In this document: positions 1 to 64,000 of the stretch, piece by piece
Layout: each line of letters opens with the position of its first letter
How positions within the stretch are numbered: the first letter of the stretch is position 1
DNA from: Altererythrobacter sp. XM-24bin4
Lineage (GTDB): Bacteria > Pseudomonadota > Alphaproteobacteria > Sphingomonadales > Sphingomonadaceae
Assembly: GCA_003149575.1 (NCBI GenBank)
Contig: QCWG01000001.1
Coordinates: 1,556,334 to 1,620,333, forward strand
DNA: 64,000 nucleotides
Reading direction: 5' to 3'
Notes under the pieces: generated by a model
What the model was told of the DNA's origin: nothing
Seen by the model: the letters and a program-made list of their open reading frames with translations, nothing else
The model's database searches: none
Program-made: the position numbers and the translations under genes

Positions 1-434
1 TCGGCACCAATTCGGATTGCTATGACCGCTTCATGGTGCGCGTGAAGGAGATTTACGAAAGCGCCAAGATCATCAAGCAATGTCTCGCAGATATGCCCGA
101 GGGGCCGATTGCGAGCGATGACGGCAAGGTTTCACCGCCGAAGCGCGGCGAGATGAAGCAATCGATGGAAGCGCTTATCCACCACTTCAAGCTCTATACA
201 GAGGGCTTCCATGTGCCCGAAGGCGAAGTTTATGTCGCGACCGAAAGCCCGAAGGGCGAGTTCGGCGTTTATCTCGTCAGCGATGGCACTAATCGGCCAT
301 ACCGCTGCAAGATCCGCCCGACGGCATTCTCGCACCTGCAGGCAATGGACTTCATGAGCAAGGGCCACATGCTGCCTGACGCGACCGCCATTCTCGGCGC
401 AATCGATGTCGTATTCGGGGAGTGTGACCGCTAA
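1..434 (+). CDS. nuoD: NADH-quinone oxidoreductase subunit D, 3' part
   Basis: This is the C-terminal end of the 49-kDa subunit of complex I, which sits in the peripheral arm and helps form the quinone site. The frame is already open at base 3 and the start lies outside the window. The visible part contains the YDRF-(M)VRV stretch and the terminal segment ending in DVVFGECDR, which closes NuoD proteins with the DxxFGxxDR signature. Its TAA stop shares one base with the nuoE start, so the two are translationally coupled. nuoA-C presumably lie upstream. Confidence 0.95.
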
Positions 435-1102
435 TGGCTGACCGTACTCCCGCACCCGACAACCCCGAACTGCGTGAGCGCTGGGGCAATTTCTCTTTCA
501 CCGACGCAAACCGCAAGAAAGCTGATTGGCACATCGCGAAGTATCCGGAAGGTCGCCAGAAATCGGCGGTGATGCCGCTGCTCGATCTGGCTCAGCGTCA
601 GGTTGGCGAAGAAACCGATACGCAGGGCTGGCTGCCGCTGCCGGTGATCGAATATGTCGCCGACTATCTCGACATGCCGGTGATCCGCGTGCTCGAAGTC
701 GCGACCTTTTACTTCATGTACAATATGAAGCCGGTCGGCAAATATCACGTGCAGGTTTGCGGCACGACGCCGTGCATGCTGCGTGGCTCGGATGGCCTGT
801 TCGAGACCTGCAAGAAACGCGGCATGAAGAAGGGCCAAGTGTCCAAAGATGGCCTTTGGACGCTAACCGAGGTTGAATGCATGGGCAATTGCGCGACCGC
901 GCCAATGGTCCAGATCAATGATGACAATTACGAAGATTTGACGCCAGAGCGTCTCGATGCGGTGCTCGATGCGCTGGCCAAGGGTGAGCAGCCCAAAACT
1001 GGCACGCAAGAACCCGGCCGCCACACGTCAGAGCCTGCGAACGCCCTAAGTAATCTGAAAGAGATGGTCACCGAGAACCACGATTACAGGGGGGATTGGT
1101 GA
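434..1102 (+). CDS. nuoE: NADH-quinone oxidoreductase subunit E (24-kDa 2Fe-2S subunit)
   Basis: This is the thioredoxin-fold subunit of the complex I NADH-dehydrogenase module. It binds the N1a [2Fe-2S] cluster. The four ligands are visible as Cys109 and Cys114 (CGTTPC) and Cys149 and Cys153 (CMGNC). At 222 residues it is longer than typical NuoE (about 160-170), because of a polar C-terminal tail after residue 180. ATG at 434 overlaps the nuoD stop by one base. In many genomes nuoF follows directly, but here three tiny membrane ORFs intervene. Confidence 0.96.
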   Translation: MADRTPAPDNPELRERWGNFSFTDANRKKADWHIAKYPEGRQKSAVMPLLDLAQRQVGEETDTQGWLPLPVIEYVADYLDMPVIRVLEVATFYFMYNMKPVGKYHVQVCGTTPCMLRGSDGLFETCKKRGMKKGQVSKDGLWTLTEVECMGNCATAPMVQINDDNYEDLTPERLDAVLDALAKGEQPKTGTQEPGRHTSEPANALSNLKEMVTENHDYRGDW

Positions 1103-1266
1103 TCAGTAAGTACATTACACCCGTGTTGGCAGTGATTGTCGGCATGTTGGCCAGTTTTGGCCTGCAGGAAGCGGGTATTGAATCGCTTTGGGCCAAGGTT
1201 ACTGGCGTTGTTGTCGCTATCGTCGCGTTCTTTGTGATCGGGTACATAAGGGCATCTCGGGCATGA
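1099..1266 (+). CDS. small membrane protein, unknown, between nuoE and nuoF
   Basis: This is a 55-codon ORF starting with GTG at 1099, overlapping the nuoE stop by 4 bases (GTGA). A strong purine-rich Shine-Dalgarno AGGGGGGA (1088-1095) sits four bases upstream. The product begins VISKYITPVLAV and contains two hydrophobic stretches (about residues 5-20 and 35-50) separated by a short amphipathic loop. It ends in a basic IRASRA tail, as expected for a two-helix inner-membrane hairpin. I do not recognise a family. Its stop overlaps the next ORF start (ATGA), which supports real translation. A role in complex I assembly is only a guess from position. Confidence 0.6.
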   Translation: MISKYITPVLAVIVGMLASFGLQEAGIESLWAKVTGVVVAIVAFFVIGYIRASRA

Positions 1267-1445
1267 ACGGGGCTGTTCTGACATTGATGATCGCTGGTCT
1301 CGTCGGCTTTGGTGCGGGCGCGTATCTCGCCGCGACTGGCAGCCGCGAAGTAGGTATCATCCTGATGGGCGGCGGACTGTTGTTTCAAGTGCTGACGCTG
1401 CGCCAGCTGCGCGCGGCCAAGAAGGGTGCCCATGATGATCGGTAA
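1263..1445 (+). CDS. small membrane protein, unknown, between nuoE and nuoF
   Basis: This 60-residue ORF starts at the ATG at 1263, which overlaps the previous stop by 4 bases. A longer in-frame reading from 1188 exists but would run through the preceding ORF. The product has two hydrophobic segments (about residues 4-24 and 31-48) and a basic tail [12 protein letters not shown], fitting a two-pass membrane hairpin with both ends in the cytoplasm. No known domain is recognised. It lies inside a complex I operon and overlaps the following small ORF by 14 bases. Confidence 0.6.
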   Translation: MNGAVLTLMIAGLVGFGAGAYLAATGSREVGIILMGGGLLFQVLTLRQLRAAKKGAHDDR

Positions 1446-1596
1446 GTCTAAGCGCATGGAGAAGGCAGGCGGACCGGCTATGGTTATCCTTGGCGCTGTA
1501 TTCATGGGGACATCTCAGGTCGCTTTGGGCGCGGCGTTTCTCGCGATTGGGGCCGCACTGATCACTAAACAGAAGAAGACTGACGATGCTGGCTGA
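1432..1596 (+). CDS. small membrane protein, unknown, immediately before nuoF
   Basis: This 54-residue ORF starts at ATG 1432 (or the adjacent ATG 1435). A GAAGGG Shine-Dalgarno ends about six bases before the start. It overlaps the preceding ORF by 14 bases and nuoF by 11 bases. The product has a basic N-terminus ([13 protein letters not shown]), two Gly/Ala-rich hydrophobic segments and a charged tail KQKKTDDAG, so it looks like a small helical hairpin. No family is recognised. Three consecutive overlapping membrane mini-ORFs make chance unlikely. Confidence 0.55.
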
Positions 1597-2878
1597 TAAG
1601 GATCGCATCTTTACCAATGTCTACGGGTTCCAGCCGTGGAACCTGCCTGCTGCGCAAAAGCGCGGCGATTGGGACAATACGAAGAAACTGCTCGAGCGCG
1701 GGCAAGAAGCAATCATCGAGGAAATCAAGGACTCCGGCCTGCGCGGTCGGGGCGGGGCGGGTTTCCCTACCGGCCTCAAATGGTCCTTCATGCCGAAGGA
1801 AAGCAAGGACGGTCGTCCGAGCTTCCTCGTCATCAATGCTGACGAATCCGAGCCGGGTTCGTGCAAAGACCGCGAGATCATCCGCCACGATCCGCACAAG
1901 CTGATCGAAGGCGCGCTGGTTGCCGGTTTCGCCATGCGCGCGCGTGCGGCGTACATTTACATTCGCGGCGAGTATATCCGCGAAGCCGAAACGCTGCAGG
2001 CGGCGGTTGACGAAGCCTATGACGCGGGCCTTATCGGCAAAAACGCCAGCGGCTCTGGCTATGACTTCGATGTATTCATGCATCGCGGTGCGGGCGCCTA
2101 TATCTGCGGTGAAGAAACCGCGATGATCGAAAGCCTTGAGGGCAAGAAGGGTCAACCGCGCCTGAAGCCGCCATTCCCGGCAGGCGCAGGCCTCTATGGC
2201 TGCCCGACCACGGTCAACAATGTCGAAAGCATTGCTGTAGTGCCCACGATCCTGCGTCGCGGCGCAAGCTGGTTCAACAGCTTCGGGCGCGAGAACAACA
2301 AAGGCACCAAGCTGTTCCAGATCAGCGGGCATGTCGAAAGGCCCTGCGTGGTCGAAGAAGCGATGAGCATTCCGTTCAAGGAGCTGATTGAGAAGCATTG
2401 CGGCGGCATCACTGGCGGTTGGGACAATTTGCTGGCGGTGATTCCGGGTGGTTCCTCGGTCCCATTGGTTCCTGCGAAGGAAATTATGGACGCACCGATG
2501 GACTTTGACGGTTTGCGTGAACTTGGCTCCGGCTTGGGTACGGCCGCCGTTATCGTCATGGACAAATCGACCGATATCGTCGGTGCGATCAGCCGCTTGA
2601 GCTATTTCTACAAGCACGAAAGCTGCGGCCAGTGCACCCCGTGTCGCGAGGGCACAGGCTGGATGTGGCGGATGATGGAGCGCCTGCGCACCGGCGATGC
2701 AGCGATCGAGGAAATCGATATGCTGCAGCAGGTCACCAAACAGGTTGAAGGCCACACCATCTGCGCGCTGGGCGATGCAGCGGCATGGCCGATCCAGGGT
2801 CTGATCCGCCATTTCCGCCCAGAGCTGGAGCGCCGGATCCACGAGCATAATGCGAAGTTCCAGGAGGCCGCTGAGTAA
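1586..2878 (+). CDS. nuoF: NADH-quinone oxidoreductase subunit F (51-kDa, NADH/FMN subunit)
   Basis: This subunit oxidises NADH with bound FMN and passes electrons to the N3 [4Fe-4S] cluster. The 430-residue length is normal. Visible signatures are the nucleotide/FMN glycine-rich [10 protein letters not shown] at residues 54-63, [12 protein letters not shown] near residue 180, and the cluster ligands Cys347, Cys350 and Cys353 (CGQCTPC) with Cys393 (TICALGD). The ATG at 1586 lies within the end of the preceding small ORF. Its TAA overlaps the nuoG start by one base. Confidence 0.97.
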
Positions 2879-4893
2879 TGCCTAAGGTCACCGTAGACGG
2901 ACAGGAAATCGAGGTTCCCGCGGGCACGACTGTGCTGCAGGCGTGCGAGATGGCGGGCAAGGAAATACCGCGCTTCTGTTACCACGAACGTTTAAGTATC
3001 GCCGGTAACTGCCGGATGTGCTTGGTGGAAGTGAAGCCCGGGCCGCCCAAGCCGCAGGCCTCTTGCGCGCTGCCGACCGGCGAAGGTCAGGAAATCCGCA
3101 CGGATACACCGATGGTGAAGACCGCGCGCGAAGGCGTGATGGAGTTCCTGCTTATCAATCACCCGCTCGATTGCCCGATTTGCGATCAGGGCGGCGAATG
3201 CGATTTGCAAGATCAGGCGGTGGCCTATGGCAGGGGTGGTTCGCGCTACGAAGAAAACAAGCGCGCCGTCACCGAGAAGTATATGGGGCCATTGATCAAG
3301 ACGATCATGACCCGCTGCATTCACTGCACCCGCTGTGTGCGTTTCAGCGAGGAAATCGCGGGCGTGGACGAGATCGGCGCCCTCTATCGCGGCGAGGATA
3401 TGCAGATCACCACCTATCTGGAGCAGGCGGCGGCGCATGAAATGAGCGCCAATGTGATCGACCTGTGCCCGGTGGGTGCGCTCACATCGCGTCCCTATGC
3501 GTTTGAAGCGCGCCCGTGGGAGCTGAAGAAGACGCTCAGCATCGACGTTTCTGACGCCGTTGGCGCGAATATCCGGATCGACAGCCGTGGCCGCGAAGTG
3601 ATGCGCGCACTTCCGCGTATCAATGACGACGTCAATGAAGAATGGATTTCGGACAAGGCACGCTATCAGGTCGATGGCCTGACCAAGCGGCGCTTGGACA
3701 AGGTCTTCATGCGCAAACGTGGCGGTTTGAAGCCTGCGACGTGGGAAGAGGCCTTCAAAGCGATCGCCAAGCAGCTCAAAGGCGCGAAGTCGTCCATCGC
3801 GGCTGTCGCAGGCGACATGGTCGATTGTGAGACGATGTTTGCGGCGAAATCGCTGCTGAAAGCTTGCGGTTCGACCCTGGTCGAAGGTCGCCAGACTGGC
3901 ATGGACTATGACGTGTCGAACCTTGCGGCAGTCAATTTCAATTCAACGCTGGCCGGTATCGAAACGGCCGACGCAATCCTGATCGTGGGCAGCCACGTGC
4001 GCTGGGAAGCGCCATCGGTGAATGTTCGCTTGCGCAAGGCGGTGAAGAACGGCGCGAAGGTCTATGTGATCGGCCCAGAGTGGGAGACGACGTTCCACGC
4101 CACCTTCCTGGGCGCGGACCTCTCTGTGCTGTCGAACCTGCCGAGCGATCTGGTCGAGCATTTCCACGAGGCAGAACGTCCCGCAATCATCATGGGCGGC
4201 GCGGCGCTGGCGAGGGGTGCGCTCCATGCGGGCCTCGCGGCTGCTGAGCAGTTGAAGGTCGTTCGCGAGGGCTGGAACGGTTTCAACGTGCTGCACTTCT
4301 CTGCTGCACGCATGGGCGGGCTGATGCTCGGCTTTGCGCAAAAGGGCGGCATGAAGGACATTGCAGCGGCTTCGCCCAAGGTGATCCTGTCGCTCGGCGC
4401 GGACGAGATGAATTTCGAGCCTTATGCGGACAGCCTGAAGGTCTATATCGGGCACCACGGTGACAAGGGCGCGCATGCGGCCGACATCATCCTGCCCGCG
4501 GCGAGCTACGTAGAGAAAGATGGCACCTACGTTAACACAGAGGGCCGGGTGCAGTTCGCAGAGAAAGCCGTGTTCGCGCCGGGTGATGCGCGCGAAGACT
4601 GGACAATTCTGCGCGCATTGGCCGATGCGCTAGGCGTTAATGTCGGCTTTGACAGCGTTGGCGAATTGCAAAGCGTAATGATCGCCGAAGTGCCTGCGCT
4701 GGGCGAAGAAGGCTTGGCCGATTACGGCACGCTACCTGCTGCGCCATCCGGCGCGAAGGTCGAAGGCGTGATCGAGGCCTATCCGATCAAGGATTTCTAC
4801 CTGACCAACCCGATCGCCCGCGCGAGCGCGGTGATGCAGCGATGCTCGGCAGAACTGCTTCACGGTGATGAACTGAAGGAAGCGGCAGAGTGA
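2878..4893 (+). CDS. nuoG: NADH-quinone oxidoreductase subunit G (75-kDa Fe-S subunit)
   Basis: This is the largest peripheral-arm subunit and carries the Fe-S chain from NuoF/NuoE towards NuoI. An N-terminal ferredoxin-like domain has Cys34, Cys45, Cys48 and Cys63. It is followed by the [18 protein letters not shown] region (N5 cluster, His plus three Cys) and a 4Fe-4S motif [10 protein letters not shown] with a later CPVGAL. After residue 220 comes a molybdopterin-oxidoreductase-like domain that is structural in complex I. The 671 residues match the short alphaproteobacterial/mitochondrial type rather than the roughly 900-residue enterobacterial form. It overlaps nuoH by 4 bases. Confidence 0.97.
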
Positions 4894-5939
4894 CCGAATT
4901 CTTCCAATCCCTCGGCATGAGCTACGAATGGGCGTGGTTCGTTGCCACGGTCAGCGGTATTCTGCTGATCGCATTCCCGGTGATGCTCGCGGTGGCGATG
5001 ATCATCTATATGGACCGTAAGGTGCTGGGCGCAGTCATGATGCGGCGCGGGCCCAATGTGGTCGGCCCGTTCGGCCTGCTGCAGAGTTTTGCAGATGGCC
5101 TGAAGGTATTCCTGCAGGAAACCATCATCCCCAGCGCCGCGAACAAGGGCATTTTCCTGCTCGCGCCGATCGTGACCTTTACCGTCGCGCTCGCCGCATG
5201 GGCGGTGATTCCGTTCGACGCACATATGGTGCTGGCAGACATCAATGTCGGCCTACTCTACATTCTCGCGATCAGTTCGCTGGGTGTTTACGGCGTGGTG
5301 ATGGCGGGCTGGGCATCGAACTCGAAATATCCGTTCTTCTCCGCAATGCGCGCCGCTGCACAGATGATCAGCTACGAAGTTTCGATCGGCTTCATCCTGG
5401 TCTGCGTGGTTCTGTGGGCGGGCACATTCAACTTGAACGGTATTATCGAGGCACAGCGCGGACACGGCCTCGGCTTCGTCAACGGGTTCTTCTTTAACCC
5501 GCTGCTGTTCCCGATGTTCGTGGTGTTCTTCATCAGCTGTCTGGCGGAAACCGCACGCGCACCGTTTGACCTGACCGAGGCCGAGTCAGAGCTCGTCGCC
5601 GGTTTCCAGACCGAATACAGCTCTATGAGCTTCGCGCTGTTCTGGCTTGGCGAATATGCCAACATCCTGTTGATGTGCATGCTCTGCGCGATCCTGTTCA
5701 TGGGTGGCTGGCTGCCGCCGGTTGAGTGGGCGCCGCTCTATGCGGTGCCAGGCATCATCTGGCTGCTGGGCAAGACCCTGCTCTTCTTCTTCCTGTTCAG
5801 CTGGATTTGGGCTACCGTTCCGCGCTTCCGCTATGACCAATTGATGCGTCTGGGCTGGAAAGTCTTCCTGCCGATGAGCCTGATCTTTGTTGCGGTCATT
5901 TCCGGCTACCTCATGGCTACGGGGCATTTTGTAAAATGA
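4890..5939 (+). CDS. nuoH: NADH-quinone oxidoreductase subunit H
   Basis: This is the membrane subunit that contacts the peripheral arm and shapes the quinone entry channel. The 349 residues form about eight transmembrane helices. Family signatures include the acidic loop around [20 protein letters not shown] and the [15 protein letters not shown] segment near residue 50. GTG at 4890 overlaps the nuoG stop by 4 bases, and the 3' end overlaps nuoI by 4 bases. Confidence 0.97.
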
Positions 5940-6424
5940 GCACCGTCACACATCTCATCAAAAGTTTTACCCTTTGGGAATTCCTGAAGGCGCATGCGCT
6001 GACGCTGAAGTATTTCTTCAAGCCTAAGTTCACGATCAACTATCCGTTCGAGAAGAACGCGCTTTCTCCGCGTTTCCGCGGGGAGCATGCGCTACGCCGT
6101 TATCCCAATGGCGAGGAACGCTGCATCGCGTGCAAGCTGTGCGAAGCGGTATGCCCGGCGCAAGCGATCACCATCGAGAGCGAGCCGCGTGACGATGGCA
6201 GCCGCCGCACCACGCGCTATGACATCGACATGACGAAATGCATCTACTGCGGCTTCTGTCAGGAAGCCTGCCCGGTGGATGCGATCGTTGAAGGTCCGAA
6301 CTTCGAATACGCCACCGAAACACGTGAGGAGCTGCTCTACGACAAGGCGAAGCTGCTGGCCAACGGGGACAAGTGGGAACGTGCAATTGCCGCGAACCTT
6401 GAAGCCGATGCGCCGTATCGCTAA
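5936..6424 (+). CDS. nuoI: NADH-quinone oxidoreductase subunit I (2 x 4Fe-4S)
   Basis: This ferredoxin-like subunit carries clusters N6a and N6b. The two complete ligand sets are [12 protein letters not shown] and [12 protein letters not shown]. An N-terminal amphipathic segment ([13 protein letters not shown]) anchors it to the membrane arm. Length of 162 residues is typical for alphaproteobacteria. The ATG overlaps the end of nuoH by 4 bases. A 27-base gap containing AAGAGAAACAGGGG precedes nuoJ. Confidence 0.97.
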
Positions 6425-6451
6425 CCGCCGCCGCGAAGAGAAACAGGGGTC

Positions 6452-7075
6452 ATGATACAAACCTTAGCCTTTTACCTGTTCGCAGGTTTGATGATCGGCA
6501 GCGCGCTGCTGGTGATCACCGCACGCAATCCGGTGCACTCCGTGCTCTGGCTCATCCTCGCATTCTTCAATGGTGCGGGCTTGATGGTGCTGGTGGGTGC
6601 TGAATTTATCGCGATGCTGCTGGTGATTGTTTACGTTGGCGCAGTGGCGGTGCTTTTCCTGTTCGTGGTGATGATGCTCAACATCGATTTCGCCGCTATG
6701 AGGGCGGGTTTCATCAACAACTTCCCGCTTGGCCTGCTCGTCGCGCTGATCCTTTTTGCAGAGCTGTTCATCGGGATCGTGGCTTACAATGCAGGCGGGC
6801 TGGAGCTGGGAACGCCCAATGGCACTGCTGCACAGCCGCTGGGCATGAGCAATATCGAGGCGATCGGCGCGCTGCTATATGGCCGTTATATTTTCCTGTT
6901 CGAAGTGGCGGGCATCATCCTGCTCGTGGCAATGATCGGCGCTATTGTGCTGACCCATCGTAAGCGTCCGGACAACGCCCGCGCGCGACAAGATATCGGC
7001 AAGCAAATCCGCCGTCGTCCCGAAGATGCGACAGTCATGAAGAACCCTGAAACGGGCAAGGGGGTCGAGCTGTGA
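6452..7075 (+). CDS. nuoJ: NADH-quinone oxidoreductase subunit J
   Basis: This is the ND6-like membrane subunit, with five predicted transmembrane helices in 207 residues. The conserved third helix region reads [20 protein letters not shown] and contains the pi-bulge segment seen in ND6 proteins. The C-terminal tail after residue 170 is long and basic. ATG at 6452 follows an AGGGG Shine-Dalgarno. The stop overlaps the nuoK GTG start by 4 bases. Confidence 0.95.
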
Positions 7076-7377
7076 TCGGCATCGAGCATTATATCACCGT
7101 CAGCGCGATCCTGTTTGTGCTGGGCGTGATGGGCATTTTTATCAATCGCAAGAATGTGATCGTCATCCTGATGTCGGTCGAGCTGATCCTGCTTGCAGTG
7201 AATATCAACTTGGTTGGTTTCAGCGCTTTCATGAATGATCTGGTGGGTCAGATCTTCGCGATGTTCGTGCTGACCGTCGCTGCTGCAGAAGCGGCTATCG
7301 GACTGGCGATTTTGGTCATCTATTTCCGTAACCGCGGCACTATCGCGGTCGACGATGCGACGCAGATGAAGGGATAA
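7072..7377 (+). CDS. nuoK: NADH-quinone oxidoreductase subunit K
   Basis: This is the ND4L-like subunit: 101 residues and three transmembrane helices. The two conserved membrane glutamates of the family are visible in [11 protein letters not shown] and in [15 protein letters not shown] at 7072 overlaps nuoJ by 4 bases. Six bases separate it from nuoL. Confidence 0.96.
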
Positions 7378-7383
7378 GACCAA

Positions 7384-9390
7384 GTGCATCCGATCCTTCT
7401 CATCGTATTCCTGCCCTTGCTCGCGGCTATCGTCGCGGGGCTGGGTAATCGCATGCTTGGCAATACAATTGCCAAGTCGCTGACCACAGGCGCGCTTTTC
7501 ATCAGCTGTATCCTAAGCTGGCCGATCTTCGTCGGCTTTCTTACTGGCAGCATGGAGGCGAGCGTCGTTCCAGTCCTGAAATGGGTGGAGAGCGGCACGC
7601 TATCGTTTGACTGGGCTCTGCGTGTTGATGCGTTGACTGCGGTCATGCTGGTGGTGATCACCACGGTATCTGCACTCGTTCACCTGTATAGCTGGGGCTA
7701 TATGGAGGAAGACCCGGATCAGCCGCGCTTCTTCGCGTACCTTTCGCTGTTCACCTTCGCGATGTTGATGCTGGTAACGGCGGACAACCTCGTTCAGATG
7801 TTCTTCGGTTGGGAAGGGGTTGGCCTCGCATCCTATCTGCTGATCGGTTTCTGGTTCAAGAAACCCAGCGCCAATGCCGCCGCGATCAAGGCCTTTGTCG
7901 TCAACCGCGTGGGCGACCTTGGCTTTATGCTCGGCATTTTCGGAACGTGGTTGGTGTTTCAGACCACGTCGATCCCGGAAATCCTCGCGGTAGCCCCCGG
8001 AATGACCGGTTCGACCATCGGGTTCTTGGGCTACCGGATGCACACGATGGATATTCTGTGCGTGCTATTGTTCATCGGTGCGATGGGTAAATCCGCGCAG
8101 CTGGGTCTGCACACTTGGTTGCCGGACGCAATGGAAGGTCCGACGCCGGTTTCTGCGTTGATCCACGCCGCGACCATGGTAACCGCGGGCGTATTCATGG
8201 TGTGCCGCCTTTCGCCGATGTTCGAAGCAGCCCCAGTGGCGCTCAGCATGGTGATCTTCGTCGGCGCCGCGACATGTTTCTTCGCGGCCACTATCGGCAC
8301 CACGCAGTGGGACATCAAGCGGGTGATCGCGTACTCGACCTGCTCTCAGTTGGGCTACATGTTCTTTGCAGCGGGTGTGGGCGCCTATGGCGCGGCTATG
8401 TTCCACCTGTTCACGCACGCGTTCTTCAAGGCACTGCTGTTCCTCGGTGCAGGCTCCGTGATCCACGCGATGCATCACGAGCAGGACATGCGCTATTACG
8501 GTGGCCTTCGTAAGAAGATCCCGCTCACATTCTATGCAATGATGGCCGGCACGCTCGCGATCACCGGCGTGGGTGTATTGGGCGTCTTTGGTTTCGCAGG
8601 TTTCTATTCGAAAGATGCGATTCTCGAGGCGGCATTTGCGCGCGGCACCGATATGGCAATGTTCGCTTTCTGGGCTGGCGCTGTGGCAGCACTGTTGACC
8701 AGCTTCTACAGCTGGCGCCTGGTGTTCCTGACCTTCTACGGCAAGCCGCGCTGGATCGAGAGCGAGCATATTCAGCACTCAGTGCACAAGACACCGGAAG
8801 AGGCAGGTGAGGACACGACAGGCGGCTATCACCCGCATGAAAGCCCGATTTCGATGCTGATCCCGCTGGGTGTGTTGACCGTGGGCGCAATCTTCGCTGG
8901 CTACGTCTTCAAATATCCGTTCATCGATGGGTCTGCTGAAGCTGTGAACGGCGCGTTCTGGGGGGGCTCGATCTATTTCAACGAGAACCTTATCCATGCG
9001 CTGCACGCCGTACCGACATGGGTGAAGCTGACCGCGACATTCGTGATGATAGTGGGCTTTGTCACAGCATGGTTCGCTTACATCAAAGACACATCAATCC
9101 CGGGCAAGTTCGTGGAGCAATTCCGCGTCATTCACCGCTTCGTTTACAACAAGTGGTACTTTGACGAGCTCTATCATCTCGTCTTCGTGAAACCGGCTTT
9201 CTGGCTTGGCCGCATCTTCTGGAAGAAGGGCGATGAAGGCACGATCGACCGCTTCGGTCCGAACGGTGCCGCATGGCTGGTTCAGCGTGGCGCTCTCGTC
9301 GCGAAGAAGGTGCAGTCCGGTTATCTCAATAGCTACGCGCTGATCATGCTGCTCGGCCTGGTCGCGGCAATTACATGGGTCCTGTTCTGA
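7384..9390 (+). CDS. nuoL: NADH-quinone oxidoreductase subunit L (antiporter-like)
   Basis: This is the distal antiporter-like subunit of the membrane arm, thought to translocate protons. It has 668 residues with the proton-conducting core (about residues 60-480) and the C-terminal long lateral helix extension. Recognisable segments are [40 protein letters not shown] (split across one helix boundary) and [15 protein letters not shown] His/Glu-rich cytosolic or periplasmic loop follows residue 455. The start is GTG at 7384. Confidence 0.97.
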
Positions 9391-10946
9391 TGGAAGGCTT
9401 TCCAATCCTTTCCGCAATGCTGCTGGTCCCGTTGATTGCGGGTATCGCGTGTTTCTTTCTTGAGGCGCAGGCGGCGCGCATGACTGCGTTGGTCGCGACG
9501 CTGGTCAATCTGGCGCTCGGCATTGTGCTGTGGGTCAACTACGACATCGGTGGCGCGCAGTGGCAGTTTACCGAAACCGCGCCGTTGTTCGCGGGCTTCG
9601 AATACGCGCTTGGAATTGATGGTATCGCGCTGATGCTGATCATGCTCAGCGTATTACTTATGCCGATCTGTATCCTTGCCAGTTGGGAGGCGATCCAGAA
9701 GCGCGTTGGAGAGTACATGGCTGCGTTCCTGATCATGGAAGTCCTGATGATCGGCGTCTTTGCCGCGCAGGACATGTTCCTGTTCTACATCTTCTTTGAA
9801 GCTGGCCTGATCCCGATGTATCTGATCATCGGCGTGTGGGGCGGGGACAACCGCATTTACGCGAGCTATAAATTCTTCCTCTACACTTTGCTCGGCTCGG
9901 TACTGATGCTGATCGCAATGTTCTGGATGGTGAACACTGCGGGCACGTCGGACATTCCGACATTGATGCAGTATGACTTCGATCCGAAGGCACAATTCTG
10001 GCTGTTTCTGGCCTTCTTCGCCAGCTTTGCAGTCAAGATGCCGATGTGGCCGGTGCACACCTGGCTGCCCGATGCGCACGTTCAGGCGCCGACTGCCGGT
10101 TCAGTCATTCTGGCGGGCGTTTTGTTGAAGCTTGGCGGATATGGCTTCATCCGGTTCAGCCTGCCGATGTTCCCGGAAGCAAGCGCACAACTGGCGTGGT
10201 TGATCTTCGCACTGTCGATGATTGCCGTGGTGGTGACCAGCCTGATTGCGCTGGTTCAGCACGATATGAAAAAGCTGATTGCCTATTCCTCAGTCGCGCA
10301 CATGGCGATCGTGACAGCCAGCTTGTTTGCGTTCAACGTGCAAGGGCTGGAAGGCGCGATGATGATCATGCTCGGCCACGGTCTTGTCTCTGGCGCGCTG
10401 TTCCTCTGCGTGGGTGTTATCTACGACCGTCTGCATACGCGCGAGATTTCGCGTTACGGCGGCCTCAGCATCAACATGCCGTATTACGCGCTTTTCTTCC
10501 TGCTGTTCACGATGGCTAGCATCGGCTTGCCGGGAACCAGCAACTTTGTCGGCGAATTCCTTGCGCTGGCAGGGATCTACAAGATTTCGACCTGGGTCGC
10601 CTTTGTGTGCACCACGGGCATCATTCTGGGCGCAGGCTATATGCTGTATCTGTATCGCCGTGTTGCTTTCGGCGAGCAAAAAAACGCCGATGCCGCCTCC
10701 ATGCTTGATCTGGACAAGCGTGAATGGATCATGCTCGCACCGATCGCTGCGGCCGTGCTGTGGATGGGTGTGTACCCTGAAAGCTTCCTTGCACCTATGC
10801 GGCAGGATATTGCGGCGCTTGAAGCCCGCCTTGCGCGCGCGGCCCCAGAAGGAGATAGCCAGCTAGTGATTGGCCAGCCGACCGGCGTGATCGCCAATGA
10901 AATGTCGCATGACAGCGAAGAACACGGAACGGAGGGAGCCCACTAA
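9390..10946 (+). CDS. nuoM: NADH-quinone oxidoreductase subunit M (antiporter-like)
   Basis: This is the ND4-like antiporter subunit, about 518 residues and 14 transmembrane helices. The conserved core includes FYIFFEAGLIPMYLIIG, PVHTWLPDAHVQAPT and the HDMKKLIAYSSVAHM segment. I chose ATG 9390, which overlaps the nuoL stop (TGATG), over the in-frame ATG at 9375 that lies within nuoL and adds only five residues. The C-terminal 40 residues are polar and variable. The end overlaps the nuoN start by one base. Confidence 0.95.
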   Translation: MEGFPILSAMLLVPLIAGIACFFLEAQAARMTALVATLVNLALGIVLWVNYDIGGAQWQFTETAPLFAGFEYALGIDGIALMLIMLSVLLMPICILASWEAIQKRVGEYMAAFLIMEVLMIGVFAAQDMFLFYIFFEAGLIPMYLIIGVWGGDNRIYASYKFFLYTLLGSVLMLIAMFWMVNTAGTSDIPTLMQYDFDPKAQFWLFLAFFASFAVKMPMWPVHTWLPDAHVQAPTAGSVILAGVLLKLGGYGFIRFSLPMFPEASAQLAWLIFALSMIAVVVTSLIALVQHDMKKLIAYSSVAHMAIVTASLFAFNVQGLEGAMMIMLGHGLVSGALFLCVGVIYDRLHTREISRYGGLSINMPYYALFFLLFTMASIGLPGTSNFVGEFLALAGIYKISTWVAFVCTTGIILGAGYMLYLYRRVAFGEQKNADAASMLDLDKREWIMLAPIAAAVLWMGVYPESFLAPMRQDIAALEARLARAAPEGDSQLVIGQPTGVIANEMSHDSEEHGTEGAH

Positions 10947-12409
10947 TGGACTTTGCAGCCTCCTTTGCGTTGATCGCACCTGAGCTTGTGCTGACCGGTA
11001 CTGGCATGATCTTGCTGCTGATTGCGGCATGGGGCGGTGACAAGCGCGCGCAGCTCAATACCTATTTGGCATGCCTCGGTTTGTTTGCTGCCGGCATATT
11101 GCTGGTTCCGACCTTGCACGATGGCCTTATGGGGCCGGACACCCACGCCTTTGGCGATCTGATGCGAGCAGATGCATTCTCCGCATTTGCCAAGTCGCTA
11201 ATCTATCTCGGCGCGATAGGGTGCCTGTTGGTGGCTCCGGCCTACTTCAATCGCCACAACGCCATGCGCGCTGAATATCCGGTCCTGATCGCGTTCGCGG
11301 CGCTGGGAATGAGCATCATGGTTTCCGCTGGTGATTTCCTGACGCTGTACCTTGGCTTGGAACTCAACAGCCTTGCCGCATACGTTCTTGCATCAATCCT
11401 GCGCAATGATGACAAATCAGCCGAAGCGGGCCTGAAGTATTTCGTACTTGGCGCTCTGGCATCGGGCATCCTTCTTTACGGCATGAGCTTGCTCTATGGC
11501 TTTACCGGCAGCACCAGCTTTGTTGGCGTGTCTGCCGCACTGTCTGGCGATCTCTCGACTGGAGCATTGTTCGGTATCGTATTCGTGCTGGTGGGCCTTG
11601 CATTCAAGATATCCGCCGTTCCGTTCCACATGTGGACACCAGATGTTTATGAAGGCGCTCCAACCCCGGTTACGGCCTTCTTCGCGACAGCACCCAAGGT
11701 TGCTGCGGTTGCTTTGACCGCACGCGTCGCGCTGGAAGTATTCGGCGCTCAAGTTGATGCATGGCGTCAGATCGTGATTTTCATTGCCTTGGCTTCGATC
11801 GTGGTCGGTGCGCTGGGTGCGATCGGACAGGAAAGCATCAAGCGCCTGCTCGCGTTCAGTTCGATCAACAATGTCGGCTTTATCTTGATCGGATTGGCCG
11901 CCGCGACGACGCAGGGTGCATCGGCAATGATGGTCTATCTGTGGATATACATGGCCATGTCATTGGGCAGCTTTGTTGCTGTCCTAATGCTGAAGGATGC
12001 TGCGGGCACTTCGGTTGAGAGTATATCCGGAATGGCGGGCATGGTGCGTGAGCAACCGCTGCTGAGCTGGAGCATTTTTTTCCTGATGCTGAGCCTGGCC
12101 GGCATTCCGCCGCTGTTCGGTTTCTGGGGCAAGTTTGTGGTTTTCCAGGCCGCGGTGGAGGCGGATCTGATCTGGCTTGCTGCAATCGGCATTGCGGCCA
12201 GCGTGATCGGCGCGTTCTATTACCTTAAGGTGTGCAAGATCATCATGTTTGATGACTCTGCGGGCCTTGTTACGGGCAAGAACGAAAAAACGCATTGGGC
12301 GGTGCTGGGCATCACTTCGCTTATCATTTCGCCGCTCGGTTATCTGCTAACGCCATCGCTGGGCGATCTGGCTGATAAAGCGGCAAGCGCGCTGTTCCTT
12401 GCCTCTTGA
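10946..12409 (+). CDS. nuoN: NADH-quinone oxidoreductase subunit N (antiporter-like)
   Basis: This is the ND2-like antiporter subunit, 487 residues and about 14 transmembrane helices. Landmark segments are YLGLELNSLAAYVLAS, PFHMWTPDVYEGAPTPVTAF and KRLLAFSSINNVGF. It is the last complex I gene. The TGA stop overlaps the TTG start of birA by 4 bases, so the operon clearly continues into non-respiratory genes. Confidence 0.97.
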   Translation: MDFAASFALIAPELVLTGTGMILLLIAAWGGDKRAQLNTYLACLGLFAAGILLVPTLHDGLMGPDTHAFGDLMRADAFSAFAKSLIYLGAIGCLLVAPAYFNRHNAMRAEYPVLIAFAALGMSIMVSAGDFLTLYLGLELNSLAAYVLASILRNDDKSAEAGLKYFVLGALASGILLYGMSLLYGFTGSTSFVGVSAALSGDLSTGALFGIVFVLVGLAFKISAVPFHMWTPDVYEGAPTPVTAFFATAPKVAAVALTARVALEVFGAQVDAWRQIVIFIALASIVVGALGAIGQESIKRLLAFSSINNVGFILIGLAAATTQGASAMMVYLWIYMAMSLGSFVAVLMLKDAAGTSVESISGMAGMVREQPLLSWSIFFLMLSLAGIPPLFGFWGKFVVFQAAVEADLIWLAAIGIAASVIGAFYYLKVCKIIMFDDSAGLVTGKNEKTHWAVLGITSLIISPLGYLLTPSLGDLADKAASALFLAS

Positions 12410-13116
12410 TCCATTTCGTAGACGAAACCGGCTCCACCAATGCTGATCTGCTCGCGGGCTTGAGCGCGGGTGAGGCGCTGCGCGAAGGTGACTGGCTGGC
12501 TGCGCGCCGTCAGGTTTCAGGCCGCGGCAGGCAAGGGCGGAAATGGTTTGACGGTGCGGGCAATTTCATGGGCTCTACCATTGTGCGCCCGGCAGAAAGC
12601 GATCCGCCCGCGCACACTCTCGCGTTGTTGAGCGGCCTCGCGGTCTACGAGGCTTTGCTGCCATTTTGCCCCGATCCGTCCGCACTGACGCTGAAATGGC
12701 CGAATGACCTATTGCTTCGCGGTGCAAAGCTGTGCGGGATATTGCTTGAATCGCAAGCCAACACGGTGGTGGTGGGAATAGGTGTGAATCTGCGCGCAGC
12801 ACCAGACCTGCCGGATCGCAGGACGATCAGCCTGTCGGAAGTCACCGCTACGCCGGAGTTAGAGGATTTCGCGGATCGCCTCGCCAAGTCATTCGCCGTT
12901 GAACTGGAGCGGTGGCGCAGTCACGGTCTGGAGCTTTTGATACGTCGTTGGCAGGCGGCCGGCCATCCAAAGGGCACTCTGCTAACAGTTCATGATCCCT
13001 CTGGTGACAGGGTCACGGGTGAATTCGCAGGATTGGATGCTAGTGGTTCCTTGCTGTTGCGTGACAGCGATGGCAAGACCCACACTGTCCACGCCGGTGA
13101 CGTGAATTTGGATTAG
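12406..13116 (+). CDS. birA: biotin--[acetyl-CoA-carboxylase] ligase
   Basis: This enzyme activates biotin with ATP and attaches it to the biotin carboxyl carrier protein. The 236-residue protein has the catalytic glycine-rich GRGRQGRKWFDGAGNF near residue 37, KWPNDLLL near residue 99 and GIGVNL near residue 125. It then has a short C-terminal SH3-like domain. There is no N-terminal helix-turn-helix, so it is a monofunctional ligase and not a biotin repressor. The start is TTG at 12406, overlapping nuoN. Confidence 0.93.
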   Translation: MIHFVDETGSTNADLLAGLSAGEALREGDWLAARRQVSGRGRQGRKWFDGAGNFMGSTIVRPAESDPPAHTLALLSGLAVYEALLPFCPDPSALTLKWPNDLLLRGAKLCGILLESQANTVVVGIGVNLRAAPDLPDRRTISLSEVTATPELEDFADRLAKSFAVELERWRSHGLELLIRRWQAAGHPKGTLLTVHDPSGDRVTGEFAGLDASGSLLLRDSDGKTHTVHAGDVNLD

Positions 13117-13125
13117 GAGTTCGCA

Positions 13126-13902
13126 ATGCTGCTTGCAGCTGATGTCGGAAACACGAATGTCGTTTTTGCGCTTTTTGAAGGGCGTGAGATCAAGGCACGC
13201 TGGCGCATTGCGACAGACCCTCGCCGCACAGGAGATGAGTATGCAGTGTGGCTGCTGCAATTGCTCGAGATCGAAGGCGTAAAGCGTGAAGAGATCACGC
13301 AGATCATTTACGCATCAGTTGTCCCGCGCGCGAACCACAACCTTAATGTACTGTCGGAGAAGTATTTCGGCATAACGCCATTGATTGCCGGGCAAGGGGC
13401 CGCTGAATGGCCCTTCGCCATTGATGTTGATCAACCCAGTTCACTTGGGGCGGATAGGGCGCTCAATATATTGGCCGCGCATGACAAATATGACGGCGAT
13501 CTGATCGTGGTTGATTTTGGCACTGCAACCAAATTCGAAGCGATTGATTTCAATGGCACTTACAAGGGCGGAATCATCGCACCGGGCATCAACCTGTCGC
13601 TTGATGCGCTGGTCGGCAAGACCGCGAAACTGCCGCGCATCGCAATCCGCGCGCCTGACGATGACAGCGTGATCGGGCGCAATACAGAGGATCAGATGCT
13701 AATTGGCATCTTTTGGGCGCATGTCGCCATGATGGAAGGATTGATCGCACGCATGCAGGCAGAGATCGGCCGCCCGGCCAAGATTGTAGCCACCGGTGGG
13801 CTCGCGATCCTGTTTGATGAGAAAACCGATATCTTTGACTATGTCGATGCTGATCTGACTATTCAGGGGCTCGCAATTCTGGCGGAGCATGCCACCTCGT
13901 GA
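13126..13902 (+). CDS. coaX: type III pantothenate kinase
   Basis: This catalyses the first step of coenzyme A synthesis, phosphorylation of pantothenate. The 258-residue protein carries the ASKHA-fold phosphate motif [14 protein letters not shown] at the N-terminus. It also has GADRALN near residue 107 and [12 protein letters not shown] near residue 128, with Thr in the phosphate-2 motif. ATG at 13126 follows AGGAG. The stop overlaps the GTG start of rnj. Confidence 0.95.
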
Positions 13903-15554
13903 AGAAAGACTTCACACCGGAAAAAGAGCTGCTCTTCCTCGCGCTTGGCGGATCGGGTGAGATTGGCATGAATGTCAATCTCTACGGTTGCGACGGCAAG
14001 TGGCTGATGGTGGATCTGGGGATGACATTCTCAGGCGATGTCTATCCTGGTGTTGATCTGGTTTTCGCTGATCTGGAATTCATCGAAGAGCGCGCGAAAG
14101 ACCTGCTCGGGATTGTCCTGACTCATGGACATGAGGATCATATCGGCGCTGTGCCGTATTTTGCGGCTGAATTGGGCGTGCCGCTCTACGCAACGCCATT
14201 CACCGCAGAGCTGGTGCGGCGCAAGTTGGAAGAAGCGGGGCTTTCCAAGGAGGTTGATCTGTTCATCGTTGAGGAAGATCACGGCGAATTCAACCTCGGC
14301 CCGTTCGATATCACTTACATTCCTCTCGCACACTCGATTGCCGAGGGAAATGCGCTGAAAATTGACACGCCCTATGGACGCATCTTCCACACAGGTGACT
14401 GGAAGCTAGACGAAGAGCCGATCATCGGAGAGCCGACCACAGAGGAAGAGCTGTGCGAAATCGGCGAGGAAGGTGTACTCGCGCTGGTTTGCGACAGCAC
14501 CAATGTCTTCAATCCCAAAGCCAGCGGCTCGGAAGGTGCGGTGCACCGCAGTCTGATGGAAGAAGTTGCCAAGCACAGCGGTAAGCGCGTGATGGTGACC
14601 ACCTTCGCGTCCAATGTCGCCCGATTGCAGACTTTAGGCGAGGTGGCGCGCGAAACGGGCCGGCAGCTGTGCGTAGCTGGGCGCTCGCTTGATCGGATTA
14701 TCAGCGTCGCACAAGAGAACGGGTATCTACAGGATTTTCCTGAACCAATCGATTTTGATACGGCGATGGGCTTGCCGCGCGGCCAGGTGCTGATCATCGC
14801 AACCGGTGGGCAGGGCGAACCGCGTGCGGCGCTGGCGAGGGTAGCTGAAGGCAATCACCCGCTAGAGCTGGCGCCTGGTGACGTGATCCTGTTCTCCAGC
14901 CGGCAAATCCCAGGAAACGAGATCGCCATTGGGCGAGTGATGAACCAACTGGCTGATCGCGGGATCGTAATGGTCACGGATCGCCAAAGCGCAATCCACG
15001 TTTCTGGTCACCCCGGAAGACCGGAGCTCGAAGCGCTCTACGATTGGCTCAAACCCGAAATTCTGGTTCCGGTTCACGGCGAAATCAGGCACATGCATGA
15101 GCAAGCGAGACTTGGCCACGCCAAGGGCATATTGGCCAATATCGTTCAGAAGAATGGCGATATCGTGCGCCTTGCCCCGGGCTATCCCGGCAAAATTGCC
15201 GAAGTGCGGGCAGGGCGGCTTGTTTTGGATGGCGATATCATTGCGCCTGCTGATGGTGAGGCGATCACAATGCGCCGTCGCATTGCGCGTGAAGGCATGC
15301 TGTTTGTTGTACTCGATCAGCACCGCAACCCGACCATCGAAGCGGTTGGACTTCCGCTCGAAGAGGATCTGGAAGACTTCGTTGCAGAAGCTGTTTCGGA
15401 CGTTCGCGATGCTTTGAAGCGGCTGCGCGGTCAGGTGAGCCGCGACCCCGCTGCCGTTTACGAAGCCGCGCGTCTTGCAGCCCGGCGCGCGGCTCAACGC
15501 TGGTCTGGTAAAAAGCCCCAGGTTCGTGTGCTAATGCTTGAGGAACAAGATTGA
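13899..15554 (+). CDS. rnj: ribonuclease J (metallo-beta-lactamase/beta-CASP nuclease)
   Basis: This is a zinc-dependent endo/5' exoribonuclease in RNA maturation and decay. The 551-residue protein shows the signature HGHEDH at residues 76-81, the further metal ligand in [10 protein letters not shown] and the beta-CASP region. [25 protein letters not shown] is present in two pieces near residues 369-393. The start is GTG at 13899, within the coaX stop. Its place between coaX and a DUF1467 gene is a common alphaproteobacterial arrangement. Confidence 0.95.
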
Positions 15555-15832
15555 TGGAATGGACGTCGGTCGTTGCAATTTATGCCTTGTTCTGGGTGAT
15601 GACGGCATTCGTCATGCTGCCATTCGGCATCAAAACTCATGATGAAGCCGGATTGCCCAAGATTCCCGGGCAGGCCGATAGCGCGCCTGTTGGCTTCCGC
15701 CCGGGACGCCACGCGTTGCAGGCAACAGTAATCGCAGCAGCATCGACTACAATTTACGTGGCCAATTATGTCTATGGCTGGGTGACTGTTGATGCTCTCA
15801 ATATCTTCCCGGATCCACCAAGCCAACGTTAA
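15554..15832 (+). CDS. DUF1467 family membrane protein
   Basis: This small protein of about 92 residues has two transmembrane helices (residues about 5-25 and 55-78). The DUF1467 signature MLPFGIKTHDEAG lies in the connecting segment. ATG 15554 shares a base with the rnj stop; an upstream in-frame TTG at 15551 is less likely. The function is unknown. Members are confined to alphaproteobacteria and often follow the nuo/rnj block. The next gene is convergent, 16 bases away. Confidence 0.9.
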   Translation: MEWTSVVAIYALFWVMTAFVMLPFGIKTHDEAGLPKIPGQADSAPVGFRPGRHALQATVIAAASTTIYVANYVYGWVTVDALNIFPDPPSQR

Positions 15833-15848
15833 GCGAAATGTGGCCGGT

Positions 15849-18473
15849 TTAATCCCGCAAACGCTCTATCGACTGTGCAAGGGCAACGTATAGCTTTCCG
15901 ATATCCGAACTTAGCAGGGTAACTCCCAGGGCATTACCATCGCGAGTTGAAAGCACATTGCGCAGCATGCTTTCAAAGTCATGGATGTAACGGCTTACAT
16001 GCTCGCGGAAGTCATGATCGGCTTCGAAAAGCTCTACGACTTCCCGCGCTTCTATATTGCTTACCAAGCGCACAGATTTTCGGGCGAAAACCCCACGATC
16101 ACCCTTCAGATATGCGGCCCATGCGGTGTCGCTAACGTCTTGCGACAGGCCTTTTGCGATATCGATGGCGTTGGAATTGAGGCTCTCGGTGATCAATGCC
16201 ATCCGGCGCGCAAAATCATTATCCACCTTCTCGCCCGCATGCTCTCGTGCACGGGCCACGCGTTCTTCCAGATTGCTAACCAATTCATTCACCTTGACCA
16301 GCTGATCGCGCAGGCTGGCTGTGGTCGCTTGGACATGCTCATTCGCACGCGTTGAGGCTTCCTCAAGTCGCTCGACCGCAGCATCTCCTTCCGTGCGAAG
16401 GCTACGTTCGATTGCAGCACTTGCTTTCGCGCCGATTTCTCCGGCCAAGTTTTCCAGCCGCTCGCCGGATCCACTTTCGATTGCAGCAAACGCGCTCCGC
16501 GCGGCCTTCTCAAGCTCGGCGATGGCCGATTGCAGATTTTCGCTCGCTCGAGCGCTGACACGGTCGCTTTCTTCGCCCAAGGCACCCAAAGCGCGACGAA
16601 GGTTTGAAATTTGGGTCAGGCTCTCACTGGAGTTATCAGCAAGCTTGTCGTTCAACGACGTGATTTGTTCATCGGCACGATTCAAGCCCTCGCTCGCTGA
16701 AATCACATAGTCTGACAGTCCCGCGCTTCGATCATGCGCGGCATCAACGCTTTGCCGAAGTGCAACTGCTTGCTGTTCAATTTGATTGAGTTTGTCACTA
16801 GCCTTGCCGACTGCAGCGGGCAGAGTTTCTCTGGCCTCGCGCGCACTTGACTGAATGATTTCCAGCAGCCGAACACCGGATTCGGTCAGTTCTCCGATTG
16901 TCTTCCCGCTTGCATTCAGATCGCTGCGAAGCGTTGAAACGTGCTCGCCAAAACCAACGGTGCCCGCGTCGAGTACATCCTGTGTGGCTTCCGCTTGTTC
17001 TGCCATGGCGGCAAGCAGTGTGTTAAGCTCTTCAAGTTTGGTGGTTACGTCAGCCCCGTATGACACCAGTCTCTCGAGGCGCTCGTTCTGTGCCTCACTG
17101 CGTTCTGCCAGCATTTCATCAAGATCAGTCAGGCGCTGGGCCAGCACTTCGCTGGCCTGAGTTTCACGGGTTTCAAAACCGTGTTGTCTCCGGGCCATCT
17201 CTTCTTCGAAGCGGGCATTTCGTGCCGCAATCCGGTCATCAAATTCGCTTGCTTCAATATGAAGCGCCTTGACGCGATCTCGTGAGGCATTGATTGCCTG
17301 TTGATCCAATTGGTCCAACCGCGAGACAACCTCGGCAATTTCCTCTTGAAATTCCGATTTTCTGGCGCGCAATTTGTCCAAAGCATCGTCTTGAGACCGC
17401 GCGAAAGAGGATGTTACTTCTTCGCTGCCTTCACGCAGAGTATCCAACCGCATCTGCAAATGGCCGATTTGTGCAGTTTCCTGATCCGCGAGTTCCTCAG
17501 CCATGCTTATGACCGACTGGCGCAGATCATCCGAACGCCTGCGCATCGCTGCCAACGCATCAACCTCGCGACCCTCCAGCTCAACACGGAAGGCATCTGA
17601 CTGCTCTTGCAGGCCGGCAAACCGTGCTTCGGCGGCATGTTCAATGCTATCAAGCTGTGTCGCAAAGCCAGCCAAGGTAGTTTCGATCTTGCCTGACAGC
17701 GCGCTTAGCTGACGTTCGCTAGCCTTGCCAAACTCATTGAGACGCTCAAATCCGGAAACCAGGTGTTCCAACTGTTCATGCGCCGTTCGTCCGGCTTGCC
17801 CAACCTGATTGGATACATCACGTGCCGAATTGGCAATGACCGGAAGATCATCGCGCAATTTAGACATATTTGTCAGCGCAGTATCGCTGACACTTGCGAT
17901 GGCCTCGACCTGAGCGCCATTGCTCTTGATGAGAGACTGGAGTTCGCTCGCATGGGTTGAAATCCGTTCGCTTGCGATCCTGCCGAGAGAATCAAGTTCG
18001 CGCGATTGGCTACCAAGAAATTCGCGCGCAAGAGACAGCTCGCGGTTCACAGCCCCCAAACGATCTTCCAGCGCTTGAGATTCCTGGCGCAGCATCTGCG
18101 CCGTGTCGCCAAAGCGCTGCGCCTCGCGGCGACTGTTGCGCATTGAAAGCAGCCAGAAGATCGAGATCAGCAGCATCGGGACAGCCCAATTGATGATCCA
18201 ACCGATCCACTGCTGTGAGGTACCCCCTGTGATTATGTCGTTGCGGAACGCCCAGGCAAAGAAGCCAGTCCATGTGAGCATCGCAATAACGGCGGTCATG
18301 GGGACAAGCCGATCGATCCAGCGGGTGCGTGGAGCGGGTTCGAACTCTTCCCCTTCGGAAATCCATTCCTCCTCCAGTACAATCGGCTCTTCAGCCACAT
18401 TTTCTGCTGAATCCACAGGTGCTTCCTGCACCGTCTCTTGGCCTACGGCCTTGATTTGCCACTTTCCCGTCAT
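15849..18473 (-). CDS. membrane-anchored long coiled-coil protein, unknown function
   Basis: This 874-residue protein has an acidic cytoplasmic N-terminus of about 50 residues and two transmembrane helices (about 56-78 and 89-108). About 650 residues of heptad-rich helix follow, dense in Glu, Arg, Ser, Ala and Leu. The last 120 residues are a compact non-coiled region containing AWAAYLKGDRGVFARKSVR. The layout resembles cell-envelope or polar organising scaffolds, and weakly the signalling part of chemoreceptors, but no methylation or HAMP motif is evident. It is divergent from the Hpt-like gene with a 70-base gap. A bundle-forming or division/polarity role is inference only. Confidence 0.75.
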   Translation of the reverse strand: MTGKWQIKAVGQETVQEAPVDSAENVAEEPIVLEEEWISEGEEFEPAPRTRWIDRLVPMTAVIAMLTWTGFFAWAFRNDIITGGTSQQWIGWIINWAVPMLLISIFWLLSMRNSRREAQRFGDTAQMLRQESQALEDRLGAVNRELSLAREFLGSQSRELDSLGRIASERISTHASELQSLIKSNGAQVEAIASVSDTALTNMSKLRDDLPVIANSARDVSNQVGQAGRTAHEQLEHLVSGFERLNEFGKASERQLSALSGKIETTLAGFATQLDSIEHAAEARFAGLQEQSDAFRVELEGREVDALAAMRRRSDDLRQSVISMAEELADQETAQIGHLQMRLDTLREGSEEVTSSFARSQDDALDKLRARKSEFQEEIAEVVSRLDQLDQQAINASRDRVKALHIEASEFDDRIAARNARFEEEMARRQHGFETRETQASEVLAQRLTDLDEMLAERSEAQNERLERLVSYGADVTTKLEELNTLLAAMAEQAEATQDVLDAGTVGFGEHVSTLRSDLNASGKTIGELTESGVRLLEIIQSSAREARETLPAAVGKASDKLNQIEQQAVALRQSVDAAHDRSAGLSDYVISASEGLNRADEQITSLNDKLADNSSESLTQISNLRRALGALGEESDRVSARASENLQSAIAELEKAARSAFAAIESGSGERLENLAGEIGAKASAAIERSLRTEGDAAVERLEEASTRANEHVQATTASLRDQLVKVNELVSNLEERVARAREHAGEKVDNDFARRMALITESLNSNAIDIAKGLSQDVSDTAWAAYLKGDRGVFARKSVRLVSNIEAREVVELFEADHDFREHVSRYIHDFESMLRNVLSTRDGNALGVTLLSSDIGKLYVALAQSIERLRD

Positions 18474-18543
18474 TTGGGGAATCTAGCCGATTTTCGGAAA
18501 GGATAAACCCTGCTTTAACCCTTTCTCGGATATCTGCTGAAAT

Positions 18544-18879
18544 ATGGCTTATGAAAGTGGATCACTGGATGCGACCCTTGCAGCAGCTACGGGGCAGGAT
18601 ATCGGCCTTTTGGCCGAGCTGCGCACTGCGCTGGTCGAAAGCGCAGACAAGCAACTGGATCTGCTCAAGCGTTCACGTTGCGACGGCAATTGGCAGGTCG
18701 CAGCCATGCGTTTGAAGGGTCTTGCCGCCAGTTTCCACGCAGAAACGCTGTTTGATGCAGCGGAAGAAGCGTTGACCTGTGCGCCGGGTGATCCTGTAGT
18801 CACACGGCGGATCGAAGCTGCCATTGCCGCGTTGCGCGGGCATGACCCGGCGCCATTCGGAATTAACCGACAATCCTAA
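18544..18879 (+). CDS. Hpt-like protein lacking the phospho-accepting histidine
   Basis: This 111-residue all-helical protein aligns by eye with histidine phosphotransfer domains. The segment AAMRLKGLAASF (around residues 53-64) matches the family pattern A-H-x-L-K-G-x-A-x-x-F, except that Met55 replaces the phosphorylated histidine. It therefore cannot act as a normal His phosphorelay carrier. It could be a binding or antagonist module. It begins a + strand run with the next three genes and is divergent from the coiled-coil gene. The assignment is moderately sure and the loss of His is directly visible. Confidence 0.65.
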   Translation: MAYESGSLDATLAAATGQDIGLLAELRTALVESADKQLDLLKRSRCDGNWQVAAMRLKGLAASFHAETLFDAAEEALTCAPGDPVVTRRIEAAIAALRGHDPAPFGINRQS

Positions 18880-18945
18880 TCGCGTGCTTGGCAGAGCGAT
18901 GCTTTAGCGCTTAACAAAGGCTATCCGAACTGGGGGCCTATTACA

Positions 18946-20127
18946 TTGCGCACAGCACTGATCTCTTGTCTTGAGACATTGCCGGATGGCAAGCGCCGCG
19001 GGTTTGCCCGATTAGGCGGACGTATGTTGCTGTCGTGGCAGATAGACATGGCGCACGATCTGGGCTGCGAGCGGTTTATCTGCCTGACAGATGCGAAGCT
19101 TGAGGCGTTTGAAGAACTCAAGGATCAAATTCAGCAGTTTGGTGGAGAATTTCACACAATATCGGGACCATTGCCGTTGGTGTCGTTGCTGTCTGCGGAT
19201 CAGGAACTCATGGTCATTGCGGATGGATTGATTGCCGACCGGGCTCAAGTGGCTGCCTTGCTGACGGGCCAGCGTGGCGTGCTGGTTTTACCAGATACCG
19301 CAGGCATCGAGGCTGGATTTGAGCGGATTGACGCGGCGCATGCATGGGGAGGAATTTTTGTTGCGCGGGGCCAGATTGTAGAACAACTCGCGCACATGCC
19401 TGAAGACAGCGACACCGTTTCGCTATTGTTGCGGCTTGCCTTGCAATCCGCGGTTAAACTGGTCCCGCTCGATGCATCCCACCTCGAAACGGGCGAATGG
19501 CTTTTGCTCCGCGAAGGCTCCAAGCTAGCGGAACGAGAGCAATCGCTTCTTAAAAGCAGTGCGGAACGAGTTTCCTGGTGGGAGCCCACCAGGGCAATGA
19601 GTCGCAGAATTGCGCGCTTCCTGGCGCCTGACGGGCTGGATCACGGTTCATTAATCTTTGGCGCGCTAAGCGCCGTCAGTTTCGCAGCAGCGGCTGTTGC
19701 GACCTTTTTTAATGTAATGCCGTGGGCGTTATTGTTTTTGGCGCTTTCCATTCTTGCATCTGAAACCCGCGAAGGGATGCTTAGAATGAAGAACTTGCTT
19801 CGCGGTGCCGTGCCAAAATCCACGCGTAAGTGGTTTGGTTTATTGAAGGATTTTTTTTTGATTGGTGCCCTTTCCTGGCCGTTCATTGTGGCCGAGGCTG
19901 CCACAGAGTTATTCCTGCCAGTTCTGGCCATCGGAATGTTGCGATTGGGCGAAAGAACCTGGAAGGCACCGCTGTCACGCTTACTGACTGACCGGGGAAT
20001 CTTCGCACTGTTCATGGCGGGAATCAGTGCTTTTCACCTGGTCGATCTTGGATTAGGCGGTATATCCCTCGTGATCCTGGCTTTGTCGCTGTATTTCCAA
20101 CGCGAATCTCAGATAACGGAGGCTTAA
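18946..20127 (+). CDS. nucleotidyltransferase-like domain fused to a membrane domain
   Basis: This 393-residue protein reads from a TTG start at 18946. The first 200 residues look like a GT-A/MobA-type nucleotidyltransferase fold: a variant glycine-rich loop RRGFARLGGRMLLSWQIDMA, then VIADGLIAD where the metal-binding acidic residue usually sits. Residues about 235-385 carry four or five hydrophobic helices. The architecture recalls fused nucleotidyltransferase/CDP-alcohol phosphotransferase enzymes, but I do not see the CDP-alcohol DGxxAR motif, so the membrane part may be non-catalytic. The function is unknown. It lies in a run with the Hpt-like and kinase-like genes. Confidence 0.6.
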   Translation: MRTALISCLETLPDGKRRGFARLGGRMLLSWQIDMAHDLGCERFICLTDAKLEAFEELKDQIQQFGGEFHTISGPLPLVSLLSADQELMVIADGLIADRAQVAALLTGQRGVLVLPDTAGIEAGFERIDAAHAWGGIFVARGQIVEQLAHMPEDSDTVSLLLRLALQSAVKLVPLDASHLETGEWLLLREGSKLAEREQSLLKSSAERVSWWEPTRAMSRRIARFLAPDGLDHGSLIFGALSAVSFAAAAVATFFNVMPWALLFLALSILASETREGMLRMKNLLRGAVPKSTRKWFGLLKDFFLIGALSWPFIVAEAATELFLPVLAIGMLRLGERTWKAPLSRLLTDRGIFALFMAGISAFHLVDLGLGGISLVILALSLYFQRESQITEA

Positions 20128-20150
20128 CCAAACCGTGCTATACGCGAGCG

Positions 20151-21107
20151 ATGAGCAATACTGTGACCCACGCAGACGAAACCCAAGCGGCAGTGGCCGA
20201 CTTGCGCCATGAGTTGGCGCGAGCGGACGTTGCGGTTGCAGGCGTTGCGCCGGTGCTCAGTCATTTGCTCTCATCGAGCGGTCAAGCCCTGGTGAGCGAA
20301 GATCTTGTTGCGCGGATGCGCGGCATGCTTGGGAACCTGGCAATCCAGATACTGCGCACCGAAGCCGAAGTTTCTGGTGGCTCCCGCCAACTTGAGCTGT
20401 CAGTCACGGACGAGCTGGCCGGCAAGCTGGCGGGCAGCAGCACTCTGGTCAGCCATTGCTACGCCATTGCCATGGAAAGCCAATTGGCCGAGCAATTGGA
20501 ACAAACCCATGGGATTGATCAGGTTCTTACACCTTTGCTGCAAGAGCTCATCGCGTCACCGGATGAGAACATGGCCGAGCTAGCCATGGGAGCAATGACG
20601 GCGCAGGCGCGATTTGTTCAAGTTCAACGCCGGATGAATTTGCCGCTTGCTGAACTTCCGGCAGAGCTCTTTCATGTCACTCTCGCTCAATGGTCTGCAA
20701 TGCGTGGAGATGCCGAATCCATACAGAGGGAACGCGTCTTACAGGTTCTGCGTGGCGGCTATGACGAGAGCAGTTCGCGTTTAGGAATGCTAACACGACT
20801 GATCGGTTCGCTGGGGCATGGATTGCGTTCCGCAATCGATCTGGAGCATGCCGGATTTGCACTTTTCGTGAGCGGTCTTGCCCGCGCATCGAAGCAATCG
20901 CGCGAATTGGCTGTGCTGTCATGTCATGAACGCCAGGCCACACGACTGGCCTTGGCGCTGCGCGCTGCCGGCTTGAAACCAGAGGAAATGCGCAAGCAGT
21001 TTCTCTTGATCCAGAGCGATTTGGCCATGCCAAGAGGCGCAGATGCCATCTCGCAGGAAAGAGCTCTGTCGTTGATTGCCGGCACCCCTGCTGACAGGGT
21101 AGGGTAA
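20151..21107 (+). CDS. helical protein of unknown function
   Basis: This 318-residue soluble, mostly helical protein is rich in Ala, Leu, Glu and Arg, with no signal peptide and no transmembrane segment. The helices form repeated amphipathic blocks, for example ADVAVAGVAPVLSHLLSSSG near residue 26. The arrangement weakly resembles HEAT-like or DUF2336-like helical proteins, but I cannot name a family with confidence. It ends six bases before the kinase-like gene and is probably co-transcribed with it, so a partner role in that pathway is plausible. Confidence 0.6.
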   Translation: MSNTVTHADETQAAVADLRHELARADVAVAGVAPVLSHLLSSSGQALVSEDLVARMRGMLGNLAIQILRTEAEVSGGSRQLELSVTDELAGKLAGSSTLVSHCYAIAMESQLAEQLEQTHGIDQVLTPLLQELIASPDENMAELAMGAMTAQARFVQVQRRMNLPLAELPAELFHVTLAQWSAMRGDAESIQRERVLQVLRGGYDESSSRLGMLTRLIGSLGHGLRSAIDLEHAGFALFVSGLARASKQSRELAVLSCHERQATRLALALRAAGLKPEEMRKQFLLIQSDLAMPRGADAISQERALSLIAGTPADRVG

Positions 21108-21113
21108 GCCTCC

Positions 21114-22496
21114 GTGGAAACCCCAGATACTCTTCTGGCTGCTCGCGGCGTCACCGATCACGAGGATCGTTTGCTTTCAGCGGATCAGCCCTTGGCTGAA
21201 TTGCAGCAGCGATGTGGCGGTGCGGTGCCAGGCAAGCTCGCCATTCCAGAACTGCTTGAGCTGGTCCAACAAGGCCGCGCCATGGGATTGCGTTTGGCTC
21301 GCGAATTCAGTGCGTCAGATGGTGATGGGCGCATCACCGGCTATGTCCGGATTCGTCCGTCTGGCGATGAAGCAGGCGGCGGCTGCGAAATACTGATTGA
21401 AAATTGGCGCCGCGAAACCGTTGGCGGTGAAGACGACCGGGAAGCAGCTTCGCGTCAGGATGCGATTGACCGAGCGACAGCGGAATTTTCCGCGCGTCTC
21501 GACGGCAAGCAGCGGCTTCTTGCGGGCGAGGGGGACGCACCGGACCTGGCCCAGCTGTTTGGCAAGACGCGCAAAGCGTCCGGCAAAATCTGGACAGAAT
21601 ATGTCACTCTGGTCGATATCGCTTATAAGCAACCGCTTCACTGGCGTTTGCTTGACGGTGCGAAGTGCAAGGTTGAGGGATCGCCGCGCAATTGGTTTGC
21701 ACGTCTGATCCCCGTTGGCAGTGATCAGATCATTCCAAGAGGTTTCGAGTTGCTTTTGGTGGCCGAACAACCGCTGATTGAAGCTGAGAAGCCTGGAGAG
21801 CAAAGCGGCAGCTCTCAACTGGTTGGGAATGCTCTAGCGCCTGCGCTGCGGCAGCCAGTCGCTCGCATCATTGCCAACGCAGACAAGATTCGCGGCCGTC
21901 TGGCTGGACCGATTCGTCAGGAGTATGCTGAATACGCGAGTGATATCGCATCCGCTGGACGTCATCTGGCAGCTTTGCTCGATGATCTCAATGATCTGGA
22001 AGCGGTAGAATCTCCCAATTTCAAGGTTGTGTCACAAGACCTTAATCTTGAGGATGTCGCGCATCAGGCGATCAAGATGCTGCATGCCAGAGCACAAGCG
22101 AAGTCGATCGAATTGGTCGGACCGGAAATTGGCGAGAGAGTAAGCGCACGCGGCGACGCGAAACGCATATTGCAGGTGGTGCTCAATTTGATGGGCAATG
22201 CGATCAACTATTCGCCTGAAGGCAGCACTGTGACAGTTGCGGTTTCCAAGGTTGGATCCAGCAAGGCCAGTATAGCCGTTTCAGACGAAGGCCCCGGTCT
22301 GTCGCCTGGACAGCTGGAGCGTGTGTTCGCCAAGTTTGAACGTCTGGGACGTTCCGGCGACGGTGGATCAGGCTTGGGCCTCTACATTTCCCGGCGTTTG
22401 GCGGAGGCAATGTCAGGATCTCTCGACGTGAAAAGCACGCCCGGAATAGGCGCAATTTTCACGCTAGAGCTACCAGCTGGTAAAAAGGCAATCTGA
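21114..22496 (+). CDS. histidine-kinase-like protein without the H-box histidine
   Basis: This 460-residue protein starts with GTG. Residues 1-220 are an unassigned, possibly PAS-like input region with no transmembrane helix. Residues 235-300 correspond to a dimerisation (HisKA) domain and 330-455 to a HATPase_c domain. The N, G1, F and G2 boxes are intact: NLMGNAINYSPEG, SDEGPGL, FAKFERLG and GSGLGLYISRRLA. The H-box reads APALRQPV where HELRTP(L/I) is expected, so Pro243 occupies the phospho-histidine position. ATP binding is probably kept while autophosphorylation at this site is not possible. It is a cytoplasmic pseudokinase candidate. Confidence 0.75.
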   Translation: METPDTLLAARGVTDHEDRLLSADQPLAELQQRCGGAVPGKLAIPELLELVQQGRAMGLRLAREFSASDGDGRITGYVRIRPSGDEAGGGCEILIENWRRETVGGEDDREAASRQDAIDRATAEFSARLDGKQRLLAGEGDAPDLAQLFGKTRKASGKIWTEYVTLVDIAYKQPLHWRLLDGAKCKVEGSPRNWFARLIPVGSDQIIPRGFELLLVAEQPLIEAEKPGEQSGSSQLVGNALAPALRQPVARIIANADKIRGRLAGPIRQEYAEYASDIASAGRHLAALLDDLNDLEAVESPNFKVVSQDLNLEDVAHQAIKMLHARAQAKSIELVGPEIGERVSARGDAKRILQVVLNLMGNAINYSPEGSTVTVAVSKVGSSKASIAVSDEGPGLSPGQLERVFAKFERLGRSGDGGSGLGLYISRRLAEAMSGSLDVKSTPGIGAIFTLELPAGKKAI

Positions 22497-22507
22497 ATCG
22501 CGGCAGT

Positions 22508-22717
22508 TCAACGCCCGATGCGGCTTGAGCCCCATAGCAGCACAAGTCCGACAAGCACGGTGATGCCGCCGTAAAGTGCCCAGCTGCGATCTGCGAGCAT
22601 AAAGCTTTCCGCAGGCCACATCACAATACCGAGGCCTTGGAGAGCCCACAATCCGCCTGACAACACCAGCGCGACGCCGAATACCATCATGACGAATTTT
22701 AGAATGCGCGTTCCCAC
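22508..22717 (-). CDS. small two-helix membrane protein, unknown
   Basis: This 69-residue ORF lies immediately downstream of gltA (3 bases). It begins MGTRILKFVMMVFGVALVL and has hydrophobic helices at about residues 8-30 and 43-64. The inter-helix loop contains the PAESFMLADRSW segment and the tail is basic (SSRIGR). No known family is recognised. Its position suggests it shares the gltA transcript. It faces the kinase-like gene tail to tail. Confidence 0.55.
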   Translation of the reverse strand: MGTRILKFVMMVFGVALVLSGGLWALQGLGIVMWPAESFMLADRSWALYGGITVLVGLVLLWGSSRIGR

Positions 22718-22720
22718 GGC

Positions 22721-24007
22721 TTAGCGCTGACCCACCGGTACATAGTCGCGCTCTGTCGGGCCTGTGTAGAGTTGGCGCGGACGTCCGATTACCTGCGCGG
22801 GATCGGATATCATTTCATTCCACTGGGCAACCCAGCCTACGGTGCGTGCGAGAGCGAAGAGTGCGGTGAACATCGTTGTTGGGAAACCGATCGAGCTGAG
22901 AATGATGCCCGAATAGAAGTCAACGTTCGGGAACAGCTTTTTCTCTCGGAAATAGTCATCGTTCAGCGCGAGCTCTTCGAGGCGAAGTGCGGTTTCGAAG
23001 ACCGGATCGTCAACGTTGAGCGCGTCAAACACTTCACGCAGCGTCTGTTGCATGACAGTCGCGCGTGGGTCATAGTTTTTGTAGACGCGGTGGCCAAAGC
23101 CCATCAGGCGAAACGGATCGTTCTTGTCCTTCGCGCGCTCGATATAATGCGGAATGCGATCAGGTGACCCAATTTCCTGCAGCATATTAAGCGCGGCTTC
23201 GTTCGCACCACCATGTGCCGGGCCCCACAGGCACGCGATACCTGCCGCAATACACGCAAAAGGGTTGGCGCCAGACGAGCCGGCAAGGCGTACCGTCGAA
23301 GTAGAAGCGTTCTGTTCATGGTCCGCATGCAGGATGAAAATGCGATCCATCGCCTTCTCGATGGCCGGATGCACTTCATACTCTTCGGCGGGCACACCAA
23401 AGGTCATACGAAGGAAGTTGCCGGTATAGCTCAATGAATTGTCCGGCTGCATCATTGGCTGACCGATCGAATATTTATAAGCCATTGCCGCAATCGTCGG
23501 CATTTTCGCAATCAGTCGGTGGCTGCTGATCTTGCGGTGCTCAGGATCAGAGATGTCCGTGCTGTCATGATAGAAAGCCGAAAGCGCGCCGACCACGCCG
23601 CACATGATCGCCATAGGGTGTGCATCACGGCGGAAACCCTGATAGAATTGACGAAGTTGATCATGCAGCATGGTGTGGCGCGTGATCGTGTAGGTGAAGT
23701 CATCCAGATCAGCCTGGCTCGGCAGCTCGCCGTTCAACAGGAGGTAGGAGACTTCCATGAAGCTTGAATGTTCGGCCAGTTGACCGATCGGATAACCGCG
23801 GTGCAGCAGAACGCCTTCATTGCCATCAATATAGGTGAGGGCACTTTCGCAGCTGGCGGTTGATTTGTAGCCGGGATCGAAAGTGAAAGCGCCGGTTTGA
23901 CCATAAAGCTTCCGGATATCGACCACATCTGGGCCAACACTGCCACTAACAACAGGGAACTCGTGCGTTTGACCGCCAAGCTCGAGTTTCGCGTTTGTGT
24001 CCGACAA
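22721..24007 (-). CDS. gltA: citrate synthase (type II)
   Basis: This enzyme condenses acetyl-CoA and oxaloacetate as the entry step of the TCA cycle. The 428-residue protein carries the active-site signatures [27 protein letters not shown] and NVDFYSGI, plus the N-terminal beta-rich extension typical of hexameric NADH-sensitive type II enzymes. It is transcribed on the - strand downstream of gltX with a 28-base gap. Confidence 0.97.
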
Positions 24008-24035
24008 AATACGTCTCCTTCAATCCTGCGTAACG

Positions 24036-25469
24036 TCAGCCCGCTGCAGCAGCCTGCGCGTCGATCCGGGCCAAAGCCTCTTCCCGTCCCAATAGGACCA
24101 GAACATCGAAAATACCGGGCGAGGTCGTCGTTCCGGTAAGCGCTGCGCGCAGGGGCTGCGCGAGCTTGCCGAGACCCAGCTCGAGTTCTTCGGCGAGTGA
24201 TTTTGTAGTGGCTTCGAGCGCGTCGATTGTCCAGTTATTTTCCGCCTTCAGGCGCTCGGAAAGTGTGCTCAGGTTTGCGCGTGCCCCATCATCCAGCAAA
24301 CTTGCCGCCTTCTCGGTCATTTCGAGAGGGCGCTGCTTGAACAGAAAAGCTGCGCCTTCTGCGAGCTCATGGGTGTTCTTTGCGCGGTTTTTCAGCACTG
24401 GCATCGCACGGGTAAGCAGGTCCAGATCCACCTCTGAACCAATCAGAGGTGCACATATACTGGCCAGCCGCGCGTCATCGGCTTCGCGGATGTAGCAGCC
24501 GTTCAAGTTCTCGAGCTTCTTCATGTCGAAGCGCGAGGGGCTTTTTCCGACGCCGCTCAAGTCGAACAGTTCGATCGCTTCTTCGCGGGAAATCTCTTCG
24601 CGGTCGCCGTGCCCCCAACCAAGTCTAAGCAGGTAATTGGACAGCGCTTCGGGAAGAATGCCATGCTCGTCACGATAGGCTTCCGCACCGAGCGAGCCGT
24701 GCCGTTTAGACATCTTTGCCCCATCCGAACCGTGAATCAGCGGTACATGCGCATAGACTGGCGGCTCCCAATCACCTTCGATTTCATGCATCGCATGATA
24801 AATCGGAAGCTGGCGAAACGCGTTGTTCAAATGATCGTCGCCCCGTATCACGTGGGTCACCCCCATATCATGATCATCGACCACAGCCGCCAGCATATAT
24901 GTTGGCGTACCATCAGCGCGCAGTATGATGTAATCGTCAATCTCTTCGTTGCGCACGGTAACACGGCCCTGGACCGCGTCATCGATCGAGGTCTCACCTT
25001 CAGTCGGTGTCTTTAAGCGAACTACGAATGGCGTACCCGCGGGAGCTTCCGATGGGTCACGATCACGCCAGCGGCCGTCATAGCGCATGGGCAGCTTATT
25101 AGCGCGCTGCTCTGCACGCATTTGCTCAAGATCTTCGGGCGTTGCGAAGCATTTGTAGGCGTGGCCTGCCTCAAGCAGTTTGTTAGCCACTTCGGCATGG
25201 CGATCCGCCCTCTGCGATTGAAACGTCGGCTCTTCATCGTAGTCGAGCCCTAGCCAATCCAGCGCGTCCAGGATCGCATCGATGGCTTCTTGCGTCGAGC
25301 GCTTCTTGTCTGTGTCTTCAATCCGCAACAGCGCCTTGCCGCCGTGATGGCGGGCATAGAGCCAGTTAAACAACGCGGTCCGCGCTCCGCCGATATGCAG
25401 GAAACCCGTGGGGGATGGCGCAAATCGCGTCACCACTTCCCTGGTGCGAGCGCCGCTTTCGCTTGCCAT
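24036..25469 (-). CDS. gltX: glutamate--tRNA ligase
   Basis: This is a class I aminoacyl-tRNA synthetase charging tRNA-Glu, and possibly tRNA-Gln for the transamidation route. The 477-residue protein shows the HIGH-type signature HIGGARTAL near residue 22 and the KMSKS-type loop [10 protein letters not shown] near residue 250. Between them is RFAPSPTG-type substrate recognition and a catalytic core lacking zinc-binding cysteines. The C-terminal helical anticodon-binding domain is present. It is divergent from the comEC relic. Confidence 0.96.
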
Positions 25470-25577
25470 AAGACGTTGTTTCCTTTCCTATGCCGGGATG
25501 GCCATGCACCATACGCCAGTGGTGCCCACAGGGGCGCCGCCGAGACAAGCGATGCTGCAGCGCAGCGTCAATGGCGC

Positions 25578-26199
25578 ATGCCGCTTTCCATGTCCAGCCT
25601 CACCTCGTCGTGCGAACATTTTTTGAGCGCCTCCGGTTTTGACCGTGGGCCGTGGTTGGTTGTGGCGTTTGCTGGGCTTTGTTCCTGCTGGAGTTGAAGC
25701 TGCGATCTTGGTGGCGACACCGGTGCCTGAGATCCTGATTTCGCGAGATGGACGGCACGTCGGGATCACGATTCCAACGGAGAATGGCGCTCAGCTTGCG
25801 AGTTTGCGTGATACGCGTTCCGATTATGCACGTGAAAACTCGATGGAGCTAGCGAGCGTGAAGGGCGATCCAATTCCCATGGCGGATTGGCCGAGTGCAT
25901 ATTGCACGTCTGAATTTTGTAAGATGGCACTCACGCGTGATGGGCACGACTGGAAATTGCTGATGGCGCGAAACAACATGCGGGTTGAAGAACGCGCCCT
26001 TGCCGCTGCTTGCGAGCTGGCCGACATAGTGGTTGCGGACAGATGGCTGCCACGCTCATGCCAACCGCGATGGTTCAAGGCTGATATCACGTCTCTTGAA
26101 CAGTCCGGAGGACTGGCGATCCTACTTCGCGAACAATCGATTGTGCAGGTTGCTGACCATCAGGGGGAGCATGGGTGGTGGCGCGCCGAGCCCGATTAG
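25578..26199 (+). pseudogene. comEC: comEC/rec2 competence gene, relic with large internal deletion
   Basis: Two ComEC pieces lie back to back in different frames. The first, from ATG 25578, reads into EHFLSASGFDRGPWLVVAF, the usual N-terminus of sphingomonad ComEC, and hits a stop at 25695-25697. The second frame, from about 25690 to the stop at 26197-26199, contains SRDGRHVGI, LRDTRSDYARENSMELA and ADRWLPRSCQPRWFKAD. These match the extreme C-terminal part. Normal ComEC is about 700 residues, so roughly 500 codons of channel and nuclease domain are missing, with a frameshift at the junction. DNA uptake through ComEC is therefore not supported by this locus. Confidence 0.75.
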
Positions 26200-26252
26200 G
26201 GCGGGGAACCGCTAGATAGCCGAACGGTCCCGGCGCGCACTGGGGACAATCG

Positions 26253-26939
26253 TTAGTGGTAACGCCTAAGCAGCCCTGCAAGCTTTCCTTGCACCGCGAC
26301 TTCGTGCGGTTGATAGATCTGAGGGCTGTAAGCTCCATTCGCGGGATCCAACCGGATCATGCCATTCTCACGACGAAGATATTTGAGTGTTGCCTCTTCA
26401 TTGCGAACCAACGCCACGACAATCTCACCATCACGCGCGCTTTCGGCGCGCTTGATCAAGGCATAGTCGCCATCGAAAATGCCGGCCTCGATCATCGAGT
26501 CGCCGGATACCTCAAGAGCATAATGTTCACCGGGGCCAAGCAGAGCGGCAGGAACCGGCATGCTTGACTGGCCCTCCAGCGCTTCAATCGGAGCACCCGC
26601 AGCGATGCGGCCGTGTAGCGGGACATCGATAATGTCATTGGCAGCTTTGCGCGCTGCTGGGGGAGGGCTGGTCACACGAGCAACAAGATCATTTGCCGGC
26701 GAAGAACGTCCCACAGGAGTCGCATCTTCCGGCATCTTGATCACTTCAAGCGCGCGCGCGCGATTGGCCAGGCGCCGGATAAATCCACGCTCTTCCAATG
26801 CTGAAATCAAGCGGTGCACGCCTGACTTGCTCTTAAGATCAAGCGCTCCTTTCATCTCTTCGAAACTCGGAGAAATGCCGGTCTCTTCCAAACGCTGCTG
26901 GATGAAACGGATCAACTCGTGCTGCTTTGCCGTCAGCAT
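26253..26939 (-). CDS. lexA: LexA repressor / SOS autopeptidase
   Basis: This is the transcriptional repressor of the SOS regulon, self-cleaving when RecA filaments form. The 228-residue protein has an N-terminal winged helix (residues 1-65, with [17 protein letters not shown] as the recognition region). The cleavage bond Ala114-Gly115 lies in [10 protein letters not shown]. The catalytic Ser148 is in SGDSMIEAG and the catalytic Lys186 in EATLKYL. It is on the - strand with its own SOS box upstream (26987-27001), so it is autoregulated. Confidence 0.97.
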
Positions 26940-26986
26940 GGCGAAAACCTCCTATGGGCGCCTGTCCTGTGCTCACACTTTATGGT

Positions 26987-27001
26987 GAACGAATGCGGAA
27001 C
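26987..27001 (-). promoter_or_regulatory. LexA operator (alphaproteobacterial SOS box)
   Basis: Read on the - strand the site is GTTCCGCATTCGTTC, an exact GTTC-N7-GTTC direct repeat. That is the known SOS box of alphaproteobacteria. It ends 47 bases upstream of the lexA start codon, between moeA and lexA. It indicates that lexA is transcribed from its own LexA-repressed promoter rather than only by read-through from moeA. Confidence 0.85.
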
Positions 27002-27025
27002 AATTAGGCAACGAAAATCGGTAAG

Positions 27026-28222
27026 TCAAGCAATTCCGCCATTTTTCAGCAGTAGGCACGGAACAAGTGTTCCCGCTTCGATCTCGACTGCGTGGGCGGG
27101 GCGGTCGATCAGGCAATTGGTATGAGCCAATGCCGCGAGGGCCGAGGAGTCTTGCGAGTCGGCCAGCCTTACGGTTTCGCCATCCCAAATTGCGCGAAGG
27201 AATTCGCGACGCGATCCAATTCCGGGAAGGGTGCTTCCGGCGGTCAGGTTGGTCCTGAAAGGTAGGGGCTGACTTGCTCCCATTGCCGCGTGTACAAGCG
27301 GCACCACGAATAGAAAGCATGTGACGAAGCTCGATACCGGGTTGCCGGGCAGTCCGAAGATCACTTGCGCGCCTTTGGTCGCGACCATGATCGGTTTCCC
27401 CGGCTTCATTGCGACTTTCCAGAAGTCCAGACTCGCGCCCCAGGCCTCAAGCGCCGGGCGCATCAGATCATGATCGCCGACTGAAGCGCCGCCGGTGGTA
27501 ACCAACATGTCTGCGTCCCCAGCCTTAGCTAGCGCGAATGCGAGCGCTTCATGATCGTCAGGGACCGGTCCGAGCCTCACCACTTCACAGCCCAGTTCTG
27601 CCAGCATTGCGCCGATCATCGCGCCGTTGCTGGCCGGGATATGATGATCTGCACATTCAGCAGGATCAGCCACCAATTCATCGCCGCTGTCGAGCACCGC
27701 AACCTTAGGAGTAATGCGTACACCGAGGGTGCCGTGGCCCGCGCCCAGTGCCAGCGCTAATTGCGCAGGACCTACGCGCGTACCTGCTGGCAACACGTGG
27801 TCGCCCTTTGAAAAATCAAACCCTCGTTGGCGTACGTGACGCAATGCGTTTGGGAAGTCCTGAAAGCAGGCGACAGTTTGATCGGTAACTTGCGCATTCT
27901 CCTGGATCAGCACGCGATCTGCGCCTCTCGGTAAATGTGCGCCGGTCGAAATACGCACGGTTTCGCCTTGAGACAACGTGCGATCAAACGGCGCACCGGC
28001 GCGACTTTCCCCAACCAGCGCCCAAGGACCGGGCGCATCGCCGCCAATCGCATAGCCATCCATCGCGGAGAGATCCGCGGGTGGTTGTGTGCGCAGTGCT
28101 TGCAAATCCTCAGCTAGGTATCGCCCGATTGCTGCCTCAACCGGCACAGTTTCAATCCGCATTTGCGGCGCTAGCGCCAGAACGCGTTCCTGCGCTTCTT
28201 CCAATGTAAGCATCGCGTTCAT
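27026..28222 (-). CDS. moeA: molybdopterin molybdenumtransferase
   Basis: This inserts molybdate into adenylylated molybdopterin to make molybdenum cofactor. The 398-residue protein has the MoeA domain order. LSAMDGYAI lies near residue 50, GDEL near residue 178, the MoCF signature [11 protein letters not shown] near residue 240, and GLPGNPVSS near residue 290. The start overlaps the moaC stop by 4 bases, so the two cofactor genes are translationally coupled at the end of the trp block. Confidence 0.95.
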
Positions 28223-28698
28223 TGTAAGTCTGCGGTCCAGTGGCCGGATTTGCCGCCCAGCTTCTCAAGCAGCCGAACCTCGCCGATTACCATGCCTTTA
28301 TCGAGCGCTTTGGCCATATCATAGACAGTCAGCAGCGCTGTGGAGGCAGCCACCATGGCTTCCATCTCTACGCCGGTCTTGCCGGTGAGCGATGCGGTTG
28401 CAGTAACGCGCACGCCGTTGTCTTCAAACGTGAATTCGACATTGACTGCGTCAAGGCTGAGTGGATGGCAAAGCGGGATCAGCTCGCCTGTCTTCTTGGC
28501 CGCCATGATCGCCGCAACGCGGGCTGTGCCCAAGACGTCTCCCTTGGGTGCATCGCCAGCCTTGATCGCGGCCAGGGCCTCTGAGCTCATGCGGATAATT
28601 CCGCCCGCTTTCGCCATTCGTTGAGTGGCTGGTTTTGCGCCGACATCCACCATGCGTGCGGTGCCGGTCTCATCGAGATGCGTCAGGCGTTTGCTCAT
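28219..28698 (-). CDS. moaC: cyclic pyranopterin monophosphate synthase
   Basis: With MoaA this makes cyclic pyranopterin monophosphate in molybdenum cofactor synthesis. I start at ATG 28698 ([12 protein letters not shown]), behind AGGCGAT, rather than 19 codons upstream. The resulting 159 residues match family length. Catalytic-region signatures are [25 protein letters not shown] and [13 protein letters not shown]. It sits 22 bases after trpC and overlaps moeA. Confidence 0.95.
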
Positions 28699-28720
28699 AG
28701 ATCGCCTTTCTGGCCGATCA

Positions 28721-29506
28721 TCAGCCTTGCAGCAATGCTCGAGTTGCCAATTCAACGTCTTCCTGACGCATCAAGCTTTCGCCGACCAGGAACGTCCGAA
28801 TTCCTGCCTCCGCCAATCGCTGGCAATCCGCGTGGCTGTTGATCCCGCTTTCACCAACCAGCAACGTTCCTTCGGGCGCAAGTGGAGCAAGCCGTTCGGT
28901 CGTGGCAAGGTCCGTGATGAAGGTTTTCAGATCGCGATTGTTGACACCGATCAGCCGCGATTTGAGCTTGGCTGCGCGTTCCATCTCGGCCTCGTCATGC
29001 ACTTCGACCAGGACATCCATATTCCGCTCGATCGCAGCTGCCTCGATCTCCGCCATCACGGAGTCTTCCAGAGCTGCAACAATGACCAGGATCGCATCCG
29101 CGCCGATGCTGCGTGCTTCGGCGACTTGCCATGGGTCAACCATGAAATCCTTGCGCAACACTGGGAGGTCGCAAGCCGTGCGGGCAGCCTTGAGGTAATC
29201 TTCATGCCCTTGAAAATAGGGTGCGTCGGTGAGGACTGACAGACACATCGCGCCGCCTGCTTCATAGGCCTTGGCATGGTCTACCGGCTGAAAATTCGCG
29301 CGTATCAATCCTTTCGAAGGGGAGGCTTTCTTGATCTCCGCGATCAGCGCAAAACCGGTTTCGGCTTTGATGCGGAGTGCTGCTTCGAACCCGCGCGGGA
29401 CCGATTGGCCAGCGGCACGATGATCCAGCGCGGTGACAGAACGCTCGGCGCGGCGCTGAGCCACTTCGATCCGCTTATTGGCGCAGATTTCCTCAAGCTT
29501 GTTCAT
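28721..29506 (-). CDS. trpC: indole-3-glycerol phosphate synthase
   Basis: This TIM-barrel enzyme closes the indole ring in tryptophan synthesis. The 261-residue protein shows [14 protein letters not shown] near residue 52, [12 protein letters not shown] near residue 115 and [10 protein letters not shown] near residue 183. LLVGESGI is near residue 215. It is monofunctional, without fusion to TrpF. Its ATG lies directly against the trpD stop. Confidence 0.96.
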
Positions 29507-30499
29507 TTACTGAGCCAGCTCAATCCAGCGAGAGAGCATTTGCGCCGCCTTGCCGCTATCAAGCGCTTCGGCTGCCATCTCCGCTCCGGTGCCCCAGTCA
29601 TCCGTTCTACCCGCTACGATCAGCGTCGCTGAAGCATTGAGCAACACCGCATCGCGATAGGGCCCCGGTGTGCCCTCGAGGAGTGCTTTCAAAGCTTTAG
29701 CATTGTGTGTCGCATCGCCGCCGCGAATGGCCTCTACCGGAGCATGCGGCAAGCCCACCATGCCTGCATCGACCCGGCGCATTTCAAACTCGCTTCCGGT
29801 TACATCAGCAAGTTCGTTTCCGCCGGCTAGGCTCAGTTCGTCGAGGCCCTCATCTCCGGAGACAATGAATGTGCGCTCTGTCCCCAGACGCGCTTTGGCA
29901 TCTGCGTAGATGGGCACATAGGCGGGTCGGGCAATGCCGATCAGTTGGCGGGTAACGCTTGCCGGATTGGAAAGCGGCCCCATCAGGTTGAAGATCGTGC
30001 GCTTGCCCAATTTCTGGCGGATTGGCTGAATGCGACCCATCGCAGGGTGGTGGTTCTTCGCAAAAAGGAAGCAGATGCCGATTTCGGAGAGCGTCTTTTC
30101 GGCTGTTCGTCCTGCTGCGTCCATGTCGAGACCGAGTGCTTCGAGCGTATCTGCTGCGCCGGACTTGCTGGACGCCGCACGGTTGCCATGCTTTGCCACT
30201 GGCACGCCGCAAGCCGCCACAACCAGAGAGACGGCAGTCGAAACGTTGAGCGTGTGATGCCCGTCGCCGCCGGTTCCACAGCAATCGACCGCACCTTCGG
30301 GTGCTTCGATCGGAATCAGCCGCGCGCGCAATGCCCGTGCAGCGCCGGCTATTTCTTCTGCTGTTTCGCTGCGCTCGGTCATCGCCAGCAGGAAACGCGA
30401 GATTTCTTCATCGGAAGCATCGCCGTCCAGTATCCAGCCGAAGACTTCTTCAGCCTCGGCTTCGCTCATATGAGGGACTGCGAGGGGAAGTGTCTTCAT
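29507..30499 (-). CDS. trpD: anthranilate phosphoribosyltransferase
   Basis: This transfers phosphoribose to anthranilate in the second step of tryptophan synthesis. The PRPP loop [17 protein letters not shown] near residue 76 and [21 protein letters not shown] (in two pieces, residues 104-124) are diagnostic. I start at ATG 30499 ([12 protein letters not shown]), which overlaps the trpG stop by 4 bases, giving 330 residues. A longer reading from 30529 would lie inside trpG. Confidence 0.96.
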
Positions 30500-31083
30500 T
30501 CTGCCAGTTCTTTCGTTTCGATGCCGCATTCGCGCAGGAAATTCGCCAGCAGCGCATGCCCATGTTCGGTCGCGATGCTTTCCGGGTGAAACTGTACGCC
30601 GTGGATCGGCAAATCGCGGTGGCGGAACCCCATTGTGTAGCCGTCATCCGACGTCGCATTGACCACTAGCTCCTCTGACTGATCCTGCACCACCAAGCTG
30701 TGATAGCGTGTCGCGGTAAAGGGCGAGGGCAGGCCGGCGAACACACCGGAACCGTCATGCGACACCGGTGAAGTCTTTCCGTGCATCAGGCCGCCGCGTT
30801 CAACCCGCCCGCCAAAATGCTGTCCGATGGACTGGTGTCCAAGACACACTCCCAAGAGAGGCCTACGGGAATCTGCACATGCTGCAACTAGATCCAGGCT
30901 AATGCCAGCTTCATTGGGCGTGCATGGGCCGGGCGAAATCAAAAAACCTGCGGCATTGGTTTGCAACGCGTCAGCCGCGCTAAGCGCATCATTTCGCTCA
31001 ACCCGCACCTCTGCGCCCAGTTCCATCAAATAGTGGACCAGGTTGAACGTGAAGCTGTCGTAATTGTCGATAACAAGGATCAT
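30496..31083 (-). CDS. trpG: anthranilate synthase component II (glutamine amidotransferase)
   Basis: This is the class I glutaminase subunit that feeds ammonia to TrpE. The 195-residue protein has the nucleophile elbow [15 protein letters not shown] with its Cys near residue 80. HGKTS and the His/Glu pair in [14 protein letters not shown] follow. It could in principle also serve aminodeoxychorismate synthesis, as in other amphibolic TrpG/PabA proteins. It is on the same strand as trpE but separated from it by two unrelated genes. Confidence 0.95.
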
Positions 31084-31131
31084 TGCGATGCCGCCTTCGC
31101 GGTTTGCTTGCCCGCGATCAAGAAAGTTTTG

Positions 31132-32094
31132 CTACGCGGAGGTTTTCCCCGCCAATTCATCGGTCGCACGGACGAGGCCATCGACGATGCCCGGTTCATA
31201 GGCGCTATGCCCACCATCATGGAAGATGCGCAGGTCCACCTCGGGCCAGGCTTTCTTCAATTCCCATGCCGAAGTCGGTGGGCAGCAAATGTCGTGACGG
31301 CCCTGCACGATTATACCGGGAATGCCTTTCAATTTGTGCGCATTTGTCAGCAATTGCGCTTCGTCGAAATAGAAGTCTTCCAGAAAGAACTTCGCGCAGA
31401 TGCGCGCAAACGGAACCGCTTTCGCAGGATCGGCAAAGGCAGCTAGTAAGTCAGGATCGGGCAGCAAGGTTGCAACGCTGCCTTCCCATAATGACCATTC
31501 TCGCGCAGCGGCAAGCCGGGTCGCTTCGTCGTCACTAGTCAGGCGGTTGTAATAGGCTTTGACCAGGTCGCCGCGCTCGTGCTCAGGGATAAGGCCGGTG
31601 AACTGATCCCATTGTTCTGCCATGATCTCGCTTGCGCCATAGCTGTAGAGCCAGTTCTTTTCCTTTTGCCGCGCCAGGAACACGCCGCGCAGAACCAGCT
31701 CGTCGCAGCGTTCGGGGTGCGTCTGCGCATAGGCAAGCGAAAGGGTTGCACCCCAGCTGCCGCCAAACACCTGCCAGCTATCGTGCCCGCACATTTCACG
31801 CAGTCTCTCGATGTCGGAAACGATCCGCCATGTGTCGTTTTGTTCGACCTCTGCGAAGGGCAGCGATTTGCCGCAGCCGCGCTGATCGAACAGTAGCACG
31901 TCGTAAAGCGCAGGATCCCATTGGCGGCGATTTTTCTCGCTGATGCCGCCGCCGGGGCCGCCGTGCAGAAAAACCGCCGGTTTCGTCCCGGGTGTGCCAA
32001 CCCGCTCATAATACAGCGTATGGCCTTCGCCGACATCGAACATGCCGGTTTCATAAGGTTCGATCTCTGGGTAGAGAGTGCGCTCGTAATTCAT
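31132..32094 (-). CDS. pip: proline iminopeptidase (alpha/beta hydrolase)
   Basis: This cleaves N-terminal proline from peptides. Starting at ATG 32094 (MNYERTLYPEIEPYETG) gives 320 residues, the usual size. This start overlaps the stop of the upstream lipoprotein gene by 4 bases. Visible are the oxyanion segment HGGPGGGIS, DQRGCGKS and the nucleophile elbow GGSWGATLSLAYA with its Ser. The catalytic His is in HDGGHSAYE. There is no signal peptide, so it is cytoplasmic. Its insertion between trpE and trpG is unusual for a peptidase. Confidence 0.93.
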   Translation of the reverse strand: MNYERTLYPEIEPYETGMFDVGEGHTLYYERVGTPGTKPAVFLHGGPGGGISEKNRRQWDPALYDVLLFDQRGCGKSLPFAEVEQNDTWRIVSDIERLREMCGHDSWQVFGGSWGATLSLAYAQTHPERCDELVLRGVFLARQKEKNWLYSYGASEIMAEQWDQFTGLIPEHERGDLVKAYYNRLTSDDEATRLAAAREWSLWEGSVATLLPDPDLLAAFADPAKAVPFARICAKFFLEDFYFDEAQLLTNAHKLKGIPGIIVQGRHDICCPPTSAWELKKAWPEVDLRIFHDGGHSAYEPGIVDGLVRATDELAGKTSA

Positions 32095-32906
32095 TCGCTG
32101 ACTTTCTTTGTCACAACGATCAGTGGACCGATGCCGTTGGTGTCGTCCAACCGCTCTGTTACCGGATCCCAAAGGCCGGAAATTCCGCCATCAAGATAAA
32201 GCGCATTGGGCGTTTGCAACTCGTCCCTGAAATAGCGCGCCAATTGGCCGAAGCTAAGCGCACCATCTGAAATGACGAAATGCGCTTTACCCTCCGCGTC
32301 GATGCCCACGCCGTTGCGGATTATCTTGGAGGGACCATCGTCCTGAATCTCGGGATGCAATTGCCCGTCGATCACGAGCATGGGCCCAGATTGCGTGCCA
32401 AACTGCGGGCGATCGCTGACATTGTAGAGAAAATTGGTGCTGGTGCGGATTTCCCACCTGCCGTCTGTGCCGAAGAACACGCCATTGGGCTTCAGATAAA
32501 AATTTCCCGTGCCGTCGCCGAGGTTGAGCTCTTCTAGTCGTTGGCCCTCTTCGACGTAATAACCGACTGTTTTTCCGTCGTTCTCAAACACCCCGCCATT
32601 CATCGCGAAGGCAACGACAGCCGCATCCTTGCCCAATGCTTCGCCATAGGTCTTGAGCGAGCGATATGGTGTGCCGTTCGGATCAGCCAGAACGGTGGAA
32701 ATATTGTGTTTTACTGGGTCAGCTACACAGTGGGTAAGCGGCACATCTTCGAATATCACGACTTCGCAAGCCGAGACTTCGCGCCGCAACGCAACGCGGG
32801 TTTCGGAACCCGATCCGATCTCGGTTCGCGTGACAGGCTCGCCGCCTTGTAATTCGCAACCTGACAGGGCGACCGCAAACAAGCTGAGAAAAAGCAGCCG
32901 CTTCAT
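32091..32906 (-). CDS. phosphodiester glycosidase-like (DUF2233) lipoprotein
   Basis: The 271-residue protein begins with a lipoprotein signal peptide; the lipobox LSGC places the modified cysteine at residue 17. The rest matches the DUF2233/phosphodiester glycosidase (NAGPA) family. FAMNGGVF, LKPNGVFFG, GPMLVIDG, NGVGIDAEGKAHFVISDG and ALYLDGGISG are recognised. Family members include uncovering enzymes acting on sugar phosphodiesters, but the substrate here is unknown. It overlaps trpE upstream and pip downstream by 4 bases each. Confidence 0.88.
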   Translation of the reverse strand: MKRLLFLSLFAVALSGCELQGGEPVTRTEIGSGSETRVALRREVSACEVVIFEDVPLTHCVADPVKHNISTVLADPNGTPYRSLKTYGEALGKDAAVVAFAMNGGVFENDGKTVGYYVEEGQRLEELNLGDGTGNFYLKPNGVFFGTDGRWEIRTSTNFLYNVSDRPQFGTQSGPMLVIDGQLHPEIQDDGPSKIIRNGVGIDAEGKAHFVISDGALSFGQLARYFRDELQTPNALYLDGGISGLWDPVTERLDDTNGIGPLIVVTKKVSE

Positions 32907-34429
32907 TGGCCAAACTCTGGTTCGCTGGCGACGCTCGCTGCCTCACGCGCTGCCGCGATCAACGCCCCAGCCTTGGCTTTGCATTCGGCCAATTCGTAAT
33001 CTGGATCGCTATCGGCGACAATGCCTGCGCCGGCTTGCACATGCATGATGCCATCTTTGACCACCGCTGTGCGCAGCACGATGCAGCTGTCAACCGAACC
33101 GTCGGGCGCGAAATACCCTACGCCGCCGGCATAGGCGCCGCGCGCTTCGGGTTCCAGCTCGGCGATGATCTCGCAAGCGCGGATCTTGGGCGCACCACTG
33201 ACTGTGCCGGCCGGAAACCCTGCGAAAAGCGCGTCAATCGCATCGCAGGAAGCGTCCAGTTTTCCGACAACATTGCTGACAATATGCATAACGTGGCTGT
33301 AGCGTTCGATTGTGAAGCTGTCGGTGACTTCCACCGATCCCTTTGAGGCCACCCGTCCCACGTCATTGCGGCCCAGATCAAGCAGCATCAGATGCTCTGC
33401 CCGTTCCTTGGGATCAGCCAGCAGGCTTGCTTCATTGGCGTTGTCTTCTGCTGTGTTTACGCCGCGAGGCCGTGTTCCGGCAATCGGGCGAATTGTGACT
33501 TCACCGTCTCGCACTCTGACGAGAATTTCCGGGCTTGAACCGACAACAGAAAAGCCAGGCAGGTCGAGGAAATAAAGGAAGGGTGAAGGGTTTACGCGGC
33601 GCAATGCGCGGTAGAGTTCAATCGGCGGCAGGGGAAAAGGGCAAGTGAATCTCTGGGCCAAAACCACCTGAAAGATGTCACCCGCCGTTATGTAATCCTT
33701 CGCGCGTAGCACAATGTCTTTGTAGTCGTCTGCGGGAATGACCGGCTCCAACGACATGTCCGGCAGATGATCAACTCTTTGACGCGGAGCTTTGGCATCT
33801 GTGAGTTGCCGCAGCACTTCGTCGATCCGTTTCCCCGCGCGCTCGATCGCCGCGTCCGCCTTGTCTGCCTGCCAAATCGGCGCGATTGCAAACAGCGCAT
33901 CGCTCAATCCATCGAATACCAGGATGATGGTTGGCCGGACAAACAACATGTCCGGCAGATCGAGTTCGCTGACTGGCGCGCGCGGCAAATCCTCTACCAG
34001 CCCAACTGTTTCAAAGCCAAAGTAGCCAACCAGGCAGGCAAGGGCGGGTGGCAATTCTTCCGGAACTTCAATGCGGCAGCTTTCCGCGAGTGATCGCAGA
34101 GCATCCAGGCTTGGTTGATCGCATGAGGCAAACCCATCGCGATCCTGGCGCCACCTGCGGTTTATCTCAGCACTGTCTCCGCGCGCTCTGAACACCAGAT
34201 CGGGGTCAAGGCCGAGCAGGCTATATCGCCCGCGCACTTCGCCGCCTTCGACTGATTCAAGCAGGAAATCACCGCGCTCAGGCTCAATCAGTTTCGCAGC
34301 TGCACCAACGGGGGTTTCCGCATCGGCGATAACCTTTCGCCACACCAACGCCGGTCGTCCCGCGGCGAGCGCCAATCTCGCCGCCGCGGAGTTCTCAGGC
34401 AAATAGGTTCCGGTTTCAATTGAGGACAA
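32903..34429 (-). CDS. trpE: anthranilate synthase component I
   Basis: This converts chorismate with ammonia to anthranilate. The 508-residue protein has the N-terminal tryptophan-binding region (LLESVEGGEVRGRYSLLG, residues about 53-70). The catalytic signatures are IAGTRPRG, LMLLDLGRNDVGRV and GTVSGAPKIRACEIIAELE. Feedback inhibition by tryptophan is expected for this family. It follows the PpiD-like gene by 12 bases. I saw no leader peptide or attenuator between them. Confidence 0.96.
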   Translation of the reverse strand: MSSIETGTYLPENSAAARLALAAGRPALVWRKVIADAETPVGAAAKLIEPERGDFLLESVEGGEVRGRYSLLGLDPDLVFRARGDSAEINRRWRQDRDGFASCDQPSLDALRSLAESCRIEVPEELPPALACLVGYFGFETVGLVEDLPRAPVSELDLPDMLFVRPTIILVFDGLSDALFAIAPIWQADKADAAIERAGKRIDEVLRQLTDAKAPRQRVDHLPDMSLEPVIPADDYKDIVLRAKDYITAGDIFQVVLAQRFTCPFPLPPIELYRALRRVNPSPFLYFLDLPGFSVVGSSPEILVRVRDGEVTIRPIAGTRPRGVNTAEDNANEASLLADPKERAEHLMLLDLGRNDVGRVASKGSVEVTDSFTIERYSHVMHIVSNVVGKLDASCDAIDALFAGFPAGTVSGAPKIRACEIIAELEPEARGAYAGGVGYFAPDGSVDSCIVLRTAVVKDGIMHVQAGAGIVADSDPDYELAECKAKAGALIAAAREAASVASEPEFGQ

Positions 34430-34441
34430 ATGCCTGCTTTC

Positions 34442-36376
34442 TTAGATCTCGCCGGTCATCTGACGTTTGACCGCTTCGAGCGCGGCTGAGTTTGTTTCCA
34501 CGCCCAGCTCTTGCCGCATCGCGCGGGTCATCTGCTGTGCAAGCTCGTCACCGATGGCACCGCGCAATTGCTGGCGCGAAGCCGCGATGATCGGATCATT
34601 GGCTGCAATTTCAGGGGTTTCGATGTCGGTCAGATCAACAACAAACCAACCAAGATCGTTCGGCGCTTCCAGACGTTTGGTCGTGCCTTCGGCCATACTG
34701 AACATCAACGCCAAAGCTGGCGGGATTTGTTGCCCTTGCGCGACCAATTGCTGGCGATTGATATTGAGCTCATCAACCGGAGGAAGCGGTGTTTCCTCTT
34801 CACCCATAGCCGCAGCCAGGCTGGAATTTGCACCAACCCGTTCGATCACACGATCAGCGGTGGCGCGGGCCAGTTCGGCCCCTTCTGCGAGACGCCAGCT
34901 AAGCACAATCTGTTCGCGGATTTCATCCAAGGGTGCCGCAGCAGATTGTGTTATGTCCGATACTTCGAAGATCATGAAGGTCGTGCCACGCGCGATTTCC
35001 GCCAATTGCGGTTCGCCTTCGTCCATCTGGAACGCAGTGTTGACCGCGCCAACCAATTGCGGTGGCAACTGTGCGCCAGGTACACCATAAATCTGGCCAT
35101 CCGCTGTAATCGGGGCCGTCGAGCTGATCTCGACCTCAAGTTCCTGCGCGACCTGCGAGAGGGCAACGCCGCTATCGACCTGCTCTTCAATGCGTGCGCT
35201 CAGATCCGCCAAGGCAAAGGCGCGTTTTTCCTGAAGCAATTGCTCACGGATCTCGGGAGTGACGGTCGCCAATGAACGGCCAGCGATACTGGTTACATTG
35301 TCTACCCGCACAACGTGCCAGCCCAAAGAGCTGCGTGCTGGCTGTGCGATCAGGCCGCGCGATGCCGCAAAAACTGCCGTCGCCACGGCGTCTGACGCCT
35401 GATTGCCGTAGTCTTCCTTGTTAATCGGGCCGATTTGTGTGGTGCTGAATCCGGCTTCACGGGCAACGCTAGCTAATGAAGCGCCGCCATTCACACGGTC
35501 ACGAATGCTATTGGCGGCATCCTGTGTTGGAACAATCAGTTGTGTGATCGTGCGATCTTCGCTTACCGCATAAAGAGCGCGGTCACGTTCATAGCGAGCT
35601 GCGATCTCTTCATCGGTTGGCGTCACATCTGTATCAAGATTCTCAACACCGAACATTGCGTAACGAATGACACGGCGCTCCGGCCGAATGTAGTCACCAC
35701 GATTTTCCTCGTAATAGGCACTCAGCTGCTGTTCGGTCGGATCGCCACCGGGAGCGAAGGAAGCGCTGGGAATGAAGGCCACCGAGCCTTCACGCCTTTC
35801 ACGTAAAAGCGATGCGTAACGCATTGCGAATTTTTGCGGCATTTGTGCGCCACTTAGCCCAGGCAAAATGATCTGACGAGCGAGTAGGCTGTCTCCAATT
35901 TCCCGGCGCAGCATTGCCTCGTTCATGTTTAGTCTGCGCAACGATTCTTGGAATGATTGCTGACTGAAGTTGCCATCTGGCCCTCGAAAGCCAGGGATCT
36001 TCAGAATCTCGCTATTGACCAGATTTTCACCGGCACGCAGGTCATACTTCCTCGCATAGACACCGATCGCGTAACGGTCGATCATTTGCTCGAGGACCTC
36101 TTCGAACCCTCCTTGGGCAGCGAAGACAGGCAAAGTTATGGTCGGGTTCTCTTGCCTAACCTGATCGACGGCATTGGCTACAGCGCGGCTAAAGTCGGCA
36201 TTGCCGATCTTTTCATCACCCACCACAGCGACGCGATCTCCGCCTGACACACCGCCAAATGTGGCCTGATTGGCTACATCACTGCTGGCGAAGGCAAAGG
36301 CGATGAGACCGAGGAAGCCTAAAGTCAGGCCCAGACCAAGCTTCGAGCTGAAAAAGTTGCGAAAGATGCTAATCAT
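34442..36376 (-). CDS. PpiD-like periplasmic peptidyl-prolyl isomerase / SurA-type chaperone
   Basis: The 644-residue protein has one N-terminal transmembrane anchor (about residues 12-32) and a SurA_N-like helical domain (40-230). A parvulin-type PpiC domain lies at about residues 262-360, recognisable by DRTITQLIVP, INKEDYGNQ and SSLGWHVVRVD, followed by a second helical part. It would assist folding of exported outer-membrane proteins at the periplasmic face. It heads the trp/moa run and is divergent from tpiA. Confidence 0.9.
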   Translation of the reverse strand: MISIFRNFFSSKLGLGLTLGFLGLIAFAFASSDVANQATFGGVSGGDRVAVVGDEKIGNADFSRAVANAVDQVRQENPTITLPVFAAQGGFEEVLEQMIDRYAIGVYARKYDLRAGENLVNSEILKIPGFRGPDGNFSQQSFQESLRRLNMNEAMLRREIGDSLLARQIILPGLSGAQMPQKFAMRYASLLRERREGSVAFIPSASFAPGGDPTEQQLSAYYEENRGDYIRPERRVIRYAMFGVENLDTDVTPTDEEIAARYERDRALYAVSEDRTITQLIVPTQDAANSIRDRVNGGASLASVAREAGFSTTQIGPINKEDYGNQASDAVATAVFAASRGLIAQPARSSLGWHVVRVDNVTSIAGRSLATVTPEIREQLLQEKRAFALADLSARIEEQVDSGVALSQVAQELEVEISSTAPITADGQIYGVPGAQLPPQLVGAVNTAFQMDEGEPQLAEIARGTTFMIFEVSDITQSAAAPLDEIREQIVLSWRLAEGAELARATADRVIERVGANSSLAAAMGEEETPLPPVDELNINRQQLVAQGQQIPPALALMFSMAEGTTKRLEAPNDLGWFVVDLTDIETPEIAANDPIIAASRQQLRGAIGDELAQQMTRAMRQELGVETNSAALEAVKRQMTGEI

Positions 36377-36569
36377 GAATGCGAGTATTCCGCGATTGTC
36401 GACCTAATGGGCGGCCGGTGGATGAAATTGATCGCTGCGCTTTATCGGCCCTGAGTTCTTGCCGCAACAGGTTGCGAACGGTTTTGACTCATTGTGCAAG
36501 GTCGGCTAGCGGAACCGTCCCCGATCGCCCTATATCATGGCCAAGATTCGAAAGCACAGGAAAACCCCT
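36377..36569. other. divergent intergenic region between ppiD-like gene and tpiA
   Basis: This 193-base spacer separates two divergent genes and must hold both promoters. I see no gene with family features in it. A purine-rich AGGAAAA lies about six bases before the tpiA start. No clear operator or hairpin with a T-run is visible. Promoter boxes were not assigned because no hexamer pair stands out. Confidence 0.6.
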
Positions 36570-37331
36570 ATGGCCAGTCGGCCTTTTATTGTTGGCAATT
36601 GGAAAATGAATGGCACGCGCGCCATGCTCTCCGAAGCGCGGGCCATTGATCGCGCCGCGCAGCGCCACATGAAAGTGGAGGTGGCTATCGCGCCGCCTTA
36701 TACGCTGATTCATGCCGTGCATCGCGAAGTGGAGCAAATCGGTGTTGGTGCGCAGGACTGCCATCCTGGTGACGAAGGTGCGTTTACCGGTGACATTTCT
36801 GCGCCAATGCTGGCTGATGCCGGCGCGAAGTTTGTGATCGTTGGTCACAGCGAGCGTCGCCAAGGCCACGCAGAAAGCAACGATCTGGTTCGCGAAAAAG
36901 CGCAATCTGCGCTGGATGCCGGGATGCAGGTGATCATGTGTTGCGGCGAAGACGCCAAGACCCGCGAAGCCGGAGAGGCGGCATCCTTCGTAACCAAGCA
37001 GCTGAAATCTTCACTTCCAGAACTGGACAATGCAGGAGACATTCTGACTGTCGCTTACGAGCCTATTTGGGCGATCGGCACCGGAAACTCTGCGACGCCA
37101 GACGATATTGCAGAAATGCATGCGGAGATTCGCAAGCTGTTGGTCAAGCTCTATGGTGAAGAGCAGGGCACCGGTGTGCGCATTTTGTATGGCGGATCAG
37201 TGAACCCCGAGAACGCGCGTGAAATTCTCTCGACACAGGAAGTTGGCGGCGCGCTAGTCGGTGGAGCCAGCCTGACAGCGGACAGCTTCTTCGGTATCGC
37301 ACTTGCCGCTGGAGACGCGCCAGAAGCCTAA
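36570..37331 (+). CDS. tpiA: triosephosphate isomerase
   Basis: This interconverts dihydroxyacetone phosphate and glyceraldehyde 3-phosphate. The start at ATG 36570 (MASRPFIVGNWKMNG) gives 253 residues, and an AGGAAAA Shine-Dalgarno supports it. The upstream in-frame ATG at 36537 adds an unlikely basic extension. Signatures are GNWKMNG, the electrophile His in VGHSERRQGH, the catalytic Glu in AYEPIWAIGTG and the phosphate loop LYGGSVNPENA. Confidence 0.97.
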   Translation: MASRPFIVGNWKMNGTRAMLSEARAIDRAAQRHMKVEVAIAPPYTLIHAVHREVEQIGVGAQDCHPGDEGAFTGDISAPMLADAGAKFVIVGHSERRQGHAESNDLVREKAQSALDAGMQVIMCCGEDAKTREAGEAASFVTKQLKSSLPELDNAGDILTVAYEPIWAIGTGNSATPDDIAEMHAEIRKLLVKLYGEEQGTGVRILYGGSVNPENAREILSTQEVGGALVGGASLTADSFFGIALAAGDAPEA

Positions 37332-37414
37332 TGGGCAGGCGGGTCTGACCACAAACACTTGTTCATTGCCGTTCGCGCCCCTAAATGGCGCACAGCAACT
37401 TTACTGGGATTATC

Positions 37415-37783
37415 ATGTCGCTGTTTCTTTTCCTGACTGTCGTTCAAGCCGTTGTCGCGGCTGCGCTTGTGGGCGTAATTCTGATGCAACGTTCCGAAGG
37501 CGGAGGTTTGGGAATTGGCGGCGGTAGCCCTGGCGGCTTGATGGGCGCGCGCGGTGCAGCAGACTTTCTGACGCGTTCGACCCGCTGGCTCGCGATTGCC
37601 TTTGTCGCCTTGTCGATCACTTTGGCTGCGGTCGCGGTAGGGACTGTTGGCGGGGACGAAATCACCACAACAATCGATCGTTCTGTGGTGTCTGCCGATC
37701 CATTGGCGCCGGCTGCAGATCCGCTTGCGCCTGTGCAAGAAGCGCCAGCGTCGGACGACCCCCTTTCCGACGTTGCCGAGTAA
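37415..37783 (+). CDS. secG: preprotein translocase subunit SecG
   Basis: This is an auxiliary membrane subunit of the SecYEG channel. The 122-residue protein has two transmembrane helices (about residues 3-24 and 53-75). The conserved loop between them includes LMQRSEGGGLGIGG and ADFLTRSTRWLA. The C-terminal tail after residue 85 is acidic, low-complexity and Ala/Pro/Asp-rich. ATG 37415 was chosen over 37385, because the shorter form starts directly at the first helix. Confidence 0.93.
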   Translation: MSLFLFLTVVQAVVAAALVGVILMQRSEGGGLGIGGGSPGGLMGARGAADFLTRSTRWLAIAFVALSITLAAVAVGTVGGDEITTTIDRSVVSADPLAPAADPLAPVQEAPASDDPLSDVAE

Positions 37784-37869
37784 ATTCTCACCATACTTTC
37801 AGCCAGACTTGTGGATTGCGCACAATCGTTGCTGCAATTTGCTTGCCACGAATCCAGTTAGGGGCTTAA

Positions 37870-39516
<1,647 letters not shown>

Positions 39517-39689
39517 CCCTTAACTGAGGGGCAATCAGCTAATTCTGCAATTTCAGGCATGATCGAGATGGGCGTTTCAAGCGGCTGATTTCGCGTTTGA
39601 AATCTATTTTGACGGCGATTGCACCGGTTGCTGTCGTGTTCTTACAAGTCAGCAAGATAATTCTTGCGCATGATAACAATCACAACGTA

Positions 39690-39885
39690 GCACTTACAAA
39701 TTCTTCTGGAGGGGGTCCGGAAGTTCGGGGTGAAAGCACCATTTGTGAATTTAGCTAACGTGTTCGCACGTTTGCAAAGAGCTCGAGCTGGTTTGTAACG
39801 CCTTTTGCGACCCGGACGTTACAGATCGAACGAGGCGATGAAAACCGCAGGGGGCGGATGAACGGTCCGCCCCCTTATTGTTTCA
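39690..39885 (+). ncRNA. candidate structured non-coding RNA
   Basis: The 388-base gap between pyrG and the Hsp20 gene has no convincing ORF but is rich in strand-specific secondary structure. From about 39690 there are several elements. One hairpin, AACGTG-TTCG-CACGTT (39757-39772), has a UUCG tetraloop. A 6-bp stem GTAACG/CGTTAC (39795-39800 with 39817-39822) encloses a 16-base loop. A 10-bp G+C stem follows, with a T-rich tail on the + strand (39849-39885). This suits an independent short RNA ending at the terminator. I cannot match it to a known RNA family. The 5' end is a guess. Confidence 0.4.
39849..39885 (+). terminator. intrinsic terminator
   Basis: A 10-bp stem AGGGGGCGGA (39849-39858) pairs with TCCGCCCCCT (39866-39875) around a 7-base loop. 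It is followed by TATTGTTTCATTCTTT. The T-rich side lies on the + strand, so it ends transcription coming from pyrG or from the candidate RNA just before the convergent Hsp20 gene. Confidence 0.8.
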
Positions 39886-39904
39886 TTCTTTAGTTTTGAT
39901 TGGC

Positions 39905-40381
39905 TTACGCTGCGTCGACCTGGTCGCCGTCGCCGGATCCAACTGCCTTCAACTTGGTTGTCTGGCCGTTGACCGCGATCTTTTTGGGTTTCATCGCTTC
40001 GGGCACTTCGCGCACCAGATCGATGGTGAGAAGCCCGTCTGCCAGATCCGCGTTCTCGACACGGACATAGTCCGCAAGCTCAAACCGGCGCTCAAATCCG
40101 CGATTGGCAATACCGACATGCAGCATCTGACCTTCTGGTGAATCATCGCGCTTGCGGCCATGAACCGTCAGCAGGTTCTGTTGAGCAGTGATATCGATGT
40201 CGTTCGGGCGGAAACCGGCTACAGCCAGGGTGATGCGATATTCTTCGTCACCGCGGCGCTCGATATTGAATGGGGGGTAGTTATCGCCGGCGTTCTGGCG
40301 AACCTTGTTTTCGAGCAAGTCGAACAGGTGATCAAAGCCTACGGTCGAACGGCGATACGGGGTAAAATCTAAACGTGACAT
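39905..40381 (-). CDS. small heat shock protein, Hsp20/IbpA family
   Basis: This ATP-independent holdase prevents aggregation of unfolded proteins. Starting at ATG 40381 (MSRLDFTPYRRSTVGFDHLF) gives 158 residues, with the alpha-crystallin domain at about residues 37-130. Typical IbpA features are NYPPFNIER, YRITLAVAGF and GLLTIDLVREVPE. The longer reading from 40402 would start inside the thermometer hairpin. Upstream sequence shows a sigma-32-type promoter and a ROSE-like 5' UTR, so expression should be heat-induced at both levels. Confidence 0.93.
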   Translation of the reverse strand: MSRLDFTPYRRSTVGFDHLFDLLENKVRQNAGDNYPPFNIERRGDEEYRITLAVAGFRPNDIDITAQQNLLTVHGRKRDDSPEGQMLHVGIANRGFERRFELADYVRVENADLADGLLTIDLVREVPEAMKPKKIAVNGQTTKLKAVGSGDGDQVDAA

Positions 40382-40386
40382 ATCAA

Positions 40387-40475
40387 ATCCTCTTCTGAGC
40401 AATTCAAAAAATGTTAGGAGCCTGCAATTGCAGCGCCCAAGGTGATTGTCGCAGCCCCCATTGCGGCGAGCCTCA
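40387..40475 (-). promoter_or_regulatory. ROSE-like RNA thermometer in the Hsp20 5' UTR
   Basis: The roughly 95-base leader ends in the - strand sequence TTGCTC-AGAA-GAGGAT just before the start codon. TTGCTC folds onto the Shine-Dalgarno GAGGAT with a central G-G mismatch and a terminal U-U pair. This is the hallmark geometry of the terminal ROSE hairpin (40387-40402). A second hairpin in CTGCAATTGCAG lies upstream (about 40422-40433). ROSE elements are known in front of alphaproteobacterial hsp20 genes; this assignment is by eye. Confidence 0.65.
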
Positions 40476-40482
40476 ACCTATA

Positions 40483-40512
40483 CCAAATAGGTGTCGCAAA
40501 TTAGCTTTCAAG
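40483..40512 (-). promoter_or_regulatory. sigma-32 (RpoH) type promoter of the Hsp20 gene
   Basis: On the - strand CTTG (40512-40509) is followed by exactly 17 bases and then CCTATTTGG (40491-40483). This matches the alphaproteobacterial RpoH pattern CTTG-N17/18-CYTATNT. It places transcription start near 40475 and gives a leader of about 95 bases, the right size for a ROSE element. A perfect 6-bp hairpin CTCCCG-CATT-CGGGAG (40514-40529) sits just outside, towards grxC. Confidence 0.7.
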
Positions 40513-40551
40513 TCTCCCGCATTCGGGAGCAAATGGGACGAGATAATTACG

Positions 40552-40809
40552 ATGCCCACAATCGACATCTACACCAAGTTCGCCTGCGGGTTCTGCGTTC
40601 GTGCTAAGCGTTTGCTGACGGAGAAGGGCGCCGAGTTTAACGAGTATGACATTACCTTGGGCGGCCCCAAGCGGGATGAAATGCTGGCACGCGCGCCTAA
40701 TGCCATGACTGTGCCGCAGATTTTTATCGGCGATGTCCATGTCGGAGGATCGGATGATCTCGCCGCGCTGGAACGTGAGGGCAAGCTCGACGCATTGCTG
40801 GCGGGGTAG
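40552..40809 (+). CDS. grxC: glutaredoxin 3
   Basis: This small dithiol glutaredoxin reduces disulfides with glutathione. The 85-residue protein starting at ATG 40552 (MPTIDIYTKFACGFC) has an active site reading CGFC instead of the common CPYC. The glutathione-binding TVPQIFIG segment (cis-Pro) and GGSDDLAALE follow. A longer in-frame reading from 40411 would run through the Hsp20 regulatory region and is rejected. It is probably followed in the same transcript by the nitrilase gene, 9 bases on. Confidence 0.94.
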   Translation: MPTIDIYTKFACGFCVRAKRLLTEKGAEFNEYDITLGGPKRDEMLARAPNAMTVPQIFIGDVHVGGSDDLAALEREGKLDALLAG

Positions 40810-40818
40810 GGCGCAGAC

Positions 40819-41637
40819 GTGCCGCTTATAGCTGTCTTGCAGATGACATCAGGCATTGACCCTGAAGTGAACTACTCCACGCTGGAGGCCGCTGCGATTG
40901 AAGCTGGCGAGGGTGGCGCGGAGATTCTCTTCACGCCGGAAATGTCTCTGCTGCTGGACAGGGATCGCAGCCGTGCCGGACCATGGATCGAATCGACTGA
41001 GCCTGAGCGTATCAGTGACCGGTTGGCAAGATTGTCGGCGGAAGCCGGGATTGATCTAGCGATCGGTTCAATGCCGGTAATGGGCGCGAATGGGCGCTGG
41101 GCCAACAGATCATTCTATATCGGTGGATCGCTGGGGCTGCGCACGACATACGACAAAATCCACATGTTTGATGTGCAGTTGTCGAACGGCGAAAGTTGGC
41201 GTGAAAGCGCGGCTTACGAGCCAGGCACGCAAGTGGTTACGGTTGATGATACGCCCCTGGGGCGGCTCGGTTTGACAATCTGTTATGACATGCGTTTCCC
41301 GGCGTTGTTCGAGCAGCTGGGGCAGCGCAAATGTGATGCGATTGCAGTGCCTGCTGCCTTCACCGTGCCAACCGGTCGCGATCACTGGCATGTCATGCTG
41401 CGCGCGCGCGCAATCGAAGCGAGCGCATTTGTGATCGCCGCGGCGCAAGTGGGCCAGCATGAAGACGGCCGGGAGACTTACGGGCATTCCCTGGTGGTCG
41501 ATCCATGGGGTAAAGTTCTGCTCGATATGGGCGGAGAGGCCTCTGGATTGGCATATTGCGATATCGATCTTTCGCGCGTCGAAGAGGTTCGCTCTCAATT
41601 GCCAAGCCTTGCTAATCGTCGCCCAATCGCCAATTAG
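40819..41637 (+). CDS. carbon-nitrogen hydrolase (nitrilase superfamily, Nit-type amidase)
   Basis: The 272-residue protein has the Glu-Lys-Cys triad of the nitrilase superfamily. Glu is in FTPEMSLL near residue 37, Lys in YDKIHMFDV near residue 112, and Cys in GLTICYDMRFP near residue 152. It resembles the Nit1/Nit2 group, which hydrolyses deaminated glutathione or omega-amides; that would fit a neighbouring glutaredoxin. The start is GTG at 40819, 9 bases after grxC. Substrate is inferred. Confidence 0.9.
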   Translation: MPLIAVLQMTSGIDPEVNYSTLEAAAIEAGEGGAEILFTPEMSLLLDRDRSRAGPWIESTEPERISDRLARLSAEAGIDLAIGSMPVMGANGRWANRSFYIGGSLGLRTTYDKIHMFDVQLSNGESWRESAAYEPGTQVVTVDDTPLGRLGLTICYDMRFPALFEQLGQRKCDAIAVPAAFTVPTGRDHWHVMLRARAIEASAFVIAAAQVGQHEDGRETYGHSLVVDPWGKVLLDMGGEASGLAYCDIDLSRVEEVRSQLPSLANRRPIAN

Positions 41638-41645
41638 AGCGCACT

Positions 41646-42125
41646 ATGATCGTTTACGACCTCATCTGTGACCAAAGCCATCGCTTCGAAGGCTGGTTCG
41701 GCTCTTCTGGCGACTATGTCGAGCAGTTGGAGCGAGGGCTCTTGTCTTGCCCGCACTGCGGGAGCGAAGCGGTGACGAAAGCACCGATGGCCCCGGCTGT
41801 GCCTGCAAAGGGCAACACAAAGAGCGACAGTCCTCGTGCAGCGTCGGACGGTCAGGACGTAAGCCAGCTTTCGAACAAGCCATTGCCGCCTGAAGTGCAG
41901 CAGGCTCTCACCAAACTTGCCGAGGCACAGGCGAAGGCACTGAAGCAGAGCACATGGGTGGGTGACAAGTTCGCTGAAACATCGCGCAAGATGCATTACG
42001 GCGAAGCGGATGAGAAACCGATCCACGGGCAGGCCAGCCTCGAAGAAGCCCAGGGCCTGATGGATGAAGGTATTGCGATTGCACCGCTGCCTTTCCCTGT
42101 GGCCCCACCTGAAGATCTGAATTGA
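41646..42125 (+). CDS. DUF1178 family protein
   Basis: This 159-residue soluble protein has an N-terminal zinc-ribbon-like part (IVYDLICDQSHRFEGWF and LLSCPHCGS, cysteines at about residues 9, 36 and 39) and a conserved helical C-terminal half. DUF1178 is a family of unknown function common in proteobacteria, often next to nitrilase or glutaredoxin genes as here. It ends 80 bases before the left edge of the island. Confidence 0.9.
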   Translation: MIVYDLICDQSHRFEGWFGSSGDYVEQLERGLLSCPHCGSEAVTKAPMAPAVPAKGNTKSDSPRAASDGQDVSQLSNKPLPPEVQQALTKLAEAQAKALKQSTWVGDKFAETSRKMHYGEADEKPIHGQASLEEAQGLMDEGIAIAPLPFPVAPPEDLN

Positions 42126-42147
42126 TTGGACGCTCTGCGGTGCTATT

Positions 42148-42174
42148 GGGGTCCGCTCAACTAGACCCTATTTA
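42148..42174 (+). terminator. weak candidate terminator after the DUF1178 gene
   Basis: GGGTC (42149-42153) pairs with GACCC (42164-42168) around a 10-base loop and is followed by TATTTATG. The stem is only 5-6 bp, so this is a weak call. It would end the grxC-nitrilase-DUF1178 transcript. Confidence 0.3.
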
Positions 42175-42204
42175 TGAGCACGGCCCATGCTCGAGTCGAG
42201 ATCA

Positions 42205-42345
42205 CTGCCTGAGTGGATGACTACAATCGGGGCGACCGCACTCATAGCTTGGCTATGTGACACCGGCGGCGTTCGCCGCTGAACTCGATAAGCAATGACC
42301 TGTTTCGCTTCCGCTACGCAGCCATTGCTTCAACCGCTCTCTAGG
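42205..42345 (+). mobile_element. relic of an IS3-family transposase (OrfB C-terminus), left island edge
   Basis: Translating across frames gives DDYNRGDR, then after a frame change RPHS*LGYVTPAAFAAELDKQ* in two pieces. This is the classic end of IS3-family OrfB integrase-core proteins (YN-x-RPHSSLGY-x-TP-x-x-F). It holds at least one frameshift and two stop codons and has lost everything upstream. The relic abuts and slightly overlaps the 3' end of the TpsA gene. It shows that the left border of the A+T-rich island was shaped by an insertion sequence. Confidence 0.75.
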
Positions 42346-45300
42346 GGTTTAACGCCGAGTTTATAGATAGCGCTTCGTCATCAGATTTTGGCGCTGGTGG
42401 AGCCTCTTTTTGTGGGGCCACAGAAATGGTTGGGGTAAGAGCGACAACTTCTTGCGGAACTCCGACACTCGTATCAATCGAGGCCTCATCCTCAAAAGAA
42501 ACAGCAGCTAAAACAGGGTCTCCGCTATCCTCGGGATCACTAGGAGTAGGTGTTGGCTCATCGCCAACAGGAGACGGCGGCAATGGATCCGCTGGTTTCA
42601 CCTCCACCTTTACGATTTCACCGCCAGATTGTTGGCTGGATGTGCTCGACCCATCATCTGAACCTTCATCTCCTCCAACAGATGTGCCGCCGTCGGCACC
42701 AGTGTCAGCTTCACTATCAGATCCAGCACCATCGGACGTATCAGTAGAATCGGATCCATCGCTCCCCTCATCCGAACTTGATTCTTCAGATCCTTCGCCC
42801 GCATCATCGGACCCCTCATCGCTCTCTTCGGAACCTTCTTCTGAACTCTCGTCGCTATCCTCTGAGCCTTGATCGCCCTCATCGGTACCGTCGTCGCTGT
42901 CATCAGAGTTCGACTCCCCAGCGTCATCGCCGCCTTCTTCTGATCCATCGCCACCCTCGTCAGACCCGCTATCACCTGACCCCTCGCTACCATCGCCAGA
43001 GCCGTCGCCACTGTCATCAGAACCGCCATCGCCAGATCCTTCACCGCCACCATCGGAGCCCGTATCTCCTGATCCATCTCCACTGCCGCCTGATCCCGAA
43101 TCAGAGCCCGAAGACACCTCATTAACAATATTTTTTTGTACTGTTAGCGCGGTCTCATTCTCAACAGCCTGCACAAAAATATAGTTGGCTGCGGAAAGGC
43201 CTCCCCCAAAGATCGGGTAAAGCCCAACATCGGAATTTTCATCTGCTGGAGACGTGAAAACTAACGTTCCTGTAGTCGCATTTTCTAGGTTCTCGCCAGC
43301 AATAAAGCCTGTCACTGTACCCGAGAAAGTTGGATTTTGAGCGCCAACATATCTGGTGGCCTCATCAGCTCTGTATGTCAGAGTAGCGGGCAAAATAACT
43401 GCTGGGACAGTTATAGTATCTTGGAAACGATAACCAAACACTGGCGCACCGGATGTATCAGTAAAGTTGGCAGTGATCCCTGCAATCACAGCCTCCGTTG
43501 CATCGACTCCAGGTAGGTTCGCCGTGGCCGAGACGATATCAATTATGGCACTGTCCCCATTTACTAAACCAGAGAACAACAGGCTGACTAAATCAGGAGA
43601 AAAAGTCGTCGTTCCATCATAAATTCTACTTAGCTCTTCAGCAAGTTCTGCATTTAGCACCGGTGAAAGGCCATAGGCTAAGCCATTTCCTTCTGGTCTT
43701 TCAGGAAGTTCTGCTTCTCCCCTAGCACCGGCTAAACTTATGCCATAGTACCTAAAATCATGAACCAGAGATCCAACAATGTCTGGGTTATCTTCGCCGA
43801 ATGGATCCGGATTTCCGCTCCATACCGTCCAGGCACCAGTCTCTAAAACATCCTCCCTTTCGGAAAGGTTTGTAAAACCCGAAACGCCAATAAGATCGAT
43901 AATTTGGCGAGCGGATAAGAACGCATTCTCACCAAGTGTTAATCGCCGACCACTATCCGCAAAAATTTCGGCCAATCGGCTGTCTGCTCCTATTGTGCCG
44001 TTAAAATTAAGGTCTCCTTGAGCTCCGACCTCTAAAATACCCTCACCATCGTTTTCGGCATTTATTGGGCCTGTCATAGTGCCAGAACCATTAAATAATA
44101 TCCGCGCGTAATCACCCACTGTTATATCTTGTGCAAGTTCTACGGGCTCTTCTGTTTCTATAAAAAGTTCAGCATTCCCAAAGAAAAGCGTGTTTAAGGG
44201 TAAATTGCTCAGATTAGAAATAGCTAAAGCGCCGTTTATAATTCTCAGATTATTTATGGCTGAATTTTCACCCGACAAACGTAACGAGCCGGGACCAGTC
44301 GAAGACAAAATATTCGTGGTAACATTACCGAATATTTGACCAGACGTTAGTATGTCTAAGGTTATCTCATCGACATCGACGTCGCCATCGACAAAAATAT
44401 TCTCTCCCGCGAGAACGAGCATGGATTCTTCATTAGTCGGGTCAGACGAAATGCGGCCGCCAATAAAGATGTCCGAAACAGCACGAATATCGCCCTCGCT
44501 AAGCAGTAAAACGTCACCCCTCAATTCAATAAAGTTAGCGCTTAAAGCACTATCGAGATGAATCGTTCCTTGATTTTCCTCGGACCCAAAAGTCGTGATG
44601 ATGCTGAGATCCCCAGTAAAATCAGCATCAAAAACGTCACTACCACTTATAAATATATCGCCCCCGCTCGTACCAAGGCCAATAAAAGTCGCCGCAAGAA
44701 TGCGCGCATCTTCACTCAAGATTAGATCACCGCCGTCGGAAACAGCTGTGAACTCTGCATGTGACTGCCCTGTCCCAACAAGACCGTCGACCACAAGATC
44801 ATTCAATGCAAAGACCTGTAATACGCCGGATCCAGCATCCAGAGCGCTGGTCACAGCCGAGAACGAGCCAGGGCCCCTGAACAGAATTTGAGCTCTATCT
44901 TCTACAGTAATCTGTTGGGAAAGAGAAACAGGCGTTTCATCTAACTCCGTGTCAAGAAAACCGTCCACAAAGGGACGAATGTCGATATCAAGAAAGCCGT
45001 TGCCAAAGAAAATTGAATCGACCGGTAAATTGCTAACGTCGGAAATAGCTAAAGCACCGTTTATAATTCTTAGATGATTTATAGCTGAATTCGTACCCGA
45101 TAGTCGGAGAAAGCCTTGGCCCAACTTGGATAAGGTCTCTGCCGTCAGGTCTCCAAGAAACCAAGCATCCCCAGCATTCAAAGTGTCAACAGTAACGTCA
45201 TTAAAAGTAATGCTACCACTTACTCGCAAGTCACCGGGAGAACTAAGGACGAGCGTTGTAGGTTCGCCTTCCTCTTCCGAAGAAATATCTCCATTAATAA

Positions 45301-48300
45301 TCAGGTTGCTCAGAGAAGTGACTTGTCCGGACCGAGAGAATAAAAGGTCGCCAGATACAAAAATTGAGCCCGCACTAAGAGATTCGACAAGGTTAATTGT
45401 GCCACCAACTCCATCACCATCTTGATCAGCCTCCAAGTTTAATTGTCCAGTATAGTCACTGGCCAAAATATCGTCGCTTCCAAGTGAGATATTTCCATGG
45501 GCAAAAAGACCAACAAATTCTTCAGCTCGCAATCGAGCACTGTCGGCGAAACTCAGGTCTCCGTCTGAATAGAAAGTGGCAGCATGGAGGGACTGTTCTA
45601 GTCCGATTTGCCCAGTAATTGTCAGATCACCAAGTGCACTAACGTTGAAACTACCGACACCCTCCTCAACCGAATTAACTGGTCCTGAAACGATGCCTGA
45701 TCCTCTAAAGAGGATATCACCAGACTCTTCTACCGTAATCTGTTGCGTGAGAGTTATTGGGCCAAAATCAGTTTCAAAAACGGACTGAGAATCTGAAAAA
45801 TCTACCGTTTCTGGTTCATGAATGTCGATATCAAGAAGGCCGTCGCCAAAGAAGATCGAGTTCAATGGTAAATTGCTGATATCAGCAATTGCCAGAACAC
45901 CATTGATGATTCTCAGGTTATTTATGGAAGAATTTGGTCCTTGTATGCGCGCAGAACCAGACCCAAGCTTAGTTAAAGTTGTCGCTGTGATATCACCGCT
46001 GACCAATATATCTCCAATGCCAGGCGTCTCTAAATTGAGCTGATCAAAAACAATCGAGCCGTTAACCGATAGGGATAGGCCAGCCGACCTAAGCGTAAGT
46101 TCAACGCCCTCTTCTTCCGAAATCGTCGATATGCTGCCATTAATATTGGAATTGTTAAGAACACTTATCTCGCCGGAACCATCAAAAACTAAATTACCTG
46201 AAACCTCGAGAGCACCCGCGCTGAGAGAGCTAACGAGGTTAATGGTACCTCCAGTACCATCACTATCTCGATCGGCTGAAATTCCTAACTCGCCGCCGAA
46301 TTGCGATCCAATCACTTCATCGCTGTCGATAAAGATATCTCCATCGGCAAAGAAACCAATAGATTCGTCAGAAACTAGCCTTGCAGTCTCAGTAAGTTTT
46401 AGATCTCCTTCAGAAGAAAAATCGATGATCTCAAGGGTCCGATTAGTGCCAATAGATCCACTAATTGTGAGATCACTAATGGAAGCAATGCGTAAATTCC
46501 CAGTGTTTTCCGAAAGGGCGTCTACCGAGCCTGAAAAGGTACCAGAAGCTCCAAAAATTATTTCTCCGAATTCGTCAACCGTGACTAGTTGGTCCAATTC
46601 TAAGAGACTTGTGTTGGCAATATTGAGTGTCCCATTACCGAAATAGATGGTCTCGCTTGGAAGACCACTTATTTCCGAAAGATTTAGTCTACCACTTAAA
46701 ATCCTGAGATTCTCGAGGGTTGAATTGGAGCCGCCCAAATTGACGAGGCCTGTGCTCGTCAAAGTCCCGGCAGTGACATTGCCTAATGTGGCTTCCCCAC
46801 CCACATTCAGGATGATCTCTTCTGCCTCAGTTTCACCAATTTGAATAACACTACCAGTAACTTCAAGCAGGCCTGCAGTTATTAGCCCTTGAGCGAATAC
46901 AGATCCAATTTGGCCGCTGTCACTAGCCCCGGCGATTAGCCTCAATTGTCCTAGAAAGTTCGAGAAAACCGCAGAACTGTCTATCGAGACGTTATTATCT
47001 GCGCTGAAAATTATCTCTTGGGCCGAGCTATTGGCACCAAAACTTAATGTGAGGGGCCCACTGACAGAAATATTTCCAATACTGTCGTTGCTACGATTTG
47101 CCTCTGTGAAGTTTCTTGCATTTATGGTTAGGTTCGCGCCGCTTCCCAAAATATTCTGAAGCGTAGCTGCGCTAATTTGTGAAACTGGATCAAAGCCTTG
47201 GCTAAAAATATATGCTGTTTGAGAGATATCAGATATGATGTTTGTCGTGCAACAATTATCAAAATCGACTTCTCGGTATGTTAGCTGAGCTATTTGACTA
47301 GCGTCAGCGCCAGTCAAACCAATAGAGACGTTGTGTTGAACAATGCTAACATCACCGTAATTTAAATAGATGTCCCCATTCTCTCGTAGTCGAATTTCAA
47401 ACGTGTTAAGCTGACCGTTTATATATTCTGAGACCGCTTTCCACTGCAGAATAAATTCTCTGGTGCCGTCAGGATTTGTTATAGTCGTATAAAGGACATC
47501 GCCACCTTCATAGTTAGGAATAAGGTCTGTCCAAAGTCCAAAAATAGAGAGAAGCGGAGCATTACCATCGTCCAATGGCTGTCCGTTGCAACATCTGCTA
47601 TTACTTCCTAAATCACCAAAAGACAGGAATCCGTTAGATGAAACCTCTACACTATCGTATGTTTCTCCAAAAAATTCAAAGGCAAACCCAAGAGAAATTC
47701 TGCCGGAAACTTGATCATCACCCAAATTAAGGGATGTCATCAATGCAGGGTCATATAGCGGTGTTGTCTCGGCAGACTGCCACTCAAAATCTGAAAAGGA
47801 TAGATTTGATGAAGCAGCTGAAAGTTGATCAACTAAGTCAATAGACGCAGCAGTAAGCACAACTGTACCAGCTGTAGCGCCGCTAACAGATAATTCTGAC
47901 CCCTCAATCTCCAAATAGAACCCTGAAAGGTCAATGATGCCGCCTACGCTATCAGTTCCAACCCCATTAGCCCGGATTTCGCCAGCAACAAACGTTGCTA
48001 ATTCTTCTTCTCCCGGAGCCTCAATGGTAACTGTACCACCGGACCCTGAAACGGTAGCGCTTGCAGAAATTACGCTTCCATCAACTATCGCTATATCTGC
48101 CAGTGCACCGTTAGCCAGTTGAATACGGGTCTCTTCGACAAGAAAGGCTTCAGATTCCGAGATGGATACGAAGCTATTTCCCTCGATCGTTGTTGAAGAA
48201 TTAGAGCCTTGAGTGGCCGTCGAAAAAATAGATATTGAACCCCCGCCAGCCCCGCCGTCAGCTATTACCTCAGCCGTATCAGCCAAAGTGATCAACGTGC

Positions 48301-49204
48301 CGCTTGCTTCGATCGATCCACCAACTTCATCGGCTTCAAGACCCGCGACAGTCACAGTACCCGTTATGGTAACGTCACCATGGTCCCCAGCATCCAAGAT
48401 AATTGTGCCATTACGCTCTTCAACCGAGTTGGCCTGCAAAAGTCCCTCGGCATTTATGACACTATGAATGGCGTCTAACGCTGAGGCCATACTAAGGGCT
48501 ATCAGACCTCCATCAGCCGTGATGGTTCCCGTATTTTTAATTCCTTGAAATGATGCCGCTAGAGTGGACTCATTGCTCACAGCATAAGAAATCAGGTTAC
48601 CTTCATCAAAAGAGATACTCAGATCATTACCAGAGGCCAGTAAGACCGCTCCCAATGTCGCGCTAATCTGCCCCTCGTTTGTGATGGAGGCGCCGTGCAG
48701 GATTGTGTAACCCAATTCAGTGGCAATGCTACCAGCGTTTTCAACCGATGCAGACGAAACGCCTCCAATGCTGAATTGGTCTCCTCCTGCCATAAAGTCC
48801 GTCGATGAAATACTGCCAGTAGACGCGAGAAAACCAGAGGCAGTTACCTGACCAGTTGGAGATATGAAGATGCCGTTAGGGTTAAGTATCCAAACTCTGC
48901 CATTGGCCTCAATAGTTCCATCAATAATCGTTTGAGTAGTACCGGTGACCCTGTTTAAAGCTATCGACAATGCATCGGGCTGAACAAACTGTAGGGTCTC
49001 GTTTTCTCCCACACTAAGGTCTACCCAGTCTAGAAAAACTCGGTCAGTTGTCTGAGTAATGGTACGGACCGTACCCGCTTCATTAACGCTGTAAGTAGCA
49101 TCTCCAGCTACGACCGTCGGGGAGGAAGAGGTGTTTAGCGTATCCGCAGCCGCAACGGAACTTATACTCGCCGAGGCCAATAATATTAAGCGTAGTCGTT
49201 TCAT
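42341..49204 (-). CDS. TpsA-type filamentous haemagglutinin-like exoprotein
   Basis: This very large secreted adhesin starts at ATG 49204 (an upstream TTG adds two residues), 2287 residues. Signal peptide at 1-20 (ends SSVAAAD). The TPS secretion domain (about 22-290) has NRVTG, NGRVWILNPNGIFISPTGQV and a beta-helix. Residues about 470-660 form a nidogen-like insertion (FAFEFFGETYDSVEVSSNGF) with two adjacent-cysteine pairs, SRCCNG and DNCCTTN. Residues about 810-1770 hold three and a half 275-residue repeats. YDG (IYDGTTTF, about 1858) and MBG-like (YVGAQNPTFSGTVTGF, about 1953) modules follow. The tail at 2027-2190 is a Ser/Gly/Asp/Glu repeat. It is paired with the TpsB gene 44 bases upstream. 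Its stop lies in an IS relic, so the C-terminus may have been altered. Confidence 0.9.
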   Translation of the reverse strand: MKRLRLILLASASISSVAAADTLNTSSSPTVVAGDATYSVNEAGTVRTITQTTDRVFLDWVDLSVGENETLQFVQPDALSIALNRVTGTTQTIIDGTIEANGRVWILNPNGIFISPTGQVTASGFLASTGSISSTDFMAGGDQFSIGGVSSASVENAGSIATELGYTILHGASITNEGQISATLGAVLLASGNDLSISFDEGNLISYAVSNESTLAASFQGIKNTGTITADGGLIALSMASALDAIHSVINAEGLLQANSVEERNGTIILDAGDHGDVTITGTVTVAGLEADEVGGSIEASGTLITLADTAEVIADGGAGGGSISIFSTATQGSNSSTTIEGNSFVSISESEAFLVEETRIQLANGALADIAIVDGSVISASATVSGSGGTVTIEAPGEEELATFVAGEIRANGVGTDSVGGIIDLSGFYLEIEGSELSVSGATAGTVVLTAASIDLVDQLSAASSNLSFSDFEWQSAETTPLYDPALMTSLNLGDDQVSGRISLGFAFEFFGETYDSVEVSSNGFLSFGDLGSNSRCCNGQPLDDGNAPLLSIFGLWTDLIPNYEGGDVLYTTITNPDGTREFILQWKAVSEYINGQLNTFEIRLRENGDIYLNYGDVSIVQHNVSIGLTGADASQIAQLTYREVDFDNCCTTNIISDISQTAYIFSQGFDPVSQISAATLQNILGSGANLTINARNFTEANRSNDSIGNISVSGPLTLSFGANSSAQEIIFSADNNVSIDSSAVFSNFLGQLRLIAGASDSGQIGSVFAQGLITAGLLEVTGSVIQIGETEAEEIILNVGGEATLGNVTAGTLTSTGLVNLGGSNSTLENLRILSGRLNLSEISGLPSETIYFGNGTLNIANTSLLELDQLVTVDEFGEIIFGASGTFSGSVDALSENTGNLRIASISDLTISGSIGTNRTLEIIDFSSEGDLKLTETARLVSDESIGFFADGDIFIDSDEVIGSQFGGELGISADRDSDGTGGTINLVSSLSAGALEVSGNLVFDGSGEISVLNNSNINGSISTISEEEGVELTLRSAGLSLSVNGSIVFDQLNLETPGIGDILVSGDITATTLTKLGSGSARIQGPNSSINNLRIINGVLAIADISNLPLNSIFFGDGLLDIDIHEPETVDFSDSQSVFETDFGPITLTQQITVEESGDILFRGSGIVSGPVNSVEEGVGSFNVSALGDLTITGQIGLEQSLHAATFYSDGDLSFADSARLRAEEFVGLFAHGNISLGSDDILASDYTGQLNLEADQDGDGVGGTINLVESLSAGSIFVSGDLLFSRSGQVTSLSNLIINGDISSEEEGEPTTLVLSSPGDLRVSGSITFNDVTVDTLNAGDAWFLGDLTAETLSKLGQGFLRLSGTNSAINHLRIINGALAISDVSNLPVDSIFFGNGFLDIDIRPFVDGFLDTELDETPVSLSQQITVEDRAQILFRGPGSFSAVTSALDAGSGVLQVFALNDLVVDGLVGTGQSHAEFTAVSDGGDLILSEDARILAATFIGLGTSGGDIFISGSDVFDADFTGDLSIITTFGSEENQGTIHLDSALSANFIELRGDVLLLSEGDIRAVSDIFIGGRISSDPTNEESMLVLAGENIFVDGDVDVDEITLDILTSGQIFGNVTTNILSSTGPGSLRLSGENSAINNLRIINGALAISNLSNLPLNTLFFGNAELFIETEEPVELAQDITVGDYARILFNGSGTMTGPINAENDGEGILEVGAQGDLNFNGTIGADSRLAEIFADSGRRLTLGENAFLSARQIIDLIGVSGFTNLSEREDVLETGAWTVWSGNPDPFGEDNPDIVGSLVHDFRYYGISLAGARGEAELPERPEGNGLAYGLSPVLNAELAEELSRIYDGTTTFSPDLVSLLFSGLVNGDSAIIDIVSATANLPGVDATEAVIAGITANFTDTSGAPVFGYRFQDTITVPAVILPATLTYRADEATRYVGAQNPTFSGTVTGFIAGENLENATTGTLVFTSPADENSDVGLYPIFGGGLSAANYIFVQAVENETALTVQKNIVNEVSSGSDSGSGGSGDGSGDTGSDGGGEGSGDGGSDDSGDGSGDGSEGSGDSGSDEGGDGSEEGGDDAGESNSDDSDDGTDEGDQGSEDSDESSEEGSEESDEGSDDAGEGSEESSSDEGSDGSDSTDTSDGAGSDSEADTGADGGTSVGGDEGSDDGSSTSSQQSGGEIVKVEVKPADPLPPSPVGDEPTPTPSDPEDSGDPVLAAVSFEDEASIDTSVGVPQEVVALTPTISVAPQKEAPPAPKSDDEALSINSALNP
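42640..43130 (-). repeat. low-complexity Ser/Gly/Asp/Glu repeat in the TpsA tail
   Basis: About 160 codons encode imperfect short units such as GSGDGS, GGSDDS, EGSEES and DEGSDD. The first half is Gly/Asp-rich and the second Glu/Ser-rich. The encoding DNA is a degenerate TCA/TCN-rich tract on the + strand. The product is strongly acidic and probably extended. Such tails can span the cell envelope or bind calcium. It is also a likely site for repeat-length variation by replication slippage. Confidence 0.85.
43880..46780 (-). repeat. three and a half tandem ~275-residue repeats in TpsA
   Basis: The unit core reads like NNLRIINGALAISN-LSNLPLN-(S/T)(I/L)FFGN and recurs with DNA cores near 46630-46730, 45840-45940, 45000-45100 and 44170-44270, a period of about 790-840 bases. 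Each core is followed by a block of the type ITVEDxxxILFRGxG, then GDLxxxGxIG and SLSAGxxxVSG. The last copy breaks off after the first third. Units share about half their residues by eye, so the duplications are old but still collinear. Confidence 0.8.
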
Positions 49205-49247
49205 GACCAATTACTCATATAGGATCGCTTGTACACTGTTGTACTCA

Positions 49248-50945
49248 TTAAAGCACCTGCACAAGACTGAGATTTAGGCGAGCGGGGCGCCTCTTAATTC
49301 CAGCAAGTTCCCGCCCGTCTGAGGCAAATTGCAAGTCGAGCAGGGCTCGCTCAGCTACAACAGCTCTCAAACCAAACCCATAGGAAAGAAGGCTCTGTTT
49401 TTCAGCTTGCACTCCTTCTCCCGCAAGTAATTTAGTCTTCGCCCAGTCTCCAAAACTGTATGCCTGGAGATTTGCGATTACCCCTGCCTCATATACATCG
49501 GGAAAATCGAGCCTTAGCTCACCTAAAAGCCCAAAGCCTCTGTCGCCTGTCAGAGACGATGGCGCATAGCCCCGTCCAAGTTGAGGTCCGCCAAAAGCTA
49601 ATTGCTCTCCTGCCAACAAACGGTCGTCACTCCATTGACCCGAAGCGCGAAACAAAAATGACATGCTCCGAGAGGGAGGAAAAAGATGGTCAAATTGCCA
49701 ATCAAATTTCAGAAACTTAGACTCAAAATCAACAACGGATGGCGTTGGATTGGACTGATCCAGAGCTCCGAACGCTGGAATTCCTCCGGTCGCCACGAAT
49801 TGCAAGGCTGTTTGTCCTAAATCTGACTGATGCTGGCCGCGTAAACCTATTTGTCCGCTGACGATTTTATCACGTGTGATGACCGTATCTAGCGCCTCTA
49901 CGCGGGTAGAAGCGAATGTTACTGCAGTTTCTAGGTAAATCGCAGTTGAACGGTTTCTGAGTAATGGCGACCTCAATCGCGCCTCGACAGAGTAGGATGA
50001 ACTGGCGACCTCAAGTTCGGCAGCCTCCCCTCCTGGACGAGCGCGTGCCGCCAGCCCGCCGAGGTAAAGAATGTTACCATCAGGTCCGACAGGAAAGGCA
50101 TAACGGCCACTTACGGCCAAGAGTTCTTCTAAAGTGTGGCCAGCAGAACTGAGCGACAAATCTAGTGCTGCCGGGTGCCCGAAAGGCGAATTAACCGTAT
50201 ACCCAACAGAATATATGACCGGCCCAATTGCATCAGATCCAGTATTGCTGACACTGAAAAATCCCTGGTTTGAAGGCCTTGATGTTGTGATGGCCATTTC
50301 GGCTGCGCCAGACTCGCTTCCTGGCCTTAAAAGTGTTTTTACCGACACACCAGGCGTGTCATTCAAAATGAGTAGTTTGCCATCAAGCTCGCGAATATTG
50401 AGAGGCTTCGCACCAACCATTTCAGAAAGAGCCGCTTTTGCAAGATTCGCGCCCAAAGCAGCGCTATCATCAACTGCGATATTGTCTAGAAAACCCTCAA
50501 CAACCTCGACCGTTACAATTCCGTCCTCGATTGTTTGGGGGGGCAGAATGACTCTCGTTAAGAGAAACCCCTCGTTCGCGTAGAGTTCCTGCAGCTGGTT
50601 CGCGTATTCTCTCAACTCTTCTAATCTGACTCGTCGACCTTCTATCGACGAAAATATTTCATTAATTTGGTCTGCAGAGAAATATGTAGCACCATTAACC
50701 CGCACTTTTGAGACTAGAAAATCCAGACTTGAAACATCTTTTGGGACGACAGACTCCTCAGGATTCCGTATCGTAACGTCGTAGTCTTCCTGAGTTGGTA
50801 AATCTGGGGGAGGCAAGCGTAACCTAGAAATATCTGCGCTAGGCGGGATGACAACCGATTGCCCAAAGGCTGGAACGCCAATCATAAGGCTAAAGGGTGC
50901 AGCCATTAAAAAAGACGATCTAGAAATTTTCTCAAAGTTAATCAT
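49248..50945 (-). CDS. TpsB/ShlB/FhaC-family outer-membrane transporter
   Basis: This 565-residue partner exports the TpsA protein across the outer membrane. A signal peptide (residues about 1-29, ends PAFGQ) is followed by a linker and two POTRA domains (about 75-150 and 152-225; VRVNGATYFSADQINEIF and ILPPQTIEDGIVTVEVVEG). A 16-strand barrel follows. The conserved L6 RGY motif is present in GGPQLGRGYAPSSL. The protein ends in a hydrophobic beta-signal LNLSLVQVL. Its ATG overlaps the cyclase stop by 4 bases, placing secretion and signalling genes in one operon. Confidence 0.93.
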   Translation of the reverse strand: MINFEKISRSSFLMAAPFSLMIGVPAFGQSVVIPPSADISRLRLPPPDLPTQEDYDVTIRNPEESVVPKDVSSLDFLVSKVRVNGATYFSADQINEIFSSIEGRRVRLEELREYANQLQELYANEGFLLTRVILPPQTIEDGIVTVEVVEGFLDNIAVDDSAALGANLAKAALSEMVGAKPLNIRELDGKLLILNDTPGVSVKTLLRPGSESGAAEMAITTSRPSNQGFFSVSNTGSDAIGPVIYSVGYTVNSPFGHPAALDLSLSSAGHTLEELLAVSGRYAFPVGPDGNILYLGGLAARARPGGEAAELEVASSSYSVEARLRSPLLRNRSTAIYLETAVTFASTRVEALDTVITRDKIVSGQIGLRGQHQSDLGQTALQFVATGGIPAFGALDQSNPTPSVVDFESKFLKFDWQFDHLFPPSRSMSFLFRASGQWSDDRLLAGEQLAFGGPQLGRGYAPSSLTGDRGFGLLGELRLDFPDVYEAGVIANLQAYSFGDWAKTKLLAGEGVQAEKQSLLSYGFGLRAVVAERALLDLQFASDGRELAGIKRRPARLNLSLVQVL

Positions 50946-52939
50946 TTACTACCCATCTTAATCCAGGCCGAAATATCCCCGCTCTGCAACCTGTTACTAT
51001 GATAAATGATCAAGGGATCCGTAGGGTATTTTCCCTGAAGATCAGAAAACCTTTGAGGAGCTGAGCTATCTCGTTGCTCCAATAAAGAAAATGCTGCCTG
51101 ATATTCCGCTTCAGCCTCTTCGTTGTGCGTTGATGGAAGAGGAGTATATAAAGTTGTATATTCAGATTTTCCTTTGAGAGCAAAATGACCGATGGTTCTG
51201 AATGCTTGATCTTTTGCTTGATCGACCACCGACTGAGTACAGCATATCCTAGTGCCGAAGTATTTGTTGATCCCTTCAGTTCTCGCAGCTGTGTTTACGG
51301 TATCGCCAAGAGCCGTGAAATCCATCCTCTGTGAAGAACCGAAGTTACCAACCACTGCTGGGCCGGCATGAAGACCGATCCTAGTTACGCCAAGAGGGAT
51401 ACCTTTATTATTACACTCCTCACGATACTTTTCTGCGTAAGAATCCAACTCAAGTGCAGCCTGAACCGCAGCTGCAGCATGGTCAGGTTGCTCAATGGGT
51501 GCATTGAAGATCGCCATAATGGCATCTCCAATAAACTTATCGATTGTACCCCCATGCCGTAGAATAATTTCGCAGGCCCCATCTAGATATTGATTAAGAA
51601 CATCTGACAAATCCTCGGGCGAAAGAAGTTCAGACATCGTCGTGAAATCCGCAACATCGGTAAACAAGAAAGTGGTATCTCGTTTTTCTCCGCTTATTGC
51701 GGCTGCACTGGGATCTTCCGCAATTCGATCAACCACGGCCGGTGATACATAACGCGAAAATGTTGACTGAATGTATTGGCGCTGCATTCTTTCGGCGCGT
51801 CCAATTACGATATCCATCATCCACACAGATAAAAGAAGAGCAAGAGACGGAGGCAAAATAGGCCACATGCCAATCCCGTAGCCATAGCCAATAATGCAAA
51901 GCACCCAATAGCCGGCCAGTACCGCAATTGATAAAGATAAATTGAAGACCAGACCTTTGCGAAGTTGGCTAATCAGCACACCCAGAGCCGTGAATGCAAT
52001 AACAACAAGCAGTGTAAACCCTATTGAGGACTTCGGCTCAGGCATGCCTGACAGCAAGCTGTCAATAGCATGGGCTTGTATAAGTACACCGGGCATAAAC
52101 CCGCGATTTCCATCGTCTATAATCGAGAGTGGCGTTGAATGACGGTCGGTGATGGATAGAATAGCCCCTATGAGAACTATTTTTTCTTCGAATAGTTCGT
52201 CGGGCAAGTAGGTGACGTAGTTGGCTGATATTACCGGAAAAGGCTCTTGGCCTTCTGCTGATACTGGACGCCATGAAATCTCACGAGGTGTTTCGAGCAA
52301 AGGGACCCCTTGCGAGTTAGCAATTTTAGCGGCGAAGCTTGGCGGATAATCATCGTTATAAATAAGTTCTCCATCGGAAAAAATTCCACCCGTGTTAATT
52401 CGACGAACAAGAGAGTCAAAAGGATCAGATAAGAGCCTGCTTTCCACTCTTTTGTCAGCCGGAATGAAGGCCCTCATGTAATTAAGCTGATCTTCAGTTA
52501 CGAACGCGGGATCTGCTGTATAACTAAAATATAAAGGTGTCTCAGACCGGCGAATTACCTCAAAAAGTTGAATATCTTTAGATTCCTCGCTGGCTTGATC
52601 GATAAGGACATCCACTACAATCGCCGAGGCCCCTGCGGAATCTATGCGCTCGATCAAATCGGCGATGAATGCTCTATCAATGGGTGAACGGTAAGAAAAT
52701 TGAGCTAACGTATCCTCATCAAGTGCCACCACAATAATGTCATCGGATGGCTCTTTCGGCACTTCCATCGCCGCAACCCGAATATCGGCAAGTTTCTTCT
52801 CAAGATTATCCAGTGGTGCAAGGGTTTGTACTGCAACAAAAGCAATGATTGCTGACAGAAGGGCAACAAGGGTAATCCAAAGAGCCGACCGCGTAGGTTT
52901 ATTTAATACAATCGAAGACCAACTTGCGGGAAGCCTCAT
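50942..52939 (-). CDS. CHASE2-domain adenylate/guanylate cyclase (class III)
   Basis: This 665-residue membrane cyclase has an N-terminal helix (about 17-38) and an extracytoplasmic CHASE2 sensor domain (about 45-320, with VVALDEDTL and DRAFIADLIERIDSAGA). Three transmembrane helices (about 325-395) precede the class III catalytic domain (about 415-600). Metal-binding Asp residues lie in FLFTDVADFT and GDAIMAIF. The base-contacting Lys is in TIDKFIGD and the transition-state Asn/Arg in TALGDTVNTAARTEG. A full catalytic set is present, and the Lys/Asp pattern favours cAMP. The strong GGAG Shine-Dalgarno lies before ATG 52939. CHASE2 senses unknown periplasmic signals. Confidence 0.93.
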   Translation of the reverse strand: MRLPASWSSIVLNKPTRSALWITLVALLSAIIAFVAVQTLAPLDNLEKKLADIRVAAMEVPKEPSDDIIVVALDEDTLAQFSYRSPIDRAFIADLIERIDSAGASAIVVDVLIDQASEESKDIQLFEVIRRSETPLYFSYTADPAFVTEDQLNYMRAFIPADKRVESRLLSDPFDSLVRRINTGGIFSDGELIYNDDYPPSFAAKIANSQGVPLLETPREISWRPVSAEGQEPFPVISANYVTYLPDELFEEKIVLIGAILSITDRHSTPLSIIDDGNRGFMPGVLIQAHAIDSLLSGMPEPKSSIGFTLLVVIAFTALGVLISQLRKGLVFNLSLSIAVLAGYWVLCIIGYGYGIGMWPILPPSLALLLSVWMMDIVIGRAERMQRQYIQSTFSRYVSPAVVDRIAEDPSAAAISGEKRDTTFLFTDVADFTTMSELLSPEDLSDVLNQYLDGACEIILRHGGTIDKFIGDAIMAIFNAPIEQPDHAAAAVQAALELDSYAEKYREECNNKGIPLGVTRIGLHAGPAVVGNFGSSQRMDFTALGDTVNTAARTEGINKYFGTRICCTQSVVDQAKDQAFRTIGHFALKGKSEYTTLYTPLPSTHNEEAEAEYQAAFSLLEQRDSSAPQRFSDLQGKYPTDPLIIYHSNRLQSGDISAWIKMGSK

Positions 52940-52947
52940 TTACTCCT

Positions 52948-53658
52948 CTACTCCACCGTCTCATTGGATAAGGATGCCAGCAGTGCGTCGACCTGTTGAA
53001 TACACCCTTTCTCTATCATCCAAGCAGCAAGAAACGTTGGTTCGTCCAGCAGTGGAGGAACTAGATGCACACGAATACTATATTCCAAATCCCTGTCCTC
53101 AATCAGGAAGGCCTTGGTCAAGTCTATGTCGCTTACCTTAGTGATGGCGACAGTATCTTGTCCGGGTTTAAATTGAAACGCAGCCTTCCAAGATCGGTCA
53201 AGTGGAGACACAACAAAACTTTGTTCTGAAACATCAGATGGCCGCCACCAACCAATTGGGGCCCCTTCTACGAGACACCGTTCCCCTGGTCGAGTTATAT
53301 CAATCAGCCAAGGTGATGGTATCGGATCTGCATCTGAACCAGACCGAACAGCTCCAACACGATTTGCACGGTCATTGCGGGTGGCAATTAAAGCTGAAAG
53401 GGCGCGGCTAGCATTTTGACCGGCGGCTGCCTGAAGTCTTACCGGGCCATTATGAGGACCCCTAAGCCTAATTACACCGCCGTCGGTCCCCACAACCACT
53501 AGCTTACCTCCTGGTGGTAGTGAGACTTGACGGTCTGCGCTGATCCGGCTTCCAACACTTATATCTACGCCTCTGACCTCAACAACAATTAGGCTCTGAG
53601 CATATGTCGGAACCGTTAACCCGATTACCAAAATGAAACTGATGAGCGCGCGGATCAC
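52948..53658 (-). CDS. periplasmic FecR-like protein, unknown function
   Basis: This 236-residue protein starts with GTG at 53658, overlapping the CHAT gene stop by 4 bases. It has a signal peptide (residues 1-20, ends PTYAQ). The next 70 residues (VGSRISADRQVSLPPGG, LVVVGTDGGVIRLRGP) resemble the beta-rich FecR-type domain. The remaining C-terminal half has no clear family and contains two cysteines (CLVEGAP and KGCIQQ) that could form a disulfide. It lies between the protease and cyclase genes, so it may be a sensor or inhibitor in the same circuit; that is inference. Confidence 0.7.
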   Translation of the reverse strand: MIRALISFILVIGLTVPTYAQSLIVVEVRGVDISVGSRISADRQVSLPPGGKLVVVGTDGGVIRLRGPHNGPVRLQAAAGQNASRALSALIATRNDRANRVGAVRSGSDADPIPSPWLIDITRPGERCLVEGAPIGWWRPSDVSEQSFVVSPLDRSWKAAFQFKPGQDTVAITKVSDIDLTKAFLIEDRDLEYSIRVHLVPPLLDEPTFLAAWMIEKGCIQQVDALLASLSNETVE

Positions 53659-56225
53659 AATCTTGACCCCGAGCTAAAGACAGTCTCGGCACCACTTCCC
53701 ACGAAAGAAAATGCTCCCCAGAAGAAGGGGTGTGCCGTCTCTTCATTGGAAATTGCCTCAACCTGAGCGCGCTGAAGTGCCTGATCGGTCGATAGACCCC
53801 TTTCGTCGCCTATATTTCCGAAAAGATTTTTCATTAAGGTAGCAGTGGCTACAGAGGGAACTTGCCAATGGGTAACAAGCATACTGCGCGCGCCTGCTAT
53901 AAAGAAACTTTCAGCCAGACCAGAAAGCGATTCCCCTTTTTGGACAGCCGCGTCACTGCTGGTTGCAGTATTGCAAGCCGATAACACCACTAAATTCGCT
54001 GAAATCCTGAGGGCGGCAATTTCACTGGCATCAAGAAAACCATCTTCTGTTCTTGAAAGTGCCATCTCTCCTGGACGAGCTAGCGCTATGCCTGGCTCGC
54101 GTTGACAAGCCACCTCTCCTGGCATCACTGCGTGAGTTGCGACGTAGATAATATTATACTGGTTCAGAGCGTCAGTGCGAAAGACTTCTTCTTTAGCTGC
54201 TCGGTCAGAAAACACATCAGCATCTTCAATCCCTAAAGAAGCAATAACTGAGTTCACTTCGTCGATTGTGTCGGGCAGTTCTTCGAGGCTATCAAACCGG
54301 CTTAGTATCGCAAGGCCTTCGGGATTACAAATTGGATCCTCTGACGTGGGTAGCGTTTGAATGTCAGATACAAACTTAGGATTAGCTACACCCAAAAACG
54401 ATCTTGGGGGAGCCCTCACAGTTCTTGTGGATCTTAAATTTATAAAACTAACTAACGACGGAGCATGTGTAACCGACATTCGATTAACTAGCCAGCTCGC
54501 CTCTGTGTAATCTGCGCTCAGGGGTAAGCGGGTTACTAAAGTGCCAAACGGTAGATCGCTCAATGGGCCATTGGGTATCACAATTAAACGCCCCAACTTG
54601 TTAAACTCATCAGCAACAGCCCCAAAAAGCGTCTGATAAAGGAAATGAGATTCATCAAGATTAAATTCGTTTACTGATCCACCCTCTATTTCGAGACCCT
54701 GACGCAATTCGCGAACCATTTGATCAAGCTTGTCATTACCAGCTTCTATCGGCGCAATGTGCACTCTATCTCGCGTAATAAGCTGCAGGAAGGATGAATC
54801 TTGCCCTATCAGAAAGCTAGCAAGCGCTTCATCAGGTGCTAATGCACCCCGAACAACATTTAGGTCGGGCAGCTCACTACCGTCAAAGCGTTGGTAATCA
54901 GGATATTCCTGATTTAGGATATCGCGAATCCCGGACACCTTATCAGACTGTATCTGCAACTGAGAGAGTAAAAACTCTATCAGGCGATCATCACGGTCTC
55001 CGGTAACTTTAGCTCGCTCTACACCTAATTTTCCATTAATTTCTGCTTGCAATAATAAGCTCTGCTTAAGGCTATCAATCAGGTCAGCAAGGACTGGATC
55101 GTCATCGACAAACTGCATAGACGCAAGATTAATCACATCGTCTCGCCCTGGAACAAAGGCAATTTGGAAGGCATCATAAAGCTCAGTCATTAAACCAAGC
55201 CTATCTTCCTCGCTTTCCAAGAACTGCTCTTCATCAAGAACAGCAGAAGCAAAAGGGACTAGATCATCTACCCGAAGTGCTACTGAACCGGGCGGCATAT
55301 TTTTTGCAATTTCTACAGCTCTACGAAAGGCTATGATCGAGTTAACGTTCATTGCTTCGCGCTGATATGCGCGCCCCTGAGCAAGGAGCAAACGAATCAT
55401 TCCCGGCCCGTCCCCTTGGACCGATCGTCTAATATCAATCGCTTTCTTAAAAAAAGTATCCGCAGCTGATAAGCGTCCTAAAGCAGATGATGCTTCACCC
55501 AAAATAGCAAGTATCTCTGATCGCCATATGGGGGGTTTTTGAGCTGCTGAATTGAACTCAAAAAGAGCTTCGCCTGCCTTGGCATAAGCAGTTACAGGAT
55601 CGTCCATTCGCAAAAGAATGGCAGCTTCACGAGCTAACGAAAGTGCAAGCTCAGGCTGAACGCCAACCCGCGCCTCTTCCTCCGTTTGGAAAAGCGACAA
55701 CAAGGCTTGCTGATCATCACTACCAATAATTTCTCTCCACCTGGAACTGGCATCTTGCGCAAAACGGTTGGCGACCGAATAATCGCCTTGAAGCATAGCA
55801 ATGGTCGCTTGGTAACCGGCAAATCTGGCTCTATCAGTAGGGCGAGGCGATCTATCAATAATTGGTCCAGCTCGACGGACGATCGCGTCAGCACCTTCGA
55901 AATCTTCCTGATATGCGAGCACCATTGCAAGATCCAAAAGCAAGGCCGCTGTCGTAAAATCTGAATCACCGAACAACCTAGATTGAACCGCTAATGCGGC
56001 CTCAAGGCGTTCTTGGGCCGCAGAAAAATCAAGTTTTTCACTGGCTTCACGTGCAGCATTCCAGTCAGTCTCAATAGAGATAAGTTCAGATGTGCTTTCT
56101 GTACTATCTGCCTCCGGCGTTGAGCCCTCTGATTTAATCTCCGCTGAAGATGGTCGGGCGCCAGAGACTAACGGATCGGCTGCCGCAGGTGCGGCAGCCA
56201 AAAGTAAAATAAGGCTCAAAAACAT
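53655..56225 (-). CDS. secreted TPR-CHAT caspase-like protease
   Basis: A signal-peptide start at ATG 56225 (MFLSLILLLAAAPAAADP) gives 856 residues; the longer reading to 56306 adds 27 non-signal residues. TPR-like helical repeats occupy about 60-420, including LAQGRAYQREAMN and AKAGEALFEFNSAAQ. A linker precedes the CHAT domain at about residues 570-855. The caspase-type dyad is intact: His698 in YVATHAVMPGE and Cys751 in VVLSACNTA, followed by AGARSMLVTHWQVP. CHAT proteases are usually cytoplasmic, so the export signal is notable. It is the first gene of the five-gene operon. Confidence 0.88.
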   Translation of the reverse strand: MFLSLILLLAAAPAAADPLVSGARPSSAEIKSEGSTPEADSTESTSELISIETDWNAAREASEKLDFSAAQERLEAALAVQSRLFGDSDFTTAALLLDLAMVLAYQEDFEGADAIVRRAGPIIDRSPRPTDRARFAGYQATIAMLQGDYSVANRFAQDASSRWREIIGSDDQQALLSLFQTEEEARVGVQPELALSLAREAAILLRMDDPVTAYAKAGEALFEFNSAAQKPPIWRSEILAILGEASSALGRLSAADTFFKKAIDIRRSVQGDGPGMIRLLLAQGRAYQREAMNVNSIIAFRRAVEIAKNMPPGSVALRVDDLVPFASAVLDEEQFLESEEDRLGLMTELYDAFQIAFVPGRDDVINLASMQFVDDDPVLADLIDSLKQSLLLQAEINGKLGVERAKVTGDRDDRLIEFLLSQLQIQSDKVSGIRDILNQEYPDYQRFDGSELPDLNVVRGALAPDEALASFLIGQDSSFLQLITRDRVHIAPIEAGNDKLDQMVRELRQGLEIEGGSVNEFNLDESHFLYQTLFGAVADEFNKLGRLIVIPNGPLSDLPFGTLVTRLPLSADYTEASWLVNRMSVTHAPSLVSFINLRSTRTVRAPPRSFLGVANPKFVSDIQTLPTSEDPICNPEGLAILSRFDSLEELPDTIDEVNSVIASLGIEDADVFSDRAAKEEVFRTDALNQYNIIYVATHAVMPGEVACQREPGIALARPGEMALSRTEDGFLDASEIAALRISANLVVLSACNTATSSDAAVQKGESLSGLAESFFIAGARSMLVTHWQVPSVATATLMKNLFGNIGDERGLSTDQALQRAQVEAISNEETAHPFFWGAFSFVGSGAETVFSSGSRL

Positions 56226-56371
56226 GTTGCTAAATGTCTGCAGCAAGTGGTCCACGACAGATACGATAGATACAATTGCCCCCTCTGACGAGTCTAATCT
56301 GAACATTTATGCAGATGACAGGTGTTGGATAATCGGCGATACCATTGTGGCTGGGAATTTAAATTAGTCCC

Positions 56372-56602
56372 TTATTGGACGCCAAAATGAGAGTAGCGAC
56401 TGATCACGTGATTTTTAGCCACTGAATAGCCCTTAGATTTGTGGACGCCATCGGTGCTCATAATCTGCTGCCTTTCGAACTCTACGGGTGACAGCATCCC
56501 GTTCCTTACATGCTTGCGTATCGGGTTGTAGAACACCTCGATGTAATCGAACACATCCTGCCTGGCCTCGTCGCGTGAGCGATCATGAGAGGCAGCTTCA
56601 GG
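56372..56602 (-). mobile_element. relic of an IS3-family transposase (OrfB C-terminus), right island edge
   Basis: The - strand frame reads SRDEARQDVFDYIEVFYN, then KHVRNGMLSPVEFERQQ. This is the C-terminal end of an IS3-family OrfB with the usual FDYIE-x-FYNP-x-R(R/K)H signature. An in-frame stop at about 56603 and the absence of any upstream DDE residues show it is truncated. It differs in sequence type from the relic at 42205, so two separate insertion events are likely. It marks the right border of the A+T-rich island. Confidence 0.75.
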
Positions 56603-56803
56603 TTAGGTGCGATCGTTCTCTAAAAATGGAATATCGAAAACGATGATCTGCGCATCAGCAGATCGGAGCCTCTGCGCCAGCGTGGCGATATCCCTTCGTC
56701 ATATATGTTGAGAAAAACGACAAGTGGATCAGCCAGTAATCCGCGCGGCGCAAGCGAAGGCAATGACCTATTCAATTGGCGAGAATGGTTCGCTCTTTGT
56801 GAC
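56603..56803. other. island-edge spacer without a recognised gene
   Basis: A - strand ORF of 67 codons (56620-56823) and a short + strand reading that includes YPFVIYVEKNDKWISQ are present. Neither has family features, a Shine-Dalgarno or a conserved neighbour. I regard the stretch as decayed sequence next to the insertion-sequence relic, plus the upstream region of the cytochrome operon. Confidence 0.5.
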
Positions 56804-56823
56804 TTGCAATCAATGAATTGCAA
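56804..56823. promoter_or_regulatory. perfect inverted repeat upstream of the multihaem operon
   Basis: TTGCAAT (56804-56810), a 6-base spacer, and ATTGCAA (56817-56823) form a perfect palindrome, 40 bases before the start codon at 56864. The position suits a dimeric regulator operator. The spacing does not match an FNR/FixK box (TTGAT-N4-ATCAA). The regulator is unknown. Confidence 0.5.
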
Positions 56824-56863
56824 TTAAACAGCCATATGTGTTAGCCGGACTGCAGGGGTGGGA

Positions 56864-58228
56864 ATGACGAGTCGGTTGAGAACTTTATTGGCCCGAGTGG
56901 CGCCGCTTGCCGTTGTCCTTACGTTCGCCTTCGCACTTCCGGCTTCGTATGCGCAGAATAGTGCGACCTATGAAGGGGTTGCGACTTGTGCGGGTTCGAC
57001 TTGCCACGGCCGGGCTGTAGGCAATGGCGCCGTTGTCCGGCAAGATGAGATTGCGACCTGGCAAGATCCTTCATCACCCAGCGGGGCGCATAGCCGGGCC
57101 TATGCATCGCTTGCGAGCCGGCGAGGTCAGCAGATCGCGGACAGTCTGGGATTGGGAGCCGCAACCTCTGCTCCCGATTGCTTGGGTTGCCATTCGACCT
57201 TTGCGCCGACTAGCCAACGCGGTGACCGCTTTCTCCTGGCAGATGGTGTAGGCTGCGAAAGCTGCCATGGCGCGTCGCAAGAGTGGCTTCCGCTCCACTA
57301 TGCTCGCTCGGCTACGCATGCCTCCAACGTCGCTTTGGGGCTAGTGCCTTTGGAACGCCCGCAAGTGCGCGCAAACGTCTGTCTGGATTGCCATTACGGA
57401 TCCGAAAGGACCGGTCAATTTGTAACACATTCGATGATGGCGGCAGGACATCCGCGTATTTCGTTCGAGCTCGATCTCTTCAGTGCGCTTCAGCAGCACC
57501 ACGATTTAGATAGTGACTATGTTGATCGCAAGGGGGCGTCTGATAGCGTGCGGATGTGGGCGGTCGGCCAGGCCGAGGCGGTGCGTCGCGCAACCAACCT
57601 TTTCGCGAAGCCAGCCTTGGCGCAGCGCGGGATGTTTCCCGAATTCTACTTCTACGATTGCCATTCGTGCCATCGCTCGATCCACGATGGGCCGCAGCGA
57701 AAGCTAACCTTTGAAAGCAATCCGGGGCGCCCGATACCGTTCGGCAACCCACCATTTAATGATGAGAACATCATCACGTTGTCCGCTGTTGCACGGGTGC
57801 TTGCGCCAGACGAGGCGGATCACTTCCTTGCGGCGAGCAGGGCCTTTCATCGAGCGATGGGCGAGGATCATAGCAAAGCGCTTGAAGCGGCCGTGATACT
57901 GCGCGGCCACGCATTCAACCTATCCAATGTGCTTGCGTCGCGCGAATACGCCGGATCGGACGCGTTCTCCGTGATCGCTGCGATATCCAATCGCGCGACG
58001 TCTTCGCGTTTCACGGACTATGCGGGCTCGGTTCAGGCGGTGATGGCGGTCGATACCTTGCTCAACGCCATGGTGCGCGATGGCCGGGTGACTGTCGGTG
58101 CGGCGGCTGGCATTCGCGCGAATATCAATCGCGCTTACGCGGCTGTGGCGGTGCCCAATAGCTACCGGCCGCAATCTTTCCGATCCGCGCTTGGCGAAGC
58201 GGCTCGCGCGATAGGCACGCTGCGGTAA
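56864..58228 (+). CDS. periplasmic five-haem cytochrome c, c554-like
   Basis: ATG 56864 is preceded at good distance by AGGGG; the GTG two codons upstream lacks a ribosome site. The 454-residue product has a signal peptide (1-30, ends ASYA). Five haem motifs follow: an unusual CX4CH at 42-48 (CAGSTCH), then CXXCH at 106, 131, 173 and 266. The N-terminal half therefore resembles the cytochrome c554/multihaem group, including the distal His residues in THSMMAAGHPRISFE. Residues 290-450 are helical and haem-free. It overlaps the next gene by one base (TAATG). Confidence 0.88.
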   Translation: MTSRLRTLLARVAPLAVVLTFAFALPASYAQNSATYEGVATCAGSTCHGRAVGNGAVVRQDEIATWQDPSSPSGAHSRAYASLASRRGQQIADSLGLGAATSAPDCLGCHSTFAPTSQRGDRFLLADGVGCESCHGASQEWLPLHYARSATHASNVALGLVPLERPQVRANVCLDCHYGSERTGQFVTHSMMAAGHPRISFELDLFSALQQHHDLDSDYVDRKGASDSVRMWAVGQAEAVRRATNLFAKPALAQRGMFPEFYFYDCHSCHRSIHDGPQRKLTFESNPGRPIPFGNPPFNDENIITLSAVARVLAPDEADHFLAASRAFHRAMGEDHSKALEAAVILRGHAFNLSNVLASREYAGSDAFSVIAAISNRATSSRFTDYAGSVQAVMAVDTLLNAMVRDGRVTVGAAAGIRANINRAYAAVAVPNSYRPQSFRSALGEAARAIGTLR

Positions 58229-60174
58229 TGCGGGCGAAGGCAACCAGTTCATCTCTGGCAGTGCTAGCGCTGGTGCTGACATCTTGCGGTGATGGAGGCG
58301 GTTCTTCGAGCGGCGGCTCGAGTGTTACTCCCACGCCAACCACGGCACCGTCATCGGCAGGCGCGCTCTACTCTGTGCCAGCACAAGAAGCGCTCAGCGC
58401 TGCCGAAGTAGGAACTGTGATTGCGCGGGCCGCGGCGCAGGCGAGTGCGCAGGGAGATGCGGCAACCATCGCGGTGGTCGACCGGGTCGGCAATGTACTC
58501 GGCGTATTCGCTATGCCAGGTGCGAGCGCTACCTCTGACATTCCCGATTCGCCGAATGGCAGCAATGTGGATGCGCAAGGACTTACTGTACCAGCGGCTG
58601 CTGCGGCTATCGCCAAGGCGATCACCGGTGCCTACCTTTCCAGCAACGGCAATGCTTTCTCCACCCGAACAGCCAGCATGATCGTGCAAGAACACTTCCC
58701 GCCTGCACCAAGCACGGCAGGATTGGAAAGCGGGCCACTGTTCGGAGTGCAGTTCAGTCAGCTGCCTTGTTCAGACCTGTCTGCACGCGCAAGCGACGGC
58801 TTAATCGGGCCAAAGCGCTCGCCGCTGGGCCTGGCAGCGGATCCCGGAGGCTTCCCGCTCTACAAGAACGGTGTGGTTGTGGGCGGGGTCGGCGTGATCT
58901 CAGACGGCGTATACAGCTTCGATCCTAATGTGCTTGATACCGACATAGATGCTGACGAAGCGATCGCACTGGCAGGCACAATTGGGTTTGAAGCGCCGAC
59001 AAGTATCCACGCAAACCGAATTTTCGTCGACGGGACATCGCTTCGCTATTCGGACGCAGCCTACTCTTCCTTGGCTGACGTGTCTGGAGCAAGCTTCACA
59101 GGCACTCCAGGCGCGTTGCTTGCGGTTACCGGCTATTACGATGGTGTGGCGTTACTGGCCGGATCTGCTTATGGTACAGAAACCTCAGGCATTCGCGCGG
59201 CTGGTGTGACTGAATTCGGCAATCAGGATGCCTTTGTGCTGAGCGATGGCGCCGGCACCAATCGTTTTCCCATACGAGCGGGAACAGACGGCGCGGACAT
59301 TGCCTCACCGATCAGCGCCAATGAAGCGCGTGTAATTCTGGAAGAAGCCTTCGCGATCATGAGCCGCGCGCGTGCGCAGATCCGTCAACCGCTTAATAGT
59401 AGGGCACAAGTGACGATTTCGCTGGTCGATACACGCGGCGAAGTGTTGGGTATTGTGCGTTCACCCGATGCGGCGATTTTCGGGATCGACGTCAGTTTGC
59501 AGAAGGCACGCACAGCCAATTTCATATCTGCGCCTTTTGCAGCCAATGAACTTCAAGCGGCTACGGGTGAAGTGCCAGCTTTCGTCACCGTCTTGCGCAC
59601 ATTTCTCAATGATCCGAGCGCCTTGACCGGACAATTCGCGTTTGCAGACCGCTCGGGTGGAAACCTCTCGAGGCCCTATTTTCCTGACGGCGAAGTGGGG
59701 CAGATCAGTGGCCCGCTGTCGCGCCCGATCGAACAATTCAATCCCTTCTCCACAGGCCTGCAATCGGCGCTTGTGGTCGGCAATCTGGCGCAGCATCTGG
59801 CTTTCGTTACCGGTGCAGCACCTAACGATACACCTCGATTTTGCACGTCTTTGCCGCAGGTTAGGCCCGATCATACGAGGATAGCCAACGGTATCCAGAT
59901 ATTTCCTGGTTCAGTGCCGATATATCGGGGCGGCGTGTTGGTGGGCGGGATCGGCGTGTCGGGCGATGGGATTGATCAGGACGATATGATCAGTTTCTTG
60001 GGGCTTCACAATGCTGGCCAAAGTGTTGGCGGGATTGGCAATGCCGGCCACGATATTCGCGCTGATCGCATTCTGGTTTCAGTTGGCGGTCGTAAGGTTC
60101 GGTTGCGTTATGTCAATTGCCCCTTCGCGCCGTTTCTGGACAGCGATGAAAACAATGTCTGCGAGGGGCTTTAG
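58228..60174 (+). CDS. lipoprotein with two HbpS/GlcG-like (DUF336) domains
   Basis: The 648-residue protein starts MRAKATSSSL with lipobox VLTSC (Cys20), then a Gly/Ser/Thr-rich linker. Two copies of a HbpS/GlcG-like fold follow (about 55-345 and 350-640). Each begins with a helix of the EVGTVIARAAAQA type, then a VDRxGxVLGVxxxP strand. Each ends with the loop YKNGVVVGGVGVISDG or YRGGVLVGGIGVSGDG and an (I)RADRI(L/F)V strand. The family includes haem-binding and redox-sensing proteins. Lying between two multihaem cytochromes, it may handle haem or a small substrate at the membrane surface; that is inference. Confidence 0.78.
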   Translation: MRAKATSSSLAVLALVLTSCGDGGGSSSGGSSVTPTPTTAPSSAGALYSVPAQEALSAAEVGTVIARAAAQASAQGDAATIAVVDRVGNVLGVFAMPGASATSDIPDSPNGSNVDAQGLTVPAAAAAIAKAITGAYLSSNGNAFSTRTASMIVQEHFPPAPSTAGLESGPLFGVQFSQLPCSDLSARASDGLIGPKRSPLGLAADPGGFPLYKNGVVVGGVGVISDGVYSFDPNVLDTDIDADEAIALAGTIGFEAPTSIHANRIFVDGTSLRYSDAAYSSLADVSGASFTGTPGALLAVTGYYDGVALLAGSAYGTETSGIRAAGVTEFGNQDAFVLSDGAGTNRFPIRAGTDGADIASPISANEARVILEEAFAIMSRARAQIRQPLNSRAQVTISLVDTRGEVLGIVRSPDAAIFGIDVSLQKARTANFISAPFAANELQAATGEVPAFVTVLRTFLNDPSALTGQFAFADRSGGNLSRPYFPDGEVGQISGPLSRPIEQFNPFSTGLQSALVVGNLAQHLAFVTGAAPNDTPRFCTSLPQVRPDHTRIANGIQIFPGSVPIYRGGVLVGGIGVSGDGIDQDDMISFLGLHNAGQSVGGIGNAGHDIRADRILVSVGGRKVRLRYVNCPFAPFLDSDENNVCEGL

Positions 60175-60176
60175 GC

Positions 60177-62012
60177 GTGTCGCTGTTGCTTGTTCCTCTC
60201 GCTTTCGCGTTGCAACCGCCATCGGTAACGCCGGAAGAGCAGCCAGCCGAACCTCATCCGCCGTGGGAGGCCGAACCACCACCGGTTGATCCTGAAGTGA
60301 TTGAAGGGCGCAGGCGGCCAGACTACACAGACCCGCTGCCTGACCCTGTGACACAGGATAATCCCGGGGCCGTCCGCGCACCGCCACCGCAAGCTTTCCC
60401 GACCGATGAGGTCCCGATCCCTGACCGCTGGCGTTTGATCGAAACACTGGGGCTTGTGAAGGAACGCTTCTGGGACCCCTACAACCAGAACACATACAAG
60501 GGTGATCGCCCGATCAATCCGGAGAAGGTTCCTTGGTTGCCGATTACCGGGAATGACTGGTTCCTCGTGCTGAACGGCATCAGCGACACTGTGCTGGAAC
60601 CGCGCAGCTTCCCGATCCCCGTCGGCGTGCAAACGACAGAAGACACGGACCGTATCGATATATTCGGAGACGATTTCTCGACGGTTTTCTCGCAAACCTT
60701 CATCGTCGGTGCAGCGCTGCTCAAAGGCAGCACGGCATACAAACCCCCAGATGTCGAATACCGCGTGACGTTGGCGTTCAACATGAACTACGTCGATGTG
60801 CCGGAACGCCGCGTATTGTTTGTCGAGCCATCGAAGCCCAGCCATCGCTTCGACCATTTCCTTGGCGTGCAGGAAGCTTTCTTCGACTATCACTTCCGCA
60901 ACACTTCAGACCGCTATGACTTCGACTCTGCGCGCATCGGCATTCAACCGTTCCAGTCGGATTTTCGCGGCTTCCTGTTCAACGATCAGCAGCTGGGTCT
61001 GCGCTTCTTCGGCACACGCGATAACAATCGCTTTCAATACAATCTTGGCGCGTTCTGGCGGTTGGAAAAAGACACCAATAGCGGGCTGAACTCAGTGGTT
61101 CAGCGCCCACGCGATGACTTCGTCTTCGTCGCCAATGCCTATCGTCAGGACTTCCTGATCCCCGCGCTAACCAGCCAAATTACGCTGGTTTACAATCGCA
61201 ATCGCGAAGCCGAACAAATCGAGATTGATGACAACGGTTTCCCCGTACGACCGGCTTTGCTAGGCGACTTGCGTGGGCGCAATTATGACGTGTTTTACTT
61301 GGGCTATAACGCCGATGGCCGCATCGGGCGGATCAATGTGACCGCAAGCGCCTATGGAGCTCTCGGCGAAGATCGAAACAGCTTCTTCACCAGCGAGCCT
61401 GCCGACATCCGCGCATTCTTTGCTGCTGCCGAGCTTAGCTATGACAAAGACTGGATGCGCTTCCGCTTATCTGGTGCCTATGCCAGCGGAGATGATGATC
61501 CCTTTGACAATACTGAAGGCGGCTTCGACGCGATCTTCGAGAATCCGGTTTTTGCAGGGGCCGATACGAGTTACTGGATCCGGCAGACAATCCCTTTCGC
61601 TGGCGGTGGCCGCGCGGTTTCCGTCAATGGCCGCAACGGCCTGTTGAATTCGCTGCGTTCGTCGAAAGAACAAGGCCAATCGAATTTCAACAATCCCGGA
61701 TTGGTGCTGGTCGGCGCAGGTGCGGATTTCGATCTCACTCCTGAGTTTCGAATTTTTGCCAATGCCAATCATCTATGGTTCGAAAACACCGCTACGCTTG
61801 AAGCGCTGCGCAATGAAGGCTCGATCCCCAAGAATATCGGCTGGGACCTGTCGACCGCAGCGATCTGGCGGCCCAAAGCCACGCAGAACATCGTGTTCCG
61901 ACTATCCGCCGCAGCATTGCTTGCCGAAGATGGCTTTCGCGATCTGTTCGACAGCTTGGACGGCGGCGGCGCCTATTATTCAATCCTTGCCAATGCGATA
62001 CTGACTTACTGA
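60177..62012 (+). CDS. outer-membrane beta-barrel protein of the multihaem operon
   Basis: The 611-residue product starts with GTG at 60177, two bases after the previous stop. The N-terminus MSLLLVPLAFALQPPS is a short hydrophobic signal without the usual positive charges; an upstream non-standard start cannot be excluded. A Pro/Glu-rich linker (residues 13-65) is followed by alternating amphipathic strands such as FQYNLGAFWRLEKD, ITLVYNRNREAEQI, RFRLSGAYASGDDDP and a final aromatic strand ending in ILTY. This suits a porin-like barrel. No CXXC or CXXCH is present. It overlaps the next gene by one base. Confidence 0.8.
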   Translation: MSLLLVPLAFALQPPSVTPEEQPAEPHPPWEAEPPPVDPEVIEGRRRPDYTDPLPDPVTQDNPGAVRAPPPQAFPTDEVPIPDRWRLIETLGLVKERFWDPYNQNTYKGDRPINPEKVPWLPITGNDWFLVLNGISDTVLEPRSFPIPVGVQTTEDTDRIDIFGDDFSTVFSQTFIVGAALLKGSTAYKPPDVEYRVTLAFNMNYVDVPERRVLFVEPSKPSHRFDHFLGVQEAFFDYHFRNTSDRYDFDSARIGIQPFQSDFRGFLFNDQQLGLRFFGTRDNNRFQYNLGAFWRLEKDTNSGLNSVVQRPRDDFVFVANAYRQDFLIPALTSQITLVYNRNREAEQIEIDDNGFPVRPALLGDLRGRNYDVFYLGYNADGRIGRINVTASAYGALGEDRNSFFTSEPADIRAFFAAAELSYDKDWMRFRLSGAYASGDDDPFDNTEGGFDAIFENPVFAGADTSYWIRQTIPFAGGGRAVSVNGRNGLLNSLRSSKEQGQSNFNNPGLVLVGAGADFDLTPEFRIFANANHLWFENTATLEALRNEGSIPKNIGWDLSTAAIWRPKATQNIVFRLSAAALLAEDGFRDLFDSLDGGGAYYSILANAILTY

Positions 62013-64000
62013 TGCTGGCCCTGCGTCATCTTTTTCTGCTCTTGGCAGTCGCGGCGTTTGCCGGGGTAGTGACCTACGGCCCGATCGAAGCGGCCGAAGG
62101 CGAGAAACCCATCAAACGCGATTACAGCCGCGTGACCGCGCCGCCTGCTCCCGCGCGGCAAAGCTTCGAAGAGATGATGGGAAAGTCCGAAGGATGCTTG
62201 TCGTGCCATGTCAGCACCGACGCACCGACCATGCATTTAACGCCCGCTGTCCAGCTCGGTTGCACCGATTGCCACGGGGGCGATGTGAGCGTGGTCGGAG
62301 ATCCGCAGCTGCCGCATGACCACCCGGATTATGTCGCGGCGCGCGATCTGGCGCATGTGCTGCCCAAATATCCTGAAAGCTGGCATTGGCCATCTTCCGC
62401 CAACCCCCAACGCAGTTATGCATTGCTAAACATAGAGTCGCCCGAGTTTGTCCGCTTCGTCAATCCCAGCGACTACCGGGTCGCGCGCGAAGCCTGCGGT
62501 GCTTGCCATATGGCGACGATCGAAGCGGGCGAACGTTCGATCATGGCAACGGGGGCAATGTTGTGGGGTGGGGCATCCTATAACAACGGCATTTTGCCCT
62601 ACAAGAACTACATTATCGGAGAGGCTTATACCCGCGACGGGGAACCAGCGAAGCTGGTGACACCCGGAGACCCACCAGGAGAGCTGAGCGAAGCCCAGAA
62701 GAAACGCGGCGCGCTCGCTGAACTTTATCCGCTGCCGACCTGGCATGTGATCCCGCCCGGAGATGTTTTCCGCGTGTTCGAGCGCGGTGGGCGCAATATC
62801 GCGTCACAATTCCCTGAGATCGGCTTGCCCAATCCTACGGGTCAGATCCAGCGGCTGGAAGAGCCGGGTCGGCCGGACCTCAAGCAGTCCAATCGCGGCC
62901 CGGCTACGGGGCTTCGTGTCGCGATCCCCGCGCTCAACATTCACAAGACCCGGCTCAATGATCCCTTCACCTGGTTCATGGGCACGAATGACCAGCCGGG
63001 CGATTATCGCCATTCAGGCTGCGCGAGTTGTCACGTTGTCTACGCCAATGACCGCGAGCCGCGCCATTCGCTGATCTACGCGCAATATGGCCGCGACGGA
63101 CAGACGATCACGTCTGACCCGACAATCGCGAGTAAGCTTGAAAGTGCAAACGGCCATGGCTCGCTCAAGCACCCCGGGGGCGACCACGATGACGGCGAGG
63201 CACCGAAGAAAGAGAAGGGCCATCCGCTTCAACACGTCTTCACGCGGGCGATCCCCACGGCACAGTGCATGAATTGTCACATGCACCAGCCCAATATTTT
63301 CCTTAATTCCTACCTTGGCTATACCATGTGGGACTATGAGAGTGACGCGCCTTTCATGTGGCCGGCTGAGCAGAAATATCCCACTGCCGAAGAGGTTCGC
63401 GCGGTGCTGGATCGCAATCCCGAAGGTGCCGCGCCGAAGGGTAAGTGGGCTGATCTCGATTTCCTGCGCAATGTTTATGATTTGAACCCGAAGCTGCGTG
63501 ATACGCAGTTTGCCGACTATCATGGCCACGGGTGGAATTTCCGCGCGATCTTCAAGCGTGATCGCGAAGGCAATCTGCTCGATGAGAATGACAATATCAT
63601 TGATCCTGACGATCCGGAGAAATGGCGTCGCGAGGACGAAGGCAAGTTTGTCGAGCCGGGCACCAATCCGGGCAAGGCCGTTCACCTGATGAGCATCCAT
63701 GCAGAAAAGGGCATGCAATGCGCCGATTGTCATTACGCGCAGGACAGCCACGGTAACGGATTGATCTATGGCGAAGTGGCCGATGCGATCGAGATTGGTT
63801 GCAAGGATTGCCACGGCACCGCCGATGCCTATCCCACGCTGCGGACCAGCGGACCTGCTGCACCGCCAAGGGGCAATGACCTAACGCTTTTGCGCAACCC
63901 CGATGGCCGCCGACGGTTCGAATGGACCGAAACTGAAGATGGTGAGCGCACTCTTATCCAGCGCTCGATTGTTGATCCCGCACTCGAATGGGAAGTCAGC
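62012..64000 (+). CDS. multihaem cytochrome c, 5' part (at least seven haems)
   Basis: ATG 62012 overlaps the barrel gene stop; 663 codons are open to the window edge with no stop. A signal peptide (1-28) is followed by seven CXXCH motifs with first cysteines at residues 62, 84, 162, 337, 419, 570 and 597. The motifs are CLSCH, CTDCH, CGACH, CASCH, CMNCH, CADCH and CKDCH. Histidine-rich stretches near 70-105, 385-410 and 560-580 could give distal ligands. It is a large periplasmic or surface electron carrier or reductase. I cannot name a family; octahaem-type oxidoreductases are possible. The 3' end lies outside. Confidence 0.85.
   Translation, partial: MLALRHLFLLLAVAAFAGVVTYGPIEAAEGEKPIKRDYSRVTAPPAPARQSFEEMMGKSEGCLSCHVSTDAPTMHLTPAVQLGCTDCHGGDVSVVGDPQLPHDHPDYVAARDLAHVLPKYPESWHWPSSANPQRSYALLNIESPEFVRFVNPSDYRVAREACGACHMATIEAGERSIMATGAMLWGGASYNNGILPYKNYIIGEAYTRDGEPAKLVTPGDPPGELSEAQKKRGALAELYPLPTWHVIPPGDVFRVFERGGRNIASQFPEIGLPNPTGQIQRLEEPGRPDLKQSNRGPATGLRVAIPALNIHKTRLNDPFTWFMGTNDQPGDYRHSGCASCHVVYANDREPRHSLIYAQYGRDGQTITSDPTIASKLESANGHGSLKHPGGDHDDGEAPKKEKGHPLQHVFTRAIPTAQCMNCHMHQPNIFLNSYLGYTMWDYESDAPFMWPAEQKYPTAEEVRAVLDRNPEGAAPKGKWADLDFLRNVYDLNPKLRDTQFADYHGHGWNFRAIFKRDREGNLLDENDNIIDPDDPEKWRREDEGKFVEPGTNPGKAVHLMSIHAEKGMQCADCHYAQDSHGNGLIYGEVADAIEIGCKDCHGTADAYPTLRTSGPAAPPRGNDLTLLRNPDGRRRFEWTETEDGERTLIQRSIVDPALEWEVS

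Follow-up and report, generated by a model that had tools for sequence, protein, structure and literature searches.

A recurrent operon joining a predicted exported TPR-CHAT protease, a CHASE2 cyclase and a two-partner secretion pair

The nearest functional precedent for the locus described here is the cleavage of the two-partner secretion (TPS) adhesin CdrA by LapG in Pseudomonas aeruginosa, a step under c-di-GMP control (PMC4694147). In Bordetella, DegP and CtpA act on the C-terminal region of FhaB, which shows that TpsA C-termini undergo processing in the periplasm (PMC8263021). In the open-licence literature we found no published description combining CHAT, CHASE2, FecR and TPS. The window, by which we mean the whole stretch of 64,000 nucleotides analysed from Altererythrobacter sp. 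XM-24bin4, carries such a CHAT protein, a CHASE2 cyclase and a TPS pair side by side. The features considered in this work are as follows:

53655–56306 (likely start 56225), minus strand: TPR-CHAT caspase-like protease, predicted exported (Pfam CHAT, 171 bits, plus TPR)
52948–53658, minus strand: secreted 236-aa partner protein with a signal peptide (conserved family, no Pfam match)
50942–52939, minus strand: CHASE2 sensor and class III nucleotide cyclase (Pfam CHASE2, 108 bits; Guanylate_cyc, 70 bits)
49248–50945, minus strand: TpsB/ShlB outer-membrane transporter with POTRA (Pfam ShlB PF03865, 79 bits; POTRA_2 PF08479, 66 bits)
42341–49210, minus strand: TpsA exoprotein, 2289 aa (Pfam TPS PF05860, 97 bits, residues 36–279; MBG_2, 46 bits)
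42341–42610, minus strand: final ~90 aa of TpsA, a C-terminal tail that may serve in recognition or processing
56455–56575, minus strand: IS3-family transposase relic at the upstream border (translation DVFDYIEVFYNPIRKHVRNGMLSPVEFERQQ)
42200–42300, plus strand: IS3-family transposase relic at the downstream border (translation LGYVTPAAFAAELDKQ, broken frames)
56858–58228, plus strand: tetrahaem cytochrome c554-like protein, opening the divergent block (Pfam, four CxxCH motifs, synteny)
58228–60174, plus strand: HbpS-like lipoprotein of the cytochrome block (Pfam, synteny)
60177–62012, plus strand: 611-aa protein of the cytochrome block with weak porin similarity (NCBIfam, E 3e-4; synteny)

The original prediction, made from the letters and their reading frames, had read the five minus-strand genes at 42341–56225 as a single operon. 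We confirmed the ORFs and their junctions, and Pfam bore out the identities proposed for the TPR-CHAT protein, the CHASE2 cyclase, TpsB and TpsA. The CHAT frame is open to 56306; the CHAT and 236-aa genes overlap by GTGA (53655–53658), an 8-base gap (52940–52947) precedes the cyclase gene, the cyclase and TpsB genes overlap by ATGA (50942–50945), and 37 bases separate TpsB from a TTG start of TpsA (49210), or 43 from an ATG (49204). Promoter- and terminator-like sites within the operon were at the level of shuffled sequences, a sigma-70-like promoter was not found upstream of CHAT, and CRP-type sites were not enriched in the window (17 vs. 22.3 in shuffles). Its neighbours are a divergent cytochrome gene (56858, plus strand) on one side and a convergent DUF1178 gene (41646–42125, plus strand) on the other.

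The GC content of the operon is 47.3%, as compared to 57.1% elsewhere in the window. The change is abrupt at both edges, and each edge bears a transposase relic that we take, from general knowledge, to belong to the IS3 family. Because of this low-GC island and the relics on both sides, the five genes are read as acquired together as one cassette, which looks mobile and laterally acquired. The 2.53 Mb genome contains a single CHAT gene, a single class III cyclase gene and a single ShlB/TpsB gene, all of them within the operon.

CHAT and other caspase-fold proteases are abundant in bacteria, and to our knowledge their targets are mostly unknown except in CRISPR systems and for HetF. The likely start of the window CHAT protein is an internal ATG at 56225 (Met28 of the open frame), where a signal-peptide-like stretch begins, although this stretch is without a basic n-region; most linked relatives carry a signal peptide or a lipobox, and the protease is accordingly predicted to be exported. 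The catalytic residues His725 and Cys778 are invariant in 43 of 43 relatives. The structure model (pLDDT 81) matched separase (5fby, Z 26.6) and the Craspase TPR-CHAT protein (7y9x/8d9f, Z about 26) best in the PDB; judged by this model the protein is a clan CD member of separase/Craspase-type fold, with predicted proteolytic activity. The window copy is without an N-terminal domain of ~200 aa present in most relatives, and the upstream IS3 relic lies just before its start.

The 236-aa protein encoded next was matched to no Pfam family. The label “FecR-like”, attached to it in the original prediction, serves as a nickname only, since neither this protein nor any of 39 homologues produced a Pfam match to FecR (PF04773) at E ≤ 0.1; likewise, FecIRA-type signalling parts (an ECF sigma factor, a TonB receptor) are absent among the five operon genes. 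The structure model of the partner (pLDDT 84) gave PDB matches with Z of only about 5, none of them clear, one being the C-terminal domain of MtxA (4z29), and we found no literature linking MtxA to FecR. Profile searches (A1/A2) located the partner in 38 of 385 alphaproteobacterial genomes, and a profile search of 398 genomes sampled phylum-wide located it in 26. At three loci the partner gene stands in tandem copies (L134:9235-10742, L136:9502-11003 and L147:9045-10677).

The cyclase has a predicted topology of one N-terminal transmembrane segment, a periplasmic CHASE2 domain, about three further transmembrane segments and a cytoplasmic catalytic domain. The metal-binding Asp pair and the Asn/Arg residues are invariant across 66 relatives, and the substrate Lys, found in 51 of the 66, is present in the window copy. 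By its domains and key residues the protein fits the CHASE2 class III adenylate cyclases, with cAMP as the predicted product.

By domain content and adjacency, TpsA and TpsB of the window are a two-partner (type Vb) secretion pair. TpsA consists of an N-terminal TPS domain, repeats, one MBG_2 domain, a linker rich in Ser, Gly, Asp and Glu, and a conserved C-terminal tail. The features of contact-dependent inhibition (CDI), a toxic C-terminal domain on the exoprotein with an immunity gene after it, are absent: TPS and MBG_2 are the only domains found in this TpsA, it ends in the low-complexity linker and the tail, and the next gene is the convergent DUF1178 gene. The last ~90 aa share 65% identity with the relative in genome G015, comparable to the TPS domain, whereas the repeats diverge and the middle of the protein does not align.

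Near the C-terminus of linked TpsA proteins we noted a short GNExLW-like motif (WGNEALW, WGNTALW, AGNEDFW, SGNEALW, SGNEGLW, AGNEDLW, GGDASLY), which is present in Sphingobium too. In a comparison set assembled irrespective of CHAT, the motif was found 11–24 aa from the end in six of six CHAT-linked TpsA proteins, representing about four genera, and in none of 25 unlinked ones. This strict wording was chosen after viewing the linked set, and a matrix fixed earlier gave p = 7.6e-4 (4 vs. 25). A Sphingomonas parapaucimobilis relative fits the motif only loosely (NNEELL), and the degenerate window tail (SINSALNP) fits poorly, its best matrix match (5.8) lying elsewhere in the tail. With such a loose fit, the tail is therefore a lead for the system and not a property proven for the window copy.

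Rather than being rarely adjacent elsewhere, the outcome named in the original prediction as counting against it, these genes recur as a set in many genomes and in several orders. With CHAT as a query, the CHAT, secreted partner and CHASE2 cyclase genes were contiguous in Novosphingobium, another Sphingomonadales genome, Burkholderiales, Ferrovum and Rhodospirillales MAGs, usually with TpsB next. Between them, Alpha- and Betaproteobacteria showed the gene set in no fewer than six orders:

Order A, CHAT-partner-cyclase-TpsB-TpsA: the window, G015, G715, L032
Order B, giant-CHAT-partner-cyclase-TpsB: L033 (giant incomplete, cut off, with MBG_2)
Order C, TpsA-TpsB-CHAT-partner-cyclase: G323
Order D, TpsB-TpsA-CHAT-partner-cyclase: G064, G234, G330
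Order E, TpsB-giant-CHAT-cyclase-partner: G019, G027, G034, G025, G024, G001, G016
Order F, CHAT-cyclase-partner-TpsB-giant: G798, Sphingobium herbicidovorans (strain MH, plasmid pMSHV), Sphingobium sp. TomTYG65
Order G, TpsB-giant-CHAT, cyclase on the opposite strand: G297

The giant proteins adjoining TpsB in orders E and F had no TPS-domain match where tested. The co-occurrence of CHAT in cyanobacteria with CHASE2 and haemagglutinin genes, mentioned in the original prediction, was not reproduced, since the CHAT protein of an Oscillatoria plasmid proved to be a WD40-CHAT protein and no TPS relative.

We counted 83 TPS-domain matches in 190 alphaproteobacterial genomes; 12 of them had a CHAT gene no more than 15 kb away, in every case on the same strand, as compared to about 0.59 expected. 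Among the same genomes, 46 had a TPS domain, 41 had CHAT and 19 had both (Fisher p = 3.6e-4), and many of the CHAT genes were located away from TPS genes. CHAT-TPS pairs without partner or cyclase were found at nine loci (L041, L168, L169, L191, L195, L207, L214, L216 and L217). Conversely, among 69 secreted-partner loci, which are not phylogenetically independent, 53 had a CHASE2/cyclase gene, 41 had a caspase-fold gene (14 CHAT, 28 Peptidase_C14) and 60 had no TPS gene. The partner/cyclase signalling module is thus not specific to TpsA, and since CHAT-TPS occurs without the cyclase, and cyclase and partner without TPS, we describe the set as two linked modules. Of the dedicated secretion circuit envisaged at the outset, the association of the genes in a recurrent system is supported; the protease and a cAMP signal may control the release or abundance of TpsA.

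Caspase folds other than CHAT appear in the same surroundings. In G116, a WD40-Peptidase_C14 protein occupies the place of CHAT, and giant DUF4347-cadherin proteins ending in Peptidase_C14 adjoin the secreted-partner gene at L130:2610-9737, L142:2932-9534, L145:10670-16945 and other loci. HlyD and HlyD/M50 exporter genes occur at some partner loci of other phylum members; at L135:7084-11403 there are three HlyD-type genes, one of them a Peptidase_M50 fusion, beside the partner and cyclase genes, possibly an unusual exporter.

A 2337-aa TpsA of G111 (L201:5504-12517) combines a TPS domain (119 bits) with a C-terminal Peptidase_C14 domain (78 bits) in a single ORF, preceded by CHASE2 cyclase and TpsB genes and with intact catalytic motifs YYAGHG and SDSCYSG. 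This protein passed the same frame check that removed an apparent TpsA-CHAT fusion at L195 (a 2442-aa open frame), where the TpsA frame stops at L195:10433 and CHAT begins separately, as a lipoprotein. The L201 fusion is the strongest single hint of the protease acting on the exoprotein.

In sphingomonads the conserved neighbourhood reaches into the divergent cytochrome block, which the original prediction had omitted. Past the window, as seen at L172:1-9378, the block also encodes a multihaem cytochrome, a CpdA/SpdA-like phosphodiesterase whose metal motifs are intact, a decahaem cytochrome bearing an FHA domain, a membrane protein, and a FAD/Fe-S oxidoreductase of 816 aa that carries two cyclic-nucleotide-binding domains. 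Parts of the block adjoin the partner/cyclase module at at least ten further sphingomonad loci, in varying orientation. The block resembles a route for electrons to the cell surface. With a phosphodiesterase and a cyclic-nucleotide-binding oxidoreductase encoded beside the cyclase module, the genes for making, degrading and sensing cAMP may, judged by synteny, lie together at one sphingomonad locus.

At the level of sequence, the case comprises the gene set and how it recurs, the compartments predicted for the products, the intact catalytic residues, the correlation of the tail with CHAT and the TpsA-caspase fusion; the CHAT, partner, CHASE2 cyclase, TpsB and TpsA genes very probably constitute one system. 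By analogy with CdrA and LapG, the reading we favour, with somewhat better than even confidence, is a mobile, self-contained circuit for the regulated periplasmic proteolysis of a type Vb surface protein. TpsA would pass the outer membrane through TpsB with its N-terminus leading, leaving the C-terminal tail exposed in the periplasm. The predicted compartments are such that CHAT, the partner, CHASE2, POTRA and TpsA in transit would meet there. The exported TPR-CHAT protein, using its TPRs as a substrate-binding arm, would recognise and cut the tail, thereby maturing, anchoring or releasing TpsA; that TpsA is what CHAT cleaves seems slightly more probable than otherwise. The secreted partner and the periplasmic CHASE2 domain would report how the tail-cutting step, or the envelope, stands; in the cytoplasm, the cyclase would convert this report into cAMP. 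We infer cAMP as the product from the cyclase sequence, and hold its direction and role in the circuit only tentatively, at rather less than even confidence. At the wider sphingomonad locus, the CpdA/SpdA-like phosphodiesterase could remove the signal and the oxidoreductase with two cyclic-nucleotide-binding domains could read it.

The large TPR region of CHAT also fits a different role, that of a chaperone or assembly factor holding TpsA in the periplasm, with catalysis aimed elsewhere, for example at the 236-aa protein, whose cutting or binding would switch the CHASE2 cyclase. CHAT adjoins the secreted-partner gene in several orders, and the association of partner, cyclase and caspase fold exists without TPS as well, as such a role would allow. 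We consider it unlikely, given the nine CHAT-TPS pairs that have neither partner nor cyclase, and the tail motif, which tracks CHAT.

The resemblance of the CHAT fold to the Craspase TPR-CHAT protein, and the presence of CHAT proteins and class III cyclases in known defence systems, suggest a surveillance or suicide circuit comparable to Craspase and Pycsar defence, in which phage or damage to the envelope would trigger CHAT as an effector, with the TPS pair as co-transferred cargo. The apparent lateral acquisition of the cassette would suit this, as would the match of the cyclase domain to the PycC models of PADLOC. However, that match is to a generic cyclase domain and is the only one, CHAT and the other operon genes having none, and the predicted export of CHAT and the partner, together with the membrane-bound CHASE2 cyclase, is unlike the cytosolic parts of defence systems. 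A defence circuit also leaves the stable TpsB/TpsA pairing over several gene orders and the TpsA-caspase fusion unexplained, and we regard it as quite improbable. A plain adhesin operon that includes its regulator, co-transcribed for a biofilm or surface lifestyle with no direct biochemical coupling, is similarly doubtful: CHASE2 sensors next to FecR-type proteins are known from a biofilm regulatory operon (PMC5192318) and the modules recombine freely, but shared regulation would require neither the repeated re-association in varied orders nor the TpsA-caspase fusion nor the CHAT-specific tail.

If regulated proteolysis of TpsA is correct, the exported CHAT group gains a likely substrate in the giant surface protein encoded next to it, together with a probable tail for recognition and a probable signal, and the circuit would be a third, caspase-based way to control type Vb adhesins, besides LapG and DegP/CtpA. 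A broader extension, possible but on the unlikely side, is a widespread and so far undescribed class of caspase-controlled surface-protein export, in which a caspase-fold protease outside the cytoplasm (either CHAT in trans or C14 fused to the exoprotein) would read the short C-terminal tail of giants, and the partner and CHASE2 cyclase would couple this step to cAMP. The same toolkit would serve DUF4347-cadherin giants next to HlyD/M50-type exporters and would, among sphingomonads, connect via the cyclic-nucleotide-binding oxidoreductase to the multihaem electron pathway.

Among described systems, the BiofilmReg operon of Burkholderia (PMC5192318) likewise has a gene for a periplasmic protein adjoining a CHASE2 sensor gene. 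There, however, a LysM-FecR protein is paired with a CHASE2 histidine kinase for a two-component output, with no cyclase, CHAT or TPS, whereas FecR homology of the partner is unsupported here. The Sinorhizobium protein CyaD1 carries a CHASE2 sensor on a cyclase, as does the window operon, with cAMP as its output (predicted here), although the excerpted description mentions neither CHAT nor a TPS partner (PMC5498481). With the Craspase TPR-CHAT protein Csx29 and with separase (PMC9729208; PDB 8d9f, 5fby) the window CHAT shares its predicted fold over most of the protein and the His/Cys dyad. Those enzymes cut Csx30 or cohesin inside the cell, whereas export is predicted for the window CHAT, whose gene lies beside those of a secretion pair.

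As with FhaB/FhaC of Bordetella, the periplasmic C-terminal region of a TPS exoprotein would be processed stepwise by protease, here as a proposal; in the excerpted FhaB account the proteases are DegP, CtpA and SphB1, with no caspase-fold enzyme and no cyclase or CHAT described (PMC8263021). The likeness is closest to CdrA/CdrB-LapG-LapD, in which a periplasmic cysteine protease, proposed to act under second-messenger control, governs the surface display of a TPS adhesin, with a cut site near the C-terminus proposed by its authors (PMC2847200, PMC4694147); a corresponding arrangement is proposed here. Pfam found neither LapG transglutaminase-like nor LapD GGDEF-EAL domains in the operon. In place of a transglutaminase-like protease and a c-di-GMP receptor, the window has a separase/Craspase-like clan CD CHAT protein and a CHASE2 cyclase predicted to make a nucleotide, and, unlike in the CdrA system, all parts lie within one apparently mobile operon.

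Follow-up and report, generated by a model that had tools for sequence, protein, structure and literature searches.

What would a cysteine protease of the CHAT type, apparently exported, do beside the genes of a secreted adhesin? The question is raised by the minus strand of the window, the whole 64-kb stretch of DNA analysed here, which carries a five-gene run in the order CHAT, small secreted protein, CHASE2-cyclase, TpsB and TpsA, with the CHAT gene as the first of the five and with a 4-nt overlap or a gap of less than 10 nt at three of its four junctions. The run consists of the predicted exported TPR-CHAT cysteine protease (53655..56225, 856 aa from the ATG at 56225, with an alternative GTG start at 56255); a predicted small exported protein of 236 aa with two invariant cysteines (52948..53658), overlapping the CHAT stop by 4 nt; a protein joining CHASE2 to an adenylate/guanylate cyclase (50942..52939; PF05226, E 9.9e-31, and PF00211, E 2.2e-19); the TpsB transporter with its POTRA_2 and ShlB domains (49248..50945; PF08479 and PF03865); and the TpsA exoprotein of 2289 aa (42341..49210), with a TPS domain (PF05860, E 1.8e-27), an MBG domain and a weak YDG match. 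A TpsB with POTRA and ShlB barrel, together with a TpsA having an N-terminal TPS domain, identifies the locus as a two-partner secretion (TPS, type Vb) system, and in this 2.53-Mb genome, which is 99.8% complete, the one CHAT, the one TPS domain and the one ShlB transporter all lie in the five-gene run, so that its TpsB and TpsA are the only ones present. The small exported protein belongs to no Pfam or NCBIfam family and has no Foldseek match at E <0.001, only weak cupredoxin-like and laccase-like ones, and it is duplicated in some related loci (L237, L241). We favour, with somewhat more confidence than doubt, the answer that the CHAT protein is a TPR-CHAT cysteine protease, exported and dedicated to a single class of two-partner secretion systems, in which it would act on the TpsA tail.

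The open reading frame at 53655-56306 (-) is real, and in full length it encodes 883 aa. Its CHAT domain, caspase-like and of clan CD (53694..54644), matches PF12770 with an E value of 5.1e-50 (171 bits vs. a 24-bit cut-off), and Pfam TPR families also match, in a helical array of residues 41-448 (54882..56105) that AlphaFold models as helices with a mean pLDDT of 84. The entire model (mean pLDDT 84, pTM 0.84) consists of this long TPR array followed by the caspase-like domain, and its nearest solved folds, according to Foldseek and VIA, are the TPR-CHAT of Csx29/Craspase and separase, while a search of the PDB with the CHAT sequence returned nothing at E 0.01. The CHAT dyad assigns the catalytic residues as His698 (54132..54134) and Cys751 (53973..53975), numbered from the ATG at 56225 and corresponding to His725 and Cys778 of the 883-aa frame. 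The preliminary description had reported TPR repeats and a CHAT domain with this dyad intact, and both are confirmed, with the two residues invariant in all 77 TPS-linked CHATs. The profile match, the His-Cys dyad and the predicted caspase/separase-like fold joined to TPRs place the protein among the CHAT peptidases, with a putative proteolytic activity.

The same description had read a signal peptide from ATG 56225 as the best start, and this reading stands, given that the protein opens there with a predicted Sec signal peptide, MFLSLILLLAAAPAAA before DP (56178..56225), a hydrophobic segment whose cleavage point we place by the A-A-A at -3 to -1. The upstream ATG at 56306 was rejected as a general start because G233, another genome of this species, has a TAA at codon 7 of the frame that follows it (TCA to TAA). 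The other starts considered (GTG 56255, TTG 56246 and ATG 56225) all retain the segment, and none of these three is preceded by a perfect Shine-Dalgarno match of at least 4 bases. The segment provides the hydrophobic h-region and the A-x-A cleavage site of a Sec signal and is, narrowly, the 13-mer of highest hydrophobicity in the protein (2.40 vs. 2.16 inside a TPR helix). The positively charged n-region is missing, as neither ATG 56225 nor GTG 56255 places a K or R ahead of the h-region, and for this reason a signal-peptide predictor could score the ATG 56225 start only moderately. With neither a clear ribosome-binding site nor a basic n-region residue, the case for export made from this single protein is only fair. 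A basic n-region residue is present in most CHAT orthologues, and the comparative case for the export of TPS-linked CHATs, as judged from their sequences, is strong: under a simple hydropathy and motif rule, 72 of the 77 have a signal-peptide-like or lipobox start, several being lipoprotein-like, and the five exceptions resemble cut or over-extended frames or a narrowly missed lipobox. Since so many of its TPS-linked orthologues begin likewise, the signal peptide of the window CHAT is more than a chance resemblance.

The preliminary description had also presented export as unusual for a CHAT protease, and this is not borne out, since signal-peptide-like starts are found in most of the proteobacterial TPR-CHAT relatives examined (about 95), and most of those lacking a TPS linkage also appear exported; export as such is therefore ordinary. 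At two such loci (L039 and L049), the neighbours of exported CHATs outside TPS systems include TPR/SlipAM-like outer membrane proteins and a secreted protein that is large and uncharacterised; judging from these neighbourhoods, other CHATs may serve Slam-type surface proteins. At a further locus (L044:3843-12577), an autotransporter gene (PF03797) is found close to the gene of an exported CHAT and in the same orientation.

The cysteines of the window CHAT had been counted as two; they are in fact three, at positions 633, 707 and the catalytic 751. Cys633 (54327..54329) and Cys707 (54105..54107) are loop residues not far along the sequence from the active site, and all 77 TPS-linked CHATs have a cysteine in each of the two stretches, the second being mostly glycine in other CHATs. 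On account of this co-occurrence and of the position near the active site, the pair may well form a structural disulfide in an oxidising compartment. The question of redox control that had been raised is answered in this part only: the conserved pair fits a structural disulfide, but there is no sign of a redox switch.

Nearly all CHAT relatives have an extra N-terminal domain with at least two cysteines, which is absent from the species of the window, and remnants of it sought upstream of the window CHAT were not found. Directly upstream, at about 56460-56560 (-), a short frame reads DYIEVFYNPIRKHVRNGMLSPVEFERQ, which by eye resembles the end of an IS3-type transposase, and an insertion may explain the lost domain. 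Divergently from the CHAT gene, at 56858-60174 (+), there are genes for a cytochrome c554-family multihaem protein and an HbpS-like haem-binding protein. In about ten further TPS-CHAT loci, the operon again has both of these genes beside it, mostly following TpsA, and because of this recurrence they may belong to the system.

The preliminary description had not recognised the protease as the constant partner of a single class of TPS systems. In a survey of 296 genomes of the order, in which the 150 CHAT matches listed were compared with 144 TPS-domain matches, 62 of the former lay within 15 kb of a TPS domain, with all 63 pairs on the same strand, vs. 1.6 expected by random placement. The TPS-linked CHATs fall in one clade with an SH-aLRT of 100 (20 of its 25 rows being scored as linked), containing many Alphaproteobacteria and some Betaproteobacteria. 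Gene order varies within it: besides the arrangement of the window, there are loci reading TpsA, CHAT, small protein, CHASE2, TpsB, others reading TpsB, TpsA, CHAT, CHASE2, small protein, and at least five (L235, L236, L238-L240) with a bare CHAT, TpsB, TpsA stretch having neither CHASE2 nor the small gene. One TPS-CHAT locus is publicly annotated as encoding hypothetical proteins along with a CHAT protein, a CHASE2 protein and a ShlB-family transporter. An apparent TpsA-CHAT fusion (L226) was judged by its composition to be an out-of-frame extension of the reading frame and was set aside. Given the bare loci and the frequent overlap of about 4 nt between TpsA and CHAT, CHAT likely has the TPS proteins as its partners, with the cyclase as an accessory.

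The bare loci also bear on a different reading, which we regard as distinctly improbable, in which the exported CHAT would switch the cyclase by cutting its periplasmic CHASE2 domain or else the small secreted protein, the whole being an envelope sensor with TpsA as its output only. In its favour, the window and most of its clade have the CHASE2-cyclase and small-protein genes next to CHAT, the CHAT, the CHASE2 domain and the small protein are all predicted to face the periplasm, and a Crp/Fnr regulator gene adjoins one locus. However, the loci having neither CHASE2 nor the small gene retain CHAT, and their TpsAs bear the tail motif described below, so that the common factor is the TPS linkage. 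The regulator in question, of the Crp/Fnr family and with a cyclic nucleotide-binding domain, lies just before a CHAT-CHASE2 cyclase on a Sphingobium plasmid (L259:13156-13794) and possibly reads the cyclase signal.

The reading of CHAT as a protease for TpsA gains support from the C-termini of the TpsAs, which we compared between CHAT-linked TpsAs and TpsAs of the same order that are not near a CHAT. The CHAT-linked tails share the motif [ILV]D[DE]PV[TS]GxG[ND]xxL[WY], placed 15-49 residues from the end, as an island of 3.1 bits per column vs. 1.1-1.3 in its flanks, in an alignment anchored on the P-V-T/S-G part, the G-N/D..L part not being used for anchoring. By reading, it is present in all 20 tails of the loci with CHAT upstream and in most of the 36 tails of those with TpsA upstream. 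Because 2 of the 18 controls and, among interior windows, about 17% also fitted a loose regular expression, this was abandoned in favour of profiles. A profile made from the 20 CHAT-upstream tails alone recovered, at E <0.01, 22 of the 36 tails of the other arrangement, and none of the 18 unlinked TpsA tails or of 56 shuffled tails. More distant TPS-CHAT loci have related tail ends, such as SSWGNEALWQ, SVGNSSNW and FSTSGNPARW, and the NCBIfam models, sorting signals included, matched no tail in the three CHAT-linked TpsAs that were searched. A 30-residue profile built from 25 tails and run in six frames over the 296 genomes gave 84 matches, 59 of them outside the training set and every one beside a CHAT gene: 78 lie within 25 kb of a tabulated CHAT on the same strand, each with a different CHAT, and inspection of the sequence showed an adjoining CHAT gene at the remaining 6. 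With this motif in the family and the tight, conserved TPS linkage, the earlier suggestion of an envelope substrate for a protease encoded beside a secreted adhesin appears well supported by sequence comparison.

Since homologous operons share descent, these 84 matches are not independent, and the motif could simply mark a TpsA family that travels with CHAT. This leads to a further alternative, in our opinion unlikely, in which the motif plays no part in proteolysis: it would anchor, plug or help to fold the TpsAs of one family, whose genes are inherited together with that of an envelope CHAT having a separate function. Some TPS adhesins do have C-terminal anchor regions, and a co-occurrence of TpsA and CHAT need not be functional, since both genes descend together. 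Against it, the motif is a short island amid variable tails, it is kept across operons of differing gene order, and all of its genome-wide matches have CHAT as a neighbour.

The TpsA of the window is itself a partial exception. Its C-terminal tail (42344..42583), LPPSPVxxxPTPTPSDPEDSGDPVLAAV...SDDEALSINSALNP, retains the clade-wide block LPPSPVxxxPxPTPxDxxDxGDPVLxxV conserved with related TpsAs, but its last residues (SDDEALSINSALNP) have diverged, as have those of its nearest relative (VDSGFSSIDSILIQ). A search of its own genome with the 30-residue profile gave no match to it, and therefore the motif argument is one at the level of the family, reaching the window via clade and operon only. 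No frameshifted tail motif was seen below the stop of this TpsA, and its diverged tail may, as a speculation, be connected with the lost N-terminal domain of CHAT.

For the dedicated protease acting on the TpsA tail, a mechanism can be proposed. TpsA would pass the outer membrane via TpsB, leaving its C-terminal tail, by analogy with FhaB and CdrA, as the last part in the periplasm. There, the operon-encoded CHAT, predicted to be lipid-anchored in several orthologues, would bind the short tail motif with its TPR array, and its caspase-like domain would cut at or near the motif, so that the cognate adhesin would be released, matured or locked. Where present, the CHASE2-cyclase and the small exported protein probably couple the envelope state to a cyclic nucleotide signal. 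With about even chances, this extends to a tag-and-protease system for two-partner secretion, in which CHAT would recognise the motif, or clade-specific variants of it, on its cognate TpsA and would cut or sort this adhesin, in some loci under control of the CHASE2-cyclase. Periplasmic location, tail binding, cleavage and the consequence for the adhesin are what we infer from the export signals, the conserved dyad, the operon linkage and the restriction of the motif to the neighbourhood of CHAT genes. A surface role, in which a secreted or exposed CHAT would attack matrix or foreign proteins and the adhesin would serve as its targeting arm, seems very remote to us. Other exported CHATs do have an autotransporter gene or Slam-like genes in their vicinity, and some may have other surface roles, but CHAT showed no recognisable signal for export across the outer membrane, lipoprotein-like starts occur in several orthologues, and no immunity-like gene was noticed. 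The points against the dedicated protease are the diverged window tail, the shared operon descent, the missing N-terminal domain of CHAT and the n-region having no basic residue, and the chief weakness is common descent, since co-occurrence in homologous operons does not amount to independent events.

The literature searched contained no paper linking CHAT to two-partner secretion, filamentous hemagglutinin or CHASE2, so that the CHAT-TPS pairing and the tail motif appear to be undescribed there, the component families being known. If the dedicated-protease reading is true, CHAT proteases, so far associated chiefly with CRISPR and with further roles in the cytoplasm, gain an extracytoplasmic job and a predicted substrate, and the timing with which bacteria release giant adhesins becomes testable in sphingomonads, which are harmless.

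Among known systems, Csx29 of the type III-E CRISPR Craspase, a proven TPR-CHAT endopeptidase (PMC10028731), shares the architecture and fold of the window protein and is its best Foldseek match (E 3.8e-12; VIA Z 27). It differs in having an RNA-guided partner, whereas the window CHAT has a predicted signal peptide and, as neighbours, TPS and cyclase genes, with the Cas7-11 and Csx30 neighbours of type III-E being absent beside it. HetF of Anabaena is likewise a CHAT protein with an envelope connection, having one predicted transmembrane segment (PMC8406250), but its CHAT is N-terminal, and its roles, in division and heterocyst formation, lie outside TPS. The PorU-type sortases of type IX secretion, which are C25 peptidases, serve here as an analogy only. 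In function, the proposed likeness is to LapG, the periplasmic cysteine protease that cuts the Pseudomonas aeruginosa TPS adhesin CdrA under c-di-GMP control (PMC5422565, PMC7484184), with which the window would share a periplasmic protease (predicted here), a TPS adhesin with a C-terminal tail and a nucleotide second messenger. In contrast to that system, the protease of the window has the CHAT/caspase fold and is encoded in the TPS operon, Pfam finding CHAT and TPR only and no LapG-type protease; its adhesin has no C-terminal TAAG site, none occurring in the last 110 residues; and its nucleotide enzyme is a CHASE2 adenylate/guanylate cyclase. In Bordetella FhaB-FhaC, DegP and then CtpA remove the FhaB prodomain (PMC8263021), and this stepwise proteolysis of a periplasmic TpsA C-terminus resembles what we propose here by analogy, although DegP, CtpA and SphB1 belong to other protease families than CHAT. 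The genes of the known maturation proteases appear outside the TPS operons in a review of these systems (PMC5422565), to which CHAT-TPS, if the proposal is true, would be a widespread exception with a recognition motif of its own.

Follow-up and report, generated by a model that had tools for sequence, protein, structure and literature searches.

A conserved porin and multihaem cytochrome gene cluster in Altererythrobacter sp. XM-24bin4 with a putative role in envelope electron transfer

Four coupled genes at the end of the window

The window, that is, the whole stretch of 64,000 nucleotides analysed here from Altererythrobacter sp. XM-24bin4, ends in a tightly coupled run of four plus-strand genes in the order cyt1, HbpS2, barrel and MHC. 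The original prediction had described four open reading frames with junctions of 1-2 bases, and all of them are present, joined in gene order by a 1-base overlap, a 2-base gap and a 1-base overlap. The first gene, cyt1 (56858..58228, + strand), encodes a cytochrome c554-like c-type cytochrome of 456 aa with a Sec-type N-terminus, starting at GTG 56858 or at ATG 56864. The five haems predicted for it are accounted for by four CXXCH motifs, where 0.007 are expected in the shuffled protein, and one CX4CH motif (CAGSTCH). This 4+1 pattern is constant in 69/69 cyt1 proteins from 80 loci (L023-L102), selected as the top 80 from 478 related stretches. HbpS2 (58228..60174, + strand), foreseen as a dual-domain lipoprotein, does contain a lipobox (LTSC, Cys20) and two HbpS/GlcG-type stretches. 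It is a lipoprotein in the family of the host, whereas in most of the distant loci it starts without an evident lipobox. Only one His (523) is conserved, and no CXXCH was found in this sole lipoprotein of the operon. Its best matches among solved structures were EfgA, a formaldehyde sensor, and PduO-type proteins.

The third gene (60177..62012, + strand, GTG start) encodes a protein of 611 aa, and an alternative CTG start at 60159 would give a signal peptide with positive charge. The barrel anticipated for it was recovered in an AlphaFold2 model with 18 strands and a mean pLDDT of 65, in which loop L7 and the long, low-confidence N-terminal stretch are unmodelled. Among the long stretches of the barrel, L7 (aa 437-508, 72 residues, 41/72 invariant) shows the highest conservation, and it faces the outside. 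The nearest folds to the model are the AlgE and OprD channels (Z ~22-26, ~7-14% identity), which have 18 strands each. The overall fold is common to AlgE, OprD/Occ and our barrel, whereas the long N-terminal stretch, L7 and the constant company of cytochromes set the latter apart. A search of solved structures with the barrel sequence alone (E 1) gave no match; the protein has no Pfam family, hence no TonB-receptor match. MtrB was missing from the fold-search lists, an absence that alone is not proof.

The last gene, MHC, occupies 62012..64000 of the window (+ strand) and encodes a decahaem c-type cytochrome, recognised by CXXCH motifs, with LVIVD repeats of a predicted C-terminal propeller. 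At least seven haems had been predicted, and seven CXXCH indeed lie in the first 663 aa, which are inside the window. Extension past 64000 completed a protein of 1343 aa with ten CXXCH, its gene ending at L002:10377, equivalent to window position 66043. Ten haems were found in 78/79 MHC proteins among the 80 loci; they are spread across ~770 residues, a low density that is not wire-like. No lipobox was found in MHC, and searches of solved structures with MHC alone (E 0.1) or as a profile (E 0.01) gave no match. An ExtM identity (NCBIfam) was rejected, as the similarity covers ~50 residues round two haems and falls far below the cut-off. All ten haems could be bis-His ligated because 16 spare His are conserved, and such ligation would fit electron transfer without catalysis, against a reading of MHC as a terminal oxidoreductase. 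Regarding its location, the type II secretion system (T2SS) exports MtrC and OmcA. GspG, the sole T2SS marker used, is absent in 16/40 operon-bearing genomes, the window's own included, and present in 24/40; it occurs in 14/40 operon-free genomes, which denotes a lean toward carriers and no requirement. By this marker the window genome has no T2SS, and MHC is therefore probably periplasmic.

The idea of a porin-cytochrome conduit, also raised in the original prediction, stood in part: the operon is a conserved redox unit of a porin and multihaem cytochromes, and the transmembrane conduit itself is hypothetical. In a true outer-membrane conduit, part of MHC or of cyt1 would thread the barrel, and extracellular acceptors (humics, metal oxides, electrodes) would receive the electrons of NAD(P)H. 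We consider this possible but rather doubtful. In its favor, a porin with periplasmic multihaem cytochromes and a dihaem-b membrane protein (see below) is the pattern that He et al. (2017, PMC5566968) proposed for PCC4, the strand number falls in the range of 18-22 predicted for Pcc porins in PMC4245776, and the one-base overlap of the barrel and MHC genes is kept in 62/77 loci. Nevertheless, AlgE and OprD are channels and not a cytochrome-holding barrel, MHC is large for its haems, a surface cytochrome lipoprotein is absent, and it is an outer-side loop that is best conserved in the barrel. Besides, MHC is strongly conserved while the outer-membrane cytochromes of Pcc are described as very diverse (PMC4245776).

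A convergent gene set beyond the window edge

The gene cluster is real and larger than the window showed, the original prediction having seen its outer half alone. Just beyond the edge lies a second redox gene set in convergent orientation, composed of a phosphodiesterase-like gene, an FHA-like decahaem cytochrome (FHAcyt), a dihaem-b membrane protein (cytb) and a cNMP-binding FAD/[4Fe-4S] protein. FHAcyt has exactly 10 invariant non-motif His for its 10 haems (38 sequences); its profile matches the FHA structures of OdhI and GarA, and against Pfam PF00498 it scores 16.1 bits, below the gathering threshold of 20.7. For cytb we counted 5 TM by eye, with two invariant WX3HX13H motifs (W96-H100-H114 and W267-H271-H285) and an SGXXG motif (S137-G138-x-x-G141) in which S137 is kept in at least 90% of sequences and the rest is invariant. 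The FAD protein matches PF13247 (Fe-S redox protein) and has 16 invariant Cys. Its two GxGxxG-type motifs, which we take to be NAD(P)H motifs, are invariant in 22 sequences, as are E422/R431 and E547/R556, putative cNMP phosphate-binding positions that we presume to be the Glu/Arg of phosphate-binding cassettes. In two genomes the FAD protein and cytb form a single chain of 1118/1123 aa. Within the window, a class III nucleotide cyclase with a CHASE2 sensor (50942..52939, - strand) may supply the cyclic nucleotide; in 32/80 loci weak homologues are encoded close to the operon, a count from neighbour clustering that left out the window's own locus.

We tentatively favor, with somewhat less than even confidence, a chain under cyclic-nucleotide control that would run from NAD(P)H to the outer membrane, the four window genes being the outer half of one envelope-spanning electron-transfer chain. 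The FAD protein, placed in the cytoplasm and bearing four [4Fe-4S] clusters besides its pair of cyclic-nucleotide-binding domains, would accept electrons from NAD(P)H and pass them to the five-helix dihaem cytb, and this to FHAcyt, a putatively inner-membrane-anchored decahaem protein with a cytoplasmic FHA-like domain. From there electrons would proceed through the 5-haem cyt1 to MHC, presumably a periplasmic protein that docks on the barrel and has HbpS2 for a binding partner. MHC would most likely be the terminal oxidoreductase, and a small acceptor may enter through the dedicated barrel.

The flow could also be inward, MHC oxidising a donor outside the cell or in the periplasm, for instance Fe(II), Mn(II) or some organic molecule, with the electrons passing to the inner membrane. 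Although PCC4 is drawn in PMC5566968 with inward flow to the quinone pool, and iron oxidisers are among its listed carriers, the NAD(P)H motifs of the FAD protein would make the outward direction downhill, and the fusion of this protein to cytb also argues against inward flow, which we judge quite unlikely. As to haem or iron uptake, where HbpS2 would bind or degrade haem, the barrel admit it and the cytochromes reduce iron, the HbpS-like domains do match haem-handling proteins (Pfam; 4nkp). However, a single conserved His, closest structures of the EfgA and PduO type and a barrel without a TonB-receptor match in Pfam speak against it, and reducing iron with two decahaem cytochromes would be expensive; this role is very unlikely. 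Returning to the chain from NAD(P)H to the outer membrane, it might also represent a new class of trans-outer-membrane conduit, common among aerobic sphingomonads and further alphaproteobacteria, gated by cyclic nucleotides and fed directly by NAD(P)H and not by quinol, whose outlet would be formed by an 18-strand AlgE/OprD-type barrel with a conserved outer loop and a decahaem-propeller cytochrome, although we hold this to be unlikely.

Distribution and conservation of the gene set

Searching other genomes for the gene set placed MHC in 72/199 genomes of the family and the barrel in exactly those 72, so that the generic porin without cytochromes that was looked for did not appear among the 199. 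The FAD protein occurs in 71/199, all among the 72 MHC carriers even where unlinked, and the sole MHC carrier without it (G022) is 67% complete. It could be argued that the two halves are independent modules that co-occur merely by lineage, given that they are convergent in the window genome and unlinked in many others, with FAD more than 50 kb from MHC on the same contig in 12 genomes (counted by eye). This is scarcely credible, since the genes vary in presence jointly within six genera (g1, g29, g35, g37, g38, g53), and in 18/22 alphaproteobacterial loci outside the family FAD, cytb, FHAcyt, HbpS2, barrel and MHC follow one another in that order on one strand. In the remaining 4/22, FAD comes after MHC in two and contig ends cut the other two. 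A complete copy resides on the Sphingobium herbicidovorans plasmid pMSHV, typed conjugative, and the gene set is therefore able to travel.

Alignments A1-A7 were built from selected subsets of loci (53, 33, 30, 24, 22, 22 and 22 rows), with incomplete proteins kept out by length limits. Conservation between own and distant proteins was 63% for MHC, 53% for the barrel, 51% for HbpS2 and 50% for FAD, down to 41% for cytb, 35% for cyt1 and 29% for FHAcyt. Judged from the aligned proteins, the outer end is held like an enzyme or an obligate complex and the supply end drifts. A cytb search of the phylum found FAD-cytb-FHA modules in three further loci (L148-L150), with no barrel, HbpS2 or MHC in the fetched stretches, that of L148 stopping soon after the module; by these matches, the inner half appears as the more widely distributed one. 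About one third of the sampled family genomes encode a redox chain that is costly, strongly conserved and of unassigned function, in bacteria usually regarded as simple aerobic heterotrophs and degraders of pollutants. The predicted cyclic-nucleotide sensor belongs to the very protein by which electrons enter, so that control of the chain by a signal can be tested directly.

Comparison with known porin-cytochrome systems

Our literature search returned no paper on this system; the nearest was PMC5566968, its Figure 7 and supplements being outside the scope, and PCC4 is also mentioned in PMC13264449. PCC3, with 20-85 haems and a porin of up to 42 TM (PMC5566968), was rejected as a match for the cluster. 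MtrCAB, MtoAB and PioAB likewise combine a porin with a decahaem protein; however, MtrB, MtoB and PioB have 28 predicted motifs (PMC4245776), while the barrel modelled here has 18 strands and MHC is a protein of 1343 aa with a propeller. The Geobacter Pcc (OmbB-OmaB-OmcB) resembles our cluster in its small barrel and multihaem cytochromes, and the 18-22 strands and periplasmic cytochromes of 5-14 haems that define Pcc find their counterpart here in 18 strands and 5 and 10 haems. Nevertheless, Pcc includes an outer-membrane lipoprotein cytochrome, none of which was found in our operon, and the HbpS-type partner and the cNMP/FAD/FeS input set our cluster apart by description.

The closest likeness is with PCC4. 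Its 5-TM inner-membrane protein with two WX3HX13H and SGXXG has all of these features in cytb, and an Fe-S protein (PF13247), a decahaem and a tetra/pentahaem c554-like cytochrome and a porin are also common to both. Profile matches to PCC4-like loci, recognised by gene content only, reached 100 for the cNMP/FeS protein (414 columns), 99.6 for the decahaem and 99.2 for the inner-membrane protein, and cyt1 matched their tetrahaem protein with an hhalign probability of 99.0. In contrast, PCC4 has three multihaem cytochromes with 4, 5 and 10 haems, and here there are 5 (4+1), 10 and 10; in place of the pentahaem protein and the porin of ~460-540 aa in PCC4-like loci, we find HbpS2, the 611-aa barrel and the decahaem-LVIVD protein. 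Between the porins the hhalign probability was 0.1, a value at which remote barrel homology can escape detection, and between the pentahaem protein and MHC it was 7.8 across 23 columns only. At the level of sequence profiles, the inner half (FAD/FeS, 5-TM cytb, decahaem and cyt1) is homologous to PCC4-like clusters and the outer half is not. In this sense, one input (cNMP/FAD/FeS, dihaem b and decahaem) is combined with two outputs that lack detectable homology, and envelope electron chains therefore appear to be modular.

Gene layout at the locus

The window spans G000:C1:1556334-1620333. The original prediction had described four closely joined genes, and all four ORFs were borne out, on the forward strand: a 5-haem cytochrome (cyt1, window 56858-58228), a lipoprotein with two HbpS domains (HbpS2, 58228-60174), a barrel (60177-62012) and a further multihaem cytochrome (MHC, from 62012 onward, past the window edge). 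In the extended locus L002 (G000:C1:1612000-1631900; L002 position equals window position minus 55666) the sequence continues beyond 64000 and MHC could be read to its end, being a protein of 1343 aa with 10 CXXCH followed by LVIVD repeats. More redox genes, which the prediction had proposed to look for past the window end, lie directly beyond MHC on the opposite strand. There, ORFs encode an SpdA-like metallophosphoesterase (L002:10381-11250), an FHA-like decahaem cytochrome (FHAcyt, L002:11252-13012), a dihaem-b membrane protein (cytb, L002:13017-13901) and an FAD/cNMP/Fe-S protein (FAD, L002:13901-16351).

The GTG start of the barrel yields a signal peptide without charge (window 60159-60177); an in-frame CTG 18 bases 5' of it gains an Arg and overlaps the HbpS2 end. 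Also, window 50942-56306 (reverse strand) has three consecutive genes, for a CHASE2-cyclase, for a small product lacking any Pfam match and for a TPR-CHAT protein.

Co-inheritance and conservation

We found that the gene set constitutes a two-part, co-inherited redox unit with fixed cofactor counts. MHC occurs in 72/199 family genomes (40/96 genera). The barrel has exactly this distribution, and FAD (E<=1e-100) occurs in 71 genomes, every one among those with MHC; the sole MHC genome without a FAD match, G022, is 67% complete. By eye, FAD lies on the same contig but >50 kb from MHC in 12 genomes. Six genera (g1, g29, g35, g37, g38 and g53) include some members with all genes and others with none.

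The four-gene set, sought in other genomes as originally suggested, recurs among the best 80 of 478 related stretches, kept from a scan of named genomes and belonging to Sphingomonadales genera or MAGs (two labelled only Alphaproteobacteria, one only Proteobacteria). Within these best 80 of 478 loci, tblastn matched the barrel in 77, HbpS2 in 73 and cyt1 in 70, and of the second half the phosphoesterase in 64, FHAcyt in 63, and cytb and FAD in 59 each. First-half genes were missing at contig ends in every case except L077, where barrel and MHC are present and cyt1 and HbpS2 were not found within 10 kb. Upstream in their place (L077:1-8200) are, among others, a P450-like and an AraC-type regulator-like ORF. 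FAD was not found in 21 of the 80 loci; 12 of these have full flanks, so their second half must either lie elsewhere or be missing. Haem motifs in the same set number 4 CXXCH plus 1 CX3-4CH in 69/69 cyt1 copies, 10 in 78/79 MHC copies (one with 8) and 10 in 59/61 FHAcyt copies, the other two being truncated.

Two single loci deserve mention: the HbpS2-barrel gap is ~1.6 kb in L053:6500-8096 versus a few to 270 bases elsewhere, and the plasmid pMSHV of Sphingobium herbicidovorans (L160), typed as conjugative, bears the complete eight-gene set.

Barrel profile searches matched 25/337 genomes in the class and 12/398 in the phylum, two of the latter outside the class. Loci were fetched for the 22 matches in the class but outside the family, and their gene order was read. 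The order FAD-cytb-FHAcyt-HbpS2-barrel-MHC, on one strand, was found in 18/22; FAD is placed after MHC in L116 and L136, and contig ends cut L120 and L122. Cyt1 was found in 13/22. Including L144-L147, 10 haem motifs were present in 23/23 complete MHC and 22/22 FHAcyt copies outside the family.

Inner half and cyclic nucleotides

In the FAD protein 16 Cys are conserved, corresponding to four [4Fe-4S]. It also contains two dinucleotide-binding motifs, which we take to be of the NAD(P)H type, and two cNMP domains that retain the Glu/Arg expected to bind the phosphate. Cyclic-nucleotide control would be the natural reading: cNMP domains sit in this electron-entry protein, a cyclic-nucleotide-phosphodiesterase-like gene adjoins the FAD set and is matched by tblastn in 64 of the best 80 of 478 loci, and in 32 of those 80 a homologue of the CHASE2 cyclase (25-36% identity) lies near the operon. 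The cyclase neighbour usually runs in the operon's direction in relatives (27/27 clustered copies) and is reversed at the window locus. The phosphodiesterase was found in only 1/26 non-family loci examined (L144).

In 38 FHAcyt sequences exactly ten conserved non-motif His accompany the ten haems, which makes bis-His ligation throughout likely. FAD and cytb form one fused chain in L149 (7350-10703) and L150 (3052-6420). Next to this fusion stands a cytochrome carrying 9 CXXCH plus a single longer motif; porin, HbpS2 and MHC were sought in the fetched stretches, with no match. The alignment of cytb shows W-x3-H-x13-H twice, plus S-G-x-x-G, which He et al., 2017 (PMC5566968) give as the signature of the PCC3/PCC4 inner-membrane protein, its four His being taken there as ligands of two b haems.

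Outer half and relation to PCC4

The barrel model, built from a 53-sequence alignment (pLDDT 65, pTM 0.68), has 18 strands spanning residues 128 to 610, and AlgE leads its fold matches (Z 26, 3.0 A over 359), followed by Occ/OprD channels (Z 22-25). If both ends are in the periplasm, the long loops face outward; the longest of these, L7 (437-508), is for the most part missing from the model, and 41/72 of its positions are invariant versus 77/235 in the barrel strands. In MHC, whose haems are distributed over residues 62-837, 16 spare His are conserved, along with two Cys that belong to no motif (C949 and C1004). Identity of the window proteins to distant copies goes from 63% (MHC) and 53% (barrel) down to 35% (cyt1) and 29% (FHAcyt). 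An HbpS2 lipobox is present in the window genome, L120 and L144-L147; since the majority of L115-L135 show none that is evident by eye, and several of these have a plain signal peptide, HbpS2 need not be membrane-anchored.

Of the operon-bearing genomes tested, 16/40 have no GspG (T2SS), the window's own among them, and on this basis we take the periplasm as the default location of MHC. GspG was present in the other 24/40 and in 14/40 operon-free genomes. A true electron conduit across the outer membrane is a serious rival. In the reading with periplasmic MHC, electrons would flow outward from NAD(P)H, MHC would dock on the barrel and a small acceptor would enter through it. No description of the outer module was found in the literature searched.

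With cytb as query we obtained further loci, including L152, L153, L158 and L159. Each of the last three combines a pentahaem protein (~590-680 aa) and a porin-like ORF (~460-530 aa) with a decahaem protein and an inner-membrane protein in which WX3HX13H occurs twice, and L159 and L153 additionally have a tetrahaem protein; we infer that they are PCC4 loci because this make-up is as described for that putative porin-cytochrome cluster. L152:2847-12972 is a mixed cluster, in which FAD-cytb-FHA decahaem and cyt1 of the window type stand next to a pentahaem/porin pair like that of PCC4. Profile comparison of the window set with the PCC4-like loci gave probabilities of 100 for the cNMP/FeS protein, 99.6 for the decahaem protein, 99.2 for the inner-membrane protein and 99.0 for cyt1 versus the tetrahaem protein. 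The barrel reached 0.1 against the porin and MHC 7.8 over 23 columns against the pentahaem protein; the cyt1-pentahaem comparison gave 71 over 42 columns, a score reachable from common haem motifs alone, and the unrelated pair HbpS2-pentahaem 0.4. Judged by these profile scores, high for the inner and low for the outer half, the inner half is homologous to that of the PCC4-like loci, while the outer half is distinct.
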